This document shows positions 1 to 64,000 of a DNA stretch of 64,000 nt, piece after piece; the stretch's first letter is position 1, and every line of letters begins with the position of its first letter. The translations under genes were made by a program, and so were the position numbers. Under the pieces are notes generated by a model. The model did no database searches and was not told the origin of the DNA. It saw only the letters and a list, made by a program, of their open reading frames with translations. Location: assembly GCA_009829735.1 (NCBI GenBank), contig CM020618.1, positions 25,455,122 to 25,519,121 on the forward strand, in the 5' to 3' direction. Origin of the DNA: Pyropia yezoensis (lineage: Eukaryota > Rhodophyta > Bangiophyceae > Bangiales > Bangiaceae).

Positions 1-1114
1 CCTTACATTCCCCCCCGCCCCTGCAACATGATCGCCCCTCGACCCGTCATCCTCCCTCTCCATCCACCCTTGCTCTATCCATTCTCCCCTTGTGTGCCCC
101 CGCTCGGAAATCCATCTCCCATCCCCCCTCAACTCTGTTTCTTATACCAAGCGTCCAACCCTCCAATCCAACGCCCGCGTCCCTGCACGCATATTTCACA
201 CACCCAGTCTATACTTCTGCCCCCGATCCACACCGCCACAGGGCCTGCGGGGCTCCTTCTCAGTCACCGCACTTGCGCCGATCCAACCATCTGTTCTGCG
301 CTCGTGTCCTGAACGATTCTTCTGACATCCCAGTCAATTGCTCCTGTGCCCCCGATCCACCCTGCCAAGACTGTTATGGTGGGCGATCCCACGCCCCCTC
401 TCCCCTCCCCAACAACTTATGCTCCCCAGCTTGTCAAGATCCATGTCCCCGCCCACTCCCCAGCCGTCTCTCGGGCTCACAATCCCAGGGGCCTCATACC
501 TTTCATGGACGGAGGGCGCCCTGCCCGCAGGCCAACCAGGTGCGCCTCCTCGCGTGGACCAAACAGCATTTTTTTTTTTTCCCTTTGGCACTACCTAGCC
601 CACCCCCCCCCACACGCAAAAGCTCCCCACCTCCACGTCTCTACGGGCGTTCATGGCCACGCACCCCTTTCCGCGATTCATCTAGTCCCTTGTCACCTGG
701 CTTTTCAAATTCGTTTGATCCGACATGGTGTCTACAACGGCTCCCGCCTCTCTAGCCTTCACGCGGCCGTTTCAGAATTCGCAGTGCCGTCATATTGTCG
801 CTCGATCTCGGATTCAGCGGGCCGTTACATCGCGTTTTGGCAGGACCTATGGCGCAGGCCTTGTCAGTACCCTAGATGTGGAAGCTCCATCAACCAGGCG
901 ACGCTTTGCTCAGTCGCTCCAAAGAGAAGTGCTGCTCGTTTGGCTCTGTACACTAGGCTACCTTTGTCACAGTCGAACCACAGTACGTGCCACTGGCTGT
1001 CTTCATGCTCCCCCCCCCCCCCCCCGTTCCTTTCCCTCTCCGCCCTTGACTCCCTCTTCCCTCTGCCGCCGCTGACCCAATCCCCCCCCCCGCCATCCTC
1101 TGGCGTTCGCCACC
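1..1114. other. C-rich stretch without a recognisable gene
   Basis: Pyrimidine-rich sequence with long C runs (for example near 1010-1025) and a T run near 570. Several overlapping open frames exist, but they are Pro/Ser-rich, mutually overlapping and resemble no family I know. I see no supported gene. The upstream end of the helicase pseudogene that starts at 1115 may reach into it. Confidence 0.6.
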
Positions 1115-4100
1115 ATGGCGGGTGGTGGGCCTGCGGACGGAACCCCATCCCGTGGCTCTGCCGTCCCCGGGAGCACCAGTGCGGCGGCGACCACCGCAGC
1201 CGCCCCGTTGCCTCGCTCGGGCTTGATTGCTTGGGTCACTGCCGCGATGGTCATCTGCGTGCCGTGCGAGACGGCCATGGCAGACAGCACCCAGTACAAG
1301 CACCACCTGGCGACGTCTGCGCACAAGGCGGCATGAGCTAATGCTCTGGCGCCTCTACCTGCCGGCCATCGCCGATCTGAAGGCTCTGTCGCACGCGCTC
1401 GCAATAAGGCGCGCGCCTCAAGTTCCGTCGGTGAGTGCAAGACGCTGCTCAATGGCCCTGTAACGGCCAGTCAAGAGGGCGTGGCGGCGCGGTACGAAGC
1501 AGCTTCCTGTCCCCTGACAGCTGCAGATCCGCATCTGTCGCCCGTACCGGGCCATCGAACCTTCTCTAGCTATGCCTGCTACATCTGTGGGACCGGCTTC
1601 ATTAACCTCAGGCGTCTGCAGAAGCAGCAAACTCACAAGAAAGGCGATGAAGCGTCGATGCTGGACTGCGACGAGCTCCAAGCACGCTGCAGCAACCAAG
1701 ATTGTACAATCGCTACTTTGCAGTCGTTGCAGCGCGGAAACAAGACCAGCTGGTACCCCGTGTAAGATGTTCCTGCTGCCGGGGCCGCGGCCTCTCTCTG
1801 TGGGCCGGGGACAGGTGAGACGGAGCTGCCGCTAGAGGCGCTTCTAGGCGCTCCTAGAGAGGGCGATGTCGCGCTGGGAGATACTGCCGACCCGTCCTGC
1901 GTCCTTCCTGCCTCTGAGGAGACGACGGACAGACAGTCCGGTCGCTTGATGCAGCTGTACAGCTTTGACTCGCAGCTCGCCGCGCTCAACTAGACGGCTG
2001 CGTCCGTTATCCAGCACTTTGGCCCCTTCACCGCGGACTGCCCTGAGGCGCCGTCGGCCCCGGACTCTTCCGCCGTGGCGTACAAGGCCCAGGGGGCGTT
2101 CTTCGTCGCGTGCGTCAAGGCGGCGATTTTCTCAGTCCTTGACAGCGCCCTTGCGTTTGTGCGGAGCTGCGACCTCACCGTCGCGTCACGGCTGCGCATC
2201 GGCAAAGCCACCGCCGCGGATTCCGTCTCCCACCGTCCGTTCAACGTGCGTGTGACGTGCGCGACCGTCGCCAAGTACGCCCGGTACGTGGCCGTGTCGC
2301 TGTTCGTCCACACGAGCCTTGTTGGGCTGCAGGCTCGCTCAGAGGTGGACACCCTCGAGGACGGCCGTCTGGCGCCTGACCTTGGCGCCAGAGCCTCCGC
2401 CCTTGCGACCAAGCTGCAAACCAGGTTTGAGAGCAAGGCCCACCGCGTAATGGAAGCTGTTAGATCCAAGCGCGCCACGCAGCCGCAGTACGCAGCGGAC
2501 CGGGACGATGCGGCACTGGTCGCATTGACCATCCTAGTTGACCCCGTCACTGCCGTCCTCCGCGCCCTCTTCCATGAGGCTTACGACCCTCGGCTTTCTG
2601 CGGTTGGCGGCACCGGCAAGAGCCGGTCTGACGTCGGTATGCTCCTGCCATTCCTTGCAGTTGTCTACCCATCTATAGCGGCGGCGGCGGCTCAATCTCG
2701 GCCGCTCTCCATCGAGGCTGCCGCCCTCTCTGTACGCTACATGGACGCGACCGCCGCCCAACACCTCGCAGGTGCCTTTATCTTTGGCACCCACATTGCC
2801 AACGCCTTGCAATTGATGAAGGAGGAGGCGCCGACAGCAAAGCGGTCTTATGAGCAGATTGCGGCTCTCTCCAACCCTTCTTCAGACACGGCGACGGCCT
2901 GCTTCGTCCAGCTCTGCCCATGTGGAGAGAACATTGGGCGAACGAAGCAGGTGGCGCACGCGTACCTGCCATGTGAGGATCCTGAGCACCTGTACGGAGC
3001 AGTGCCCACCGCCATCTGCGGGTCTCTCCTCAGCCAAGGCCTCCACATGAGCACCGTCACGCTGGGCAAGCGCACCACGGCGACACAGGCAAGGCTGTAC
3101 GACGACCTATGCAGCCTGCTGTTTGGCTACGACCCAAACGAGTCGGGCTTCTTTGTCGACGCCAAGACTCGCGTGGCTGCCCCTAACCGGCAATCGCCTG
3201 GCGATTCTGTGCTGCAGCCGCGGGAGAACCGAGCCCTTGTGCGCCGATTCCAGGCGCATATGGTCGCGTCGGGGGTCTTGGAGTCTCCCGACTGCCCCGT
3301 GAGGCAGCCGAAGAAGCCCGTCGTTGACGGCAGCGGCGGCGGAGGACACCACTTCGAGTACGATCGGTCCGCCCTCCCCGTCCCCGTGGACAATGGTGCG
3401 AAGTTGGCGGCCTGGCTGAAGCGGGTGGAGCTCTTCTGGGCTGAGCTGAGGGCCCTGATGCACATCGTGGGCGGCGCTCCCGCCCGTCAGACGGAGAGTG
3501 CTGGCATTATCATCTGCCCGTCCGCCGCCCGCGCCCGCCGCTCGCTCTAACTGTACGATGGGCTGGTGTACACTGTTCTCACCTACCACAAGGGCCAAGT
3601 CGAGAATCAAGCCGTGGGCCGCCCCATCGCACGCTTCATGGACGCCAAGACCTCGTCGCTCGTACTCCTTGTTCTCATCTTTCTCGACTCTATGGAGGCC
3701 TACTGTGCCCGGGCTGTGCCCAATGCGGGGAGGGCCCCCCAAGTGGACCGCTCCCTGCGCTTTCGATATGCCCGCGATGTGCAGCTGGTTGCGCGCGTAC
3801 TGTCGACGGCGCTGGAATCCAAGGTTTTTTGCGATGTCTCGCGCTTCCCTGTTGGCGTCCGTGTCCTCCGTCCGCTGGTTACGGCAATAGACAAGCGCGT
3901 GACACAAGAGGAGCTCGAGGGCGTTGCCAACACCGAGACGGTAAGCGCTGACAGGGGCACGGTCCTGGAGATTCAGAGCGGCCACACCAGCCGAACGGCC
4001 GCTTCCAACTACGCAGGCGACCCGTCGCTGACCATTACCAGCCTCTCCAGTCTGTCATTTTTCCGCTTTCGAGAGGCGTCGGCGTTGTGGCACTCATCCT

Positions 4101-7100
4101 TGAACTTGGCCTCTCGCCACGGTGGCACGGTCATGCGTGAGCCAAGCGAAGGTCCGTGCGTCGCCATTGCAGCGATCGAGGCGGCTGGGCGAGGTGCTGT
4201 GGTTGCACAACTGCTGGCGACTCCCACAGCCATCGTCGTCCCGCCGTCGGTTCCACCGGCGGATTCTCCAATGCTGCGCGTGCACATCCATGTCAGCGGA
4301 CCTGGTCGCGTGCCCGTGGCGTCTGCCCACAAGCTTGTCGACGACAAGGTCAAAGCCGTGTATGGGAGCTATAAATCTGATGAGCAGCGAATGGCCATCC
4401 ACGAAATCCTCTTGGCTCGGTACCCGCAGACCACCCCCTTTGTGCTGCCCACAGGTGGTGGCAAGTCGGCGAGCTTCCTCATACTCGTTGCCTGTGGAGC
4501 AGAGAGCGCGAGAAAGGTGCCGCACACCTCTGCAGAAGCGGCTGAGCACGGTACGGGGCTGTGCGTCGGCACCCATCGTGCCGCACATGCCACCGCCGCC
4601 CAACTGCTTCCGGTCGTCACGATCGTGCTATCCCCAACCCGCGCAGTCTCGCCGACACTTGCAGAGGCGGCCAAGGCCCTCGGCTTGATAGTCACGGTTT
4701 GGCGGCGCGGTGGCTTGGACTGTCCCGCATCTGTGTCGCTCATCATTGTGGACATGAGCACGGCGGTCGTAGACGCTGCCGACTTGACGGCCTACCTCGA
4801 CATTCTCAACGGGCAGTCGCGGCTTGCCCGCGTTGTCGTGGACGAGGTGCACCTGGTCTCCCTCTGGTCGTCATTCCGTCACCACCTGCTCCATCTGCGG
4901 AGTTTGCTGTCGGATCTTCCGTGCCAGCTGCTGCTTCTTACCGCCACCGCCCCTGTCGAGTTGGTGCCGACGCTGATCGCCTCGGTCTCCCTGAGTACCT
5001 CCCGACCCTTTTGGGTGCTTCGACCCGTGTCAACGCGGCGGACCAACATTCGCTACATTGTCGAGCAGTGTCTCAAGCCTTATGAGCTGTCACCTGATCC
5101 GGAGGCCAACACGCCGCTTCATACCGCGATCGCCGCACGCATCCTGACACAAGTGGACGCGCTGCGAAACGCAGCCGGGGATCGTCAGGGTCGGTCTGCC
5201 ATCTTCGGCTGCGTTTACGAGACGGTCAGGGAGGTCGATGGCATTGCCGACCGCCTGTGCATTGCGCTGACGACGGGAGGAGCGGAGAGGCACAACAACA
5301 ACGTCGTCGTCCACAAGTTCCACTCCACCTCAACTTCTGTCGCTTCACATCAAGGGACGCACAACGGTGGAGAAGGAGGAGGCGCCGCCGCCGAGGGCGT
5401 GAGGGGCTCAAGCAGTGGACCTGCCGCGGCTTCTGATGGAGCGGCAGCCACTGGCGCCGCATGTGCAGCAGCAGCAGCAGCAGCGCGGGCAACGACGACT
5501 GGGAGCCACGGCGACGACGACAACGTCAGTTTCCTAGTCCGAGAGCTCTACGGAAATGGGCAACGCGTTGAGCAAGACGGTGGCGGCGGCGGCGGCGCCT
5601 CCCCCTCAACAAAGCCTACATCCGAAAGGATCTTCGCCGCAGCGCTGGTGGATGAGGTTGCGGGCAGGTCCGGCGTGGGCGTGGTCATTGTCATTGGTTC
5701 CCCCGCCGTGTCCACTGGGACGGACTTTCCCCGAATGGTTTGGGCGCTCTTCCTCGGCGCCCGCAACATGATGGCGTTTGCGCAGGCCTCTGGTCGCCTG
5801 TGCCGTGCCAAGGGGATCGTGGGTACGGTGGTGGTTTGGGTCCCAGAAAACTACGCTGGTGTGCTCAAGAACAAGGACCAGACGGAGCGCATCCCCATGC
5901 TGGACGCGCTCGGTAGCTTTGAAGCGTGGACAACGCTGATACCCACCGTCTGTCGACGACTGGGCCTCGACACCATCATGGACGGCGTTCATCCGGACGG
6001 TTTTGTTTCCTGTGCTGCGGGCGGATTTTCCATGTGCGACTTTTTCTCCCCCGCCCTTGGCTCAGTTCGAGCGCGCGATCCACAAGATGACGGCAGCGGC
6101 GGCCAAGGAGGCAGCATGCACCCACGGTGGCGCAGCAGCGGCGGCGGTAACGATCGGCAGCGTGAAGATCGTGCGCGCGCTGACCCATGCGCAGGCGATG
6201 GTACTCCCCATAGCAGCGGGGCTGGCTGCGCTCCACGACATGAGTCAAGGCGGGCTGGCTAGCCGGGTGCTGCCGCTGCAGCAGCGGCCACGGCGGTGGC
6301 TCCACTTCACGACGTCCAAGAGCCCGCAGTCGGGTCAACATGCTCCCCGCCGACCCCGCCTCACCCTTTGTCGCAGGACTCGTTTGAGGAGGAACTGATG
6401 CGGCTTCCCATGCCTACCGGATCCCCGTCGTCAGCACCTCGGGTGGCCCACCATGGGAGTGTCGTGAATCGCCCGGCAGTGGTGGAGCAGGCCCTTGGCA
6501 TTGGGGTCCGTGCCGCTGCGGCAGTGATGCGGAGTGTCAATCAAGGGGGCTTGACGCGGCCTTGTGCATGGTGACGTGCGCTGTCCGTCACCTCTCCACC
6601 AGACCAGCACACCTCGACTACATGCTTCCGGTCGTTCTGCATGCACTGTATGCGTCCGTCGGTTGTGCCTTGCTCCGTCACCGCCTCTACGCTGGCGGAC
6701 GTGGTGATTGGCGTACCGCTCGTGCAAGAAGACGCAGCTTCCGTGGCATGTGTTTAGTGGCCCGGCTACGCGTACTACCGGAACGGTCTGCGAAGGCTGC
6801 GAACTTCACCGGACCATCCGACCCAACGGGTCACTGAGCTTGGACTCGCATGCGGAGAACGGCTTTGGCCCTGCTCGGCGCGCATGGGCGTTTTGCATCA
6901 AGGTGACTCTCCTTCAAGTTTACGTCGCGCGAAAGGAGATGTCGCGCTCCCACCCTGACTTTGCCGAGGCCCTGTTCAGTGCCTGCCACGTTCATTGGGC
7001 GGCCACAGGCGGATCTCCAACCTCGGCTACAGACGCGGCGCTGCCCTCCATTGCGACACGTACGATTCTTCTTGATCTTCTTGATTGGGGACATGACGAG

Positions 7101-7211
7101 CGGCCTCTCAGCGTCGACAAGGTCGCGTCGTGGCTGACTTCTGGTGCGACGCTTCCCAACATTGTGCTTTTCGACCCTGCACTGGCCACTGCCTGTGGTC
7201 TTGCGTTTTGA
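1115..7211 (+). pseudogene. Decayed C2H2 zinc-finger + SF2 (RecQ-like) helicase gene
   Basis: One reading frame (codon starts congruent to 2 mod 3) runs from ATG 1115 to about 6050 with only four stops: TGA 1334, TAA 1763, TAG 1991 and TAA 3548. It starts with a C-x2-C-x12-H-type zinc finger (1256-1324) and a second, degenerate one (CYIC...THKK, 1577-1636). The helicase core starts after 4370. It has Walker A LPTGGGKS (about 4444), a DEVH box (4841-4852), motif III LLLTATAP (about 4930) and motif VI QASGRLCR (5783-5806). A Gly/Ala-rich low-complexity insert (about 5340-5630) lies between the two RecA-like lobes. Near 6050 coding appears to change frame (FERAIHKM...), and a Cys/His-rich C-terminal part ends at 7211. 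Zinc finger followed by RecQ-like helicase recalls fungal subtelomeric or transposon-associated helicases (inference). Helicase class is secure; the exact family is not. Confidence 0.8.
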
Positions 7212-7470
7212 GAACCATGTAAGTTTGAAGTGATCAACCGACTGTATTATGATCTTGAGCATGTCGCGCACGGAAAGCCATGGCTGCTCTGGCGTGATCA
7301 AAACGACATCTGCCCCCAAAACAGACAGCCGCGACCGCCACCGACCACCACCACCTCCACCTCCACCGCCTCCACTGCGCGTCACGCTTGTGCCGCTGAC
7401 CGTATTCTTGCAGCAACCGCTTCGGCTATGAGCGGGTGACCGCCAGGGCCGGCCACGTCGCTCGGTTTTT

Positions 7471-7513
7471 GTGGACACGTACGTCAACCGTGGCCGTTGA
7501 CGTACGTGCCCAC
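7471..7513. repeat. Inverted repeat, 18-nt arms around a 7-nt loop
   Basis: The arm at 7471-7488 is complementary to 7496-7513 with one mismatch; the inner 13 bp (cacgtacgtcaac) pair perfectly. The loop is cgtggcc. It lies about 260 bp downstream of the helicase pseudogene and could form a hairpin in RNA or a small cruciform. Function unknown. Confidence 0.85.
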
Positions 7514-7540
7514 ATCCACCGAACATATGCTGGGCAAGGC

Positions 7541-7591
7541 GGGTGAGCCGCCGGTGGTGTTGCGGGTGAGCCGCCGGTGGTGTTGCGGGTG
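7541..7591. repeat. 23-bp tandem repeat, two full copies and a partial third
   Basis: Units begin gggtgagccgccggtggtgt at 7541 and 7564; a third copy is cut after 5 nt. Direct reading of the sequence. Confidence 0.85.
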
Positions 7592-8326
7592 CGTCGCTCG
7601 CGGGGCCACCGCGTGGGCGCTCAACGCCCTGTTCGCCAGGGGGTCCACCACACATACCCCCCCCACTGGCAGCCGCCCGGAGCCCCGCGTGGCCGTGCCG
7701 GCGGCATCCCTCCCCCCCCCCCCCCCCCCCCCCCGTCGGGAGATCCCCCCCCCGTGCGGCATTGCCGCCGTCCGCCACGAGCACAGTGGGGCACACCGCC
7801 CTCCCTCCCCCTGCCGCCCCCCTTCCAGCGCCCGCATGGGGGGGAGGGGGCGCGTCCCTGCATGCCCAGACGCCGCCAGCAGGGGCCCAACACACCCCCT
7901 GGCCCGGCGGCTGGGGGACGGGACGGGTGGCGCCAGCCCCCCCCGGCGGCGCACACCGCCGCCAAAGGCGTGCGTGGTGTGTGCGCCCGCACTCCCCACA
8001 CACCGACGGAGTGAAGGGGGACGGGCGGGGGGGGCGGGGGGGCGGGGTCGGGGGGGAGGGGGATGGGCGACCCGACGACGTCCTGCCGACAGCGTCTCAG
8101 GGGCGAGGACACGTTGGCCGCGACGCGGCGCGGCGCTGGGGTGTTGGAGCGGGCGTGCAGTAGCATGGGCCCCGCGCAGGCCCACCGCCGGCTGCATGCA
8201 CCTCGCCTGTTCATCCACGCCGCCAGTTCGCACCGCTCGTAGTGGGCAGACGCGGGGGTAACGTCAACCCCAGACGCCTCTGCCGCGACACCCCTCCGGC
8301 CGCCGCGGTGGGTCGTCGCCGTCCCC

Positions 8327-8829
8327 ATGCGCCTCCCCCTGCACCCCCCCCCCCGGCCGCACGCCGGCCATGCGCGCCTCCCCCGCGGTGACGTTGGCGG
8401 CCCTGGCGTTTGTCGGCGCCCCCCCCCACCCCCCGCGCCAGGCAGGCCGGGCGGTGGCCGTGTCCTCCCGGCCGGCAGGCGGCGCCCCCCCCCGCTACGG
8501 CCATGGCGCGGCCGCGGCCGCCGCCCCCCCCCCCCCGCCGCCACCCATGGGCGGCAACACCCCCCCCCTCCTTCCCCACCGGCTGGCCCTCCTGGCGGCC
8601 GCCCGTCCGCACCGCTCATCAAGGTGGAGCTCAAGTTTGTGGCGCCCCCGCCGGGTCCGCCCGCCGCCGCCTCCTCGACGGCGTCGGTCCCCCCGTGGCG
8701 GTGGCGGCCACGCTCGTCGACGTCCACTATGAAGACCCGGCGTGGGCGCTGACCGTCGCGGACACGTGGCTCCGCACCCGCAACGGGGGATTGCAGCTCA
8801 AGCACCCGCTGCCGGCCGGCCGCGGCCGG

Positions 8830-8865
<36 letters not shown>

Positions 8866-8978
8866 TGCCGCCGGTGGTGCGCCGGGGGGGGGGGGGGGGG
8901 GGGGCACAGGTCTATGTTGAGGTGGACGGGAACCCGCCAAAGATACTAGCGACGCTCGGTTGGGGGTTGGGACGATGA
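8327..8978 (+). pseudogene. CYTH-domain (thiamine-triphosphatase-like) remnant
   Basis: Three pieces of a CYTH domain lie in order but in three different frames. IKVELKF (8618-8638, frame 2) resembles the family's N-terminal ExExK strand IEVERKF, with the first Glu replaced by Lys. VDVHYEDPAWALTVADTWLR followed by TRNGGLQLKHP (about 8710-8808, frame 1) matches the Y-[DE]-x-P...L...D.WLR.R...LK.P block. VYVEVDGNPPKILATLG (about 8912-8962, frame 3) matches the next strand and helix. Between them are a (GGC)n tract and a run of about 20 G. CYTH tunnel enzymes hydrolyse thiamine triphosphate or inorganic triphosphates. The C-terminal half is not visible and the minisatellite begins soon after. 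A live gene split by unannotated introns or assembly errors is possible, but a pseudogene is likelier. Confidence 0.55.
8826..8905. repeat. (GGC)n tract followed by a poly-G run
   Basis: Roughly twelve GGC triplets (8829-8865) and, after 24 unrelated bases, about 20 consecutive G (about 8886-8905). Both lie inside the CYTH remnant and separate its second and third blocks. They are candidate G-quadruplex and replication-slippage sites. Confidence 0.85.
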
Positions 8979-9084
8979 CCACCCTGAGGGGTCTGGCGTC
9001 ACCGCGGCTGCGACCGCGGCCGCAGGCGGTAGCGACGGCACCGTCGACGGTAGTGGTGGTAGGGGCGAAGGCGGGGGTGGCGTG

Positions 9085-10650
9085 TGTGGCGGTAGTGGCA
9101 GCGGTTGCGGCGGTGGCAGCGGCGGCGACAGCGGCGGAGGCGGCGGCGGCGGCGGCGGCGGCGACGGTAGCAACGCGGTGGCGACAGCTGCTGCTCGCCG
9201 GTGGGGTGGCGGCTGCTACTGGCGGCGGGGCGACAGCTACCGGTGGGGGGCGGCTGCTACCGTCGGGGGGGTGGCTCGTACCGGCGGGAGGAGCGGCTGC
9301 CGCAGCCGGGGCGGCGGCTGGTACCGGTGGGGGGGCGGCTGGTACCGGGGGGGGGGCGGCTGGTACCGGCAGGGAGGGGCGTCTGCTGCATCCGGGGCGG
9401 CGGCTGCTACTGTGGGGGGGTGGCTGGTACCGGCGGGGGGGGTGGGTGCCACTGGTGGCGGGCGGCTGCTTCCGGTAGGGGGCCGCTGCTACTGGGGGTG
9501 GGGCGGCTGCTGCAGCCGGGGGGGCGGCTGCTACCGGTGCGGGGCGGCTGCTACCATTGGGGGGCAGCTGGTACCGGCGGGGGGTGCGGCTGCTGCAGCC
9601 GGAGGGGCGGCCGCTACCGGTCGGGGGGCGCCTCTCATCCGTGGGGAGGTGGCTGTTATCGGGGGGGGAGCGGCTGCTGCAGCCTGGGGGGCGGCCGCTG
9701 CAGCCGGGGAGGCAGCTACTACTTGTGGGGCGCGGATGCTTCTGGGGGGGGGACGGCTGCCGCAGCCGGGGCGGCGGCTTGTACCGGTGGGGGGGCGGCT
9801 GGTACCGGGGGGGGGGCGGCTGGTACCGGCGGGGGGGGCGGCTGGTAACGGCGGGGGGGTAGCAGCCGCCGCCCCAGCTGCAGCTGCCGCCCACCCCCCG
9901 GTAGCAGACGCCGTCCTCCCGGTACCAGCCGGCCACTCGGCTGCAGAGCCGCCTCCCCCCGTTATCAGCCGCCTTCCCACCAGTATCAGCGGCCGCCCCG
10001 GCTGCAGCAGTGGCCCACCACCGGTAGCAGCCGCCCCCCCCCACCGGTACCAACCAATCCCCCACGGTAGCAGCCACCGCCCCGTCTTCAGCTGCCGGTT
10101 CCCACCGGTCGCAGCCGCCCCCTCGCCGGTAGAACCTAGCCGCCCCCCCGGCTGCAGCAGCCGCCCCCCCCACCGGTAGCAGCGGCGCCCCACCCAGTAG
10201 CAGCCGTCCCCCCACCGGTTTCAGCCGCCGCCCCGGCTGCAGCAACCGCCCCCCATAGGTGGCAGTAGCACCCCCCTGCGGGGACCTGCCAATCCCCCAC
10301 GGTAGCAGCCGCCGCCCCGGCTGCAGCTGCTGCCCCCCACAGGTAGCGGCCGCCCCCCCGGCTGCAGCAGCCGCGTCCCCCGCCGGCGGCAGCGGCGCCC
10401 CACCCAGTAGCAGCCGCCCCCGCACCAGTAGCAGCCACCGTTCCGGTTGAAGAAGCCGACCTCCACGCCGGTAGCAGCCGCCCCCCAACCGGTAGCAGCC
10501 GCCCCCCTCGCTGCAGCTGCCGCCCCCCCCCCCCCAGTAGCAGCCCCCCCCCGACCGGTAGCAGCCGCTCCCCCGGCTGCAGCAGCCGCCCCCCCCGCCG
10601 GTGCCAGCCGCCCCGACCGGTAGCAGGCGCCCGCCCCGCCGGTACGAGCT
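9085..10650. repeat. Degenerate ~21-bp minisatellite with central strand flip
   Basis: From about 9180 to 9865 the plus strand repeats a G-rich unit of the form ggcggctggtaccggygggg (about 21 nt, seven codons reading G-R-L-V-P-V-G). From about 9870 to 10650 the same unit appears as its reverse complement (ccaccggtagcagccgcc). The array is thus two opposed arms of about 700 bp meeting near 9866. Kpn-like ggtacc cores recur in both arms. Reading frames up to 1100 codons across it are by-products of a stop-free repeat. Confidence 0.85.
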
Positions 10651-11750
10651 CCCCCCCCGTGGGGGGGGGAGGGGGGGGCGAGCACCACAGTGCTCGAGCG
10701 CGGCTTTGCGGCTTCGGTGAGGGGGAACGCGGGCAGCGAGGGTCGCCCACAGGCATCTGCTGCCGTCCGCGTCGGGCGTCGCCGTCATCGGGGGCGGCTC
10801 CGGTGGATGGCAGCGGTTGCCCGGCGGGTGCCAATGGGGATGGTAGCCGCAGCCGGCTGAGGTGGTTTCAATCCCGGTTTGAAACCTGGGCCCCTTCGTG
10901 GGAACGCAGTTCAAACCAGGGGGGGCACGCAAGCGCGCCCAGGTGGTCGTGGGGAGCACCTTCGTGGTTCAGGGGGCCGTCAGTAGAACCTAAGCTAGCC
11001 GTGCGGGCAGGCTGTGTAAGGCGATTCGGCAGCCAATAGAAATCGCTTGGAAAGGGTAGGATGCCCAGGCGTCGCATCTAACCCCCCTTTCCAACCCCTG
11101 GCTTCCGACCCCTGGCATTATCCGTCTTGCAACATTTTGATGTGCTGTGCTGTGTCACAAGGGCCGACCCGCAGCACCGTGGTTGTGCCAGCCGCTGCGC
11201 CGGACTGCCATACAGCGCTGCCCCTTCTTCCGCTGCCGCTGCACGCGAGGTGTGTACGCGCGGAACACCGCTGCCACCCGCCCTCCTGCTAGTCTCACTT
11301 GCGTTTGTGTGCCGTCGCCGTCTGGCTCCTGCGCCACTCGGAGGGACGTCGCTCGGCTGCGCTAGTTCGGTGACGTGGTCGCGTCGTCAGGTTTGGTACG
11401 TTGCATTGGCAATGGACCTGCCTCTATTTGTTCCTGTCCACCTTTTGTTTTTCATCGTGTGTGGACCCATCTTTGTCTTTCACTTTACCCTATTCCACCG
11501 CCGGCCTCTGACGTAGAGTGGCGGGGAGCGGGGGGTGTGGCGATGTGGGAGGATGAGTGGGACATAGATGGCTTTCGCTTTTGCACGCGCCCTGTGACAA
11601 ACGGTTTGACTTGATGGTGTTTTCCCCCCCTCTGCCCAACTGGCCAGTCGCGTCTACTGGTCCTGTTTCTGCTTTTGGTTTCTGTTTGATTGGTGTTGTT
11701 GGCTGATGTTCTGATGTTTTGCATAGGCTGCCGCGTGCGTGGCCCGCGAA
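10651..11750. other. No recognisable gene; possible 5' leader of the next ORF
   Basis: Mixed-composition sequence. The last 200 bases are T-rich and end in ...gatgttttgcatag (11714-11727), which looks like a branch point, pyrimidine tract and AG acceptor just before the ATG at 11751. An upstream non-coding exon is possible but unproven. Nothing else is supported. Confidence 0.5.
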
Positions 11751-12488
11751 ATGGCCGACCCCGTGGGCATCACCGCCCTCGATCCTGTCGTCCTCAATGA
11801 TGTTCCGATGGAGGTGCCGCCGTGTGCGCCCTCCATACCCCCGGGTGCTGTCCCGTCCGGCGACGATGTCGAACTTGCGTGCAAGGACTCGCGTAAGCGT
11901 AAGCGCTTGTACTTGGAGGGTATGATTACGGCGTCACCTCTGGCGGAGGCCAAGGTGCGCAAACTTCGTGTCGTCAGCGCGCGCGGCGCTGTCCACGTGA
12001 CGATTGCGGACGTCATGGAAAAGCTTGCGGACCTCTCTAACAAGGTTGCGGACCTCTCGTCCAAGGTTGCGGACATCCACAAGGAGATGACGGACAACCA
12101 CAAGGAGATAAGGGCGGAGCTGTGGAACAAGGAGATGAAGGAGAGGAACAACAAGAATCTCAAGGACCTCACCAAGCTCGTGCTGCCGATGCGGCGGACG
12201 CAGGACGCACTTGGCGGCCACCTCGTCGCCACGGCTGGAGCCGCCAACCCCATCGCACACCACTGGGAACCGGCAGATGATGAGGAGGTGCCTGGCCTGC
12301 ACGACCTGGTTGCGTTACCTGCGGGGCTCACTTGGGGCCGTATGTCATCGATGAACAACAAGCAGATCGACAGGATGGCCAGGCTGTTGAACAACGGCTT
12401 CAACATTACGGAGCACGACTCTCTGCCAGACCGTCGCAAGAAGCTGCAGCTGGCGTTCATTGGCGAGCAGGATCCTTCTGTTGCGTAG
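11751..12488 (+). CDS. Hypothetical coiled-coil protein (245 aa)
   Basis: I do not recognise this protein. The ATG at 11751 (gcgaaATGGCC) is chosen because the open frame upstream has no other ATG before a splice-acceptor-like site. About residues 1-45 are Pro-rich and probably disordered. A basic cluster DSRKRKR near residue 50 could be a nuclear signal. From about residue 80 to 145 there are heptad-like repeats (KLADLSNKVADLSSKVADIH), a strong coiled-coil pattern rich in Lys and Glu. A compact C-terminal part (RMSSMNNKQIDRMARLLNNG) ends at TAG 12488. It is intact, with balanced composition unlike the low-complexity DNA around it, so probably a real gene. It could belong to a mobile element; no partner genes are visible. 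Confidence 0.6.
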   Translation: MADPVGITALDPVVLNDVPMEVPPCAPSIPPGAVPSGDDVELACKDSRKRKRLYLEGMITASPLAEAKVRKLRVVSARGAVHVTIADVMEKLADLSNKVADLSSKVADIHKEMTDNHKEIRAELWNKEMKERNNKNLKDLTKLVLPMRRTQDALGGHLVATAGAANPIAHHWEPADDEEVPGLHDLVALPAGLTWGRMSSMNNKQIDRMARLLNNGFNITEHDSLPDRRKKLQLAFIGEQDPSVA

Positions 12489-13334
12489 TGCCGTATGGCG
12501 TAGACGGAGCGGGTAGTGATGCCGGTTCGGCCGTCTGATCCCGGCGTCAACGCTTGCGATATGAACATCACATGTTGGGTGATATATTCGGCTACGTGGC
12601 GCGATACCCAGTTTCATCGCTGTGCAGTTTCCGTTTGGTACTGTGCACGCGCTGTGCAACTGCGAGCGGTCCCTCTTCGCTCACCTCCGCCCCCACGTCG
12701 ACGCCCCCTCCTTCCCCCTCTGACGATCGTCCCCATCCACAGCGCCCGCCGCTGCCGCGCGGCGGCAACTAGCGGGCGCCACAGCCCAAACGGAGCCGGC
12801 CTCCGCGGCCGTCGCCGTCAGAAGGACACGCCGTTCCATCCACGGCCGCCCCGGCCTCTCCGTCCGTCGTGACGGCCGCGCCGCTGTCGCTCATGGCAGG
12901 GGGATTCTCCCCGGCGCCCGGCGGCAGAAGCCGCGCGCGGTGGCCGCGGCCCGTAGCAGCGGCGGTGCCAGTGGCGGCCGCACCCACTGCCCCCCTCCTG
13001 CCCCCTCTCACGACCGCAGCCGCTGGCGCCTAACAGCGGCAGCCGGAGACGGCATTGGAAGTGGTCGGCAACGTCGGCGGACCGTCTCGGCAGCAGCGGC
13101 GGCGGCAGCGGCGGCGGTGGGCGGCAGTTGGCGCCGGTGCGGTGCTGCTGGGCGTGTCCACCGCCCCCACCCGCGCGTGGCGGGTGCGGCGGTAACACGC
13201 CGCGGGCGGGGGTGCCGGGGGGGACGCTCCCGCTGCCCCTCCCCCGCTTGACCCCCCCCAGCGACGACGAAAGCCTCGGCGGTGGGCACGGCCAAGGTGG
13301 ACGTCACTCCGGCAGTGCCCGTGTGGCTGTCGAG
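12489..13334. other. GC-rich, Ala/Pro-biased stretch
   Basis: No confident gene. On the minus strand the last part (about 13255-13334, DSHTGTAGVTSTLAVP...) may be a second exon of the S1/mS28-like gene upstream of it; see that entry. The rest is low complexity on both strands. Confidence 0.4.
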
Positions 13335-13405
13335 CTTTGCCACAGGCGGGCGGCCGGCGCCGCAGCGCCAACCCCCCCCCCCCGCCAGCCCCCCCCCACG
13401 ACGAG

Positions 13406-13813
13406 TTACAGCTCCCCAAATGCGTTCTCAAGCGACATTAGCGACAGCGTCAGCGACGGCCCCACCGCTCCCCCCCGGGGGGGCAGCTCCCGCACCGCAA
13501 ACGGCACCTGAGTCTGAAGGCCAAAGTCGGCGAGCAGAAACCGCGCGCCGCGGGAGCGGCCGCGGCTCGCCGCAACGACCTTGCCGACGAGGCGCTCGCC
13601 GTCACGGAGGGGGTGGGCGGTGGGGTGGGCGCGGAAGAGAGGGGCAAACGCTGCGCACGCATTATCGTCGACGGCCGCGGCCGGCCGGAGTGCGCCGTTA
13701 GGGGGGGAAAGGCGACGTCCGTGAGCGGGGCCCCCGCCCCCACCGCCGCCGCCGCCGCCGCCGCCACCGCTGCTGACGTTGTGGCGATTCTGCCCGTGGC
13801 GGCGGTGACAGAG
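13406..13813 (-). CDS. Partial S1-fold protein, mitoribosomal mS28/bS1m-like
   Basis: The minus-strand segment is open between TGA 13816-13814 and TAA 13408-13406. After a Gly run and an N-terminal linker it reads FAPLFRAHP, then GERLVGKVVAA, LLADFGLQTQVPF and GPSLTLSLMSLENAFGE. The spacing of G..VVGKV, LLADFG..., and LTLSLMSLE matches the S1-type domain of mitochondrial small-subunit protein mS28, which I recall as VVGRI...YIDFGGKF...VRLRLLDLE. No ATG is in frame, so an upstream exon is missing. The stop may not be used: GAGCT|GTAACT is a possible donor (intron 13409-13335, 75 nt), joining to an in-phase continuation DSHTGTAGVTSTLAV. It lies just 3' of the PPR gene on the same strand. Family assignment is by eye. 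Confidence 0.5.
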   Translation of the reverse strand, partial: LCHRRHGQNRHNVSSGGGGGGGGGGGGGPAHGRRLSPPNGALRPAAAVDDNACAAFAPLFRAHPTAHPLRDGERLVGKVVAASRGRSRGARFLLADFGLQTQVPFAVRELPPRGGAVGPSLTLSLMSLENAFGEL

Positions 13814-13964
13814 TCAGTGGCGGGGGTGGTGGTGGTGGTGTTGGTGTTGGTGGTGGCGGTGGCCGTAGTGTCGCTGCTGCGGCGAGCCGCGACGGTGGCG
13901 GCCAGCACCCGCTCGGCGGCGGCAACACCCCCGACGCGGGCGGAAAGGTACGCCCGCAGGAGAA

Positions 13965-15218
13965 TCACCACCTGCAACCGCTGACAGATGCGGGTCGAGG
14001 CGGGCGCCCAGGGGCATGCCGCCAGGCCCGTCGAGCGCGCCGTCCGCTGCCCCCGCGACCGACGCCGTCCCGTCGGCCGCCGCTGCGCGCGGCGGAGGTG
14101 GGGGCGCCGGGGCGGTCGCCGCGGCGGCGACGGCGGGTGCCCGCGCCGCGAGTGCCCGCAACAATGGCCGTGCCAGTGCCGGCGTCGCTGCGGCGGCGGT
14201 GGGGGTGGTGCCCGCGGCGGTAACAGCAGCAACAGCGCGAACGGCGGCGACCGATGTAGTGGCGGCGGCGGTGGCGGCGCCCGCCGCGGCGGTTGGGGTC
14301 GGGGTAGGGGTTGGGGAGGAGGAGGGGGCGGCGGTGGCGGCGGCAGCGGCGTTGCCCGCAGGGGCGGCGGCCACCACCCCCGCTTTGCCCTCCTTCAGCC
14401 CCTCTGGCGGGTCGAACGGCACACCAAGCAGCGTAGCGCGCGTGTAGGCCGACGACGGGGGCGGCGGCACCGCCGCCCCCTCCGTCACCCCAACGGCGCC
14501 GGCGGCGCCCTTCATCCATCTTCTCTGCCCCCCCCTCCAGCGAGGCGGCGCGACTGGCGGCGGCGGTGGCGGCGACGTGAGCCTCGTCAACGAGCACCGC
14601 CTTGAGTGCCGCCTCTGTGGCGGCCACGACGCCCGCCCCGGCCACGGCGTCGGCAACGACCGCGTGGGTGGGCCGCCCCACGTACACGACCCGCGACAGC
14701 ATCCCGTCACGGAGACGGAGGACGGCGGGCGCGCCGCGGGCGCCGTCGCCGGGGAAGGAGCCCAGGAGCGGGGGGACCCCCGCCACAAACGACGGCGGCG
14801 GCCGGAGGCGGGTGAGGCCACCACCGCCAATACCGCCGCCGCCAATTCCGCCGCTGCTGCCGCCGGCCACTCCAGCATTGGCGACGCTCTCCCGGTTAAG
14901 GGCCGGCATGACGGCAACGTAGGAGGCATGCGGGCCGGCCGCCCTCGCGTCGCGGAGGCAAGTCTCCCGGTCACGCTGGTCTGGGGAGACTGGGTCCCCC
15001 CCCCGGGCGACGCGAATCGCCACCAGGCGCATCCGCTCGGCCAGCCGAAAGTAGTGGAAGGCGCAGGTGGCGTCGCCCACCGCGGCGGCGGCGCCTATCA
15101 TGGCCTGGTAGGTAAAGCCGTCGGGGGTGAGACCGGCGCGGCGCATCTGGTGCAGCGCGTCGTGCACAATCGACAGCGCGGCGGCGGAGGTGGCCGAGCT
15201 CCCCCGCCCGCCAATGAA

Positions 15219-15262
<44 letters not shown>

Positions 15263-15815
15263 TGCCGCTGCCGTCTCCGTCGCCGGCCGCGGCGTCGGTA
15301 CCCCAGGCCCGGACGTTGCCGACGCCCGCCCGCGCGCATGCCTTGATCAGTCCGTTGTACGAGCACCAGTCGGGGACGACGCCCGCGGCGGGCGTGGCTT
15401 CCCGCACCAGCTTGACGGCGACCGCCAGCCCAGCGGCGGCGGCCAGCCCCCCGTCGGCGGTGGCCGCCACGTCGAAGAGGGAGTTGTAGGTGACCACGTC
15501 AGGCGCCACGCCCGCCGCGGTCAGGCGGGAAAGAGTGGTCTGAGCCAGCGCCACGGCGTCCACGTCACCCCCCCGGTGGCAGTGCGCCTTGACCACCGCA
15601 TTGTAGGCAGGGAGCATTGCATGGGCAGGCAACGCTCGTGGCGTCGACGACGGGTTCCGCCCCTCGGTGACGGCGGCGGCGGCCATCGCGGTGGCCTCCG
15701 TGTCGGCCACAACCGCCTCGGCAACTGCCACCACCGCTGCCGCGGCCTCCCCGCCGCGCGGAAACGCCGCCACAGCCCGCGCCGCTGGCTTAAGGCATGA
15801 TACATCCTGATACAA
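13965..15815 (-). CDS. Pentatricopeptide-repeat (PPR) protein
   Basis: PPR motifs start near residue 69 (LPAYNAVVKAHCHRGG...LTAAGVAPD), followed by VVTYNSLFDVA...GVVPD and WCSYNGLIKACARAG. The third motif is split: its second helix (ALSIVHDALHQMRRAGLTPD) follows a Gly-rich insert encoded by the (GCC)n tract at 15222-15270. A fourth motif, GFTYQAMIGAAAAVGD, comes next. PPR proteins bind organellar RNA, so a mitochondrial or plastid role is expected. The start used is the first in-frame codon; the N-terminus has no clear transit peptide and an upstream exon is likely. After about residue 455 this frame turns Arg-rich, whereas other frames look more protein-like (PFDPPEGLKEGKAG near 14400; LQVVILLRAYLSARVGG near 13960). 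The true 3' end probably lies there, through frameshifts or introns. PPR identity is firm; boundaries are not. Confidence 0.75.
15222..15270. repeat. (GCC)n microsatellite inside the PPR gene
   Basis: About fifteen GCC triplets, encoding a Gly run on the minus strand. It falls between helix A and helix B of the third PPR motif. Confidence 0.9.
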
Positions 15816-16189
15816 GGCCTCAGCAGCACGAGTTCTCTACGTAACACACTCCAGTGCTTCATTTAACCAGATTGTGGATTCCATGTACACAACGACGCAA
15901 AGAGAGAGGACCAACCTGGTCACCCGCCATGCTAATCGCATAGAAACACAGCACGATGTTGTACGCGCATGATGCAATGACGCGCCAACCGCCAAGTATA
16001 CCTCTCCGACGCCTCAGCAGTCCCCAGCACGCCGCTTGTTGCGGACCTGGGCCATGGCATCTCCTCGAGCATAACCGCGAACGCCACAATGAGCGCCGCC
16101 GTCCACACCACCTCCGACTCGACTCCACCAACAGTGGCACTACTCACACCCGCACCATGGTCTTGGTGGACAGCCTCGCCAGAGTGGAC
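15816..16189. other. Spacer upstream of the PPR gene
   Basis: No supported gene. It should hold the 5' end and promoter of the minus-strand PPR gene, but no clear motif is visible. Confidence 0.4.
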
Positions 16190-16490
16190 ACGGCCAGCCA
16201 TGTGGGCACCGCCAATGCCAGCACAAGCACAACGCACAAAGCCGCCTGTCCCGCCACGCACGTCGGCGCGGCCGCCGACGTCGGCACCGCCGCCCAGGTC
16301 AGCACCGTCACACACACCGGCAAGGCCGCCCGCGTCGGGAAGGCGGCCCACGTCGGCACCGCCAACGACGCCTGCCCCACCTCGGACAACAGCACGGCCG
16401 GCCACATCGGCGCGGCCACCCGCGTCGGCACAGCTACGCACGACGGCGCGGCCGACAAGCTGGTGGCTGGCCGCGTCGGTGTGGCCAGAA
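16190..16490. repeat. Degenerate 18-bp minisatellite
   Basis: Repeated units of the form cacgtcggcaccgccaac, reading G-T-A-x-x-V on the plus strand (ADVGTA, ARVGKA, AHVGTA, TRVGTA). About fifteen diverged copies. Open frames on both strands across it are repeat artefacts unless expression is shown. Confidence 0.75.
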
Positions 16491-18119
16491 CACAATCCTT
16501 GTGCGAACTTGTTTGGAAGAACATATGTGGACTACTTCTCCGTCCCCAGTGGCGGACAATGCCAGAAAAAAGTGGCGGCTTACTATAGAACTCTCATTCT
16601 ACTTGAGGTCGGTCGAACGGAGATACAGGCGTCTGAAGATTGCGTCTTCAATAGTACTCCATGGGAAAAGTAGCCTCCCACAGCAAATGTCCTCGCGCGC
16701 TGGTTGGACTATTTGCCTTCTGGAACGCCTTTCCATTGGCTCGGAGGCGCGAACCAGGCGCGAATCGAGCCAGTCCCGAGAAGGTAGCCCGCCTACATCC
16801 TAACGTACATGACATTTTTCGACCGTCCGTTGGAAGATACGTGAAATTCTCAAAGAGAGAAAGAGGCGTACAACACAGAGACAAGCCGAGAAGGGAAAAA
16901 ACGAAGAGCACGAGAAGAGAGAGCTCGACGAGCTGCATCGACTACTGCCCTCAAACGACAAACTTCAAGTGCCTCAAATAATGAGAAGTATAAAAAAAAC
17001 TGCCACAAATGGACATGTTCCGTGTGCGGCGGAAAAAGTTTTCTGGGCCGCTGGACTGCAACACTGTGACTCCCTGCATACATGTCGAACACGTTCGGGA
17101 CCGACATAAAGCGTGCGAGTCGGAAGTAACGTATAGGATCCCATTCGGGGAACAGGGAGGATGCAAATGCTTGTTGGGAAAAATGGATCTCAGAGGTAAC
17201 AGAAGAGAAATGTCCACTTTTTCCATGGGCAGGACTTCCTTGCGTCCTCATATGCATGGTCGAGTATACGCGTCTTACTGTTGGGTCCTCTGCTCGTATC
17301 GTCGCCTCAACACCTCTCTTGTGCGGAAACCGACTCTTCCGGGTCCCCAGGGCAACCTTGCAATCTGGAACACGTCCGATTTGGTCCCGATACGCGGAAA
17401 TGGCGGTACTCAGTGATAGATCTGCTGCGCCGCGTCCGGCATGGCGCCTGCGTCGACATTGGCGTCGAAGACCGCGTCGCGGCGGAGGACGGTCGCGATC
17501 GTGTGCTGCGGTCCTCAAGACTAATCTGGGCAAAGAGAAATATGCCAGGAACCCGCACGACAGCGGATGTAAAATCCGCATGTGTCTCAGGTCAAGGAAC
17601 GCGACTGACCAGGCGGGCCGCCTGCGAGTGTCCTGAGTGGGACTGCAATGAAGTACGCCGGCAGAGGCAGCGGTCTTAAAGCTGCACCGCGTCGGTACAG
17701 TCATGACCCGCATAAACGACTCCGAGATATACTGCTTCCAGTTAAAAATGGATGTTGACGGTACGTGAAGGTGATGAAAAAGTCGCTGTCTGGACCAATG
17801 GTAATTCTCTTGAGCTGCTGCCTTCATGCTGGGTGTCGCAGGCGAACCGACGTCGTCCAGTCATCATCCGGTAAGCATCCACCCCTATCGTTCTCGTTCT
17901 TTCTTTTGAGGTTGCATCCTTTTCCGAAATGCATATTGGTCTTCTTTCTTTCATCTTGCAGCTTGTCGTGTTATGTGCTTGTACTAGCCTGTGCGCTTCT
18001 GCAGTAGTTGGACCCTTCCCCCCCCCGCCAACCGAGATCGCTCCGAATGGCGCCGCGTGAGCGACGTTCGGGCAGCAACTGCGGCCACGGCGACGGCACT
18101 GGGGGTGGACCCAATGCAG
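16491..18119. other. AT-richer region without a recognisable gene
   Basis: Composition is clearly less GC-rich than its surroundings. Short overlapping ORFs occur on both strands; the longest (minus, 16850-17827) has no recognisable domain and shifts from ordinary to Arg-rich sequence. Near 17871-17961 a gtaagc...ttgcag pair looks like an intron (17871 donor), but no coding exons flank it. Confidence 0.45.
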
Positions 18120-18491
18120 TGTCCCATCATCTTGGTGCCTCTCCGGCGCGGGCTTTGTGCCACGGGCCGCACCCGCGTTGAGGGTGACCGCTATCACGGG
18201 TCCCTCGTGTTGGTCTATGTAGCCGAGCTTGGCTCCCGACTATAAGAACTCGGGAGAAGAACTGAGGTTCATGACATGGACCTTCCACGAGACTCTGGCT
18301 TTGGAGTCCATCGTGCAAAGGGCAACATGCACTTAGTGCTTCCCAGCAAGACGGGGGTAAGGGTGCACCAACCAGTTCCCCGTGTAATCAGTTACAACAT
18401 CCACTTGTGCCACCGAGTTGGGAGGCAACATGACATAAAGGGCCGCACGCAATGTAGCACTAAGCCTTTCTGATACATTACAAGAAGGCTT

Positions 18492-18803
18492 CTACTGTGA
18501 GGCTGTCACAGGAGCCACATACTTTCCTTTTCCAAGGATGAGGAAAGTCTCCCCTTTCATCAACTTGACCAAGCACTCGGTGCCACTGGTCAAAGGCACT
18601 TGAGTCACAACAAAAGGGGTGCCCAAAAGCAGGGGAACCGACAAACTCTCCACTACTCCATCAGTCTCGTTTACCTTATGGGACCCCAGCCTATTTTGCA
18701 GGGTCACGGGACCAACAATGGGAACTATCCCACCGTTGATGTCGATTTTGTAGTTGGCCTTGGACCTCCAGCGTTGGAATTTCACTGCCTTAGGCAACAG
18801 CAA
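18492..18803 (-). pseudogene. pol protease-region fragment of family A copy 1
   Basis: Reads KAVKFQRWRSKANYKIDING and continues along the same region that follows the aspartic protease motif in copy 2 (34294 downward). It covers about 100 codons, then stops. The protein would be the C-terminal side of the retroviral-type protease. Remnant only. Confidence 0.75.
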
Positions 18804-18922
18804 CTGCGTATCAAGGAAGCGCCTGATCCAGTATCAAACAAGATACGGGCACAACACGCACGTCCTCTTGACCGACTTGGCCGAGGCTGCCGCTGTGAGC
18901 TTCGGTCGTTGAGCTCCAGCGG

Positions 18923-20871
18923 TCACTCGCTTCTTGCCGACTTGGCTTCGGAGGCTGAGGGCGAAGGGGAGGACGACGAGTCCGAGGACGACGTGTCCAC
19001 CTCCTCAGCCGAGGCTGTGGCCACAGCCGCCACCGGCCGCGTGCCACCTTCACGGCGCGAGCGTGCTTCGATCGTAGCCGACTTTTTACTTGCATTCTTA
19101 CCGAGTGGTTGAACGCGGTAACTCAATATAGAGCAGTCGTTTGCCCAGTGTCCATCAGCGTTGCAGTTTCAACACCGATTCTCAGCTCCCGGGAGTGTTT
19201 TCCCGACTTGGCAACTCGAGAGGTTGCCCTGGGAAGTTCTTACAGCGGCTGCCCCTTTTTCCTTACGGATCCAGCGAGCCTCTCGTGGCTCTCTGGCTTT
19301 GCGAGCCTCCTCTTTCGCCTTGGCCAACCCGGCCTGCCGTTCAGGGCGTTGCTCGTCCTGCAGCTTGCGGTAAGCCTCACCCCTACGGTAGGCGAAACGG
19401 GCCAACTCGGCCAATGTTGCCCGGGACGCATTATGCTCCCGGGTCTCCATACGGACCGACCAATGGAGACCTTCCACATAGCGACTCTTTACCACGGCTT
19501 GTCCAACAAGAAAGCCGCAAAGATTGTTGAGCTTGCGGACACGTTCTGCAAATGACAACTTGTCCTTGTTCTCCTCTTAGTGAGCCTGCGTAAACTCCTC
19601 GACTTGAGTGGCCAACGCGGCTTCATCAACCATAGCGCTCAACAACTAGTTGATGTGCTCCAAGTACAACGACACCTCACCAGCTCCTCCACTTTAGGAA
19701 CTGGGTATGACGGACATGATCTCCGTCCGAAGGTCGCTCTTTGTGAACTCCTGTAGCATATAAAATGCCATGCTTTCAGTTATGGCACTTTCGTCACAGG
19801 CTTTTGTGAAACGACGTAGGAACTCAAAGACACGGAGGGGGGGAGTTCCATTCCACCGCGCTTTGTGCCAAAAAAATAAGTTAGTAAAGTTCTTCTTGGC
19901 ACGGCCCATACCTCGGGCCTTGGCAGGACCATACGCCACCGACTTAATGTCGAGCGCGTTAGTCTCGCAGTGAGAGATCCTCTGGTAGACCGGATTGGCT
20001 ACCTGGATGTTGGGTGGCACCTCACGTTGAGGAAAAATGCGGTGCGGCCGAGGGGACGACTGAATCGAAGACTCTGCCGTCTGAACTGATGGAACAGGTA
20101 TGACTACCGGCGTTTATGCGGGGAACGCCCCTGTAGAGGGCGTTCGACCTGCTGACGTCAATGTGGCTCCCACGTTGGGAGTCACAGGAGTCCATTTCTG
20201 TTCCGGACGCTCCGATGCAGGCGTAGGGAGAAGAGCTTCCTGCGTCTGCTGGCTCGAAAGCCCACTCCGGTCTGAACATTAAGACCATCTGGCGAACTCG
20301 CCACCATCTGATCTAAAAGCGTCTTCGTTATCGTGACCACCAGGTCCGGCAAAGCCCGCCGCAACACATCAGTCGCCTCTCGACGGACAGTTTTCGCCAG
20401 GAGATGGTTTCCGACTCCAGTTTAGTCTCGTTCATCCTCCGGGAGTCCACCTGTGGGGCGACCACCGTCCCCAGGGGTCTCAACCGAAGGCTAGAGCGCG
20501 AGCCTAGAACCGACCAACGAAGGCCCGCCGTCTTCCGAAAGCCTAGCTGGCGATGGCTCCATTCCGAATTTGGCTTCTACATGAGGGGTTCCCGTTGAAG
20601 ACGCTTTCTGACCCTGGGACGTCCCCACAGGACTCACCACTCGGTGGAAGAACTTTGGGCCACCATCATCGGGGGTGTCACCCGATTAAACTCCCAACTG
20701 AGTTGGAATGGCCACTTGCCCGCCCGTTCTCCCATTCCTGCTGGCTGGAGGGACCGCTTGTCCCTCTGCGACCCCAGGTACATCTACCTGTGTCTCACCG
20801 GTCTTCAAAGGCACTGAAGTACGTGCGTCACCTGTGCACTTCTCAGACGACGGGGGGTCCGATCGAGCCAT
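18923..20871 (-). pseudogene. Broken gag of family A copy 1
   Basis: Begins at ATG 20871 (gccaacATGGCT context shared with other copies), with MARSDPPSSE versus MASSDPPSSG in copy 2. The capsid-like core is recognisable in pieces: PLRVFEFLRRFTKACDE (about 19820) and LHWSVRMETREHN (about 19450). The zinc knuckle near 19150 has lost its first Cys neighbour to a stop (TGA for TGG). Several frameshifts and stops. Ends with AKSARSE at 18923, as other copies do. Confidence 0.8.
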
Positions 20872-20970
20872 GTTGGCTAACGATCCGCACGAGACAGACG
20901 AAGACCACCGCTCCTCTGAGACAGAGGGCCCTCTACACCCGCGTGCACCCGGAGGTAAAGTTTACCTCTG

Positions 20971-20988
20971 TCCCCTGCTGCTCCACCA
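20971..20988 (-). other. Primer-binding site, family A copy 1
   Basis: Minus strand TGGTGGAGCAGCAGGGGA, 2 nt inside the 5' LTR. Identical to the site of copy 2 and of element B2. Confidence 0.8.
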
Positions 20989-20990
20989 GA

Positions 20991-21458
20991 TGTGGCAAGA
21001 TGCACTCGCACACACAGCACCCAAGTTAGAGTGGTATACAAGGGCTGCCTCCCCTGTCGAAAGAACCGATAGAAGTGCAAGTCGCACACACGCTCTCCCT
21101 GTTGTGGGACAATCCCCCACTACGAAACAAGATGATGGTGTGTGGGCCAACAGTTTCTTGGTCGCCACGGGGAAGCGAGGCCAAGCCCCGCTGTGCCTCC
21201 CCTTATCCCTTCAGGGTCCTCTCAGAATCTCGCCGCTCGGAATCTTTCACCCTAGCACCTGCCCACCGGACCATACTAAAAATTCAGGACCATAACATGC
21301 AGAAAACCCTCAAATACATGTTGGGTTTTCTATCAAGGAAAGTATCCCTGATCAAGGAAAGTTCGAGATCAAACACAAAGGGAGAAGCGGGTCAGACCAG
21401 CTGTCTCCCGCCCCTGTGTGGCGCGCCCTATCTCCTGCGTGGGGACTGTTCTGCCACA
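20991..21458 (-). repeat. 5' LTR of family A copy 1
   Basis: 468 bp, bounded by TGTGGCA...TGCCACA, aligned over its length with the LTRs at 36648, 50237, 59142 and 61743 but the most diverged of the five, including a changed 3' third on the plus strand. Confidence 0.85.
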
Positions 21459-21980
21459 GGGCGAACAGCGACTTCACTACGAACGGGACGGCGCGTCCCG
21501 TATGTGCGGACTACGGGGTACTCCCCGGTGACGGGTAACCCTCACCAACCCTTGCCAACATGGGCGGTGCGCACGGAGGCACCCCCGCAGATTGCGGGCC
21601 GACCCAACCGGTTGGGGGAGTCCATGTTCCGGTTGACCCAAGGACCCAAGGCCTACCAGGGAGCAGGCACTCGGGCGCCCGAGGGAGGCAACCGTAGCTA
21701 CGGGGCTACCCCGATGCGACCTCAAGGGGGGACCGGCACGTCCGGGTGTATGTTGTGTGGGGATCCCCAGCACTGGGTGTCTTCCTGCCCACTCATCCCC
21801 GAGGAGTCTCGGCGGGCAGCGGCGCAACGCAAGGCATCCACCGGGGGGTATCCCGCCCGAGCACCCGGACCCGCACCGGGTAGGCAGCCAGCTCCAGGTG
21901 GAGTACTGGCCGTCGAGGGGGCACCTCCTCAGCCGGATGTCCCGGCGGACAGCACCCTACCAAGGGCGGGAAACGAGTAA
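21459..21980 (+). pseudogene. gag C-terminal part, family D
   Basis: The frame is open from inside the adjoining LTR and ends at TAA 21978. A CCHC zinc knuckle, CMLCGDPQHWVSSCP (C-x2-C-x4-H-x4-C), lies at about 21746-21790 and would bind element RNA as nucleocapsid. The tail is Pro/Ala/Gly-rich. Capsid and matrix parts are missing because the 5' side was replaced by family A copy 1. Pol follows in the -1 frame, so the intact element may have used frameshifting or reinitiation. Confidence 0.8.
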
Positions 21981-21988
21981 GAGGAAGG

Positions 21989-24900
21989 ATGACCGGGGGG
22001 CGCTGGGGTCACCCAAGCAAGCCACCCCGGAGTACCGCGGGGAAAGCCCCACGGAGAGCGCGGTTGAGCCGACGCCGCATCAACCCCCGGGTACACCTTC
22101 CGGCCCCGACGACACGGCGTCAGGGGATTGATGACCAACCTCCAAGGTTGGGAGGAGAGGACGGGAAGCCCCGTCACGTTGAACCAGACAAGGGCCCTGT
22201 TCAGGATGCCCGAGCTACACCGGATATCGGTGTAGGACATGTGTTGTTTACCTTGGAGAACTTCAAGGTATCAGCCACCCTGGGGGTTGACCCCCAGTCG
22301 ACACGATCGTACTACCCTGTACTGGACACAGGGGCTGGACCCAACCTTATCCGGAAGGATACCCTCCCGGACAAGTGGCTTCCACGAGTCAGAGTGACTC
22401 GGGGACCCACCATCAAGGACGCGAATGGTCGACTCATTCGTACGACCGCAGCGATGTCGCTGCAGGTTACCATCGGGGATCTCACCACGGAAGTTGACTT
22501 CCTGGTATGTGAAACGCTATCGGTGCCCTGCATACTGGGGTGCACCTTCATCAACGTTCACGTTGATGCAATCCGGCCAGGCCGGAGGACCGTCGAGCTT
22601 CAAGAAGCCGACGGGACGAAGCGAGGACACACGGCTATCGTCAGGGACCTGACGCTACAAGGAAGCCACGTTAACGTGGCTGAGGTGTACGCAAGCGTCG
22701 AGCCGAAGACACTTCGGTTGGCCGAGCGAACTCGCTTTGAGCCGTTGTCAGAGACAGTCCTCCCGGTTAACTGCGACCTCGCAGGCATCTGCAGAGTCCA
22801 GTCCAACCTACGGACGTACAAGCGCCATGGGTTGACCATGGCCAACGGTCTCATAGACCTCCCAGCAGGAGGGTCGTCCCTCCTAGTGATGGCGAACTAC
22901 CGCCGTAAGGCAGTCACCCTCCCGAAGGGAACTATCCTCGGGATTGCCGAACTCTACGAAGGAGATACTCTTACCCCTGATAAGGAAGGTCAAGTGGAAC
23001 CACTTGAAGTACTGGCGGTCGCCGAGACCACCGAGCGACAGCAACCCGATGACGGGAAGCCTAACCCATCGGCGGCTCCGGCGGACCTGCCGCCAAAGGA
23101 CCAAGAGGCCTTGAAGGCACTGGCCGAGGCTGACCTCGACCACCTTCCCCCTTCGGTAGCCGAAGGGGTACGACGGATGCTAAGAAAGCATGACGTTATG
23201 TGGACAGGCGGGGCCTTGGGGACCATTGGGGCAACCCAACATCGTATAGACCTGGTACCAGGCGCACGACCCGCCCGCTCACAACCGCACCGAGCGGGAC
23301 CTATGCAACGAGAGATCGTTGATGGAGAAGTGAAGAGGATGAGTGAAGCTAAGGTGATCCGACCTTCGATGTCGGAATGGGGTGCCCCAGTCGTTATTGT
23401 GCCGAAGAAGGATCAAACCCCTCGGTTTTGCATCGATTATCGACGCCTCAACTTGGTTACCAAGAAGGACTCATACCCTTTACCAAGGATGGATGAATGC
23501 ATCGACTCCCTGGGGGAGGCTACGGTGTTTACCACCATCGACTGCAATGCCGGATACTGGCAGATCCCGGTGGCGGACGAGGATATCCCCAAGACGGCAT
23601 TCGTCTGTCACAGTGGAGTGTACGAGTTCCTAAGGATGCCCTTCGGATTGTCCAACGCCCCCGCTACATTCCAGCGGGCTATCGACATCATACTGTCTGG
23701 GGTGAAGTGGCGTAACTGCCTAGTGTACCTCGATGACGTCATCGTCTTCTCGCGTAACATGGATGACCATGTACAACATGTTGACGAGGTACTCACCCTC
23801 TTGAGGAACGCCGGGGTAACCCTGCGTCTGAAGAAGTGCGCCTTCTTCCAACAGACGGTCGAATATCTGGGCCACCAGATAACCCCTGGTAAACTAGGGG
23901 TACTCGAAGCCAATACCCGGGCACTCCGGGATGCCCGGTTCCCTAACACCCAGACGCAGCTCAAGAGCTTCCTGGGAATGTGCAATGTATACCGACGGTT
24001 CGTCAAGGACTTCGCTCGGATAGCTAAACCGTTAACGGTTCTTACGAGCAGTACCTTACCCAAGGTACTCCAACCCCCTTCGCCTAGCGAAGAGGAGGCA
24101 TTCGAGTCGCTGAAGCGAGCCCTACTAGCCCCACCCGTCCTTGCGTTACCGCATAGACGGGGTACCTTCGTCATCGATGTCGATGCGTGTGATACACAAG
24201 TGGGATGCACCCTGTTACAGGGAGAGACGTTGATCGGTACCGATAACGTTATCCCGGACCTACGTCCGGTAGGGTACTTCAGCCGGACACTCAACCCGGC
24301 TGAGCGGAACTATAGTGCCACCGAGCGTGAATGCCTCGGAGTTATATGGGCAGTGCAACTGCTCCGTCCATACCTGGAGGGCTCCAGGTTCATCGTGAGG
24401 TCCGACCACGAACCCCTACGATGGCTCCTCAACCTTGGTGACAAGGATTCCGATAGCCATGGGAGGCTAGCCCGATGGAGGCTGAAGATGGCCGAGCACG
24501 ACTACCGCACGGTGTATAAGGCTGGGTCAACCCACCACCTCGGAGACGCGTTGTCTCGACTCGACACCCCGAGCGGGGATACCCGCCCGGTGGACGAGGA
24601 CATCCCGGTAGTACCGGTGTGCATGGTGGGTAATGCTACCCAGGGTATGGCTGACCATACCATGGCACACCTTGCGTGCCCATTGACCCTCGCGGACTTC
24701 CGCGAGGCACAGGCCAACGACGATGACTGTAGACGTCATCGTGCTAACCTCCTGGCCGGTACGGCCGGCATCTTCTCCGAGAACGAAGACGGACTCATAT
24801 ACCGGCGGGCACCCGCCGATGGACGACATCAAGTCGTGGTTCCCGTGTCCTTACGGCAAGCCGTCATGGAACGAGAACATGAGAACCCTACAGCCGGACA

Positions 24901-26409
24901 CCCGGGGGTTCACGTATGTTCGCAGCAATGCGAAGGTTCTTCTACTGGCCAGCAATGGCCGTCGACGTGGTCGACCACGTAAGGGGATGCCACCCCTGTG
25001 CGCGTAACCGCATGAGTCTACATAGGCAGGCGTCTGCCATGAAGCTATTCCCACCCGATGGGCCCAACGAGCAAGTCGCTATCGACATACTCGGGCCACT
25101 TCCGGTAACGGAAGAAGGGAACAGGTACATCCTGGTCATGTCTGACCGATTCACCAAGCTGTCACGAGCGGCAGCCATCCCGAATGATACGGCATACACG
25201 ATTATGAACGCAGTGGTTGACCACTGGATCAGTGCATACGGAGTCATGAAGCAACTCCTCTCCGATAACGGAGCAAACCTTACGTCGGCATTCTGCACTA
25301 AGGTCCTGGGCATGTTCGGTATCGAACCACGTCGGGCATCCGACTACCACCCGCAGTCCAACGGGCAGGTGGAGCGGTTCAACCGCACCATCGTCAAGAT
25401 GCTACAGTGCTACGTGGCAGAGCACACGAACACTTGGGACAGGCTTCTGTCCGTACTCACCCTGGCATACAATGCCAGGCCACATCGGAGTACCAACATC
25501 GCCCCACTGGAATGGGTCATGCCACTAGGCGTCGGTAACCTGACGCTGCCGCCAGGCAGGTGCACTCGGTATGATACACCGAAGGGCCGACCCGCCGAAC
25601 GCATCCACCTAGCTTGGTTGGCCAAGCTATCGTGGATGATTCCTAAGCTCAAGGGTGCCCTTGACAGAACACAACTTCGATACAAGAAGAACTTCGACGC
25701 CCGACTACGGGTGCGCAACGCAACCCTGGTAACAGATGACTGGGTCTATATCAGACACCAGAAGTTCCGAGGGAACAAGCTTATGCAACCGGTCAAGGGA
25801 CCGTACCAGATCCTCCACAGAGATGACCACTCTGTTATCTTACACTCCGATACGGAGATCCAACGCATCAGTATGAATGATGTCACACCTGCTCCGAAGC
25901 CGGAACAGCCTCAGCCGGTACCGGCTGGGTTGCTACATGAAGCTCTTACAACCACGGCGGTACTCCGCCCGACGACGGGACACCTCACGCTCCCCACCCA
26001 CAGAGCCCCACTCTCGGGGACGACGGCCAACCGCCGCCGGCATCGGGTTACCGAACCACGGAGCAAGGACCTGAAGAGGGTCATGGATAACCATGGGAAT
26101 ACCCAGGTCAGGAACGGCCTCGGTGGACGCCCACCCATGGCAACTAGGCTCACCCGGCTGAGTACGCCGGACACGCAACGAGTGACGAGGCAAGGGGGAA
26201 GCCCCAGCCTGCGGGTCCCGGTACGGGGGAAGGGCCAACACCCCAGCCCAGTTCACGGCATCGTGAACAGCCAGCAGGGCTTCGAACTCCCGGGCCAACC
26301 CGGTCTTGGCAGCTATCAGATCCACGCCCAACTGCGCGATGTGCCGACGGACACCCGTCGGAAGATGAAACAGACGACCCTGCCGGCGGACGGACAGCAA
26401 GAAGGATGA
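21989..26409 (+). pseudogene. pol polyprotein (PR-RT-RH-IN), family D, one frameshift
   Basis: Two overlapping frames, 21989-24982 and 24916-26409. The first holds protease VLDTGAGPNL (about 22320), RT with FCIDYRRLN and YLDD (about 23727), an RNase H core FVIDVDACD (about 24170) and RSDHEPLRW. The second starts in the integrase zinc finger (GHPGVH in one frame, GCHPCARNR in the other) and continues with the catalytic core IDILGPLPV...SDNGAN...GQVERFNR (D, D, E) and a KGPYQIL module. A single-base change near 24915 breaks the frame; otherwise pol is uninterrupted, so the element is young. The last 450 bases overlap the antisense ORF. No chromodomain is recognisable. Confidence 0.9.
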
Positions 26410-27515
26410 AGCCTGCCCGAGGGTAACCTCAAGGGTGAAGGTACCCTGCAACGGGTGGACCGGTCGCGAGGCCAACACACTCCCGAAGTAGCGAAGACAG
26501 GAGCCGGTGTCAAACCGGAAAGCAGGGGCGGGTTCCCACCCCTCCTGCCATAGCGGCGGGCGCACGGGAGTGTATACCGGAGCACGACCGTTGCCGGTCT
26601 GCAACGCACACGTTATATCCGTGCGGAACGCATCGGCCATGACACCATGGTTACGTCGCCAACTCGACGCCGACTTCAACCCCGCCATGGGCGGGTAGGG
26701 AGCCGTCAACGACAGATACGGGGGTACCCCCGGGTAGTAGTCAAAGTCGGGATACCGACCGGTACGGCTCACCGTCTCCCAAAACGCAACCGGCTCCGCC
26801 GCCGCCGCAATCCCCGAGCACTAGCCGGGTAGTCAATCTCCCGCGGCAACGCGGGGGCAATCAGGTCGCAGACCCGAAGTTGGGGTCGAGGTAGACCTCA
26901 CCCCGTCCCACCCGGGTGCGCCAGAGCTGCGCATGCCGGTCGTCCCGGCTGACTCAGGATCCAATGGTGTTCCACCCGGACCGCGTTCGGCTGGTTGACC
27001 AGCCGCACCAACTCCCGCTCCCAGCACGGGTCCACCTTGACGCGCCGGGAGGATTCTCCACGGGGATGCACCAGGTGGAAGTCCACCCGCATACGCCCAT
27101 CGGACTCCATCGACTCTTGCACCGTGAGGCCTCGAACCTGAGCCACCAAGTCGGACACCGACATGGCGGGTTGACCCGCCGCCACGGCGACGCCGCCACC
27201 CAACGGGGCAACCCGGGCAGGACCAGGAAGAATCGGGGGCGCCGGGGGACGCACCACCGGCAGAGGGGCCGACGTCGGAGATGGACGAGGCCGAGGAGGA
27301 AGAAGAAGGGCGGGCGCCCGCCCGGAGTAACTCCCGGTGTCAACCGCCATGGGAGAAGGAGCGTCTTGACCGCTCGACGCCCGCGGCACCGCAGGTAAGG
27401 CACCGGCGCCGGCACCACCCGTCTGCGTAGCCCCCGCCTCGGAAGGGGAAGGCACTTGGACAGCCTCCGGAGCCGGAGCCCTGGCCGTGCGGACACCCGC
27501 ACCGTCTTGACCCGC
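25933..27515 (-). pseudogene. Antisense ORF (aORF) of family D, frameshifted
   Basis: Minus-strand coding signal convergent with pol. From the gap inwards it is Pro/Ala/Gly-rich (AVPRASSGQDAPSPMAVDTG), then RMRVDFHLVHPRGESSRRVK and VDPCWERELVRLVNQPNAVR, until TGA 26898. A long open part, 26772-25933, follows in another frame. In it, QGRLFHLPTGV...QLGVDLIAAKT...LLAVHDAVNWAGVL lines up by eye with RGMLWHLSPRL...QLTPQLVAEGC...MLRLHKFIEWESI of the family A aORF, and an LRYFGSVL / LDHFGSAML pair precedes it at similar spacing. At least two frame changes between 26900 and 26780. Function unknown. The N-terminus lies in the N gap. Confidence 0.6.
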
Positions 27516-28015
27516 NNNNNNNNNNNNNNNNNNNNNNNNNNNNNNNNNNNNNNNNNNNNNNNNNNNNNNNNNNNNNNNNNNNNNNNNNNNNNNNNNNNNN
27601 NNNNNNNNNNNNNNNNNNNNNNNNNNNNNNNNNNNNNNNNNNNNNNNNNNNNNNNNNNNNNNNNNNNNNNNNNNNNNNNNNNNNNNNNNNNNNNNNNNNN
27701 NNNNNNNNNNNNNNNNNNNNNNNNNNNNNNNNNNNNNNNNNNNNNNNNNNNNNNNNNNNNNNNNNNNNNNNNNNNNNNNNNNNNNNNNNNNNNNNNNNNN
27801 NNNNNNNNNNNNNNNNNNNNNNNNNNNNNNNNNNNNNNNNNNNNNNNNNNNNNNNNNNNNNNNNNNNNNNNNNNNNNNNNNNNNNNNNNNNNNNNNNNNN
27901 NNNNNNNNNNNNNNNNNNNNNNNNNNNNNNNNNNNNNNNNNNNNNNNNNNNNNNNNNNNNNNNNNNNNNNNNNNNNNNNNNNNNNNNNNNNNNNNNNNNN
28001 NNNNNNNNNNNNNNN
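27516..28015. other. Assembly gap (500 N)
   Basis: Exactly 500 undetermined bases, a typical placeholder length, so the real size is unknown. It hides the 3' end of family D and the junction to the Harbinger-like remnant. Confidence 0.99.
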
Positions 28016-28241
28016 GCGCAGCCTGCCCATTGGCTGCGTCGTCTGACTCAACCGGGTGGCGTGGCCGACCCATCCTGCCCATCGGCTGCGACGGCCGGCT
28101 CAGGGCCTCCCTCAGTGCTGTCTGTAGGCTGCCGCTCGTCATTCCCTGCATCCGCCACCACCGGCGCAGCATCGCCACCAGCTGCGCCTGCCCACTCAGC
28201 AACAGATCTCTCAGGGCTGACGGCGTCCGCCCGCAGCCTCG

Positions 28242-28535
28242 TCAACGGCTGCGTCGGCAGCCGGCGCGGCCAAAACATGACCGTCCGGATCGGACCGCTC
28301 TTGCCAGAGCTGCAGCCGTGGAACGCCGACGACCAGTGAACCGAGCGCGGCGCGCCTCCACAACCATGTTGTGCAGGTTAGCCATGGCTTTGGCGGTGGC
28401 GGTCAGCTGCTGGACAATCCCATACCGCGCGGATGTAGCGCGACGGTGAAAGCGTGCCGTGATGACGCCGTACAGGCGCTCCACTTTCTTGCGCACCGTT
28501 TTCTACAAGCGGTAAAAAGTACGCTGCTTCATTGT
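28242..28535 (-). pseudogene. PIF/Harbinger-like transposase, C-terminal remnant
   Basis: Reads MKQRTFYRL-stop-KTVRKKVERLYGVITARFHR, then ANLHNMVVEARR. The RKKVERLYGV...RFH block carries the last catalytic Glu of DDE transposases of the PIF/Harbinger type, and LHNMVVE is their C-terminal signature (family consensus as I recall it: RK-VERAFGVL, ILHNMIVED). An in-frame TAG at 28505-28503 stands where CAG is expected. The rest of the transposase is missing: upstream the family A aORF begins at 28550, downstream (28016-28241) only low-complexity sequence precedes the N gap. Confidence 0.7.
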
Positions 28536-28549
28536 CTTAGTTGGCAGCC

Positions 28550-30489
28550 ATGGCGACTCCGGGAGTGAAGACGGACTCTCTTGACGAGCGCATGGAGGAC
28601 ACCTCCTACGGTGCAGCACCCGCCGGGACTTCCGGCGGGGGCTCCGCGATCGCTCCGGGGGACGGGACTCCCGCGTCGCCCGGCTTTGGGTTGACGGCCG
28701 GGTCTCCCCCGGAGGCGGGACAAGTTGTCCCGCGTGAGGCCTTGGGGCGGTGGTTTTGCCCCGCTTGGCCTCTCTAGGGAGGGGCTGACTGTTCTTCGCT
28801 GTGGCCGACTTGGCGCAGCGATGGGCCGGGTATGGGACCGCCTACGGGAGAAGTATCCCTGTAGGGTCGGGTTCCCTGCTGGCTTCAGGACGGACCAGTT
28901 TGCCTTCCTGGACGATGAGGAGGTTGAGGACGTTCAGCGTGCCAAGGCCATGGTGGACCGCGGTGGAACTATCCCGGGTCCCGGCGACTTGCCGACCTTC
29001 ACGTGGGACGCTGTGGCAACTTGCCCACCGCACCTCCACGAGGCCGATCCGCACACTCATCACTTTGATGTGCGGATGGAGAGAGACTTCCGGCGAGGTC
29101 CCTACTTGGTGACCTCGGCTCAATTTTAGTTTCCTCAACAGTCTGCTGCCAGTAAGGAGCAGTACTATCCGAAGAAGCCCGAGTGGTGGCCTCAAGTTGA
29201 GGTCCCCAACGGGTTCCCGGCGTTGTTGCCACGGTTGCTTGACCACTTCGGCTCCGTCATGTTGACGGCTGCCCCTGATCACCTGGTGTGGGCCATGGTG
29301 GCCACCCAGTGGCTCCTCGAGGTCGTGTCGACCTGAGTGTCCTGTGTTCAGCGGCGGGGGATCCTCTGGCATCTCCCCCTCCGGCTCCTCCAAGGTTTCG
29401 AACAGCTCACCCCTCAGCTAGTTGCCGAGGGGTGCTCATCAGGACAACTCACTCTACTTGAGGAGATGCTCCGGCTCCATAAGTTCATCGAGTGGGAGAG
29501 CATTGAGCACAAGTTGCGCCGCCCCACTCGTGGGCCAAGGACGATGGCGCACTTCGCCAGTTCGTGTGGTTCGCTCGTGAACTTCACGACGGCCGTGTGG
29601 TCCTACGAGAGGGGTTGGGCATCGGGGAGTACCCGTATGCCCCTGGGGTGGATCGCCACACTGCGCCACCCCGGACAAGCCCATAGTTATGGCCGTGCCG
29701 TCCTATGATGACCATATGACTCAACCCACTGCGGGGGCCCCAAGTCGGGGTCGCAGTTACACCCGGGTACCGCCACCTCGGCGGGCCCCTCCGCTTCCTC
29801 CTGTTCCTTTCCAACCTCACGGGAACATCCCGATCAGCGTGGCCGTGGAGTCTTCCACCCCGGTGTCCCCCAACTTGGGGGCCACCCTCCTGACGGTATA
29901 CCCCAAGTTGGTGTTGCCGCCCATGCCTCTAACCTCAGAGATGATGATCACCACGTTGGTGCGCACCATTTCCTGGTTGGCCACGTCGACCGCAACCCTA
30001 CAGAATTCCGAGACTCCTCAACTTGAGGAGCGCGTTCGTACTGGTGTGGCGACCGCGAGTTGCGAGTCGGTGGCGGAGTTTATGACAGCCGAGTTGGCTC
30101 GCATTGGGGCTATTATGCCCCAGCCAGCCCCACTTGGGCGTGGCAAGCGTCGCGCGAGCCGGGCATACTCGCCTCCTCACCGTCGTCGCCGACACTCGCG
30201 GCGCTCTCCTTCCGTATCGGAAGACGAGTTGTCTTACTCCGTTTCGGAGTCCTCTACCCCGTCGGAGACGGAGTCTGTCCAGCGTCTGCGTCGCAAACTT
30301 GCGCGCAAGACCAGGCAGAAGAGTAGCCACGGTCGGCGCCACTTGCGCGACCGTGAGGGGCGCGACGGTTCCGACTTCGAGCCGCCGCCCCCTCCAACAA
30401 GTGGAGACCGTTATCGGCGTGGGTCTCGCCGCTCGCCTCCACGTGAGGGCGAGGGACGTGGAGTGGGAGAGTCTAGCATGCGTGCCTAG
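28550..30489 (+). pseudogene. Antisense ORF (aORF) of family A copy 2, broken
   Basis: Plus-strand gene within the minus-strand element, ATG 28550 to TAG 30487-30489. Compared with copy 4: a 2-base deletion and TAG near 28775, GAG to TAG at 29127, TGG to TGA near 29333, and a later frame change. The last 266 codons (29689 on) are open. They end with the Arg/Ser-rich tail: RGKRRASRAYSPPHRRRRHS, SVSEDELSYSVSESSTPSET, and RYRRGSRRSPPREGEG. Its stop lies 111 nt from the end of pol, exactly as in copy 3, in convergent orientation. Product function unknown; the basic/Ser tail suggests nucleic-acid binding or nuclear-speckle-like targeting (inference). Confidence 0.8.
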
Positions 30490-30600
30490 TTGGTAGCTGC
30501 CTTTGTTGTGAGAGTGTGAGGGTTAGGGCTGTAGTTAGAAGCCACTCTGCGTACCACTTCGACTTGAAGCACTCTCTTGGCACTGTTGCTCGGCCTTCCC

Positions 30601-33600
30601 TCACGTTGAGGGAGGGCTGTCAGGGTCTATCTCATTCCGGGCACAGTACGCCCGGACCTTCTCAGCGGGAAGGTCCTCCACATACTCCCACGTATCATCC
30701 TTGGCTTTGTAGCCAAACCAACGCACCCTCAACATGAGGCGGTCAGTGTCTTCATCCCATCCGTGGTCGATGAACTTATCGAACACGTACTACTGTGGGC
30801 CCTGTTTGGCCGCAGGCAGTGAGGGGAGGCGCCACGCTTCCAAAGCACGCGCCTAAGCTGGGTCGCCTGCAGGCGGTGGTGCAACTTTGACCACGTCCTG
30901 TCCGCTCACTGTGCGGACCCCATCGTCACTTTCGATGGTGAAGCGCCGCCCATCAGTACGAAGGACCTGGTACGGCCCCTTCGTCTGGAATACCAGCTTA
31001 CTCCCAGTTGGGGTCTGCGAGTGTACCAGCACCCAGTCACCCTGCTCGGGGACATCTTTAGCATTGCGCACCTTTTTGTCAAAGGTACGCTTGTAGCGCT
31101 TTTGTGCTTTGTCCATCTCAGCCCTGACTTTAGGGATGAGGTTTTCAAGCCTAGCGGCGAACTCCGCCTTACTCTCAGTAGGAGTAGGCGTACTGCCACC
31201 ATCCTCCCTAGTTGGGAGCGACCGCCGCACGGCAATAGACCACACGCGACGGGGGGTCACAAAAGCGAGGGGTACTTCCCCTGTAGATGAGTGAACCTGC
31301 GAATTGTAGGCAGTAGTAAGGATAGAAATGTATTGGTCCCACGTCTTCACGTGCTCACTCACATAGTGGCGCAGCTGCCTAACAATAGTTTTGTTGAAGC
31401 GCTCCACCTGCCCATTAGTTTGTGGGTGGTAGGGGGTGGCATAGTTTGCCTTAACCCCCAACATATCCAGCACTCCCTGAAACAGTACAGACGCAAATTG
31501 CGGTCCATTGTCCGATAGTGTACTGTCCGGCATGCCATACGCGGCAACCCAGTGATCTAGGAAGGCTGACACGACCGACATGGCCGTGATCTCTGCCAGT
31601 GGGATCGTTCGCGTAAGTTTCGTGAAGCGGTCACAGATGACCAGGAGGTACTGGTTGCCCTCCTCGGTCACGGGCAGTGGCCCAAGGATGTCCATCGCCA
31701 ACGCGGCGAAAGGCTCCTTGGCCGGAAACAATAGCATAGCCGTACTAGGCCGCCGTTCCATCAGACGGTTCTGTGCACAACTTTTGCAGGCAGCCACCCA
31801 ACTGTAGATGTCCACCACCATGGACGGCCAGAAGTACCTGGTCCTCAGGGTCTGGTACAGTTTACTAGACCCCAGGTGTCCACCCGTGGGAGCGTTGTGC
31901 TCCCTCTCAAGGATACTGTCCTTGAGGGATGCGGGGACGACAAGTTGTTCGGTCCCCTGGAATACCCCCCTCCTCATGAGGAGGCCATCGTCTCCCAGAA
32001 AGAAACGCGTCTCCACCACTGTATCCAGTATATCCCTCTGCGACTTGCAGAAGGGATCCTCGGCTCGGGCCTTCACCACCCCGTCCAGGGACAGGGGCAA
32101 GTACTTCTTGTTCCCTGGCGCCTCGGGGTTCAACGCCTGACCCGAGCGCGTGACTACCCCCACGATGAGGATGTCCTCATCGACTGGGTTAGTGTCCAGT
32201 CCCTCGGTAGGTACCCGAGAGAGGCCGTCGGCAAGGGCATGTTGCCTGCCAGGTCGGTATTCAATGTCAAAGTTGAAGGGTGCCAGTCGCACCCTCCACC
32301 GGTTGAGACGAGTGTTCGTACAGTCCGTCTTGAAGATGAACTGCAACGCGCGGTGGTCACAGCGGATGAGGAACTTCTCACCCTCTAGGTAGTGACGAAG
32401 TGACGTCACCGCCCACACCACTGCGAGTCCTTCCAACTCGGTGACTCCGTAGTTCTTCTCGGCCGAGTTCAGCCCCTTGCTGAAGTATCCCACCGGCAAG
32501 TACTCCTTGTCCGGCTGCTGCTGAAGCAACACACAACCAAGTTGGTCGTAGCTAGCGTCCACATCCAGGATGTAGTGGCCTCCCAACCTGGGAATAGCCA
32601 GGATAGGGGGCTTCAGCAGAAGGTCCCGAAGAGTCTCAAAGGATTCCTGCTCCACCCGACTTGGGGGAGGCAGGTTCTTCGGTAGCGTTGAGCTCACTAG
32701 CTTATTCAATATCTTCGCCACCTTGGCGAAGCCTTTGGTGAAACGTCGGTACACGTTACACATCCCGAGGAAGCTCCTCATCTGGGTCTGGGTCCGGGGG
32801 TACTGAGCCTTGCGGATGGCCCTCAAGTTTTTCTCGTTGACACTGAGACGCCCCGGACGGACAACATGTCCCAAGTATTCCACCTCTTGAGTGAAGAGGT
32901 GGCACTTACTCGCCTTCAGTGACACACCGGCGTCAGCAAGTAGCTTGAACACCTGGCCAAGAATGGCCAATGTGTTCCTCCGGACTTCGGGAGAACACAA
33001 TGATATCGTCTAGGTACACGAGACAGATCTGCCACCGTACTCCGGCCAGAATCATGTCCATAGCGCGCTGGAAAGTTGCCGGCGCGTTACACAGGCCAAA
33101 CGGTAGACGCTTGCACTGGTAGGTACCACAGTGACAGGTAAAGGTAGTTTTATGCCTGTCTTCCGGGGCAATGGGAATTTGCCAGTACCCCGCGTTACAG
33201 TCCAGGGTAGAGAACACGTTCGCCTCCCCCAGAGAGTCCAGACAGTCGTCCATCCTAGGTAGGGGATAACTATCCTTCACCGTGCTCTCGTTGAGCTTAC
33301 GGTAGTCGATACAAAACCGGGGTGTCCCATCAACTTTGGGGACGATAACCACCGGACTCGCCCACTCGGCGTTGCTGGCCTCGATCACATCGAGGGCCTC
33401 CATGCGAGCAACTTGCTCCTTAACGAGGGCCTTTGAACGGGGTCCTCCCCTATACGGTTGTTGGCGTATAGGGGGTGCACCGGGCTTCAACTCGATCCGG
33501 TGTTGGGTGGCTCTCATGAGTCCCAATTGACCATCCCGCAACTTGTGATATTGGTCCAAGAGGCGTTCAACTTGAACCCTCAACCTGGGGGGGACACCCT

Positions 33601-34585
33601 CCATGTTCACATGGGGCCGAGGAGAGGCGGCCGACTTGGCTTGATGCTTCTCCTTTCCGGACTTCGGGTCGCTACTTGCGCCCGCGTTGAGGGTGACCGC
33701 TACTACCGGTCCCTCATGTTGGTCGATATAGCCGATCTTGGCTCCCGACTTGAAGTACTTGGGCGACGAGCTCAGGTTCATAACCTGGATCCTCCACGGG
33801 ACTCCGGCTTTGGAGTCCATCGTGCCAAGGGCAACATGCACTTGGTGCTTGCGAGCAAGACGGGGGTGAGGGTGCACCAACCCATTCCCCGTATAATCAG
33901 TTACAACATCAACGTGCGCCACCGAGTTGGGAGGCGACATGACCTTACGGGCTAGACGCAGGGTAGCAGTAAACCCTTCCCTCACAGAACAAACAGGCTT
34001 CGACTGTGAAACTGTCACAGGAGCCACAGACTTTCCCTTACCAAGGATGGGGATAGGCTCCCCATTCATCAACTTGACCCAGTACTCAGGGCCACAAATC
34101 AAAGGCACTTGTGTAACAACATAAGGGGTACCCAGAAGCAGGGGTACCGATATATTGTCAACTACACCATAGGTCACGTCGACCTCATGGGTCCCCAACC
34201 TAGTTGGTAGGGTCACGGCACCAACAATGGGAAGTACCCCACCATTGATGTCAATCATATGGTCAGCTTTGGACCTCCAGCGTTGGAGCTTCACCTACTT
34301 TGGTAATAGCGACTTGCGTATCAAGGAGGCTCCTGACCCGGTATCAAGTACGATACGGGCACAACAGGCGCGGCCGGGGGCAAGTTGCACCCGTCCAGCC
34401 ACCTGGAAGTTCTCACCCGTCAGCACCGCGATGACCCGACGTGGGTTTACGTTCTTGGGGAGTCCTACCCGAGTTGGGCGGACTCCCTTAGGTCGCCGCA
34501 GTATCCGGCACGGTTGGTTCGTCCTCCTGGCCCACTTGGCCGAGGCTGCCGTTGTGAGCTTCGGACGACCAGCCCCAACGGTCAT
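30601..34585 (-). pseudogene. pol (PR-RT-RH-IN-chromodomain), family A copy 2, broken
   Basis: Starts at ATG 34585, overlapping the gag stop as ATGA. Protease IVLDTGSGASLIRK (about 34320-34365) is followed by TAG 34297-34295, where copy 3 has GAG. RT has FCIDYRKLNE and YLDD (33015-33004); a 1-base insertion near 32961 then shifts frame. The second part (33000-30853) is open: RNase H YILDVDASYDQLGC and IRCDHRALQF; integrase HHCC finger and core MDILGPLPV...SDNGPQF...GQVERFNK; KGPYQVLRTD. After TAG 30853 and another near 30792, a chromodomain follows (LMLRVRWFGYKAKDDTWEYV, 30786-30601), which defines chromoviruses and directs integration to marked chromatin. Ends at TGA 30601. Confidence 0.92.
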
Positions 34586-36528
34586 TCGTTTCCCGCCGAC
34601 TTGGCGTCCGAATCTGAGAGCGGGGAGGAAGACGACGAGTCCAAAGACGACGTGTCTGCCTCCTCCGCCGAAAGTGTGGCGACCGCGACAACCGGCCGAG
34701 ACCCACCCTCGCGGCGTGAACGTACTTCGTTCGTAGCCGACTTCTTACTCGCATTCCTAACAAGTTGTTGGACGCGTTTACTCAACTTGGGGCAATCATA
34801 TGCCCAGTGTCCATCGGAGTTGCAGTTCCAACACCGATTGTCAGTTCCCGGAGGGGTCTTCCCAACTGGGGAAGACGAAGGGATACCCTGGGAAGTTCCC
34901 ACGGCAGCTACCACCCTCTCCTTGCGGATTCGGCGTGCCTCTCTCAACTCTCTGGCCTGGCGCGCCTCCTCCTGTTCCTTGGCCAACTCGGCCTGACGCT
35001 CCTGGCGTTGTTCCTCCCGCAACTTGCGGTAGGCCTCGCCTCTGCGGTAGGCGAACCTAGCCAACTTGGCCAGGGTCGCCCGGGCAGTGTTATGCTCCCG
35101 GGTCTCCATCCGGACTGACCAATGGAGTCCCTCCACAAACCGACTCTTCACCACAGCTTGTGGATGAAGAAACCCACAAAGATTGTTGAGCTTACGGACT
35201 CGCTCCGCAAAGGACAACTCGTCCTCCGCCTCTTCCTCATGGGCTTGCGTAAACCTCTCGACTTGAAAAGCCAACGCTGCCTCATCAACCATGGCTCTCA
35301 ACAACCAGTTGGCGAGCTCCAAAATGGACATCACCTCCCCAGCGCCTCCACTTGAGGAGCTGGGCATGACGGACATAAGTTCTGTCCGCAGGTCGCCCTT
35401 AGTAAACTCCTGTAGCATGTAAAAAGCCATGCCTTCACTTATGGCATTGTCGTCACAGGCTTTTGTGAAACGACGTAGGAACTCAAAGACACGGAGGGGG
35501 GGGGTTCCATCCCACGCCGCTTTGTGCCCAAAAGAATGAAGTGCATTCTTCTTGGCACGGCCCATGGCTCGGGCCTGGTCAGGACCATACACCACCGACT
35601 TGTTGTGGAGGGCATAGGTCTCACAGTCAAAGATGCTCTGGTAGACCAGGTTGGCTACCTGGATCTTTGGCGGCACCTCACGTTGAGGGAACAGCCGCTG
35701 TGGCACTGGGGTAAGTTCACCCTCAGTGCCTGTAGTCCGGCGCGGCGCGCTTGGTGTAGCCGCCGGCGTTCCCGGGGGGAACTTCCCCATGAAGGGCGTA
35801 TGCCCCACCGAGTATGGTGTGGCTCCCTCGTTGGGAGTCACAGGTGTCGCCCCCAGTTCGGGGCGACCCGAGATAGGCGTGAGGGGGGATTCCCCCTGCG
35901 CCTGCGGGCTCGAAAGCCCCGATCCGGTCTGGACATTAAGGCCATCTGGCAAACTCGCCACAATCTCAATCAGAATTGTATTCGTCATCGTGACCACCAG
36001 GTCCGGCAAAGTCTGCCGCAACACATTGGTCGCCTCCCGACGGACAGTTTCCGCGAGGAGTGGATTGACGACTCCAGTTGAGTCTCGGTCCGCCTCCGGG
36101 AGTCCACCTGAGGGGTAACCACGATCCTCAGGGGTCTCAACCGGGGGCATGGGCGCGAGCCCAGCGCCGACTAACGGAGGTCCGCCGTCCTCCGAAAGCC
36201 TAGTTGGCGACGGCTCCAAGACAAAGTTCGCTCCAACCCGAGTGGAACCCGCGGGGACAGTCCTCACCCCTTGGGACGTTCCCGTTGAGTATACCACGCG
36301 GTGGCCAGACTTCGGCCCACCCACATCAGAAGTGTCACCCGAGTGAACTCCCGACTGAGTCGGGGTGGCCTGTTGCCCGCCCGCACTTCCAGTCCTGCTG
36401 GCTTGAGGGACCTCCAGTCCCTCTGCGACCCCAGGGAAACCCACCTGTGTCTCACCAGTATTCAAAGGCACTGAAGTACGTGCGTCACCCGTGTACTCCC
36501 CGGACGACGGGGGGTCCGAACTAGCCAT
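34582..36528 (-). CDS. gag polyprotein, family A copy 2 (intact, 648 aa)
   Basis: ATG 36528 is chosen because gccaacATGGCT matches the start context of the other gag genes here; an in-frame start 24 nt upstream is less likely. A disordered Pro/Thr/Gly-rich N-terminus (about 290 residues) is followed by the capsid-like core. The core contains IFDCETYALHNKSVVYGPDQ, PLRVFEFLRRFTKACDDNA, ERVRKLNNLCGFLHPQ and VVKSRFVEGLHWSVRMETRE, typical of retrotransposon gag. A charged helix (EEQRQERQAELAKEQEEARQ) and a CCHC knuckle CWNCNSDGHWAYDCP (about 34795-34835) come next. Ends SAGNE, with its TGA overlapping the pol ATG (ATGA). No stop in 648 codons. It forms the particle that packages element RNA. Confidence 0.9.
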   Translation of the reverse strand: MASSDPPSSGEYTGDARTSVPLNTGETQVGFPGVAEGLEVPQASRTGSAGGQQATPTQSGVHSGDTSDVGGPKSGHRVVYSTGTSQGVRTVPAGSTRVGANFVLEPSPTRLSEDGGPPLVGAGLAPMPPVETPEDRGYPSGGLPEADRDSTGVVNPLLAETVRREATNVLRQTLPDLVVTMTNTILIEIVASLPDGLNVQTGSGLSSPQAQGESPLTPISGRPELGATPVTPNEGATPYSVGHTPFMGKFPPGTPAATPSAPRRTTGTEGELTPVPQRLFPQREVPPKIQVANLVYQSIFDCETYALHNKSVVYGPDQARAMGRAKKNALHSFGHKAAWDGTPPLRVFEFLRRFTKACDDNAISEGMAFYMLQEFTKGDLRTELMSVMPSSSSGGAGEVMSILELANWLLRAMVDEAALAFQVERFTQAHEEEAEDELSFAERVRKLNNLCGFLHPQAVVKSRFVEGLHWSVRMETREHNTARATLAKLARFAYRRGEAYRKLREEQRQERQAELAKEQEEARQARELREARRIRKERVVAAVGTSQGIPSSSPVGKTPPGTDNRCWNCNSDGHWAYDCPKLSKRVQQLVRNASKKSATNEVRSRREGGSRPVVAVATLSAEEADTSSLDSSSSSPLSDSDAKSAGNE

Positions 36529-36627
36529 GTTGGCTGACGATCCGTATGACACGGTCCAAGACCACCGTTCCTCTGAGGCAGAGGGCCCCCTACACCCGGG
36601 TGCACCCGGAGGTAAAGTTTACCTCTG

Positions 36628-36645
36628 TCCCCTGCTGCTCCACCA
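36628..36645 (-). other. Primer-binding site, family A copy 2
   Basis: Minus strand TGGTGGAGCAGCAGGGGA, starting 2 nt after the 5' LTR end. Would pair with a tRNA 3' end of sequence TCCCCTGCTGCTCCACCA; the tRNA is not identified. Confidence 0.85.
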
Positions 36646-36647
36646 AA

Positions 36648-37116
36648 TGTGGCAAAAACCACTAGCACACACGGCACCCAAGTTGGGGCGGTGTGCTAGG
36701 GCTGCCTCCCGTGTCGGGGGAACCGGAAGAAGTGCAAGTCGCACACACTCTGTCCCTGTTGTGGGGCAAACCCCCCACGGACAAACAAAAGGATGGTGTG
36801 TGGTCCAACAGTTTCTTCGTCGGGACGGGGACGCAGGGCCAAGCCCCGCTGTCCCTCCCCCTATCCCCCCAGGGTCCCCTCAGAATCTCGCCACTCAGAA
36901 TCTCCCACCCCAGCACCTGCCCACCGGGCCACACGAAAATTCAAGACGATAAATGCAGAAAACCCTCAAATCCAAGTTGGATTTACTTCTAAGCTAACTA
37001 TCCCAAACTTAGGGAATATGGACCCAAATGCAGGGGGAGGAACGGATCAGGCTAGTGGCCTGCCGCCCCTTGCATGGCACGTGTTGCCCCCCTACCTGGG
37101 GTTCAATACTGCCACA
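36648..37116 (-). repeat. 5' LTR of family A copy 2
   Basis: 469 bp, TGTGGCA...TGCCACA ends (7-bp perfect inverted termini), near-identical to LTRs at 50237, 59142 and 61743. Flanking 5 bp on the outside are AGCGT; the matching duplication is lost with the 3' end. Confidence 0.92.
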
Positions 37117-38356
37117 AGCGTATCCCACCTGGGCGTGGGTTGTGCCCCCACCACAGCAGTGGCCTATCGCTAGCCCGAGGGGTCGCCCCTTGCACACACC
37201 AGCCTGCGACGGCGTCCGCGTTGGGGCGGGTGGCAAGGGGAGCACTACCACGTCCCACCCCCGTCCCGCCCAGCGCCCCGCGCGATTGCACCCCCCCCGC
37301 CCGAAAAAAGTCTGACCAGTGAAAAACTTCCGGCGGCCGACGACCTACTCAACGTGCCCACAGGGCGCCTCTCCACAGCGTCAGCCCACGATGTGAGCCA
37401 CGTCCCGTCTGAGAGCACGATTGGGGAGGGGCGGGGCGCTGCCCTGCGCGAGGTCCCGCCGCACAGCAGAGAGGGGCGATACCACGACAGCACCCGTTAT
37501 GGCGCGGGCGCTTCGAGGCGGTGGGGGCCCGGCGAGGCATGTCAGACATCCAGGGCTTACGTGGGGACACGAAAGGAGTACTGGGGTGCGCCGGAGCCCA
37601 CCAGGCTCAGGCAGAGTGGGCGGTGGTAGTGCTACGACCTCTGCGACGCCGACCCGCGCGGGGCTGACAGCCCAGCAGACAGCGGACCAGTGGGGGCGCC
37701 GCTCGGCCGACGCCTACGTAGGCGCCCCGTCTGCACACTGGAACCATGTTGCTGCTCGCAGCGGGGCGGCGGCGGGCGTCCGACGACAAGCTCTTTCAGG
37801 CAGGCCCTCTTGCGCCAGCCCGACGGCCTGCGCTATTTGTGAGTCCTGCAAGTGGGGGTCGGCCAGCTGACAAAACCGCGCTCCACCAAGAACAGCGGCC
37901 TCCCCCGAGACGGCGTGGTACGACGGAAAAAGAGGGGCCACGAGGCCTGGAGAGCTCCTGCGCCCTCAATAAAGCATGGAGCGGTAGCGATCGTCATTTG
38001 TTCATTGCGATCGCGTTGCGATCGTGTGGTGCGCGTGGCACAAATGTTCTGCCCGGCTGCTGAATGCAAGAGATTCCTTGTCAACCAATGACAGTGCTGC
38101 GCGCTTGGGGTTGTCCTCCCCGTCCTCCCCTTAGCTAGTCTGGTTCAAAAAAAAGAAATGTTGACCACTGCCCAAATTGTCGACCACTCCTGTAAATGAA
38201 GGGAGGCACAAGTGGCTGCAAGACAGCCCGATTGACTTGGCGGCGGCTGTTTCGTCGGCCCCAGAGCTACGGGAGCTCGGTTCCAAGTATGTTTACCGTC
38301 GCCGGCTTCACCGCCCCCTCACAGCGATTGACCCATCCCCTTCCTAATCCCATCGA
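37117..38356. other. No recognisable gene
   Basis: GC-rich sequence to about 37950, then mixed. Overlapping short ORFs on both strands without a recognisable domain. A minus-strand stretch near 37941-37714 looks protein-like, but I cannot assign it. Contains a T run (38369-38379) just before the pogo-like pseudogene. Confidence 0.45.
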
Positions 38357-40046
38357 GTGTCGCCGTCCTTTTTTTTTTTTACGTGCACCTTGCCTTCACC
38401 CCCTGACGACCAATCATCCGCTAACGAGTCCGATGCGAGCCCCCGTGTTTGCGGCACACGGCTGACGTCTGAGATGCAGGAGAATCTGAAGATGACCCGG
38501 GTTGAGCACAAGACGCCGAGCGTGGCTGCCCTTATGCAGGCGACGGGAGCGATCCGGTCCAACGTGCGGACCTGGCTGCAGAACCGTGGCAAGGATGTGG
38601 CGCTCGGGCGTCCTCGGTTTCTCTTCAGGGAGAAGGAGGGCACCATGGCGGTTTAACTTGCCTCATGGACTAAGGGGGGTGACGCCCTGACGTGTGGGCT
38701 TGCCGGTGTAATGTTGCGGCAGTATATTGCCGACGTGAGGAGGGAGGCAGATGCGGAGAGGTGCTTTGGGGTGGGTGGGACTCCGGGTCATACTTTTTTC
38801 CAACGCTTTCTGGAGGGTCGCCCGGAGCTTCGGGGCGTGCGGCCTGTTGCCCTTGGGGGTGTACGGGCTCTGGCTTCGACGCCAGAGGCGGTGGCAAAGT
38901 TTTTTTGCTGCTTTTCGGTTTTTCTGTTCTGAGCTTGGCATTACCAAGGCATCGCAGGTCTGGAACACCGACGATTCCATGATGAGCGCGGAGGAGCTGA
39001 TGCGCAAGACCAAAGTCAAGGTGATTTCCCTCAAGGACGACGGCAGCACGGCGTTCGTCATCCCGTCAGTCCAGAGCGGGGCGGAGCCCGCCAACCTGGA
39101 GGCGACTATCTGCGCGGACGGGCCGCGCCTCCCCGTGTTTGTGGTCGTGGCGGGCAGAGGGGGGCGGCTCCCAATTGCTGTTATGGAGCAGGTCGCTGGC
39201 CCCCCGCGCCGCGTCCCCCTGGCGTCGATTTTGGAGGACGGGGCCGAGGCGCACCGTCGCGAGAAGCCAGGGTTTGACAGGGACTTGTGAAAAACGTTTG
39301 CGCGGTTTGCGGCGCAGCACCGGGAGGGGCGGGGCCGGGCGGAGTGAAAGGTGCTGCTGATGGACGGGTGCAAGGTCCACGCGTCGGCGGTGGGCCTGCG
39401 TGTGCTCAAGGATGCCAAAGTGGTCGTGCCGATGTTCCCCTCCCTCCTGTCGCCCATCCTGTAGGCGTTGGACGGCCAGCCCTTCCTCAAGACCTAGGAG
39501 AGGAGCGTCACTGTGACGGGGGCGATGCTCTTCACTCTCCCCAGGGGGGCAAAGTTTAACTTAATCCACCTCATGAAGCTGATCAACTGGAGCACGTTCC
39601 ATGGGCTGTTATCTGTCAACATCATCACTGGCTACCGCGAGACGGGCACGTGGCACATCAAGCCCGGCGCAATTGACTTGACGCACCTTCTGAAAGGCAA
39701 AGGCACCAAGTACTCTAAACGGGTGGTGGACACTGGACGGCTTTGCGTGCGACTAGGGCCCGAGGCTCGGCGAGAGATGCGTGAGCCGCAAGTGTCGTTT
39801 GGGTCAGTGCCCACCGGAGGTCGGGCCGCGGAGGCCACTAGCGAGGCGGTGATAGGGGCCCTCGGGGAGCTGGACAAGGCCGCGGCGGCCAGGAAGTCGG
39901 CGAAGGACAAGCTCGAGGCGGGCAGGGAGGCCAAGCGTGTGGCCGTTATCGAGTTGGAGGCGCGGACGGAGGCCCAGGCAGAGGCGCGCCGCAAGAGCCC
40001 CGAGTTCCGCGCCCGCAAGGAGAGCTTGCGCCGCCGTGCAGCTTGA
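38357..40046 (+). pseudogene. pogo/Tigger (CENP-B-like, DDE) transposase pseudogene
   Basis: Frame 2 first: an HTH region (NLKMTRVEHKTPSVAALMQA...NVRTWLQNRG), TAA 38654, then a CENP-B-type second HTH (GGTPGHTFFQRFLEGRPEL). A frame change in the T run 38900-38906 leads to frame 3, with RFFCSELGITKASQVWNTDD holding the first catalytic Asp. LLMDGCKVHAS (about 39354) carries the second Asp, and PMFPSLLSPIL-stop-ALDGQPFLKT corresponds to the family's LPPxTTHxLQPLD block. In-frame stops: TGA 39288, TGA 39345, TAG 39462, TAG 39495. The last 177 codons (39513-40046) are open and end in a coiled-coil-like Ala/Glu/Arg-rich tail. This is the cut-and-paste transposase of a Tc1/mariner-superfamily element, dead in this copy. 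Terminal inverted repeats not found. Confidence 0.8.
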
Positions 40047-41917
40047 GTGCGGGCGGCGGCTGGCCACATTGGGCCCTACGAGAGCGCGCCCGGCAGGGTT
40101 TTGGAGGAAAGGCCACGTTGCAAGAGGGCGCGTTAGAGCCTGCGGTGGGATGAGGTTGGAAGGGGGGGAGTGCGGGGGCGGGGTAGTAGGGGAGGGCGGG
40201 CGGGGGAGCTTGGGTGGGGGGGTGGGGGGGGAGGTGGTGGGGGGGTTTGGGGGGGGGGGCTTGGGGTGGTCAGGGGGGGTGGGGGACGGCGGGGTCGAGT
40301 CGCGGTTGAGGGGTGGGAGCAGGAAAAGGGGAGAGAGAAGAGGCATGGCCGATAAGACACTCATTGGGAAATACATTGGGAGACGATACAGGTGCGCCGC
40401 AGTGGCACGTCAAGACCTGGTCCAGGTGCAACAAACAGGAAGTCCGATTGGTCGACATTATAGTCACCGACATATGACTCTTAATACTTTCTACAGAAGA
40501 GATACAGAGCGAAAGACACATCACTCCCCAGTAAACACACACTCGATGCGTGCTTTTTTTTCATGTCTGTGTGTCTCTCGGCGGCAACGGGTACCGCTGA
40601 AACCCCCCAAAATGGTCAACATTAGAACCAGACTGGCTATGGCCAGGAAAAGGGGCGAGCCCGGTCCAGGTCCCCAACGCATGGATATGTCCGCCTGTTT
40701 CGCAGATACGTGATTTATGTAACTACATTCCTCTTCGCTCGTGCGAGAGTTCTTGAATGCCGTGATCCGGTGTGATTTGATGTCGTTCGGCATTGATGCG
40801 CGCTATTCCGGGCCCCCCATGGGCTGCTTGGGGACCAATTCTTGCTTATTTGAGCAATTTTCTGCAACGTGCACATATTCCCGGATGGGGAGCGCATTGT
40901 TGGTTATGCTCTCATCTCACGAACGTTGGAATTATTTCGATGAACCCACGCTGTCGGCCACCCCGGTCAGCGCCGTCGTCGCCACCACCACCGTCGTGCC
41001 CACCACCACCGTCGTCGCCACTACCACGATCGTCGCCGATGCAGGAGTCGTGCCCACCACCATCGTCGTCGCGACTACCACGGTCGTCGCCGCTACCACG
41101 GATGGCGGGGGGGGGAGCGGGCGGGAGCGGAGCGGAGCGGAGGGGAGGGAAAGTGGCGAAGGGCGACTCAGCGAGGTGGCCGGGGGAGGGGCGGGTGGAA
41201 GCCGTGTGGTGTGCGGAAGGGTGGGGGGGGGGGGGCGGGCGAAAGGAGGAGGGCGCGGGCCCGTGGGTCGGGGGAGAAAGTGTCGGACACGCGGCGGCGG
41301 AGGAGGAGACGGGGCAACGTCACCGGGGGGGGGATCGGCAACCCGGACGGCTGGCGCGCCCGCGCGCAAGTGGGGAAAGCCTCTAAGCTCAGTGTGAGGG
41401 AAGAAGAGGCGGCCGACCCGTCCGAGTGGCCACGGCGTGCGCGTCTGGAGACGGCACGAAGTCCAGCAGCGGCGGCCAACACAACCGTCGCGGGTCAGTG
41501 TGTCCGTGCAGAGGGAAGTACGTTAGGTCGCAAGAGGGGCCCGTACGCCGAGCGGCCCGCGTCGTCCGCGTTGGCCACGCGGTTTTTGGGTCTGCACTGC
41601 GGGGGTTTGGTTTGAGTGTCAGGGACGGCGCTGGATTTCTACCTATGCCCGACAGCCACCTCCTCTACAATGACGAGGTAGGGCCCCGGGGCCAATGGGG
41701 CGCAACTGCCACGGTGCGAAGGGGGTGGGGGGAGAGGGCGCTGCCAGATCCCATCTGGCCTGCCTTTTTCCTTGGCCCGTGATGTGACTGTGGGCGGCTG
41801 GGGCGGGGCGGGGGGGGGGGGGGGCGCGGCAGCGACTCCCCCGCCGGCCCGGCACGTCCGTCGTCTTCGCGCCTGTTGCCAGCCGCGCAGACGACGTCTG
41901 GGCCTCTCGGGTCTGGA
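40047..41917. other. G-rich spacer before the DIRS-like element
   Basis: Long G-rich tracts at 40150-40300 and 41110-41350, a poly-G run near 41810, and the tandem repeat at 40972-41102. No supported gene. It may contain the left terminal repeat of the DIRS-like element, which I could not delimit. Confidence 0.45.
40972..41102. repeat. Degenerate 18-bp tandem repeat
   Basis: Units of the type gtcgtcgccaccaccacc, reading V-V-A-T-T-T on the plus strand (VVATTTVVPTTTVVATTTIV). About seven imperfect copies. Confidence 0.75.
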
Positions 41918-43466
41918 ATGGCGGTGAACTTGGGTTGCGGCCCTATGCTGGCGCTTTCGCCAACGAAGCCCTCCCTCACGGGGGGGCCGCGGTGCGGCCG
42001 AACTATCTGCCGCCCCGTGCCGGCCCTTGTGGGCATCGGTGAACTTTGCGCTGTGTGGAGGGTTGCTTCTTGTTCGCTGGCCGGTCCCCTGGTCGCCTGG
42101 GCCCTGGTTTCAGAGTCGCAGCAGGTTGTGGGAGGGCCTTCCGGCGTACCGGTGGTAGCTGACGAGGAGGACGAGATCCGCCACGTCCACACGCCTGACG
42201 GCGGGGGCGGCGGTGGCGGTGAAGGCGGCGACGGTGGCAGTTGCGGCAGCGGTGCCGAGCGCGACCCACCCACCCCTCCCTTCCCTCGACCTCCACCGGG
42301 TGGCGTTGACGGCGGCGAACGCCCCCCCCGACGAATCCCTCCGCACGGCGCCCGTCCGATCGCCTTTGACGACGACGAGGAGGACGACGAAGAAGACGAC
42401 GGTGGCAGCTCGGACTACGTCCTGGCCGGCGACGGGTCCTACGAGGACTACTCCTTGCAGGTGGTCGCCGTCAACCACGGGATTGCGGACGGTTATGGCC
42501 GACCCCCCCGCCTTGCCCCCCCCGACTACTTCTCTCGCGCGGAGGAACGGCGCGCGCTCAACCACCGCGACCCCATCTGGGGCTTTGTGCTGCCCCACGC
42601 CTGCCGGACCGACCGCGGCGACCGCTTCTGGCGGCCCTTTCGCGTCCACAATGATTCGCGCTGGTCCGAGGCATTTTCTTCCTCTCCCGCGCCCGTCATC
42701 GAGGACGCGCGCACGGTCTACAACGCTTGCGCTTGGGTGCAGACGGTCCACAACGGCCTACTGGACGCCGAGCTTGACCACCTCGGCGGTGCGCTGACGG
42801 CGCGAGAGCTGCTCAACTAGGTCAAGTACACGCGCGCGTCTCTGCATCAGCTGTTTCTCATCCTCGTGACGCGGTACAAGGTCCTGTCCGAGCAAAGCTC
42901 GAACTTTACGCTGGCCGCCATCCTGCAAGACTGGTTGCTGGCCCCGGCCTACGCGGAGGTTATCTACTGCCCCACCACGTCTTTTTTCCAGTCGTCCGTG
43001 CTTGCAACGCACCTTCGCTATCTCGCGGGAGCAGGCCGACCGGGTGCAAGCCCGCATCCGCCCTCCTCGGCCCGCGTCCGCCGCCGATCCCGACGCCTCT
43101 ACCTTGTCGGCCGCTGCACGCTGCCGTGCACTCGCGCGCCGCAATGGGACGCCAAACGCGCCCAACCCCTGGCAGCCCCAGGCTAACCCGAGCGGCGGCG
43201 GCCATGGCGGCGGCGGAAGAGGCGGCGGCGGCGCTAACGGCCCGAATGATGGCCGAGGCGGCCACCCTTGTGATGCCGTCAACTTTGGAGGCGGCGGCAA
43301 CGAAGGCGGCGGCATTCACCGGAACCCTGAAAGCGATGGCGGCTGCGGCGCCGCCGCCGGCGGTGCAGGCGGCGCCGCGGCGCCCCCGGCCGCCGCGTCA
43401 GTTGCCTCATGGGCGACCTGCCGCGCCCCCGCCTTCGCAGCAGCTGCGGTCGGGCCCCCCACCTAG
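41918..43466 (+). pseudogene. gag-like ORF1 of the DIRS-like element, broken
   Basis: ATG 41918, frame 2: Gly/Pro-rich N-terminus, an acidic block (FDDDEEDDEEDDGGSSDYVL), then a globular part (DPIWGFVLPHACRTDRGDRF, ARTVYNACAWVQTVHNGLLD). TAG 42818 stands in place of a probable CAG; the same frame continues (VKYTRASLHQLFLILVTRYK, AAILQDWLLAPAYAEVIYC) until a 1-base frame change near 43000. It then continues in frame 3 (QRTFAISREQADRVQARIRP) with a Gly/Ala-rich tail to TAG 43464. Position and organisation match DIRS ORF1, which acts as gag; sequence identity to known gags cannot be judged by eye. Confidence 0.65.
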
Positions 43467-43559
43467 CGTGCTGGGTGGTACGGCGACGAACCCGGCACGC
43501 ACCAGCCGCCGGCGGCCGCCCAAGCCGGCCCGGCTGGCGACCCAGCGGCGTTTGGCGGC

Positions 43560-45331
43560 CGAAGCCGCCCGAACGGCGCCCACGGCCCACGCGACCCGTG
43601 TCCGCGCCGCGTTGCACGAGTGGATAGCCGTGGGCGCTCCCACTTGGCTGCTTTGCTTCCTCAAGTTCGGGTACAACATTCCCGGGGCGCACGCCGCCGC
43701 CGCTGCGTCGCCGCCGCCCCTACCCTCAACCGTCGGCCGACCTGGCCTTTGGCCACAAGACGGCCGACACGTGGGTCACGAACGGCTTCGTCCTCGAGCT
43801 CAGCCCCGCCGACGCAGCCCGAGCCAAGAACGTCAGCCCCTTCTTCGTTGTCCACCACCCCAAGGACCGTCTGGTAGTCGACTTCTCGGACAAGAACGAC
43901 TATATGGAGGAACGCTTTTTCACCTACGACAACTTGCCCCGCTTTGCGTCGCAGCTCCTGCCTGGCGACCACCTCATCAGCTGGGACATTTCGGACGCCT
44001 TCATGCACATCCCTCTATGCCCCGCGGACCAGCGGCGCCTGTGCTTGTGCGTCGGCGACCGCTTCTTCTTCCCGCTGGTGTTGCCCGTCGGCATGAAGCT
44101 CTGTCCGTTCGCCTTTACCAAGGTGCTCCGCCCGGTCGTCGGCGCTCTCCGACGCGCGGGCCTCAGTGTTATGGCGTACATGGACGACTTCGGGGGACGT
44201 CCGCCCGGTTCGGGGCCGACGTCGGCGGCCCAGGCGACGTCCATACGTCGCTGGGTGGTCACCCTCTTCTCAAGGCTCGGCCTGATGGTGCACCCGTCCA
44301 AGGGCGCCGTCGTCGGCACGACGGCGCTGCCATTGCTCGGCTACATCCTCGACCCCAAACGGCGGCTCATCCTCTTGTCCGCGACACGGTTCACCACCCT
44401 GACAGCCGCAGCCTTCGCGCTGTCCACGACCGCCTGCGCCTCCTCGCGGCGAGTCTCCCTCAAGGACCTCCAACGCTTCACCGGCAAGCCCGTGTCGTGC
44501 AGTCCGGCCATCCCGGCCGGTCGCCTCTTCCTGCAGCGGCTTTATGCCCCCCCGCGTGGCCACCTGCACGCCCGCTCTGTGAAGCTGGCGCATGGCGCCT
44601 TGCGCGACCTCGGGTGGTGGCGCAACCTTGCTTTCTCCCCCCACGTCGGTCGCGCGCTGTGGCCTACCCCCCTCGGTCTCCTCACGAGGGACGCCTCTTC
44701 GTCCGGTTGGAGGGGCCACTGGAACAACACGGTGCCCGCGTCCGGCTTCTTCGCCGCGGTTCGACGCCCGTCCCACATCAACATCAAGGAGGTCGAAGCG
44801 GTGACGCAGTCCCTCCTGGCGCTGCGCCGCCACTACGCCATTACGAACGGGGTGGTCGACTTGAACATCGACAAAAAAATCGCCCTGTATTGCATCAACT
44901 CGTTCGCCTCCCGCTCGCCGGCCTTGAACGCCGCTCTGCGCCGACTCTACGCGCTCTGTCGCGCGTTGGGCCTCACCCTCCGCGAGAGATGGCTGTCGTC
45001 CCTCGCCAACTGGTGGGCGGACAAGCTCAGCCGGAACCGCGACCGGACCGACTGGCGCTTGTCTCCCTCCATGCTCTCCCGTCTCACAGCGCGCTACGGC
45101 CCTCACGAGGTCGACCTGTTCGCGACCTCCCTTGACACCCACTGACCCCGTCTTTTCTCCTTCCCCGCCTCCCCGGGCTGCGACGGCATCGACGCCCTCC
45201 GACAGGACTGGTCGACAGGGAACCTGTACGCCAACCCGCGCTTCGCCAAGATCCCCTTGGTGCTCGACAAGATCGCCACGGACCGCGGTACGCTGACCTT
45301 GGTCCTGCCGGTCTGGCAGGACCAAGACTGA
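43560..45331 (+). pseudogene. RT-RNase H ORF of the DIRS-like element
   Basis: N-terminal RALHEWIAVGAP-type motif (VRAALHEWIAVGAPTWLLCF) in frame 1, then a frame change near 43700 into frame 2, where RLVVDFSDKN, WDISDAFMHIPL and the catalytic AYMDD (about 44178-44192) form the reverse transcriptase. RNase H residues follow: LLTRDASSSGWRG, INIKEVEAV, VDLNIDKKIA and LANWWADKLSR. The VDLFATSLDTH segment leads to TGA 45143, beyond which the frame continues with GCDGIDALRQDW and LVLPVWQDQ, typical of the DIRS C-terminal region. The final TGA 45329-45331 overlaps the recombinase ATG (TGATG); a W codon is expected there, so it may be a genuine stop-start junction or a G-to-A lesion. Confidence 0.85.
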
Positions 45332-46600
45332 TGGCCCGCGGCTTTTGCCCGCGCAGACGAGATCTTCCAACTTCCGCGCAGCGCTGGGCTCTTCGAGCCC
45401 GGCCGCTCCCAGCGGGCGACCCCCCGCCCGCACGGGCGGGCGGCCGTTTTCCGCTTCCTCCGCGGCGGCAGGCCGCCGCCACCGCCTGGCTTCCTGACCA
45501 ACGCACCGTCCTTGTTGACACCGCAGGCAGAGAGGGACTTCCCGCCGCTGCCCTCGCCGACCTGCGCAATCTCTCCTTGAGGGACGCCACGGCTGCCAGC
45601 TACGGCGCTAGCTGGATGCGCTTTTGCGACTTTCGCGCCCGCGGCGCTTACCGCGCCCTTCCCGCTTCGCCCTCTACCGTCGGCCCGTACATCGCCTGCA
45701 TCTGGCTGCGCGGGACTGTGCAGCCGTCCAGCGCCCGCATGTACCTGTCTCCCATCCGAAAACGCCACCTCGCTGCCGGCTTCCCCAACCCGTGTGCCAC
45801 GAACATCGTCGCCGAGGCGTAAGGCGGGTTCACCAACGCGTGGCTGGACCAGCACGGCTCAAACCCGAAGCGCGTAGCTCTGCCCGCGTCCGTCGTCTGG
45901 CGGTTGGCCCAGCTGGCCTTCTCCGCCCCGGACCGGCTCCTCCGCTTGCGCATGAACGCAGTCGTCGCCCATTTTTTTATGCGCCGACGCGCCAAAGACT
46001 TGCTCTCCCTCGAGGCTGCCGATGACCAACTGGCTGCCGACGGCGGCCTGTTGTTCCAAATTCCGCGGTCAAAAACTGACGCCAAGCGTCCTGGCGGGGA
46101 GCGCATCGCGCACTCTTATCCCCCCCTTCACCTTTAAGCCCGATCCCGACCTGCCCGTCCTCCTACTGCACCGCGCCCTCGCGGACCATGCGCTCTATCA
46201 GCGGCCGTGCGACCGCCTCTTCGCTGCTGCTGCACAAGATCTTGGCACCATCCTGTCCGGCTGGCTACGCGCGGGTATGCAGCTGCTGGACGTGTCGGCG
46301 CCTGTCGGCACCGTCTACGCCAGCCACTCGTGCCGCAGCGGCGGCTGCATCGCCCTGCGTACGGTCGGCATGGGGATGGATGCTGTCGCTCAGTGGGCCG
46401 GCATGTCCATCAAGACGTTGATCAAGAGCTACAAAAACGCCCTGTCGGTCCCTACCCTCGAGGCCCACTTATTTTTCGGCCGTCTCCTCCCGCGTGCCCC
46501 TTCTCTGCCCGCATTACGGCCTACTCCGTCTGATGGCTATGCGGCGTCGCCCCAGTGTGGCATTCTGAGCGCCTGGGACCGCTGGAACCCGGGAGACTGA
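45331..46600 (+). pseudogene. Tyrosine recombinase of the DIRS-like element, broken
   Basis: ATG 45331. N-terminal core-binding (SAM-like) domain: ALADLRNLSLRDATAASYGA, TVGPYIACIWLRG, SSARMYLSPIRKRH. TAA 45820 interrupts it; the frame continues with the catalytic domain MRRRAKDLLSLEAADDQL (first Arg). A C run at about 46121-46128 shifts the frame (YPPLHL-stop versus PPFTFKPDPDLPVLL). The last part contains SHSCRSGGCIAL (His-x-x-Arg), MDAVAQWAGMS and IKSYKNAL with the nucleophilic Tyr. It inserts the circular cDNA by site-specific recombination. Ends TGA 46600. One stop and one homopolymer frameshift separate it from an intact gene. Confidence 0.85.
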
Positions 46601-47340
46601 CTTGGGACCCGGCTGGCAGCGTTCCGTGGAACCACGCGCTGGCCGAGGATCCTTACGTCGGTGGCCCGGGGCAGTGGCGACACGCCCGGAGCCCTGATTG
46701 GTCACCCGGAGCGGTGGACTTGCCTGGTTGGGGCATACTGACCTTCGGGATATTTGTTTGATTTTTCGCATATGTTTTCCTTGCGTGATTTCGTGTCTTT
46801 CCCCTTTTTCCCACCGGGGTTTTTTTGGGGATTGACATTTGTGTGTGGGGGGATTTCGCTTGCTTTTCGTGCGATGGCCCGGTGAGCGGCCGGTGCCTTG
46901 CTGGCACTTGGGCCGCTGGGGGCGCCCTCTGAGGGCCTCGCTCTGGGCCCCTGGAGGGGCCAGGGGGGGGGGTTCTTGAGGGTAGCCCCGGGGTTCTCCC
47001 CGGGGCCATCTTGTAAAATCAACAGTACTTTGGGTTCCTTCTCCCTCGGGCTTTTGTCTTGTTTACCTTTGCCTCGTACCGTGGCGGGCGAGTGGATCAG
47101 CAAGGGCTCTTACCTGCTCCTTCCTGGGCTTTGCACTGTGGTCCCTGTGTGTGTGGTTGTGGTTTCTGGGTCCGGGAATCTGGGTCCCATTACGCTACAT
47201 ATAAGGTGGAGCAGCAGGGCAGGGCTTTACTTTTCTCTCGTATCGGGACAGCGCTCTTCTTTCTCGAAGGCGTTTGGTTCCTTGGTTCCCGTTGCTGGTA
47301 ACAAGATTGTTTGCTTCAGGTCGAGTGCCGCACGGCCAAC
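46601..47340 (+). other. Probable 5' LTR and leader of LTR element B1
   Basis: T-rich sequence between the recombinase and the B1 gag. It probably ends as an LTR near 47196 (...tacgctaca), since a primer-binding-site-like sequence follows. The left boundary is not determined, and no second copy of this LTR is in the window. Confidence 0.4.
47204..47221 (+). other. Primer-binding-site-like sequence of B1
   Basis: AGGTGGAGCAGCAGGGCA, two mismatches from the 18-nt PBS of family A and B2. Confidence 0.6.
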
Positions 47341-48294
47341 ATGACGGACCGTGTCCCTTCGGCCGGTCGGGGCCGTGGTGCGCCGGCGGACGCTTCGATT
47401 GTTACTCCCGCTGGCCGTGGCCGCGGCGGTCTCTCGGGTCCGACTAACCGTGGCGGAGGCAGGCCGACAGGGATTCCTCGTCGGGGGACAGCGCCCCCGG
47501 GTGGGATCCGGGCTACATTGGGTCAGAATTTACGTGGGGACACGGGTTTCGAGTCAGGGACCCGAGTTCCACATTTGGCTACTGTTACTGGGTCCCCGGA
47601 CATTGTGTCCGCACTGAAAACGTTTCGAGATGAGATCTTGGCTACTGTTTCCGAGGCCCTGTGCCAGAGTCCTGCTTGCCAGGGTGGATCCCGTGATGCC
47701 AGTCGCTCCGATCGTTCTCGTTTCCGCCGTCACCGGCGTCGTACAGACGCGATCCCTCATCTCCTGTCTGGGGACGCGGAGCTTCGGTACACTCGGGCCC
47801 TTCCGGACTCCTCAAGCGCGTCAGGTGGCGTTTCGATCACGAGTTACCCCGAGGCTGTTAACTGGTTCCTTGAAACGTACGCTGAACCCCATGCGTTGGC
47901 ACTGGCGCAGGACAAGTTCAGTCGGGCCGCCAAGGAACCAGATGAGAGGATCGAGGCCTTTGCGGTGCGCTTACGGGGTCTGACGGAACTATGCGGTAGC
48001 ATCCACACCGAAGGTACCATGAAACAGCAGCTGATTCAAGGGCTTTTCGAGTACCTACGTACGGACGCATTTGTTTACAATATCCCTGATCGTACGTACC
48101 AGCAGCTGGTAACGTTTACTGCGGGCAAGAACAAACCGGCTACCGAGGTTATCAAGATGGCCCGAAGGTCCTCTGTGACCAAGGCTGGCCCCTCTGGAAC
48201 CGTCCGCAAACCCACTGAACCGAGGCCCAATCGATCGTTGGACTCATCCCCGTTAATGGCCGTTAATCCTGTGGGCCCCTTGACGATCCTTTAG
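47341..48294 (+). CDS. gag protein of LTR element B1 (317 aa)
   Basis: ATG 47341 with the gccaacATG context seen in the other gags here. The N-terminus is Arg/Gly-rich (RPSAGRGRG-like, basic). A Ser/Arg cluster follows near residues 115-140. The capsid-like core from about residue 170 reads SYPEAVNWFLETYAEPHALA, DKFSRAAKEPDERIEAFAVR and TMKQQLIQGLFEYLRTDAF, a retrotransposon gag pattern. No zinc knuckle before TAG 48292. Downstream (48300-48836) a Ser/Thr/Pro-rich open segment in another frame may be the rest of gag, but no pol is present. So B1 is 3'-truncated. Open throughout its 317 codons. Confidence 0.7.
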   Translation: MTDRVPSAGRGRGAPADASIVTPAGRGRGGLSGPTNRGGGRPTGIPRRGTAPPGGIRATLGQNLRGDTGFESGTRVPHLATVTGSPDIVSALKTFRDEILATVSEALCQSPACQGGSRDASRSDRSRFRRHRRRTDAIPHLLSGDAELRYTRALPDSSSASGGVSITSYPEAVNWFLETYAEPHALALAQDKFSRAAKEPDERIEAFAVRLRGLTELCGSIHTEGTMKQQLIQGLFEYLRTDAFVYNIPDRTYQQLVTFTAGKNKPATEVIKMARRSSVTKAGPSGTVRKPTEPRPNRSLDSSPLMAVNPVGPLTIL

Positions 48295-49693
48295 GGCCCC
48301 CTCGAGAAGGAAATGGAGTAGAACGGGTCGGGTCAAGTGTTTGGGTTCAAGAGACCAACGCCCCAGTTCGTGACATTACGTACCATGGACAGTCGGCGAC
48401 CGTACCGTTGTTATCTCCGGGTTATTCACGGTTCACTGGGCGGCCCGAAGGGGGCGCAGCTCAGACTGCGGCATTGACGCCTGCTGCTGGACAGACCGAC
48501 TACGATGCGGAAAAGAAGGTCAAGTCGGCAACACCATCTAACGGCCAGCCACGTGCGCCTCACAAAGGTGGCGCAAGTCAGCAAGTGCCGGCGGCTCTGG
48601 CCCCTAGGGGTCAATCGCTCGCCGCCGCTTCGGCACCATCCCAAACTTTCACTACCACATCTTCCCTAACTCCTGCTTACACAACGGCCCCAGCTGCTGC
48701 ATCAACCCGATCCCGAGCTCTTCCCCCTGGCTTCGAGCGGGAGCCATGCAATCGCGCCGCCAGCCAGGCTCTTTCGACAGTTCAAAGTCGTCGCAGGCCG
48801 CCACTTGAACAAATACTGCTGCTCGAGAGGTGCTAGCATTTGCGAGCACGGCAGGAGACAAGCCTCGTCAGGCCTCGGTTGAGAAGAGAGCCGTTGGTAT
48901 CCTGCCGCGGCCGGAGGGTGCTATCTATGGCCCCCCTGCCCCATCTTCCCCTCCACAACGGTTTGTCGTCGGTGTGCAACGACCTTACCACGGGGACAGA
49001 TCAGAGGAGCGCTTCGTTTTGGGCGGCTGTGTCGAAGACAGACAAAGAGGCTGTGCTGTGATTCGGACCATATGGCGCGGACGGTGAGCGTTGTGAAAAT
49101 GGTGATGGACAAGGCAAAGAAGGGGGGTAGCCGCGTTCGTGTCTTCCGGGCTGGGCGTAAATCGGATGGACCTGGCCATCAAACCTAGCTAGGCGGCAAT
49201 GGTCATTTAGGCCCAGGTTCACAGCAAGGGGCAGTCACATTATGCAGCCATCGTGGCCCATCAGCAACGCACGGACGAAGTGGCCATCGCGGCGGACATG
49301 CGCAAGACCTACCTCCTGCGCAAGTGGGTGTCATGCCGGAGGGTGATGCGAAAGTACGATAAGTGGAGCGGGGCGACGGGGGCCTTTTCTAATCGGCTTT
49401 CCACTGGTGACAGCAGCGACGGTGGCAGCGACGACGACTGCGACTTTGCGGATACTGGGGACAGCGCAAGCTGAGATGGACATGGTGTAGGCGCTGAACG
49501 CTCTCATGCCTGTGCTGGCACTAGAGGTGCTGAAGGTCCTGCGGAGAATGGAGCTGCCGCATGTGCGGTGTGAGCTGGGCGGTAAACTATGGGCGGGGCT
49601 GCAGGTGACGCAGTCACCGCGCACCGGCCGTCCGCTCGAGCGCCGCCCTATAAGTACCAAGGCTGAAAAGAGGCACAAGGCTGAGCACTGAGC

Positions 49694-50041
49694 ATGTCCA
49701 GGGAGAGTGAGGCCAGCACGCCCGCTCTAGTGGCTGTCTCCGACGCCTCCAAGGAGTGTACTTCGATCATTCCCTTTAACGTTCCTGAGATGCGGTCTCC
49801 TGAAAAGGCCAATAATTTCCTCCAAGCCAACGCCCAAGCTGCGCTGGCCGCCCAAGCTGCGCTGGCCGCCCAAGCTGCGCTGGCCGCGGCGAGCATAGGC
49901 AAGGACGAAAGGTTAAGACAGTGTCGCCTGCCGGTACACCTGGAGAGCCGTCAATGTTTGAGGTTGAAGATGGCGAGTGGGAGCAGACGCCTCGGCCGCC
50001 TCCCCTGGCCCCGCCTGACTGTGGAGCAGAATCCGCATTGA
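49694..50041 (+). CDS. Hypothetical ORF with 6-residue repeat (115 aa)
   Basis: ATG 49694 (gcactgagcATGTCC). Unrecognised: MSRESEASTPALVAVSDASK, then an Ala-rich segment made by three perfect 18-bp repeats (Q-A-A-L-A-A), ending Arg-rich at TGA 50039-50041. An overlapping frame from 49921 (EVEDGEWEQTPRPPPLAP) looks equally protein-like, so a frame change at about 49915 is plausible. Possibly a decayed gene whose downstream part was displaced by the retroelement. Low support. Confidence 0.3.
   Translation: MSRESEASTPALVAVSDASKECTSIIPFNVPEMRSPEKANNFLQANAQAALAAQAALAAQAALAAASIGKDERLRQCRLPVHLESRQCLRLKMASGSRRLGRLPWPRLTVEQNPH
49832..49885. repeat. Three perfect 18-bp tandem repeats
   Basis: gcccaagctgcgctggcc repeated three times without mismatch. 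Confidence 0.95.
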
Positions 50042-50231
50042 ATTCGGCGGATGATTCGGCGTTCGATGCCTCGATTCGAACTCACGTCATGGATCACATG
50101 CTATCCAGGCATCATGCAAAACTGCGCCACGGGCTGAATCCATGACATCTTGTGCCAGCTGTTCGGTTTTTACCCGACAAATTCTTCGAGCACAGACCGC
50201 TGGGTCCGTTACACGTAGCAGTCGCCCTGCT

Positions 50232-50236
50232 GCCAT
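50232..50236. repeat. Target-site duplication (left) GCCAT
   Basis: Immediately before the LTR start at 50237; identical to 59612-59616. Confidence 0.9.
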
Positions 50237-50705
50237 TGTGGCAAAAACCACTCGCACACGCGACACCCAAGTTTGGGCGGTGCGCAAGGGCTGCCTCCCG
50301 TGTCGGGGGAACCGGAAGAAGTGCAAGTCGCACACACTCTGTCCCTGTTGTGGGGCAATCCCCCCACTGACAAACAAGAAGATGGTGTGTGGGCCAACAG
50401 TTTCTTGGTCGGGACGGGGAAGCAAGGCCAAGCCCCGCTGTCCCTCCCCTTATCCCCCCAGGGTCCCCTCAGAATCTCGCCACTCAGAATCTCCCACCCC
50501 AGCACCTGCCCACCGGGCCACACGAAAATTCAAGACGATAAATGCAGAAAACCCTCAAATCCACGTTGGATTTACTACTAAGCTAACTATCCCAAACTTA
50601 GGGAATGTGGACCCAAATGCAGGGGGAGGAACGAGTCAGGCTAGTGGCCTGCCGCCCCTTGCATGGCACGTGTTGCCCCCCTGCCTGGGGGCCAATACTG
50701 CCACA
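50237..50705 (-). repeat. 3' LTR of family A copy 3
   Basis: 469 bp, TGTGGCA...TGCCACA. Adjacent to the polypurine tract, so it is the 3' LTR of the minus-strand element. Confidence 0.93.
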
Positions 50706-50718
50706 CTCCCCTCTCCTC
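50706..50718 (-). other. Polypurine tract of family A copy 3
   Basis: Minus strand GAGGAGAGGGGAG directly abutting the 3' LTR; primes plus-strand DNA synthesis. On the plus strand it reads ctcccctctcctc followed by AG, a perfect-looking splice acceptor for a transcript running into the aORF. Confidence 0.85.
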
Positions 50719-51040
50719 AGTTCCGACCGACCCGGTCGGCCCTGCGAGGGGGCGTAGGAACGCACATCGCGGCGTTGGGGGCGCGACTTGCTGTCCCCCT
50801 GATACGTCACGTGGACGTGGAGGCGGTCACGTTGACCGCCCCTCTTCTCACGCTTGCCCACTTGGCAGCTTGCTCTTATCGGTACTCACCTTACCACCAC
50901 CAACACATCCTCTTCACCTTACCCTGGGCCGCCCCACGCTGGGGAGGCCACCCATCTACCCGCGATCCAAGCCCCCCTCAACTCGAGGTGGGTCTCGTGC
51001 AACTGCAACCAGGTCGTCTCTCCCTAACATGGGGAGAGCC

Positions 51041-52984
51041 ATGGTGACCCCGGGGGTGAAGACTGACTCCTTGGACGAGCGTATGGAGGACACGTCCTAC
51101 AATGCAGCGCCCGCCGGGACTTCCGGCGGGGGCTTCGCGATCGCTACGGGGGATGGGACGCCCGCGTCACCCGGCTTTGGGTTGGCGGCGGGATCTCCCA
51201 CGGAGGCGAGCCGCGTTGTTCCACGAGAGGCCTTGGGGCGGTGGTTTTACCCCGCTTGGCCTCTGTATGAGGAGGGGTTGACGGTTCTCCGCTGTGGCCG
51301 ACTTGGCACAACGATGAGTCGCGTATGGGACCGCCTACGGGAGAAGTTCCCCCGTAGGGTCGGGTTTCCTCCCGACTTCAGGACGGACCAGTTTGCCTTC
51401 CTGGATAAGGACGAGGTCGAAGACGTGCAGCGGGCCAAGGCCATGGTGGACCGCGGGGGTACTATCCAGGGCACTGGCGACGTGCCAACTTTCACTTGGG
51501 ATGCGGTGGCAACTCGCCACCCGTACCTTCGCGACGTCGATCCGCACACTCATCACTTTGATGTGCGGATTGAGAAGGACTTCCGGCGGGGTCCCTACTT
51601 GGTGACGACGGCTCAACTTGAGTTTCCGCAGCAGTCACCTGCTAGCAAGGAGCAGTACTATCCCAAGAAGCCCGAGTGGTGGCCTCAAGTCGAGGTCCTC
51701 TACGGGTTTCCGGCGTTACTTCCACGGTTGCTCGATCACTTCGGCTCCGCCATGTTGGCGGTAAGCCCGGACCACGTGGTGTTCGCCATGTTGGCAACCC
51801 AGTGGCTCCTCGAGGTCATGTCGACCTGGGTGTCTTGTGTCCAGCGGCGGGGGATGCTCTGGCATCTCTCCCCCCGGCTTATCCAAGGATTGGAACAGCT
51901 CACCCCTCAGCTAGTTGCTGAGGGGTGCCCATCAGGACAGCTCACTCTCCTTGAGGAGATGCTCCGCCTCCACAAGTTTATCGAGTGGGAGAGCATTGAG
52001 CACAAGTTGCGCCGTCCCACTCGTGGGCCCAAGGACGATGGCGCACTTCGCCAGTTCGTCTGGGTCGGTCGTGAACTTCACGACGGCCGTGTGGTACTCC
52101 AAGAGGGGCTGGGCATCGGGGACTAGCCGTTTGCCCCGGGGATAGAACGCCACACTGCGCCTCCGCCGGACAAGGCAATCGTGGTGGCCGTGCCCTCCCA
52201 CGATGGCTATGTGACTCAACCCACTGTGGGGGCCCCGAGTAGGGGTCGCAGCTACTCTCAGGCTCCGCCTACTCGGCGAGCCGCTCCGCTTCCTCCTGTT
52301 CCATTTCAGCCGCACGGGGACATCCCGATGAGCGCTGCCGCTGAGTCGTCCGCTCCGGTGTCCCCCAACTTGGGGGCCACCCTCCTCACGGTCTATCTCA
52401 AGTTGGTACTGCCGGCCACGCCCTCAGCCTCCGAGATGATGATCACCACGTTGGTGCACACCGTTTCCTGGTTGGCCGCGTCGGCTGCAACCCTTCAAGT
52501 TTCCGAGACTCCTCAACTTGAGGAGCGCGTTCCTACTGTTGTGGCGACCGCGAGTTGCGAGTCGGTAGCGGGGTTCATGACGACCGAGTTCGCTCGAATT
52601 GGGTCGATTGTGCCCCAGCCGGCCCCACTTGGGCGCGGCAAGCGTCGGGCGAGCCGGGCATTTTCGCCTCCTCGCCGTCGTCGCCGTCACTCGCGGCGAT
52701 CTCCCTCCGTGTCGGAAGACGAGTTGTCTTATTCGGTCTCGGAGTCCTCTACTCCGTCGGAGACGGAGTCGGTCCGGCGTCCGCGTCGCCAACTTGCGCG
52801 CAAGACCAAGCAGAAGAGTAGCCGCAGTCGTCGCCACTTGCGCGACCGTGAGGGGCGGGACGGTTCCGACTTGGAGCGGCCGCCCCCGCCGAAGGGTGGG
52901 GAACGTTATCGGCGTGGGTCTCGCCGCTCGCCTCCACGTGAGGGCGAGGGCCATGGTGTTTGGGAGTCTAGCATGCGTGCCTAG
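51041..52984 (+). pseudogene. Antisense ORF (aORF) of family A copy 3, one stop
   Basis: ATG 51041 (gagccATGG; another in-frame ATG at 51029 is not conserved in copy 4) to TAG 52984: 647 codons with one internal stop, TAG 52124-52126, where copy 4 has TAC. Layout: Gly/Ser/Pro-rich N-terminus (about 1-60); a folded-looking core (about 60-360) with PREALGRWFYPAWPLYEEG, RVWDRLREKFPRRVGF, HTHHFDVRIEKDFRRGPYLV and RGMLWHLSPRLIQGLEQLTP; a Pro-rich linker; a helical stretch (SEMMITTLVHTVSWLAASAA); an Arg/Ser-rich tail (RRRRRHSRRSPSVSEDELSY, RYRRGSRRSPPREGEGH). Lies between pol and PPT, convergent with pol, 111 nt apart. No known family recognised. Confidence 0.8.
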
Positions 52985-53095
52985 TTGACAGCTGCCTTTG
53001 TTGTGAGAGTATGTGGGTTAGGGCTGTAGTCAAAAGCCACTCTGCGTACCACTGCGACTTGAAGCACTCTCTTGGCACTGTCATTTGGCCTTCCC

Positions 53096-56000
53096 TCACG
53101 TTGAGGGAGGGCAGTTAGGGTCGATATCATTCCGGGCGCAGTATGCCCGGACATTCTCAGCGGGAAGGTCCTCCACGTATTCCCAGGTATCATCCTTCGC
53201 CTATTAGCCGAACCAACGCACCCTCAACATGAGGCGGTCAGTGTCTTCATCCCACCCGTGGTCGATGAACTTATCGAACACCTACTCCTGCGGGCCCTGT
53301 TTGGCCGCAGGTAGCGAAGGCAGGCGCCACGCGTTCAGCGCACGCGCCCAATCCGGGTCGCCTGCAGGAGGTGGTGCAACTTTTACCACGTCCTGTCCCT
53401 TTACTGTGCGGACCCCATCGTCACTTTCGATGGTGAACCGCCGTCCATCTGTACGAAGGACCTGGTATGCCCCCTTCGTCTGGAACACCAACTTACTCCC
53501 AGTTGGGGTGTGTGAGTGAGCCAGTACCTAGTCACCCTACTCGGGGACGTGCGTGGCGTTACGCCCCTTTTTGTCAAAAGTACGCTTGTAGCGCTTTTGC
53601 GCTTTGTCCATCTCAGCCCTGACTTTAGGGATGAGGTTTTCAAGCCTAGCGGCGAACTCCGCCTTACTCTCAGTAGGAGTAGGCGTACTGCCACCATCCT
53701 CCCTAGTTGGGAGCGACCGCCGCACGGCAATAGACCACACGCGACGGGGGGTCACAAAAGCGAGGGGTACTTCCTTGGTAGATAAGTGAACCTGCGAATT
53801 GTAGGCGGTCGTAAGAATAGAAATGTATTGGTCCCACGTCTTCACGTGCTCACTCACATAGTGGCGCAGCTGCCGAACAATAGTTTTGTTGAAGCGCTCC
53901 ACCTGCCCATTAGTTTGTGGGTGGTAGGGGGTGGCGTAGTTTGCCTTAACCCCCAACATATCCAGCACTCCCTGAAACAGTACAGACGCAAATTGCGGTC
54001 CATTGTCCGATAGTGTACTGTCCGGCATGCCATACGCGGCAACCCAGTGATCTAGGAAGGCTGACACGACCGACATGGCCGTGATCTCTGCCAGAGGGAT
54101 TGCTCGCGTAAGTTTCGTGAAGCGATCGCAGATGACCAGGAGGTACTGGTTGCCCTCCTCGGTCACTGGCAGGGGCCCAAGGATTTCCATTACCAACGCG
54201 GCAAAAGGCTCCTTGGCCGAGAACAGTAACATAGCCGTAGTAAGCCGCCGTTCCATCAGACGGTTCTGCGCACAACTTGTGCAGGCAGCAACCCAACTGT
54301 AGATGTCCACCACCATGGACGGCCAGTAGTACCTGGTCTTCAGTGTCTGGTACAATTTACTAGACCCCAGGCGTCAACCTGTGGGAGCGTTATGCTCCCT
54401 CTCACGGATACTGCCCTTGAGGGACGCGGGGACGACAAGCTGTTCGGTCCCCTGAGCTACCCCCCTCCTCAAGAGGGGGCCATTGTCTTCGATGAAAAAC
54501 CGCGTCGCCGCCACCGTATCTAGCGTATCCCTCGGCGACTTGCAGAAGGAGTCTTCGGCCTGGGCCTTCACCACCTCGTCCAGGGACAGGGGCAAGTATT
54601 TCTTGGTCCCTGGCGCCTCGGGGTCCAACGCCTGACCCGAGCGCGTGACTACCCCCACAATGGGGATGTCATCATCGACTGAGTTAGTGTCCAGCCTCTC
54701 GGTAGGTACCCGAGAAAGGCTGTAGGCTAGGGCATGTTGCCTGCCAGGTCGGTAATCAATATCAAAGTTGAAGGGTGCCAGTCGCACCCTCCACCTGTTG
54801 AGGCATGTGTTCGTGCAATCCGTCTTAAAGATGAACTGCAACGCGCGGTGGTCACAGCGGATGAGGACTTTCTCACCCTCTAGGTAGTGAAGAGGTGACG
54901 TCACCGCTCACACCACTGCGAGTCCTTCCAACTCGGTGACTCCATAGTTCTTCTCAGCCGAGTTCAGCCCCTTGCTGAAGTATCCTACCGGCAAGTACTC
55001 CTTGTCCGGCTGCTGCTGAAGCAACACACGACCAAGTTGGTCGTAGCAAGCATCCACGTCTAAGATGTAGTGGCCTCCCAACCTAGGAATAGCCAAAATA
55101 GGGGGCTTCAGCAGGAGGTCCCGAAGAGTCTCAAAGGATTCCTGCTCCACCCGACTTGGGGGAGGCAGGTTCTTCGGTAGCGTCGAGCTAACTAGCTCAT
55201 CCAGCGGCTTCGCCACCTTGGCTAAGCCCTTGGTGAAACGTCGGTACACGTGACACATCCCGAGCGAGCTCCTCATCTGGGTCTGGGTCCGGGGGTACTG
55301 AGCCTGACGGATGGCTCTCAAGTTCTTCTCGTTGTCACTGAGGCGCCCCGGACGGACAACATGTCCCAAGTACTCCACCTCCTGAGTAAAGAGGTGGCAC
55401 TTGCTCGCCTTCAGTGACACACCGGCGTCAGCAAGTAGCTTAAACACCTGGCCAAGATGGCTAATGCGCTGCTTCGGACTTCGAAAGAACACAATGATAT
55501 CGTCTAGGTACACAACACAGATGTGCAACTGTACTCCGGCCAGAATCATGTCCATGGCGCGCTGGAAAGTTGCCTGCGCGTTGCACAGTCCGAACGGTAG
55601 TCGTTTGCACTGGTAGGTACCACAGTGACAGGTAAAGGTAGTTTTATGCCTGTCTTCCGGGGGAATGGGAATTTGCCAATACCCCGCGCTAAAGTCTAGG
55701 GTAGAGAACACGTTTGCCTCCCCCAGAGAGTCTAGACAGTCGTCCATCCTAGGGAGGGGATAACTATTCTTCACCGTGCTCTCGTTGAGCTTACGGTAGT
55801 CGATACAGATTCGTGGGGTCCCATCAACCTTGGGAACAATGACCACCGGACTCGCCCACTCGACGTTACTGGGCTCAAGCACATCGAGGGCCTCCATGCG
55901 AGCGACTTGCTCCTTGACGAGGGCCCTTGAACGGGGCCCCCCCCTGTACGGTTGTTGGCGTATAGGGGGAGCACCGGGTTTCAACTCGATCCGGTGTTCG

Positions 56001-57079
56001 GTGGCTCTCATGAGTCCCAACTGACCATCCAACAACTTGTGATATTGCTCCAAGAGGCGTTCAACTTGAACCCTCAACCTGGGTGGAACATTCTCCATAT
56101 TCACGTGGGGCCGAGAAGAGGCGGCTGGCTTGGCATGGTTCTTCTCCTTTCGTGACTTCCGGTCGCTACTCGCTCCCGCGTTGAGGGTGACCGCTACTAC
56201 TCGTCCCTCATGTTGGTCGATGTAGCCGAACTTGGCTCCCGACTTGAAGTACTTGGGCGAAGAGCTCAGGTTCACCACCTGAACCTTCCACGGGACTCCG
56301 GCTTTGGAGTCCATCGTGCCAAGGGCAACATGCACTTGGTGCTTGCGAGCAAGACGGGTGTTAGGGTGCATCAACCCGCTCCCCGTATAGTCAGTTACAA
56401 CGTCAACGTGTGCCACCGAGTTGGGAGGCGACATGACCTTACGGGCTAAACGCAGGGTAGCAGTAAACCCTTCTCTCACGGAGCAAACAGGCTTCGACTG
56501 TGAGAGTGTCACGGGAGGCACAGACGTTCCCTTACTAAGGATGGGGATGGTCTCCCCTTTCATGAACTTGACGCAATACTCCGGGCCACAAATCAGGGGC
56601 TCTTGTGTTACAACATAAGGGGTACCCAGAAGCAGGGGTACCGATATATTCTCAACTACTCCATAGGTCACTTCGACCTCATGTTCTCCCAACCTAGTTG
56701 TTAGGGTCACGGCACCAACAATGGGAAGTACCCCACCATTGATGTCAATCATATGATCGGCCTTAGACCTCCGGCGTTAGAGCTTCATCTCCTTTGGTAA
56801 TAGCGACTTGCGTATCAAGGAGGCTCCTGACCCGGTATCAAGTACGATACGGGCACAACAGGCACGGCCGGGGGCTAGTTGCTCCCGGCCAGCCACCTGG
56901 AAGTTCTCACCCGTCAGCACCGCGATGACCCGACGTGGGTTTACGTTCTTGGGGAGTCCTACCCGAGGTGAGCGGACTCCCTTAGGTCGCCGCAGTATCC
57001 GGCAGGGTTGGTTTGCCCTCTTGACCCACTTGGCCGAGGCTGCCGTGGTGACCTCAGGACGGCCAGCTCCAACGGTCAT
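53096..57079 (-). pseudogene. pol (PR-RT-RH-IN-chromodomain), family A copy 3, stops only
   Basis: A single frame from ATG 57079 (ATGA overlap with gag) to TGA 53096, interrupted by nonsense codons: TAA near 56777, TGA near 54905 (TGG in copy 2), TGA 54374 (GGA in copy 2), two TAG at about 53537 and 53528, TAG near 53282, and TAA-TAG inside the chromodomain (near 53205). Domains as in copy 2: LDTGSGASLIRK protease, YLDDIIVFF in RT, ILDVDACYDQLG RNase H, integrase MEILGPLPV...SDNGPQF...GQVERFNK, KGAYQVLRTD and the chromodomain. The first catalytic-core block reads MEILGP, with MDILGP in copy 2, so the first catalytic Asp is changed to Glu. Not functional as it stands. Confidence 0.92.
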
Positions 57080-59022
57080 TCGTTTTCCGCCGACTTGGCC
57101 TCGGAATCCGAGGGCGAAGGGGAAGACGACGAGTCCGAGGACGACGTGTCCGCCCCTTCCGTCGAGGGTGTGGTGACCACCACTACCGGTCGGGGTCCAC
57201 CCACGCGGCGTGAACGTACTTCGTTCGAAGCCGACTTCTTACTCGCATTCTTAACGAGTTGTTGAATGCGTTTACTCAACATAGGGCAATTATATGCCCA
57301 GTGTCCATCGGAGTTGCAGTTCCAGCACCGATGGTCAGTTCCCGGAGGAGTCTTCCCGACTTGGGAAGTAGATGAGGCACCCTCGGAAGTTCCCACGGCA
57401 GGTACTACCTTATCCTTGCGGATTCGGCGTGTCTCTCGTAGCTCTCGGGCCTGGCGCGCCTCTTCTCGTTCTTTGGCCAACTCGGCCTGACGCTCCTGGC
57501 GTTGCTCCTCCCGCAACTTGCGGTAGGCCTTACCTCTGCGATAGGCAAACCTGGCCAACTCGGATAGTGTCGCCCGGGCAGTATTACGCTCCCGGCTCTC
57601 CATACGGACTGACCAATGGAGTCCCTCCACAAACCGACTCTTCACCACAGCTTGTGGATGAAGAAAGCCACAGAGATTGTTGAGCTTTCGAACCCGCTCC
57701 GCAGAGGACAACTCGTCCTCAGTCTCTTCCTGATGGGCTCGCGTAAACTTCTTGACTTGAGAAGCCAACGCTGCTTCATCCACCATGGCTCTCAACAACC
57801 ATTTGACGAGCTCCAAGTAGGACGTAGCCTCACCAGCGCCTGCACTTGAGGAACTGGGCATGACGGACATAAGTTCTGTCCGGAGGTCGCCCTTGGTAAA
57901 CTCCTGTCGCATGTAAAAAGCCATGCCTTCACTTATGGCAGTGTCGTCACAGGCTTTTGTGAAACGACGTAGAAACTCAAAGACACGGAGGGGGGGGGTT
58001 CCATCCCGCTCCGCTTTGTGCCCAAAAGAGTGAAGTGCATTCTTCTTGGCACGGCCCATAGCTCGGGCCTGAATAGGACCGTACGCCACCGACTTGTTGT
58101 GGAGGGCGTAGGTCTCACAGTCAAAGATCCTCTGGTAGACCGGGTTGGCTACCTGGATCTTGGGCGGCACCTCACGTTGAGGGAAAAGCCGCTGGGGCAA
58201 TGGGGTGAGTTGACCCACTGTGCCAGTTGTCTGCCGCGGCGAGCTTGGTGTAGCCACCGGCGTTTCCGAGGGGAACTCCCCCGTAAAGGGCGCCCGCCCC
58301 ACCGAGAATGGTGTGGCTCCCTCGTTGGGAGTCACAGGGGTCGCCCCCGGTTCGGTGCGACCCGAGACAGGCGTAGGGAGGGATTCCCCCTGCGTCTGAG
58401 GGCTCGAAAGCCCCAATCCGGTCTGGACATTGAGACCATCTGGCAAACTTGCCACAATCTGATTCAAAATAGTATTCGTCATCGTGACCACCAGGTCCGG
58501 CGAAGTCTGCCGCAACACATTGGTCGCCTTCCGACAGACAGTTCCCGCGAGGAGTGGATTATCGACTCAAGTTGAGTCTCGGTCTGCCTCCGGGAGTCCA
58601 CCTGAGGGGTAAACACGATCCTCAGGGGCCTCAACCGGGGGCATGGGCGCGAGCCCATCGCCGACCAACGGAGGTCCGCCGTCCTCCAAAAGCCTAGTTG
58701 GCGACGGCTCCAAGGCAAAGTTGGCTCCAACCCGAGTGGATCCCGCGGAGACAGTCCTTTCACCTCGGGACGTTTCCGTTAAGTGTACCACACTGTGGCC
58801 GGACTTCGGCCCACCCACATCAGAAGTGTCACCCGAGTGAACTCCCGACTGAGTCGGGGTGGCCTGTTCCCCGCCCGCACCTCCAGTCCTGCTGGGTTGA
58901 GGGACCTCTAGTCCCTCTGCGACCCCAGGTAAACCCACCTGTGTCTCACCAGTATTCAAAGGCACTGAAGTACGTGCGTCACCCGTGTACTCCCCGGACG
59001 ACGGGGGGTCCGAGCTAGCCAT
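57076..59022 (-). pseudogene. gag, family A copy 3, one stop
   Basis: ATG 59022 in the conserved gctaacATGGCT context. One in-frame TGA near 58567-58569 (GGA in copy 2, a G-to-T change) separates an N-terminal disordered part from an open 480-codon core. The core includes PLRVFEFLRRFTKACDDTA, ERVRKLNNLCGFLHPQ and the CCHC knuckle CWNCNSDGHWAYNCP. The end AKSAENE overlaps the pol ATG. Otherwise collinear with copy 2. Confidence 0.9.
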
Positions 59023-59121
59023 GTTGGCTAACGATCCGTATGACACGGTCCAATTCCACCGTTCCTCTGAGACAGAGGGCCCCCTACACCCGGGTACACC
59101 CGCAGGAAACGTTTTCCTCTA

Positions 59122-59139
59122 TCCCCTGCTGCTACACCG
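59122..59139 (-). other. Primer-binding site, family A copy 3 (two mismatches)
   Basis: Minus strand CGGTGTAGCAGCAGGGGA, 2 nt inside the 5' LTR; differs at two positions from copies 1 and 2. Confidence 0.75.
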
Positions 59140-59141
59140 AA

Positions 59142-59611
59142 TGTGGCAAAAACCACTCCCACACGCGACACCAAAGTTGGGGCGGTGCGCAAGGACTGCC
59201 TTCCGTGTCGGGGGAACGGGAAGAAGTGCAAGTCGCACACACTCTTTCCCTGTTGTGGGGCAATCCCCCCACTGACAAACAAGAAGATGGTGTGTGGGCC
59301 AACAGTTTCTTGGTCGGGACGGGGAAGCAAGGCCAAGCCCCGCTGTCCCTCCCCTTATCCCCCCAGGGTCCCCTCAGAATCTCGCCACTCAGAATCTCCC
59401 ACCCCAGCACCTGCCCACCGGGCCACACGAAAATTCAAAACGATAAATGCAGAAAACCCTCAAACCCACGTTGGATTTACTACTAAGCTAACTATCCCAA
59501 ACTTAGGGAATGTGGACCCAAATGCAGGGGGAGGAACGAGTCAGGCTAGTAACCTGCCGCCCCTTGCATGGCAAGTGTTGCCCCCCTACCTGGGGGGTTA
59601 ATACTTCCACA
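59142..59611 (-). repeat. 5' LTR of family A copy 3
   Basis: 470 bp, TGTGGCA...TTCCACA; the terminal TGCCACA has one change. Followed by GCCAT. Confidence 0.93.
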
Positions 59612-59616
59612 GCCAT
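59612..59616. repeat. Target-site duplication (right) GCCAT
   Basis: Immediately after the LTR; identical to 50232-50236. Confidence 0.9.
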
Positions 59617-60452
59617 ATAGTTAATTCCCTTCTCAAGCTTTGATCGCTCCGGTCAAGCAACGTCCTTAGCGACTTCAGCGTGCACCACATAGCTCAAAAC
59701 TCCGGTACTTGAGCAGTCGGCATTTACGCAACTCACAGTACGAGCGGCAAGGATCTCACACCGTCCTCGTATGAGTCGGCCGTTCCGGGAGCATCCGGTG
59801 ACTACCAGGTTACCGTACTTCACTGCTCCTCCTCCGAATGAAGCAGAAGTTGCTTTGCAATGGTTGATAAAATTGATGCTGCGACCCGGAATTGAACAAA
59901 CGCCAAGCAACATGTATTCTCCAGAAGACGTAGACGACTGCGCCGCTGGCTTAATCCTCGACAACTTGAGCCAACTACGTGGTTTTTGCCAAATATCCGT
60001 GCAGCACCGACGGCAGGGTCCGTTATTTGTGCCAGTCGCTATTCTGAAGCGACTGTTGGAGTCGTGATGGCAATTGTGTGATGAGCGACGGTGTCCACGA
60101 GGGATCTGTGCTGCGGTGAAACGCCGAAAGATGCGACGTCACAGAAGTTTTGACACCTAATGCAGTGGTGTTCCCTTGCTAGAAATCGACGGTCTTCGGG
60201 TGATGTTGCAGTAAGCTGCAGTAGAACACTGTGGATTACAACGCCATGCGGTCTGTACTCACTGAGTTGCATGTGCTTCCGGTCGCCGATGATGATCCGT
60301 CTGGCATCGCAGTATGCAGCATCCGAGCGCGCATCGCAGAATGCCCCATCCCAGCTCGTATCCCAGGATGACGTTGTAGCATCCCTGGCCCCGACTTGGC
60401 GCCGACCCGGGACTGCAACCAGAGGGCACCAGGTGCCAGAACACGCCCGCCG
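59617..60452. other. Target region right of family A copy 3; no assigned gene
   Basis: AT-richer than average. One plus-strand ORF (59771-60067, about 98 codons: EAEVALQWLIKLMLRPGIEQ) looks protein-like but is unrecognised. Near 60002-60050 the sequence (gggtccgtta...cagtcgc) resembles 50200-50225 on the other side of the insertion. Confidence 0.4.
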
Positions 60453-60946
60453 TGTGGTGATGGTTGGCGGCCGTGGCCCGTGCCCGGCACTGGGATGCGG
60501 TGGACTACGCTATCCACACGTGAGAGAGGGATTTCTGATGGGTTTTTGCATACTTGTGAGGGACTTGATTTGAGAGAAATTGAGTGTGAGATTAGTGAGT
60601 GGGAATAGAATGAGTAGTGTTAGTGGCCCCCGACCTGACGAGGTTAGACTCGGGTCGTCACCACTCGGGGTTATGGGGGGGCTACCTGTCCAACGTGCCG
60701 AGGCTCCCCCAGATGCACGTTAAGCGGGACAGCGAGGCGCCCTTGGCCCGCGCCCTCAGGAAAAATGACAACTGCGCGTTTGCTTTCCTCTTCCCCGTGT
60801 GCACTACCGTGCGTAACTGTTTGCTCTGCGAGCAGGCACGTGAGGCAAGAGGCATGCCACTCTCGTAGTTCCCCTTTCTGTGTTACCTGTCCCTTTCCCC
60901 CGAGGGATATTGACACGTGTCTGAGAGGATCGAGTTTTATACCACA
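60453..60946 (+). repeat. Candidate 5' LTR of element B2
   Basis: Starts TGTGGT and ends ACCACA, 4 nt before a perfect PBS. Right end well supported by the PBS; left end is a guess from the inverted termini, as no second copy is present. Confidence 0.4.
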
Positions 60947-60950
60947 TATT

Positions 60951-60968
60951 TGGTGGAGCAGCAGGGGA
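60951..60968 (+). other. Primer-binding site of element B2
   Basis: TGGTGGAGCAGCAGGGGA, identical over 18 nt to that of family A copies 1 and 2, although LTR and gag are unrelated by eye. Confidence 0.8.
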
Positions 60969-61155
60969 TGCGAGTGTTTGAGAAGAGACATTTGGGAGCA
61001 GCGGTTGGGTTGTTCCTGTTCTGTCTTTTTCTGTGGTTTGGGAATTATCTGCATCCGTTCACGGGAATCCCATTCCTGGCTCTCCAACCCCTCTCTTGTG
61101 ATCTTGCGATCTTTGGACACGCAGGCAACTGGACTGTGGCTGTCAAGAGACCAAC

Positions 61156-61742
61156 ATGGCTACCTTCCCTGGCGCGACGGTGCCCGAAGGGGTAGACCCC
61201 GCGTCCCTTGACGCATCCCTGGGCACCGCGGGGGAAGGTGCTCGACCCGGCGTTCTCCCTACGGGTGAAGCAGACCTGCGTGTGGCATCCGGTAGCGGGC
61301 TGGAGTCTACTGGTGGCCACGTACATCCTGCTCCCGTTCCTCCGGCTGTTCCTCCTGTGGGAGCCACCCCGGGGTCAACGGCGTTTGAGTCCGCTCGCAG
61401 CAGACGTCTCCCTCCTGTCGGTTCTACTCCTCAACCTCCAGGGATAGCCCCTGGTGTGTTTACTCCTGGACCCACACATGGCAGCTGGGTGTATACACCT
61501 CTCCCTGTGGGCACTAGCAGTGCCAGAGGCACCGCTGTAACTGGTTCTACGGGTCACCCTGAGACATCGACTACTGGGACCGGCCAAGCTTTCCGTCCCC
61601 TTGCATCCTATGGGGCGGGGAGCTCCAAGACCGGTAACCGGAGCAGCCGGAGGCGTCGGCGTCGTCGCCGTCGCTCTAGCACCAGCGAGACCAGTTCCTC
61701 CAGCTCTCAGGAGGGATATGACTGGGACGCATCTCCTGGTCC
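61156..61742 (+). pseudogene. gag N-terminal part of element B2, cut by insertion
   Basis: ATG 61156 in the ccaacATGGC context, about 190 nt after the PBS. Open for 195 codons: a disordered Pro/Thr/Gly/Ser-rich region, an Arg run (about residues 165-175) and a Ser-rich stretch ending EGYDWDASPGP, where the family A LTR begins at 61743. The capsid core is not present on this side and would lie beyond the inserted element. Assignment as gag rests on position after the PBS and the shared start context. Confidence 0.55.
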
Positions 61743-62210
61743 TGTGGCAAAAACCACTTGCACACACAGTACCCAAGTTGGGGCGGTGTGCGAGGGCTGC
61801 CTCCCGTGTCGGGGGAACCGGAAGAAGTGCAAGTCGCACACACTCTATCCCTGTTGTGGGGCAATCCCCCCACGGACAAACAAGAAGATGGTGTGTGGTC
61901 CAACAGTTTCTTGGTCTGGACGGGGACGCAGGGCCAAGCCCCGCTGTCCCTCCCCTTATCCCCCCAGGGTCCACTCAGAATCTCGCCACTCAGAATCTCC
62001 CACCCCAGCACCTGCCCACCGGGCCACACGAAAATTCAAGACGATAAATGCAGAAAACCCTCAAATCCAAGTTGGATTTACTACTAAGCTAACTATCCCG
62101 AACTTAGGGAATATGGACCCAAATGGAGGGGGAGGAACGGATCAGGCTAGTGGCCTGCCGCCCCTTGCATGGCACGTGTTGCCCCCTACCTGGGGGTCAA
62201 TACTGCCACA
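61743..62210 (-). repeat. 3' LTR of family A copy 4
   Basis: 468 bp, TGTGGCA...TGCCACA, closest by eye to the LTR at 36648. Confidence 0.93.
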
Positions 62211-62223
62211 CTCCCCTCTCCTC
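62211..62223 (-). other. Polypurine tract of family A copy 4
   Basis: Minus strand GAGGAGAGGGGAG next to the LTR, identical to copy 3. Confidence 0.85.
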
Positions 62224-62553
62224 AGTTCCGACCGACCCGGTCGGCCCTGTGAGGGGGTGCGTAAACGCACGTCTCGGCGTTGGGGGGGGGACGCGACTTG
62301 CTGTCCCCCCTTGAGTACGTAACGCGGATGTGGAGGCGGTCACGTTGGCCGCCCCTCTCCTCAAGCTTGCCCACTTGGCAGCTTGCTCTCCTCGGTTCAC
62401 ACCTCACCACCACCACCACTTCTCCTTCACCTTACACGGGGCCACCCCACGCTGGGGAGGCCACCCGTTTACCCACGATCCGAGTCCCCCTCAACTCGAG
62501 GCGGGTCTCGTGCCGCGATAGCCAGGACGTCTCTCCCCAACTTGGGGAGAGCC

Positions 62554-64000
62554 ATGGCGACTCCGGGAGTGGAGACGGACTCTCTCGATGAGCGTATGGA
62601 GGACACCTCCTACGGTGCAGCGCCTGCCGGGACTTCCGGCGGGGGCTCCGCGATCGCTCCGGGGGGTGGGACTCCCGCGTCACCCGGCTTTGGGTTGACG
62701 GCAGGATCTCCCCCGGAGGCGGGACAAGTTGTCCCGCGTGAGGCCTTGGGGCGGTGGTTTTACCCCGCTTGGCCTCTGTATGAGGAGGGGTTGACTGTTC
62801 TTCGCTGTGGCCGACTCGGCGCAGCGATGGGTCGGGTATGGGACCGCCTACGGGAGAAGTATCCCCGTAGGGTCGGGTTCCCTGCCGGCTTCAGGACGGA
62901 CCAGTTTGCCTTCCTGGACGACGAGGAGGTCGAGGACGTGCAGCGGGCCAAGGCCATGGTGGACCGCGGGGGAACTATCCCGGGTCCCGGCGACTTGCCG
63001 ACCTTCACTTGGGACGCGGTGGCAACTCGCCCCCCGTACCTTCACGAGGCCGATCCGCACACTCATCACTTTGATGTGCGGATGGAGAAGGACTTCCGGC
63101 GAGGTCCCTACTTGGTGACCTCGGCTCAACTTGAGTTTCCTCAGCAGTCTGCTGCCAGTAAGGAGCAATACTACCCGAAGAAGCCCGAGTGGTGGCCTCA
63201 AGTTGAGGTCCCCTACGGGTTCCCGGCATTGTTGCCACAGTTGCTTGACCACTTCGGCTCCGTCATGTTGACGGCTGGCCCTGATCATCTGGTGTGGGCC
63301 ATGTTGGCCACCCAGTGGCTCCTCGAGGTCATGTCGACCTGGGTGTCATGTGTTCAGCGGCGGGGGATGCTCTGGCATCTCCCCCTCCGGCTCATCCAGG
63401 GTTTGGAACAGCTCACCCCTCAGCTAGTTGCTGAGGGGTGCTCGTCAGGACAACTCACTCTACTTGAGGAGATGCTCCGCCTCCACAAGTTTATCGAGTG
63501 GGAGAGCATTGAGCACAAGTTGCGCCGCCCCACTCGGGGGCCCAAGGACGATGGCGCACTTCGCCAGTTCGTGTGGGTCGCTCGTGAACTTCACGACGGC
63601 CGTGTGGTCCTACGAGAGGGGTTGGGCATCGGGGACTACCCGTATGCCCCGGGGGTGGATCGTCACACTGCGCCACCCCCGGACAAGCCCATAGTTATGG
63701 CTGTGCCCTCATATGATGACCATATGACTCAACCTACTGCGGGGGCCCCAAGTCGGGGTCGCAGTTACACCCGGGTACCGCCACCTCGGCGTGCCCCTCC
63801 GCTTCCTCCTGTTCCTTTCCAGCCTCACGGGAACATCCCGATCAGCGTGGCCGTGGAGTCATCCACACCGGTGTCTCCCAACTTGGGGGCCACCCTCCTG
63901 ACGGTATACCCCAAGTTGGTGTTACCGCCCACGCCTCTAACCTCAGAGATGATGATCACCACGTTGGTGCGCACCATTTCCTGGTTGGCCGCGTCGACCG
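62554..64000 (+). CDS. Antisense ORF (aORF) of family A copy 4, open (partial)
   Basis: ATG 62554 (gagccATGG), open for all 482 codons to the window edge; by comparison with copy 3 about 165 more codons, including the Arg/Ser-rich tail, should follow. Reads MATPGVETDSLDERMEDTSY at the start and contains the core blocks seen in copy 3: PREALGRWFYPAWPLYEEG, HTHHFDVRMEKDFRRGPYLV and LLEEMLRLHKFIEWESIEHK. At the three sites where copies 2 and 3 have stops it has sense codons (TAT, GAG, TAC). This is the best template for the protein. A 343-nt leader separates it from the LTR, starting with the PPT complement. No homology to env, protease inhibitors or other known families recognised. Confidence 0.8.
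   Translation, partial: MATPGVETDSLDERMEDTSYGAAPAGTSGGGSAIAPGGGTPASPGFGLTAGSPPEAGQVVPREALGRWFYPAWPLYEEGLTVLRCGRLGAAMGRVWDRLREKYPRRVGFPAGFRTDQFAFLDDEEVEDVQRAKAMVDRGGTIPGPGDLPTFTWDAVATRPPYLHEADPHTHHFDVRMEKDFRRGPYLVTSAQLEFPQQSAASKEQYYPKKPEWWPQVEVPYGFPALLPQLLDHFGSVMLTAGPDHLVWAMLATQWLLEVMSTWVSCVQRRGMLWHLPLRLIQGLEQLTPQLVAEGCSSGQLTLLEEMLRLHKFIEWESIEHKLRRPTRGPKDDGALRQFVWVARELHDGRVVLREGLGIGDYPYAPGVDRHTAPPPDKPIVMAVPSYDDHMTQPTAGAPSRGRSYTRVPPPRRAPPLPPVPFQPHGNIPISVAVESSTPVSPNLGATLLTVYPKLVLPPTPLTSEMMITTLVRTISWLAAST

What the first reader, a model, noticed from the sequence alone, without database searches (positions are those of the whole stretch)
50237..59611. Chromovirus-like retrotransposon with a ~647-codon gene on the opposite strand between pol and the 3' LTR
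The PPT, PBS and TSDs fix the orientation of copy 3 as minus, yet between pol and PPT lies a long plus-strand ORF (51041-52984). It is present at the same place in copies 2 and 4 and is unbroken for 482 codons in copy 4. Pol and aORF stops are 111 nt apart in both complete junctions. Antisense ORFs in the pol-3' LTR interval are known from some plant LTR elements, but I recognise no relative of this protein. A conserved core plus Arg/Ser-rich tail suggests an RNA or chromatin function, for example regulation or export of element RNA (inference).
Basis: partly seen in the sequence, partly recalled or inferred. Interest (0 to 1): 0.88.

Follow-up and report, generated by a model that had tools for sequence, protein, structure and literature searches.

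The report
Selected antisense gene in seaweed retrotransposons
Several related families of jumping genes in the nori seaweed genome carry a long protein gene written backwards next to their own genes, and natural selection has kept that protein intact, so it very probably helps the elements in a way nobody has yet explained.

Summary
Copy 3 (50237-59611) is a minus-strand Ty3 element; a plus-strand ORF lies between pol and the 3' LTR. Corrections: copy 3's ORF has a TAG at codon 362 and copy 2's is broken. Copy 4 continues past the window to 647 codons. Two capped searches list 142 places with the gene in the genome, which matches Pyropia yezoensis.

It is a real gene. Between two subfamilies it shows 60 synonymous and 10 nonsynonymous changes (omega 0.05, 95% 0.02-0.09; pol tail 0.03). 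Older pairs give 0.18-0.24 (pol 0.07-0.14), a decayed pair 0.80. Three more Ty3 families here (F2-F4) have a distantly homologous antisense gene in the same slot; F4 gives omega 0.11-0.16. F4 relatives occur in Pyropia vietnamensis.

So this looks like an old accessory gene of one Ty3 clade in Bangiales red algae. No member has a Pfam match over cut-off or a solved relative. Function is inferred: a trans-acting accessory protein, perhaps nuclear. No expression data or structure prediction was available. Antisense genes in this slot are known from plants and fungi; my paper searches listed none from red algae.

The parts
50237..50705 (-). 3' LTR of copy 3 (family F1)
   Evidence: Boundaries TGTGGC...GCCACA, purine tract adjacent; repeat D1
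50706..51040 (+). leader between 3' LTR and the aORF start codon; candidate antisense promoter and 5' UTR (inferred)
   Evidence: Position only; 343 nt in copy L003. Between L003 and L042 a 270-nt leader stretch diverges 7.4%, a 415-nt stretch that is mostly LTR 1.4%
51041..52984 (+). antisense accessory gene (aORF) of copy 3; in-frame TAG at codon 362
   Evidence: omega against copy 4 = 0.23
52985..53095 (.). 111-nt gap between the convergent aORF and pol stops
   Evidence: same gap in L003, L007, L013
53096..56752 (-). pol of copy 3, broken by stops and frameshifts; integrase, RNase H, RT, weak C-terminal chromodomain
   Evidence: chromodomain tested on the homologous tail of L003
57076..58518 (-). 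gag ORF with CCHC zinc knuckle
59142..59611 (-). 5' LTR of copy 3; TSD GCCAT flanks the element
62554..64000 (+). aORF of copy 4, open to the window edge; 647 codons in the genome (L003)
28549..30489 (+). decayed aORF of copy 2
21989..26409 (+). pol of a second Ty3 family (F2), in two overlapping ORFs of different phase
25933..26772 (-). F2 aORF remnant, homologous to the F1 aORF and antisense to F2 pol
   Evidence: BLASTP E = 2e-9 for the single comparison
26898..28202 (-). upstream part of the F2 aORF in another phase, with a 500-base N run at 27516-28015
   Evidence: its sequence recurs in the open copy L064

Best explanation
The ORF is a genuine protein-coding accessory gene of the retrotransposon, encoded on the strand opposite gag-pol and convergent with pol. 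It was probably acquired once in the ancestor of a Ty3 clade of Bangiales red algae and inherited with the elements since (shown: coding and selected in F1 and F4, homologous genes in four families of one RT group; the single origin is the simplest reading). It must be transcribed from a promoter in or next to the 3' LTR, giving an antisense mRNA (inferred). Its product, a conserved core with a basic tail in F1 and F3, most likely acts in trans as an accessory protein, probably in the nucleus on element RNA or DNA or on a host silencing factor (inferred). Confidence is about 0.97 for 'selected element gene', about 0.93 for 'shared by the clade', and about 0.4 for the nuclear accessory role; the figure below is for the whole.
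For: Selection in F1: L003 v L042 Sd 60, Nd 10, omega 0.05 (95% bootstrap 0.02-0.09); 43 diagnostic subfamily differences, 38 synonymous; pol tail of the same pair 0.03; copies 3 and 4, chosen by position, 0.23. Decayed pair L036/L037 gives 0.80 with differences 27/27/30 by codon position, so mutation bias alone does not create the pattern. Independent family F4: omega 0.11, 0.16, 0.13 with dS 0.66-1.21. Homology F1-F2 1.4e-9, F1-F4 9.7e-9, F1-F3 9.6e-6, F3-F4 4.6e-11, each above the best of 100 local shuffles; F3 query finds F4 copies genome-wide at 1.7e-19; profile comparison gives the same register for F1 v F4, E 8.1e-5 at hhalign probability 61%. Position and orientation: 51 of 75 F3/F4-clade integrase hits have the gene on the opposite strand downstream within 7 kb, most at about 1.53 kb; 2 have it on the same strand and 6 upstream. 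RTs of F1-F4 are 56-77% identical to each other and 39-45% to the canonical chromoviruses sampled. Other species: P. vietnamensis relatives 46-47% identical to F4 over 90-94%.
Against: No transcript, protein or localisation data. No Pfam match over a cut-off and no PDB match better than E 0.49; structure prediction could not be run. In older pairs the aORF is less constrained than the pol tail: 0.18-0.24 against 0.07-0.14. F1's RS-dipeptide content is not above shuffles, its basic cluster is only mildly unusual (25 of 500 shuffles as high), and F2 and F4 tails are nearly neutral, so a shared nuclear or RNA-binding tail is not shown. F2 v F3 is not significant and F2 v F4 is marginal (0.001) and not significant by profile comparison (E 0.24). 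Copies used for omega were retrieved by protein similarity (except copies 3 and 4), which can lower omega somewhat; F2 and F3 were not measured. 24 of 75 F3/F4 integrase hits have no listed aORF downstream. The F4 copy L082 has no ATG at the start shared by its relatives.
Confidence: 0.55

Rival explanations
1. Chance open frame or captured passenger with no role.
For: The genome is GC-rich and long ORFs are common on both strands. Copy 2 is broken and copy 3 has a stop.
Against: Omega 0.05 in F1 and 0.11-0.16 in F4; the other frames hold 12 to 25 stops; homologous gene in four families in the same slot.
Confidence: 0.02
2. The antisense RNA, not the protein, is what matters (for example double-stranded RNA that limits the element's own copy number); coding is incidental.
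For: Convergent genes 111 nt apart would give overlapping transcripts. Non-coding antisense roles are discussed for other elements (PMC7264820, passages read).
Against: Selection acts on amino acids: 61 of 70 differences between L003 and L042 fall at third positions.
Confidence: 0.05
3. Envelope-like or structural particle protein placed in antisense.
For: The pol-3' LTR slot is where env-like genes sit (PMC7264820 passages).
Against: No strongly hydrophobic segment: highest 19-residue Kyte-Doolittle mean 1.23-1.44 in the four families. Env-like genes are described in sense orientation in that review.
Confidence: 0.08
4. Anti-silencing protein that blocks host repression of the element, rather than a regulator of the element's own RNA.
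For: Fast divergence of the core between families (21-26% identity in the four significant pairs) while RT stays at 56-77%, as expected in a conflict; many near-identical F1 copies, 142 places listed, point to recent spread.
Against: Nothing direct. Within subfamilies the gene is strongly conserved, which fits many other roles.
Confidence: 0.25

Closest known systems
Antisense aORFs of plant Retand, Grande and RIRE2 elements (TRP28 domain in Retand)
   Same: Long antisense ORF between pol and 3' LTR, kept across copies and species, function unknown; Grande's protein is nuclear and its region is antisense-transcribed (PMC11963269 abstract, passages and discussion; PMC7264820 passages).
   Different: No TRP28 (PF04195) match in the 24 members scanned or in the genome (whose control also rang nowhere). 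Red alga, not flowering plant. The elements carry a weak chromodomain, whereas Retand is described as non-chromovirus.
brtn of Boty (BcGypsy1) in Botrytis cinerea
   Same: Antisense additional gene in a Ty3 element (mentioned in PMC7264820 and PMC8365987; passages read).
   Different: No sequence comparison was made; the original paper was not looked up and not read.
HBZ of HTLV-1 and other retroviral antisense genes
   Same: Antisense gene, with an antisense promoter inside the 3' LTR in HTLV (PMC7264820 and PMC11963269 passages).
   Different: No sequence relation tested; promoter and splicing untested here. A working analogy only.
Canonical chromoviruses of the same genome (pol 1186 and 1255 aa classes)
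   Same: Ty3 pol with integrase and chromodomain.
   Different: Strong chromodomain (about 55 bits); 39-45% RT identity. No F1-F4 aORF match (tblastn E <= 0.01) in the 1.6 kb read behind pol of L072 nor in L065; but L065 is interrupted by an F1 insertion about 370 nt behind pol, and neither copy was read to an identified 3' LTR, so absence of the gene is suggested, not shown.

Membership tests
antisense aORF of the pol-3' LTR interval (aORF-3R) | lies between pol and the 3' LTR | tested here: met
   F1; F3/F4 spacing behind integrase (their 3' LTRs were not mapped)
antisense aORF of the pol-3' LTR interval (aORF-3R) | opposite strand to gag-pol | tested here: met
   Purine tract, TSD and domains fix the orientation; 51 of 75 opposite strand downstream against 2 same strand in F3/F4
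antisense aORF of the pol-3' LTR interval (aORF-3R) | kept in most copies, not a one-off capture | tested here: met
   F1: 48 of 79 pol tails have it listed; 8 of 8 sampled from the other 31 hold it. F3/F4: 51 of 75
antisense aORF of the pol-3' LTR interval (aORF-3R) | transcribed in antisense | not testable with these tools
   No RNA data
Retand TRP28 antisense proteins | Transposase_28 domain PF04195 | tested here: not met
   0 of 24 members match at E <= 5; none in F1 or F2-F4; 0 matches in the genome (control silent too)
chromovirus | chromodomain at the integrase C-terminus | tested here: inconclusive
   Chromo 21.9 bits in F1 and 20.4 in F3, cut-off 25.1
chromovirus | RT falls within the chromovirus clade | not tested
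   No external reference RTs used; in-genome identities only, no tree built
envelope-like protein | transmembrane segment | tested here: not met
   Highest 19-residue hydropathy 1.23-1.44 (simple scale only)
SR-type protein | RS-dipeptide domain beyond composition | tested here: not met
   F1 3 dipeptides against shuffle mean 3.4; of F1-F4 only F3 exceeds whole-protein shuffles, 15 against at most 10, and not within-window shuffles (442 of 500 as high); one fragment, P0011, is high (9; 1 of 500 within-window)

The most novel reading that the evidence does not exclude
A Ty3 clade of red algae independently evolved, or captured from an unknown source, an antisense accessory protein under selection approaching that on pol. 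It would be a third origin, besides flowering plants and fungi, of the same genome layout, and would make the antisense slot before the 3' LTR a general place where LTR elements keep a trans-acting control or anti-silencing protein.
Probability: 0.45. Interest if true: 0.8.

Novelty: new variant of a known kind. Interest (0 to 1): 0.64.

Why it matters
The two papers on plant antisense aORFs that I read in part (PMC7264820, PMC11963269) treat their function as unknown. Here codon-level selection shows that the protein matters in two families, with a decayed pair as neutral control, in elements with many near-identical copies. It gives a set of intact, recently inserted copies and a homologous protein family in a cultivated seaweed, so expression, localisation and partners can be tested. 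If the layout arose separately in plants, fungi and red algae, it points to a common need of LTR elements.

Tried and rejected
Chance openness and passenger: rejected by omega and by stops in the other frames. Sense-strand coding in the same stretch: rejected, 12, 25 and 18 stops in the three sense frames; the low omega of one sense frame (0.16) is the mirror of the third positions, and that frame has 25 stops. RS-domain reading of the F1 tail: tested and not supported. Envelope: no hydrophobic segment. TRP28 membership: no match. Solved structures: two chance-level matches, E 0.49 and 1.8, to the F1 protein, none to the profile. Two single-protein homologue searches found only P0002, a 97% identical fragment; the alignment of four families reached 20 more. 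Bacterial-type promoter and terminator scans and a tRNA scan of the window gave nothing useful. Structure prediction never ran. A pol class of mostly 1371 aa (integrase about 47% to F3) was not resolved: no letters could be fetched. My first reading that both canonical chromovirus classes lack the gene was too strong and was cut back.

Rows dropped before counts: one search used 79 of 132 pol-tail rows (those at the top score) and 142 distinct aORF places (88 plus 54 of the 113, the other 59 being the same places); one search used 75 of 131 integrase rows (the 56 rows at 47-48% were left out). Codons that are stops in either copy were skipped in the codon counts.

Papers: PMC11963269 abstract, passages and discussion; PMC7264820, PMC8365987, PMC7423979, PMC3350952, PMC2864245 passages; the rest search listings. 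10.1007/s10709-012-9654-9 was not held. That 'lgn' means Logan is recalled.
Full report
What the window holds. The window is G000:C1:25455122-25519121 of a genome with 11 contigs, 107.5 Mb in all; three contigs are 43.6, 34.3 and 29.4 Mb. These sizes equal the three chromosomes of Pyropia yezoensis (PMC7423979, passages), and a EukProt protein of 204 aa is 99% identical to part of a family F4 product (P0006). I take the host to be this red alga. Copy 3 is a Ty3 element on the minus strand: LTRs 50237-50705 and 59142-59611, TSD GCCAT, purine tract beside the left LTR, gag with a zinc knuckle, RT, RNase H and integrase. Its pol is broken and its aORF has a TAG at codon 362. Pol and aORF stops are 111 nt apart in copy 3 and in L003, L007 and L013.

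The ORF is a gene. In copy L003 (window copy 4 carried on into the genome) the frame runs 647 codons from ATG; the other five frames of the stretch have 12 to 25 stops. One search scored 88 copies, none with a stop in the 482-residue query; together give 142 distinct places. These lists are ranked by protein similarity and capped, so they are a lower bound on copies and no measure of intactness. To escape that bias I took pol tails: of 79 with the top score, 48 have a listed aORF at the expected offset, and of the remaining 31 I read eight at the expected place; all eight are aORF DNA at 99% or more, seven open over the 301 bases read and one shifted by an indel.

Selection. Nei-Gojobori counts between subfamilies L003 and L042 give 60 synonymous and 10 nonsynonymous changes, omega 0.05 (95% bootstrap 0.02-0.09), with differences 3, 6 and 61 by codon position. 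Of 43 diagnostic differences between the two subfamilies 38 are synonymous. The adjoining 528-nt pol tail of the same pair gives 0.03. In older pairs with L003 the aORF gives 0.18-0.24 where the pol tail gives 0.07-0.14, so the aORF is constrained but less than pol. Window copies 3 and 4, which were not picked by protein score, give 0.23 (0.17-0.31). Two old copies that have decayed, L036 and L037, give 0.80 (0.50-1.36) with 27, 27 and 30 changes by position: neutral decay here does not mimic selection.

Relatives. The window itself holds a second Ty3 family (F2, pol 21989-26409 on plus) with a minus-strand ORF overlapping the end of that pol reading that matches the F1 protein at 25% (E 2e-9); the window copy is broken there, an open copy is L064, and the search scored 139 places. 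Two more families were found by reading downstream of RT hits: F3 (L066, 987 aa) and F4 (L071, 628 aa). Homology is clear for F1-F2, F1-F3, F1-F4 and F3-F4, marginal for F2-F4 and absent for F2-F3 by direct comparison; each was set against 100 local shuffles. Profile comparison agrees in register for F1 v F4 (E 8.1e-5, hhalign probability 61%) and F3 v F1 (4.6e-4, 33%), but is not significant for F2 v F4 (0.24). In whole-genome searches F4 finds F3 (3.7e-18) and F3 finds F4 (1.7e-19); neither lists F1 or F2 places that I recognise. F4 subfamilies give omega 0.11, 0.16 and 0.13 at dS 0.66 to 1.21.

One clade. RTs of F1 to F4 share 56-77% with each other and 39-45% with the canonical chromovirus classes sampled (identities, no tree). 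Integrase hits of the F3/F4 clade have the gene downstream on the opposite strand in 51 of 75 cases, most at about 1.53 kb (F4) and six at about 2.71 kb (F3), against 2 on the same strand and 6 upstream; 24 of 75 have none listed. Canonical chromoviruses: no F1-F4 aORF match in the 1.6 kb behind pol of L072, nor in L065, but L065 is interrupted by an F1 insertion about 370 nt behind pol. Their lack of the gene is therefore suggested, not shown. Beyond this species the profile found Pyropia vietnamensis proteins of 619 aa (74 cluster members) and 984 aa, 46-47% identical to F4, a JGI cluster of 577 aa (65 members, 41%), and fragments from other sources; 20 proteins in all at E <= 0.1. Of the eleven read, five begin MAD as F4 does; the F4 copy L082 lacks that ATG.

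What it may do. No member has a Pfam match over the curated cut-off or a convincing solved relative. There is no hydrophobic segment typical of an envelope. F1 and F3 end in basic tails (net +17 over 150 aa), F2 and F4 do not; of the four families, RS dipeptides exceed whole-protein shuffles only in F3. The core diverges far faster than RT. I therefore hold that the protein acts in trans for the element, most likely in the nucleus, either on the element's own nucleic acid or against host silencing. The antisense transcript, its promoter and the place of action are not shown.

Compared with what is known. Antisense ORFs between pol and the 3' LTR are known from Grande, RIRE2, Retand and PvRetro13 of plants and Boty of Botrytis (PMC7264820 passages), and 97% of Retand clusters studied encode TRP28 (PMC11963269). 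The layout is therefore known. The protein family and the host group did not turn up in the listings of my 10 paper searches. A 2012 survey reported no retrotransposon chromodomain in this species from the sequences then available (PMC3350952 passages).

Limits.

Noticed in passing
L066:2-1789 (+), pol of family F3: Behind a weak chromodomain the F3 polyprotein matches PF05869, DNA N-6-adenine methyltransferase (Dam), E 2.7e-7 at residues 447-516.
   Followed up: no
G000, 56 integrase rows: A further high-copy Ty3 class (pol ORF mostly 1371 aa, integrase 47-48% to F3) whose pol-3' LTR interval could not be read; it may or may not carry the gene.
   Followed up: partly
places such as C1:15609916-15610680 and C3:12196346-12196876: Weak matches (25-30% identity, E about 3e-9 to 4e-5) with open frames of 533 to 1289 codons that may be additional aORF families.
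   Followed up: partly
P0005 (Pyropia vietnamensis, 984 aa): The public gene model appears to fuse an aORF to other sequence, weakly like glycosyltransferase 61 (E 0.026, below cut-off); such aORFs are named there as hypothetical proteins.
   Followed up: no
window 27516-28015: A run of 500 N inside the F2 antisense ORF, probably an assembly gap.
   Followed up: no
window 36608-36648 and 59101-59141 (minus): Candidate primer binding sites next to the 5' LTRs of copies 2 and 3 begin ATTTGGTGGAGCAGCAGGGG and TTCGGTGTAGCAGCAGGGG; the primer tRNA was not identified.
   Followed up: no
L065:1680 onward: An F1 element is inserted about 370 nt behind the pol stop of a canonical chromovirus.
   Followed up: no
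window 13965-15815 (-) and 3566-6262 (+): Host-like genes: a pentatricopeptide repeat protein (PPR_2 E 1.3e-11) and a DEAD-box helicase (E 3.7e-9).
   Followed up: no
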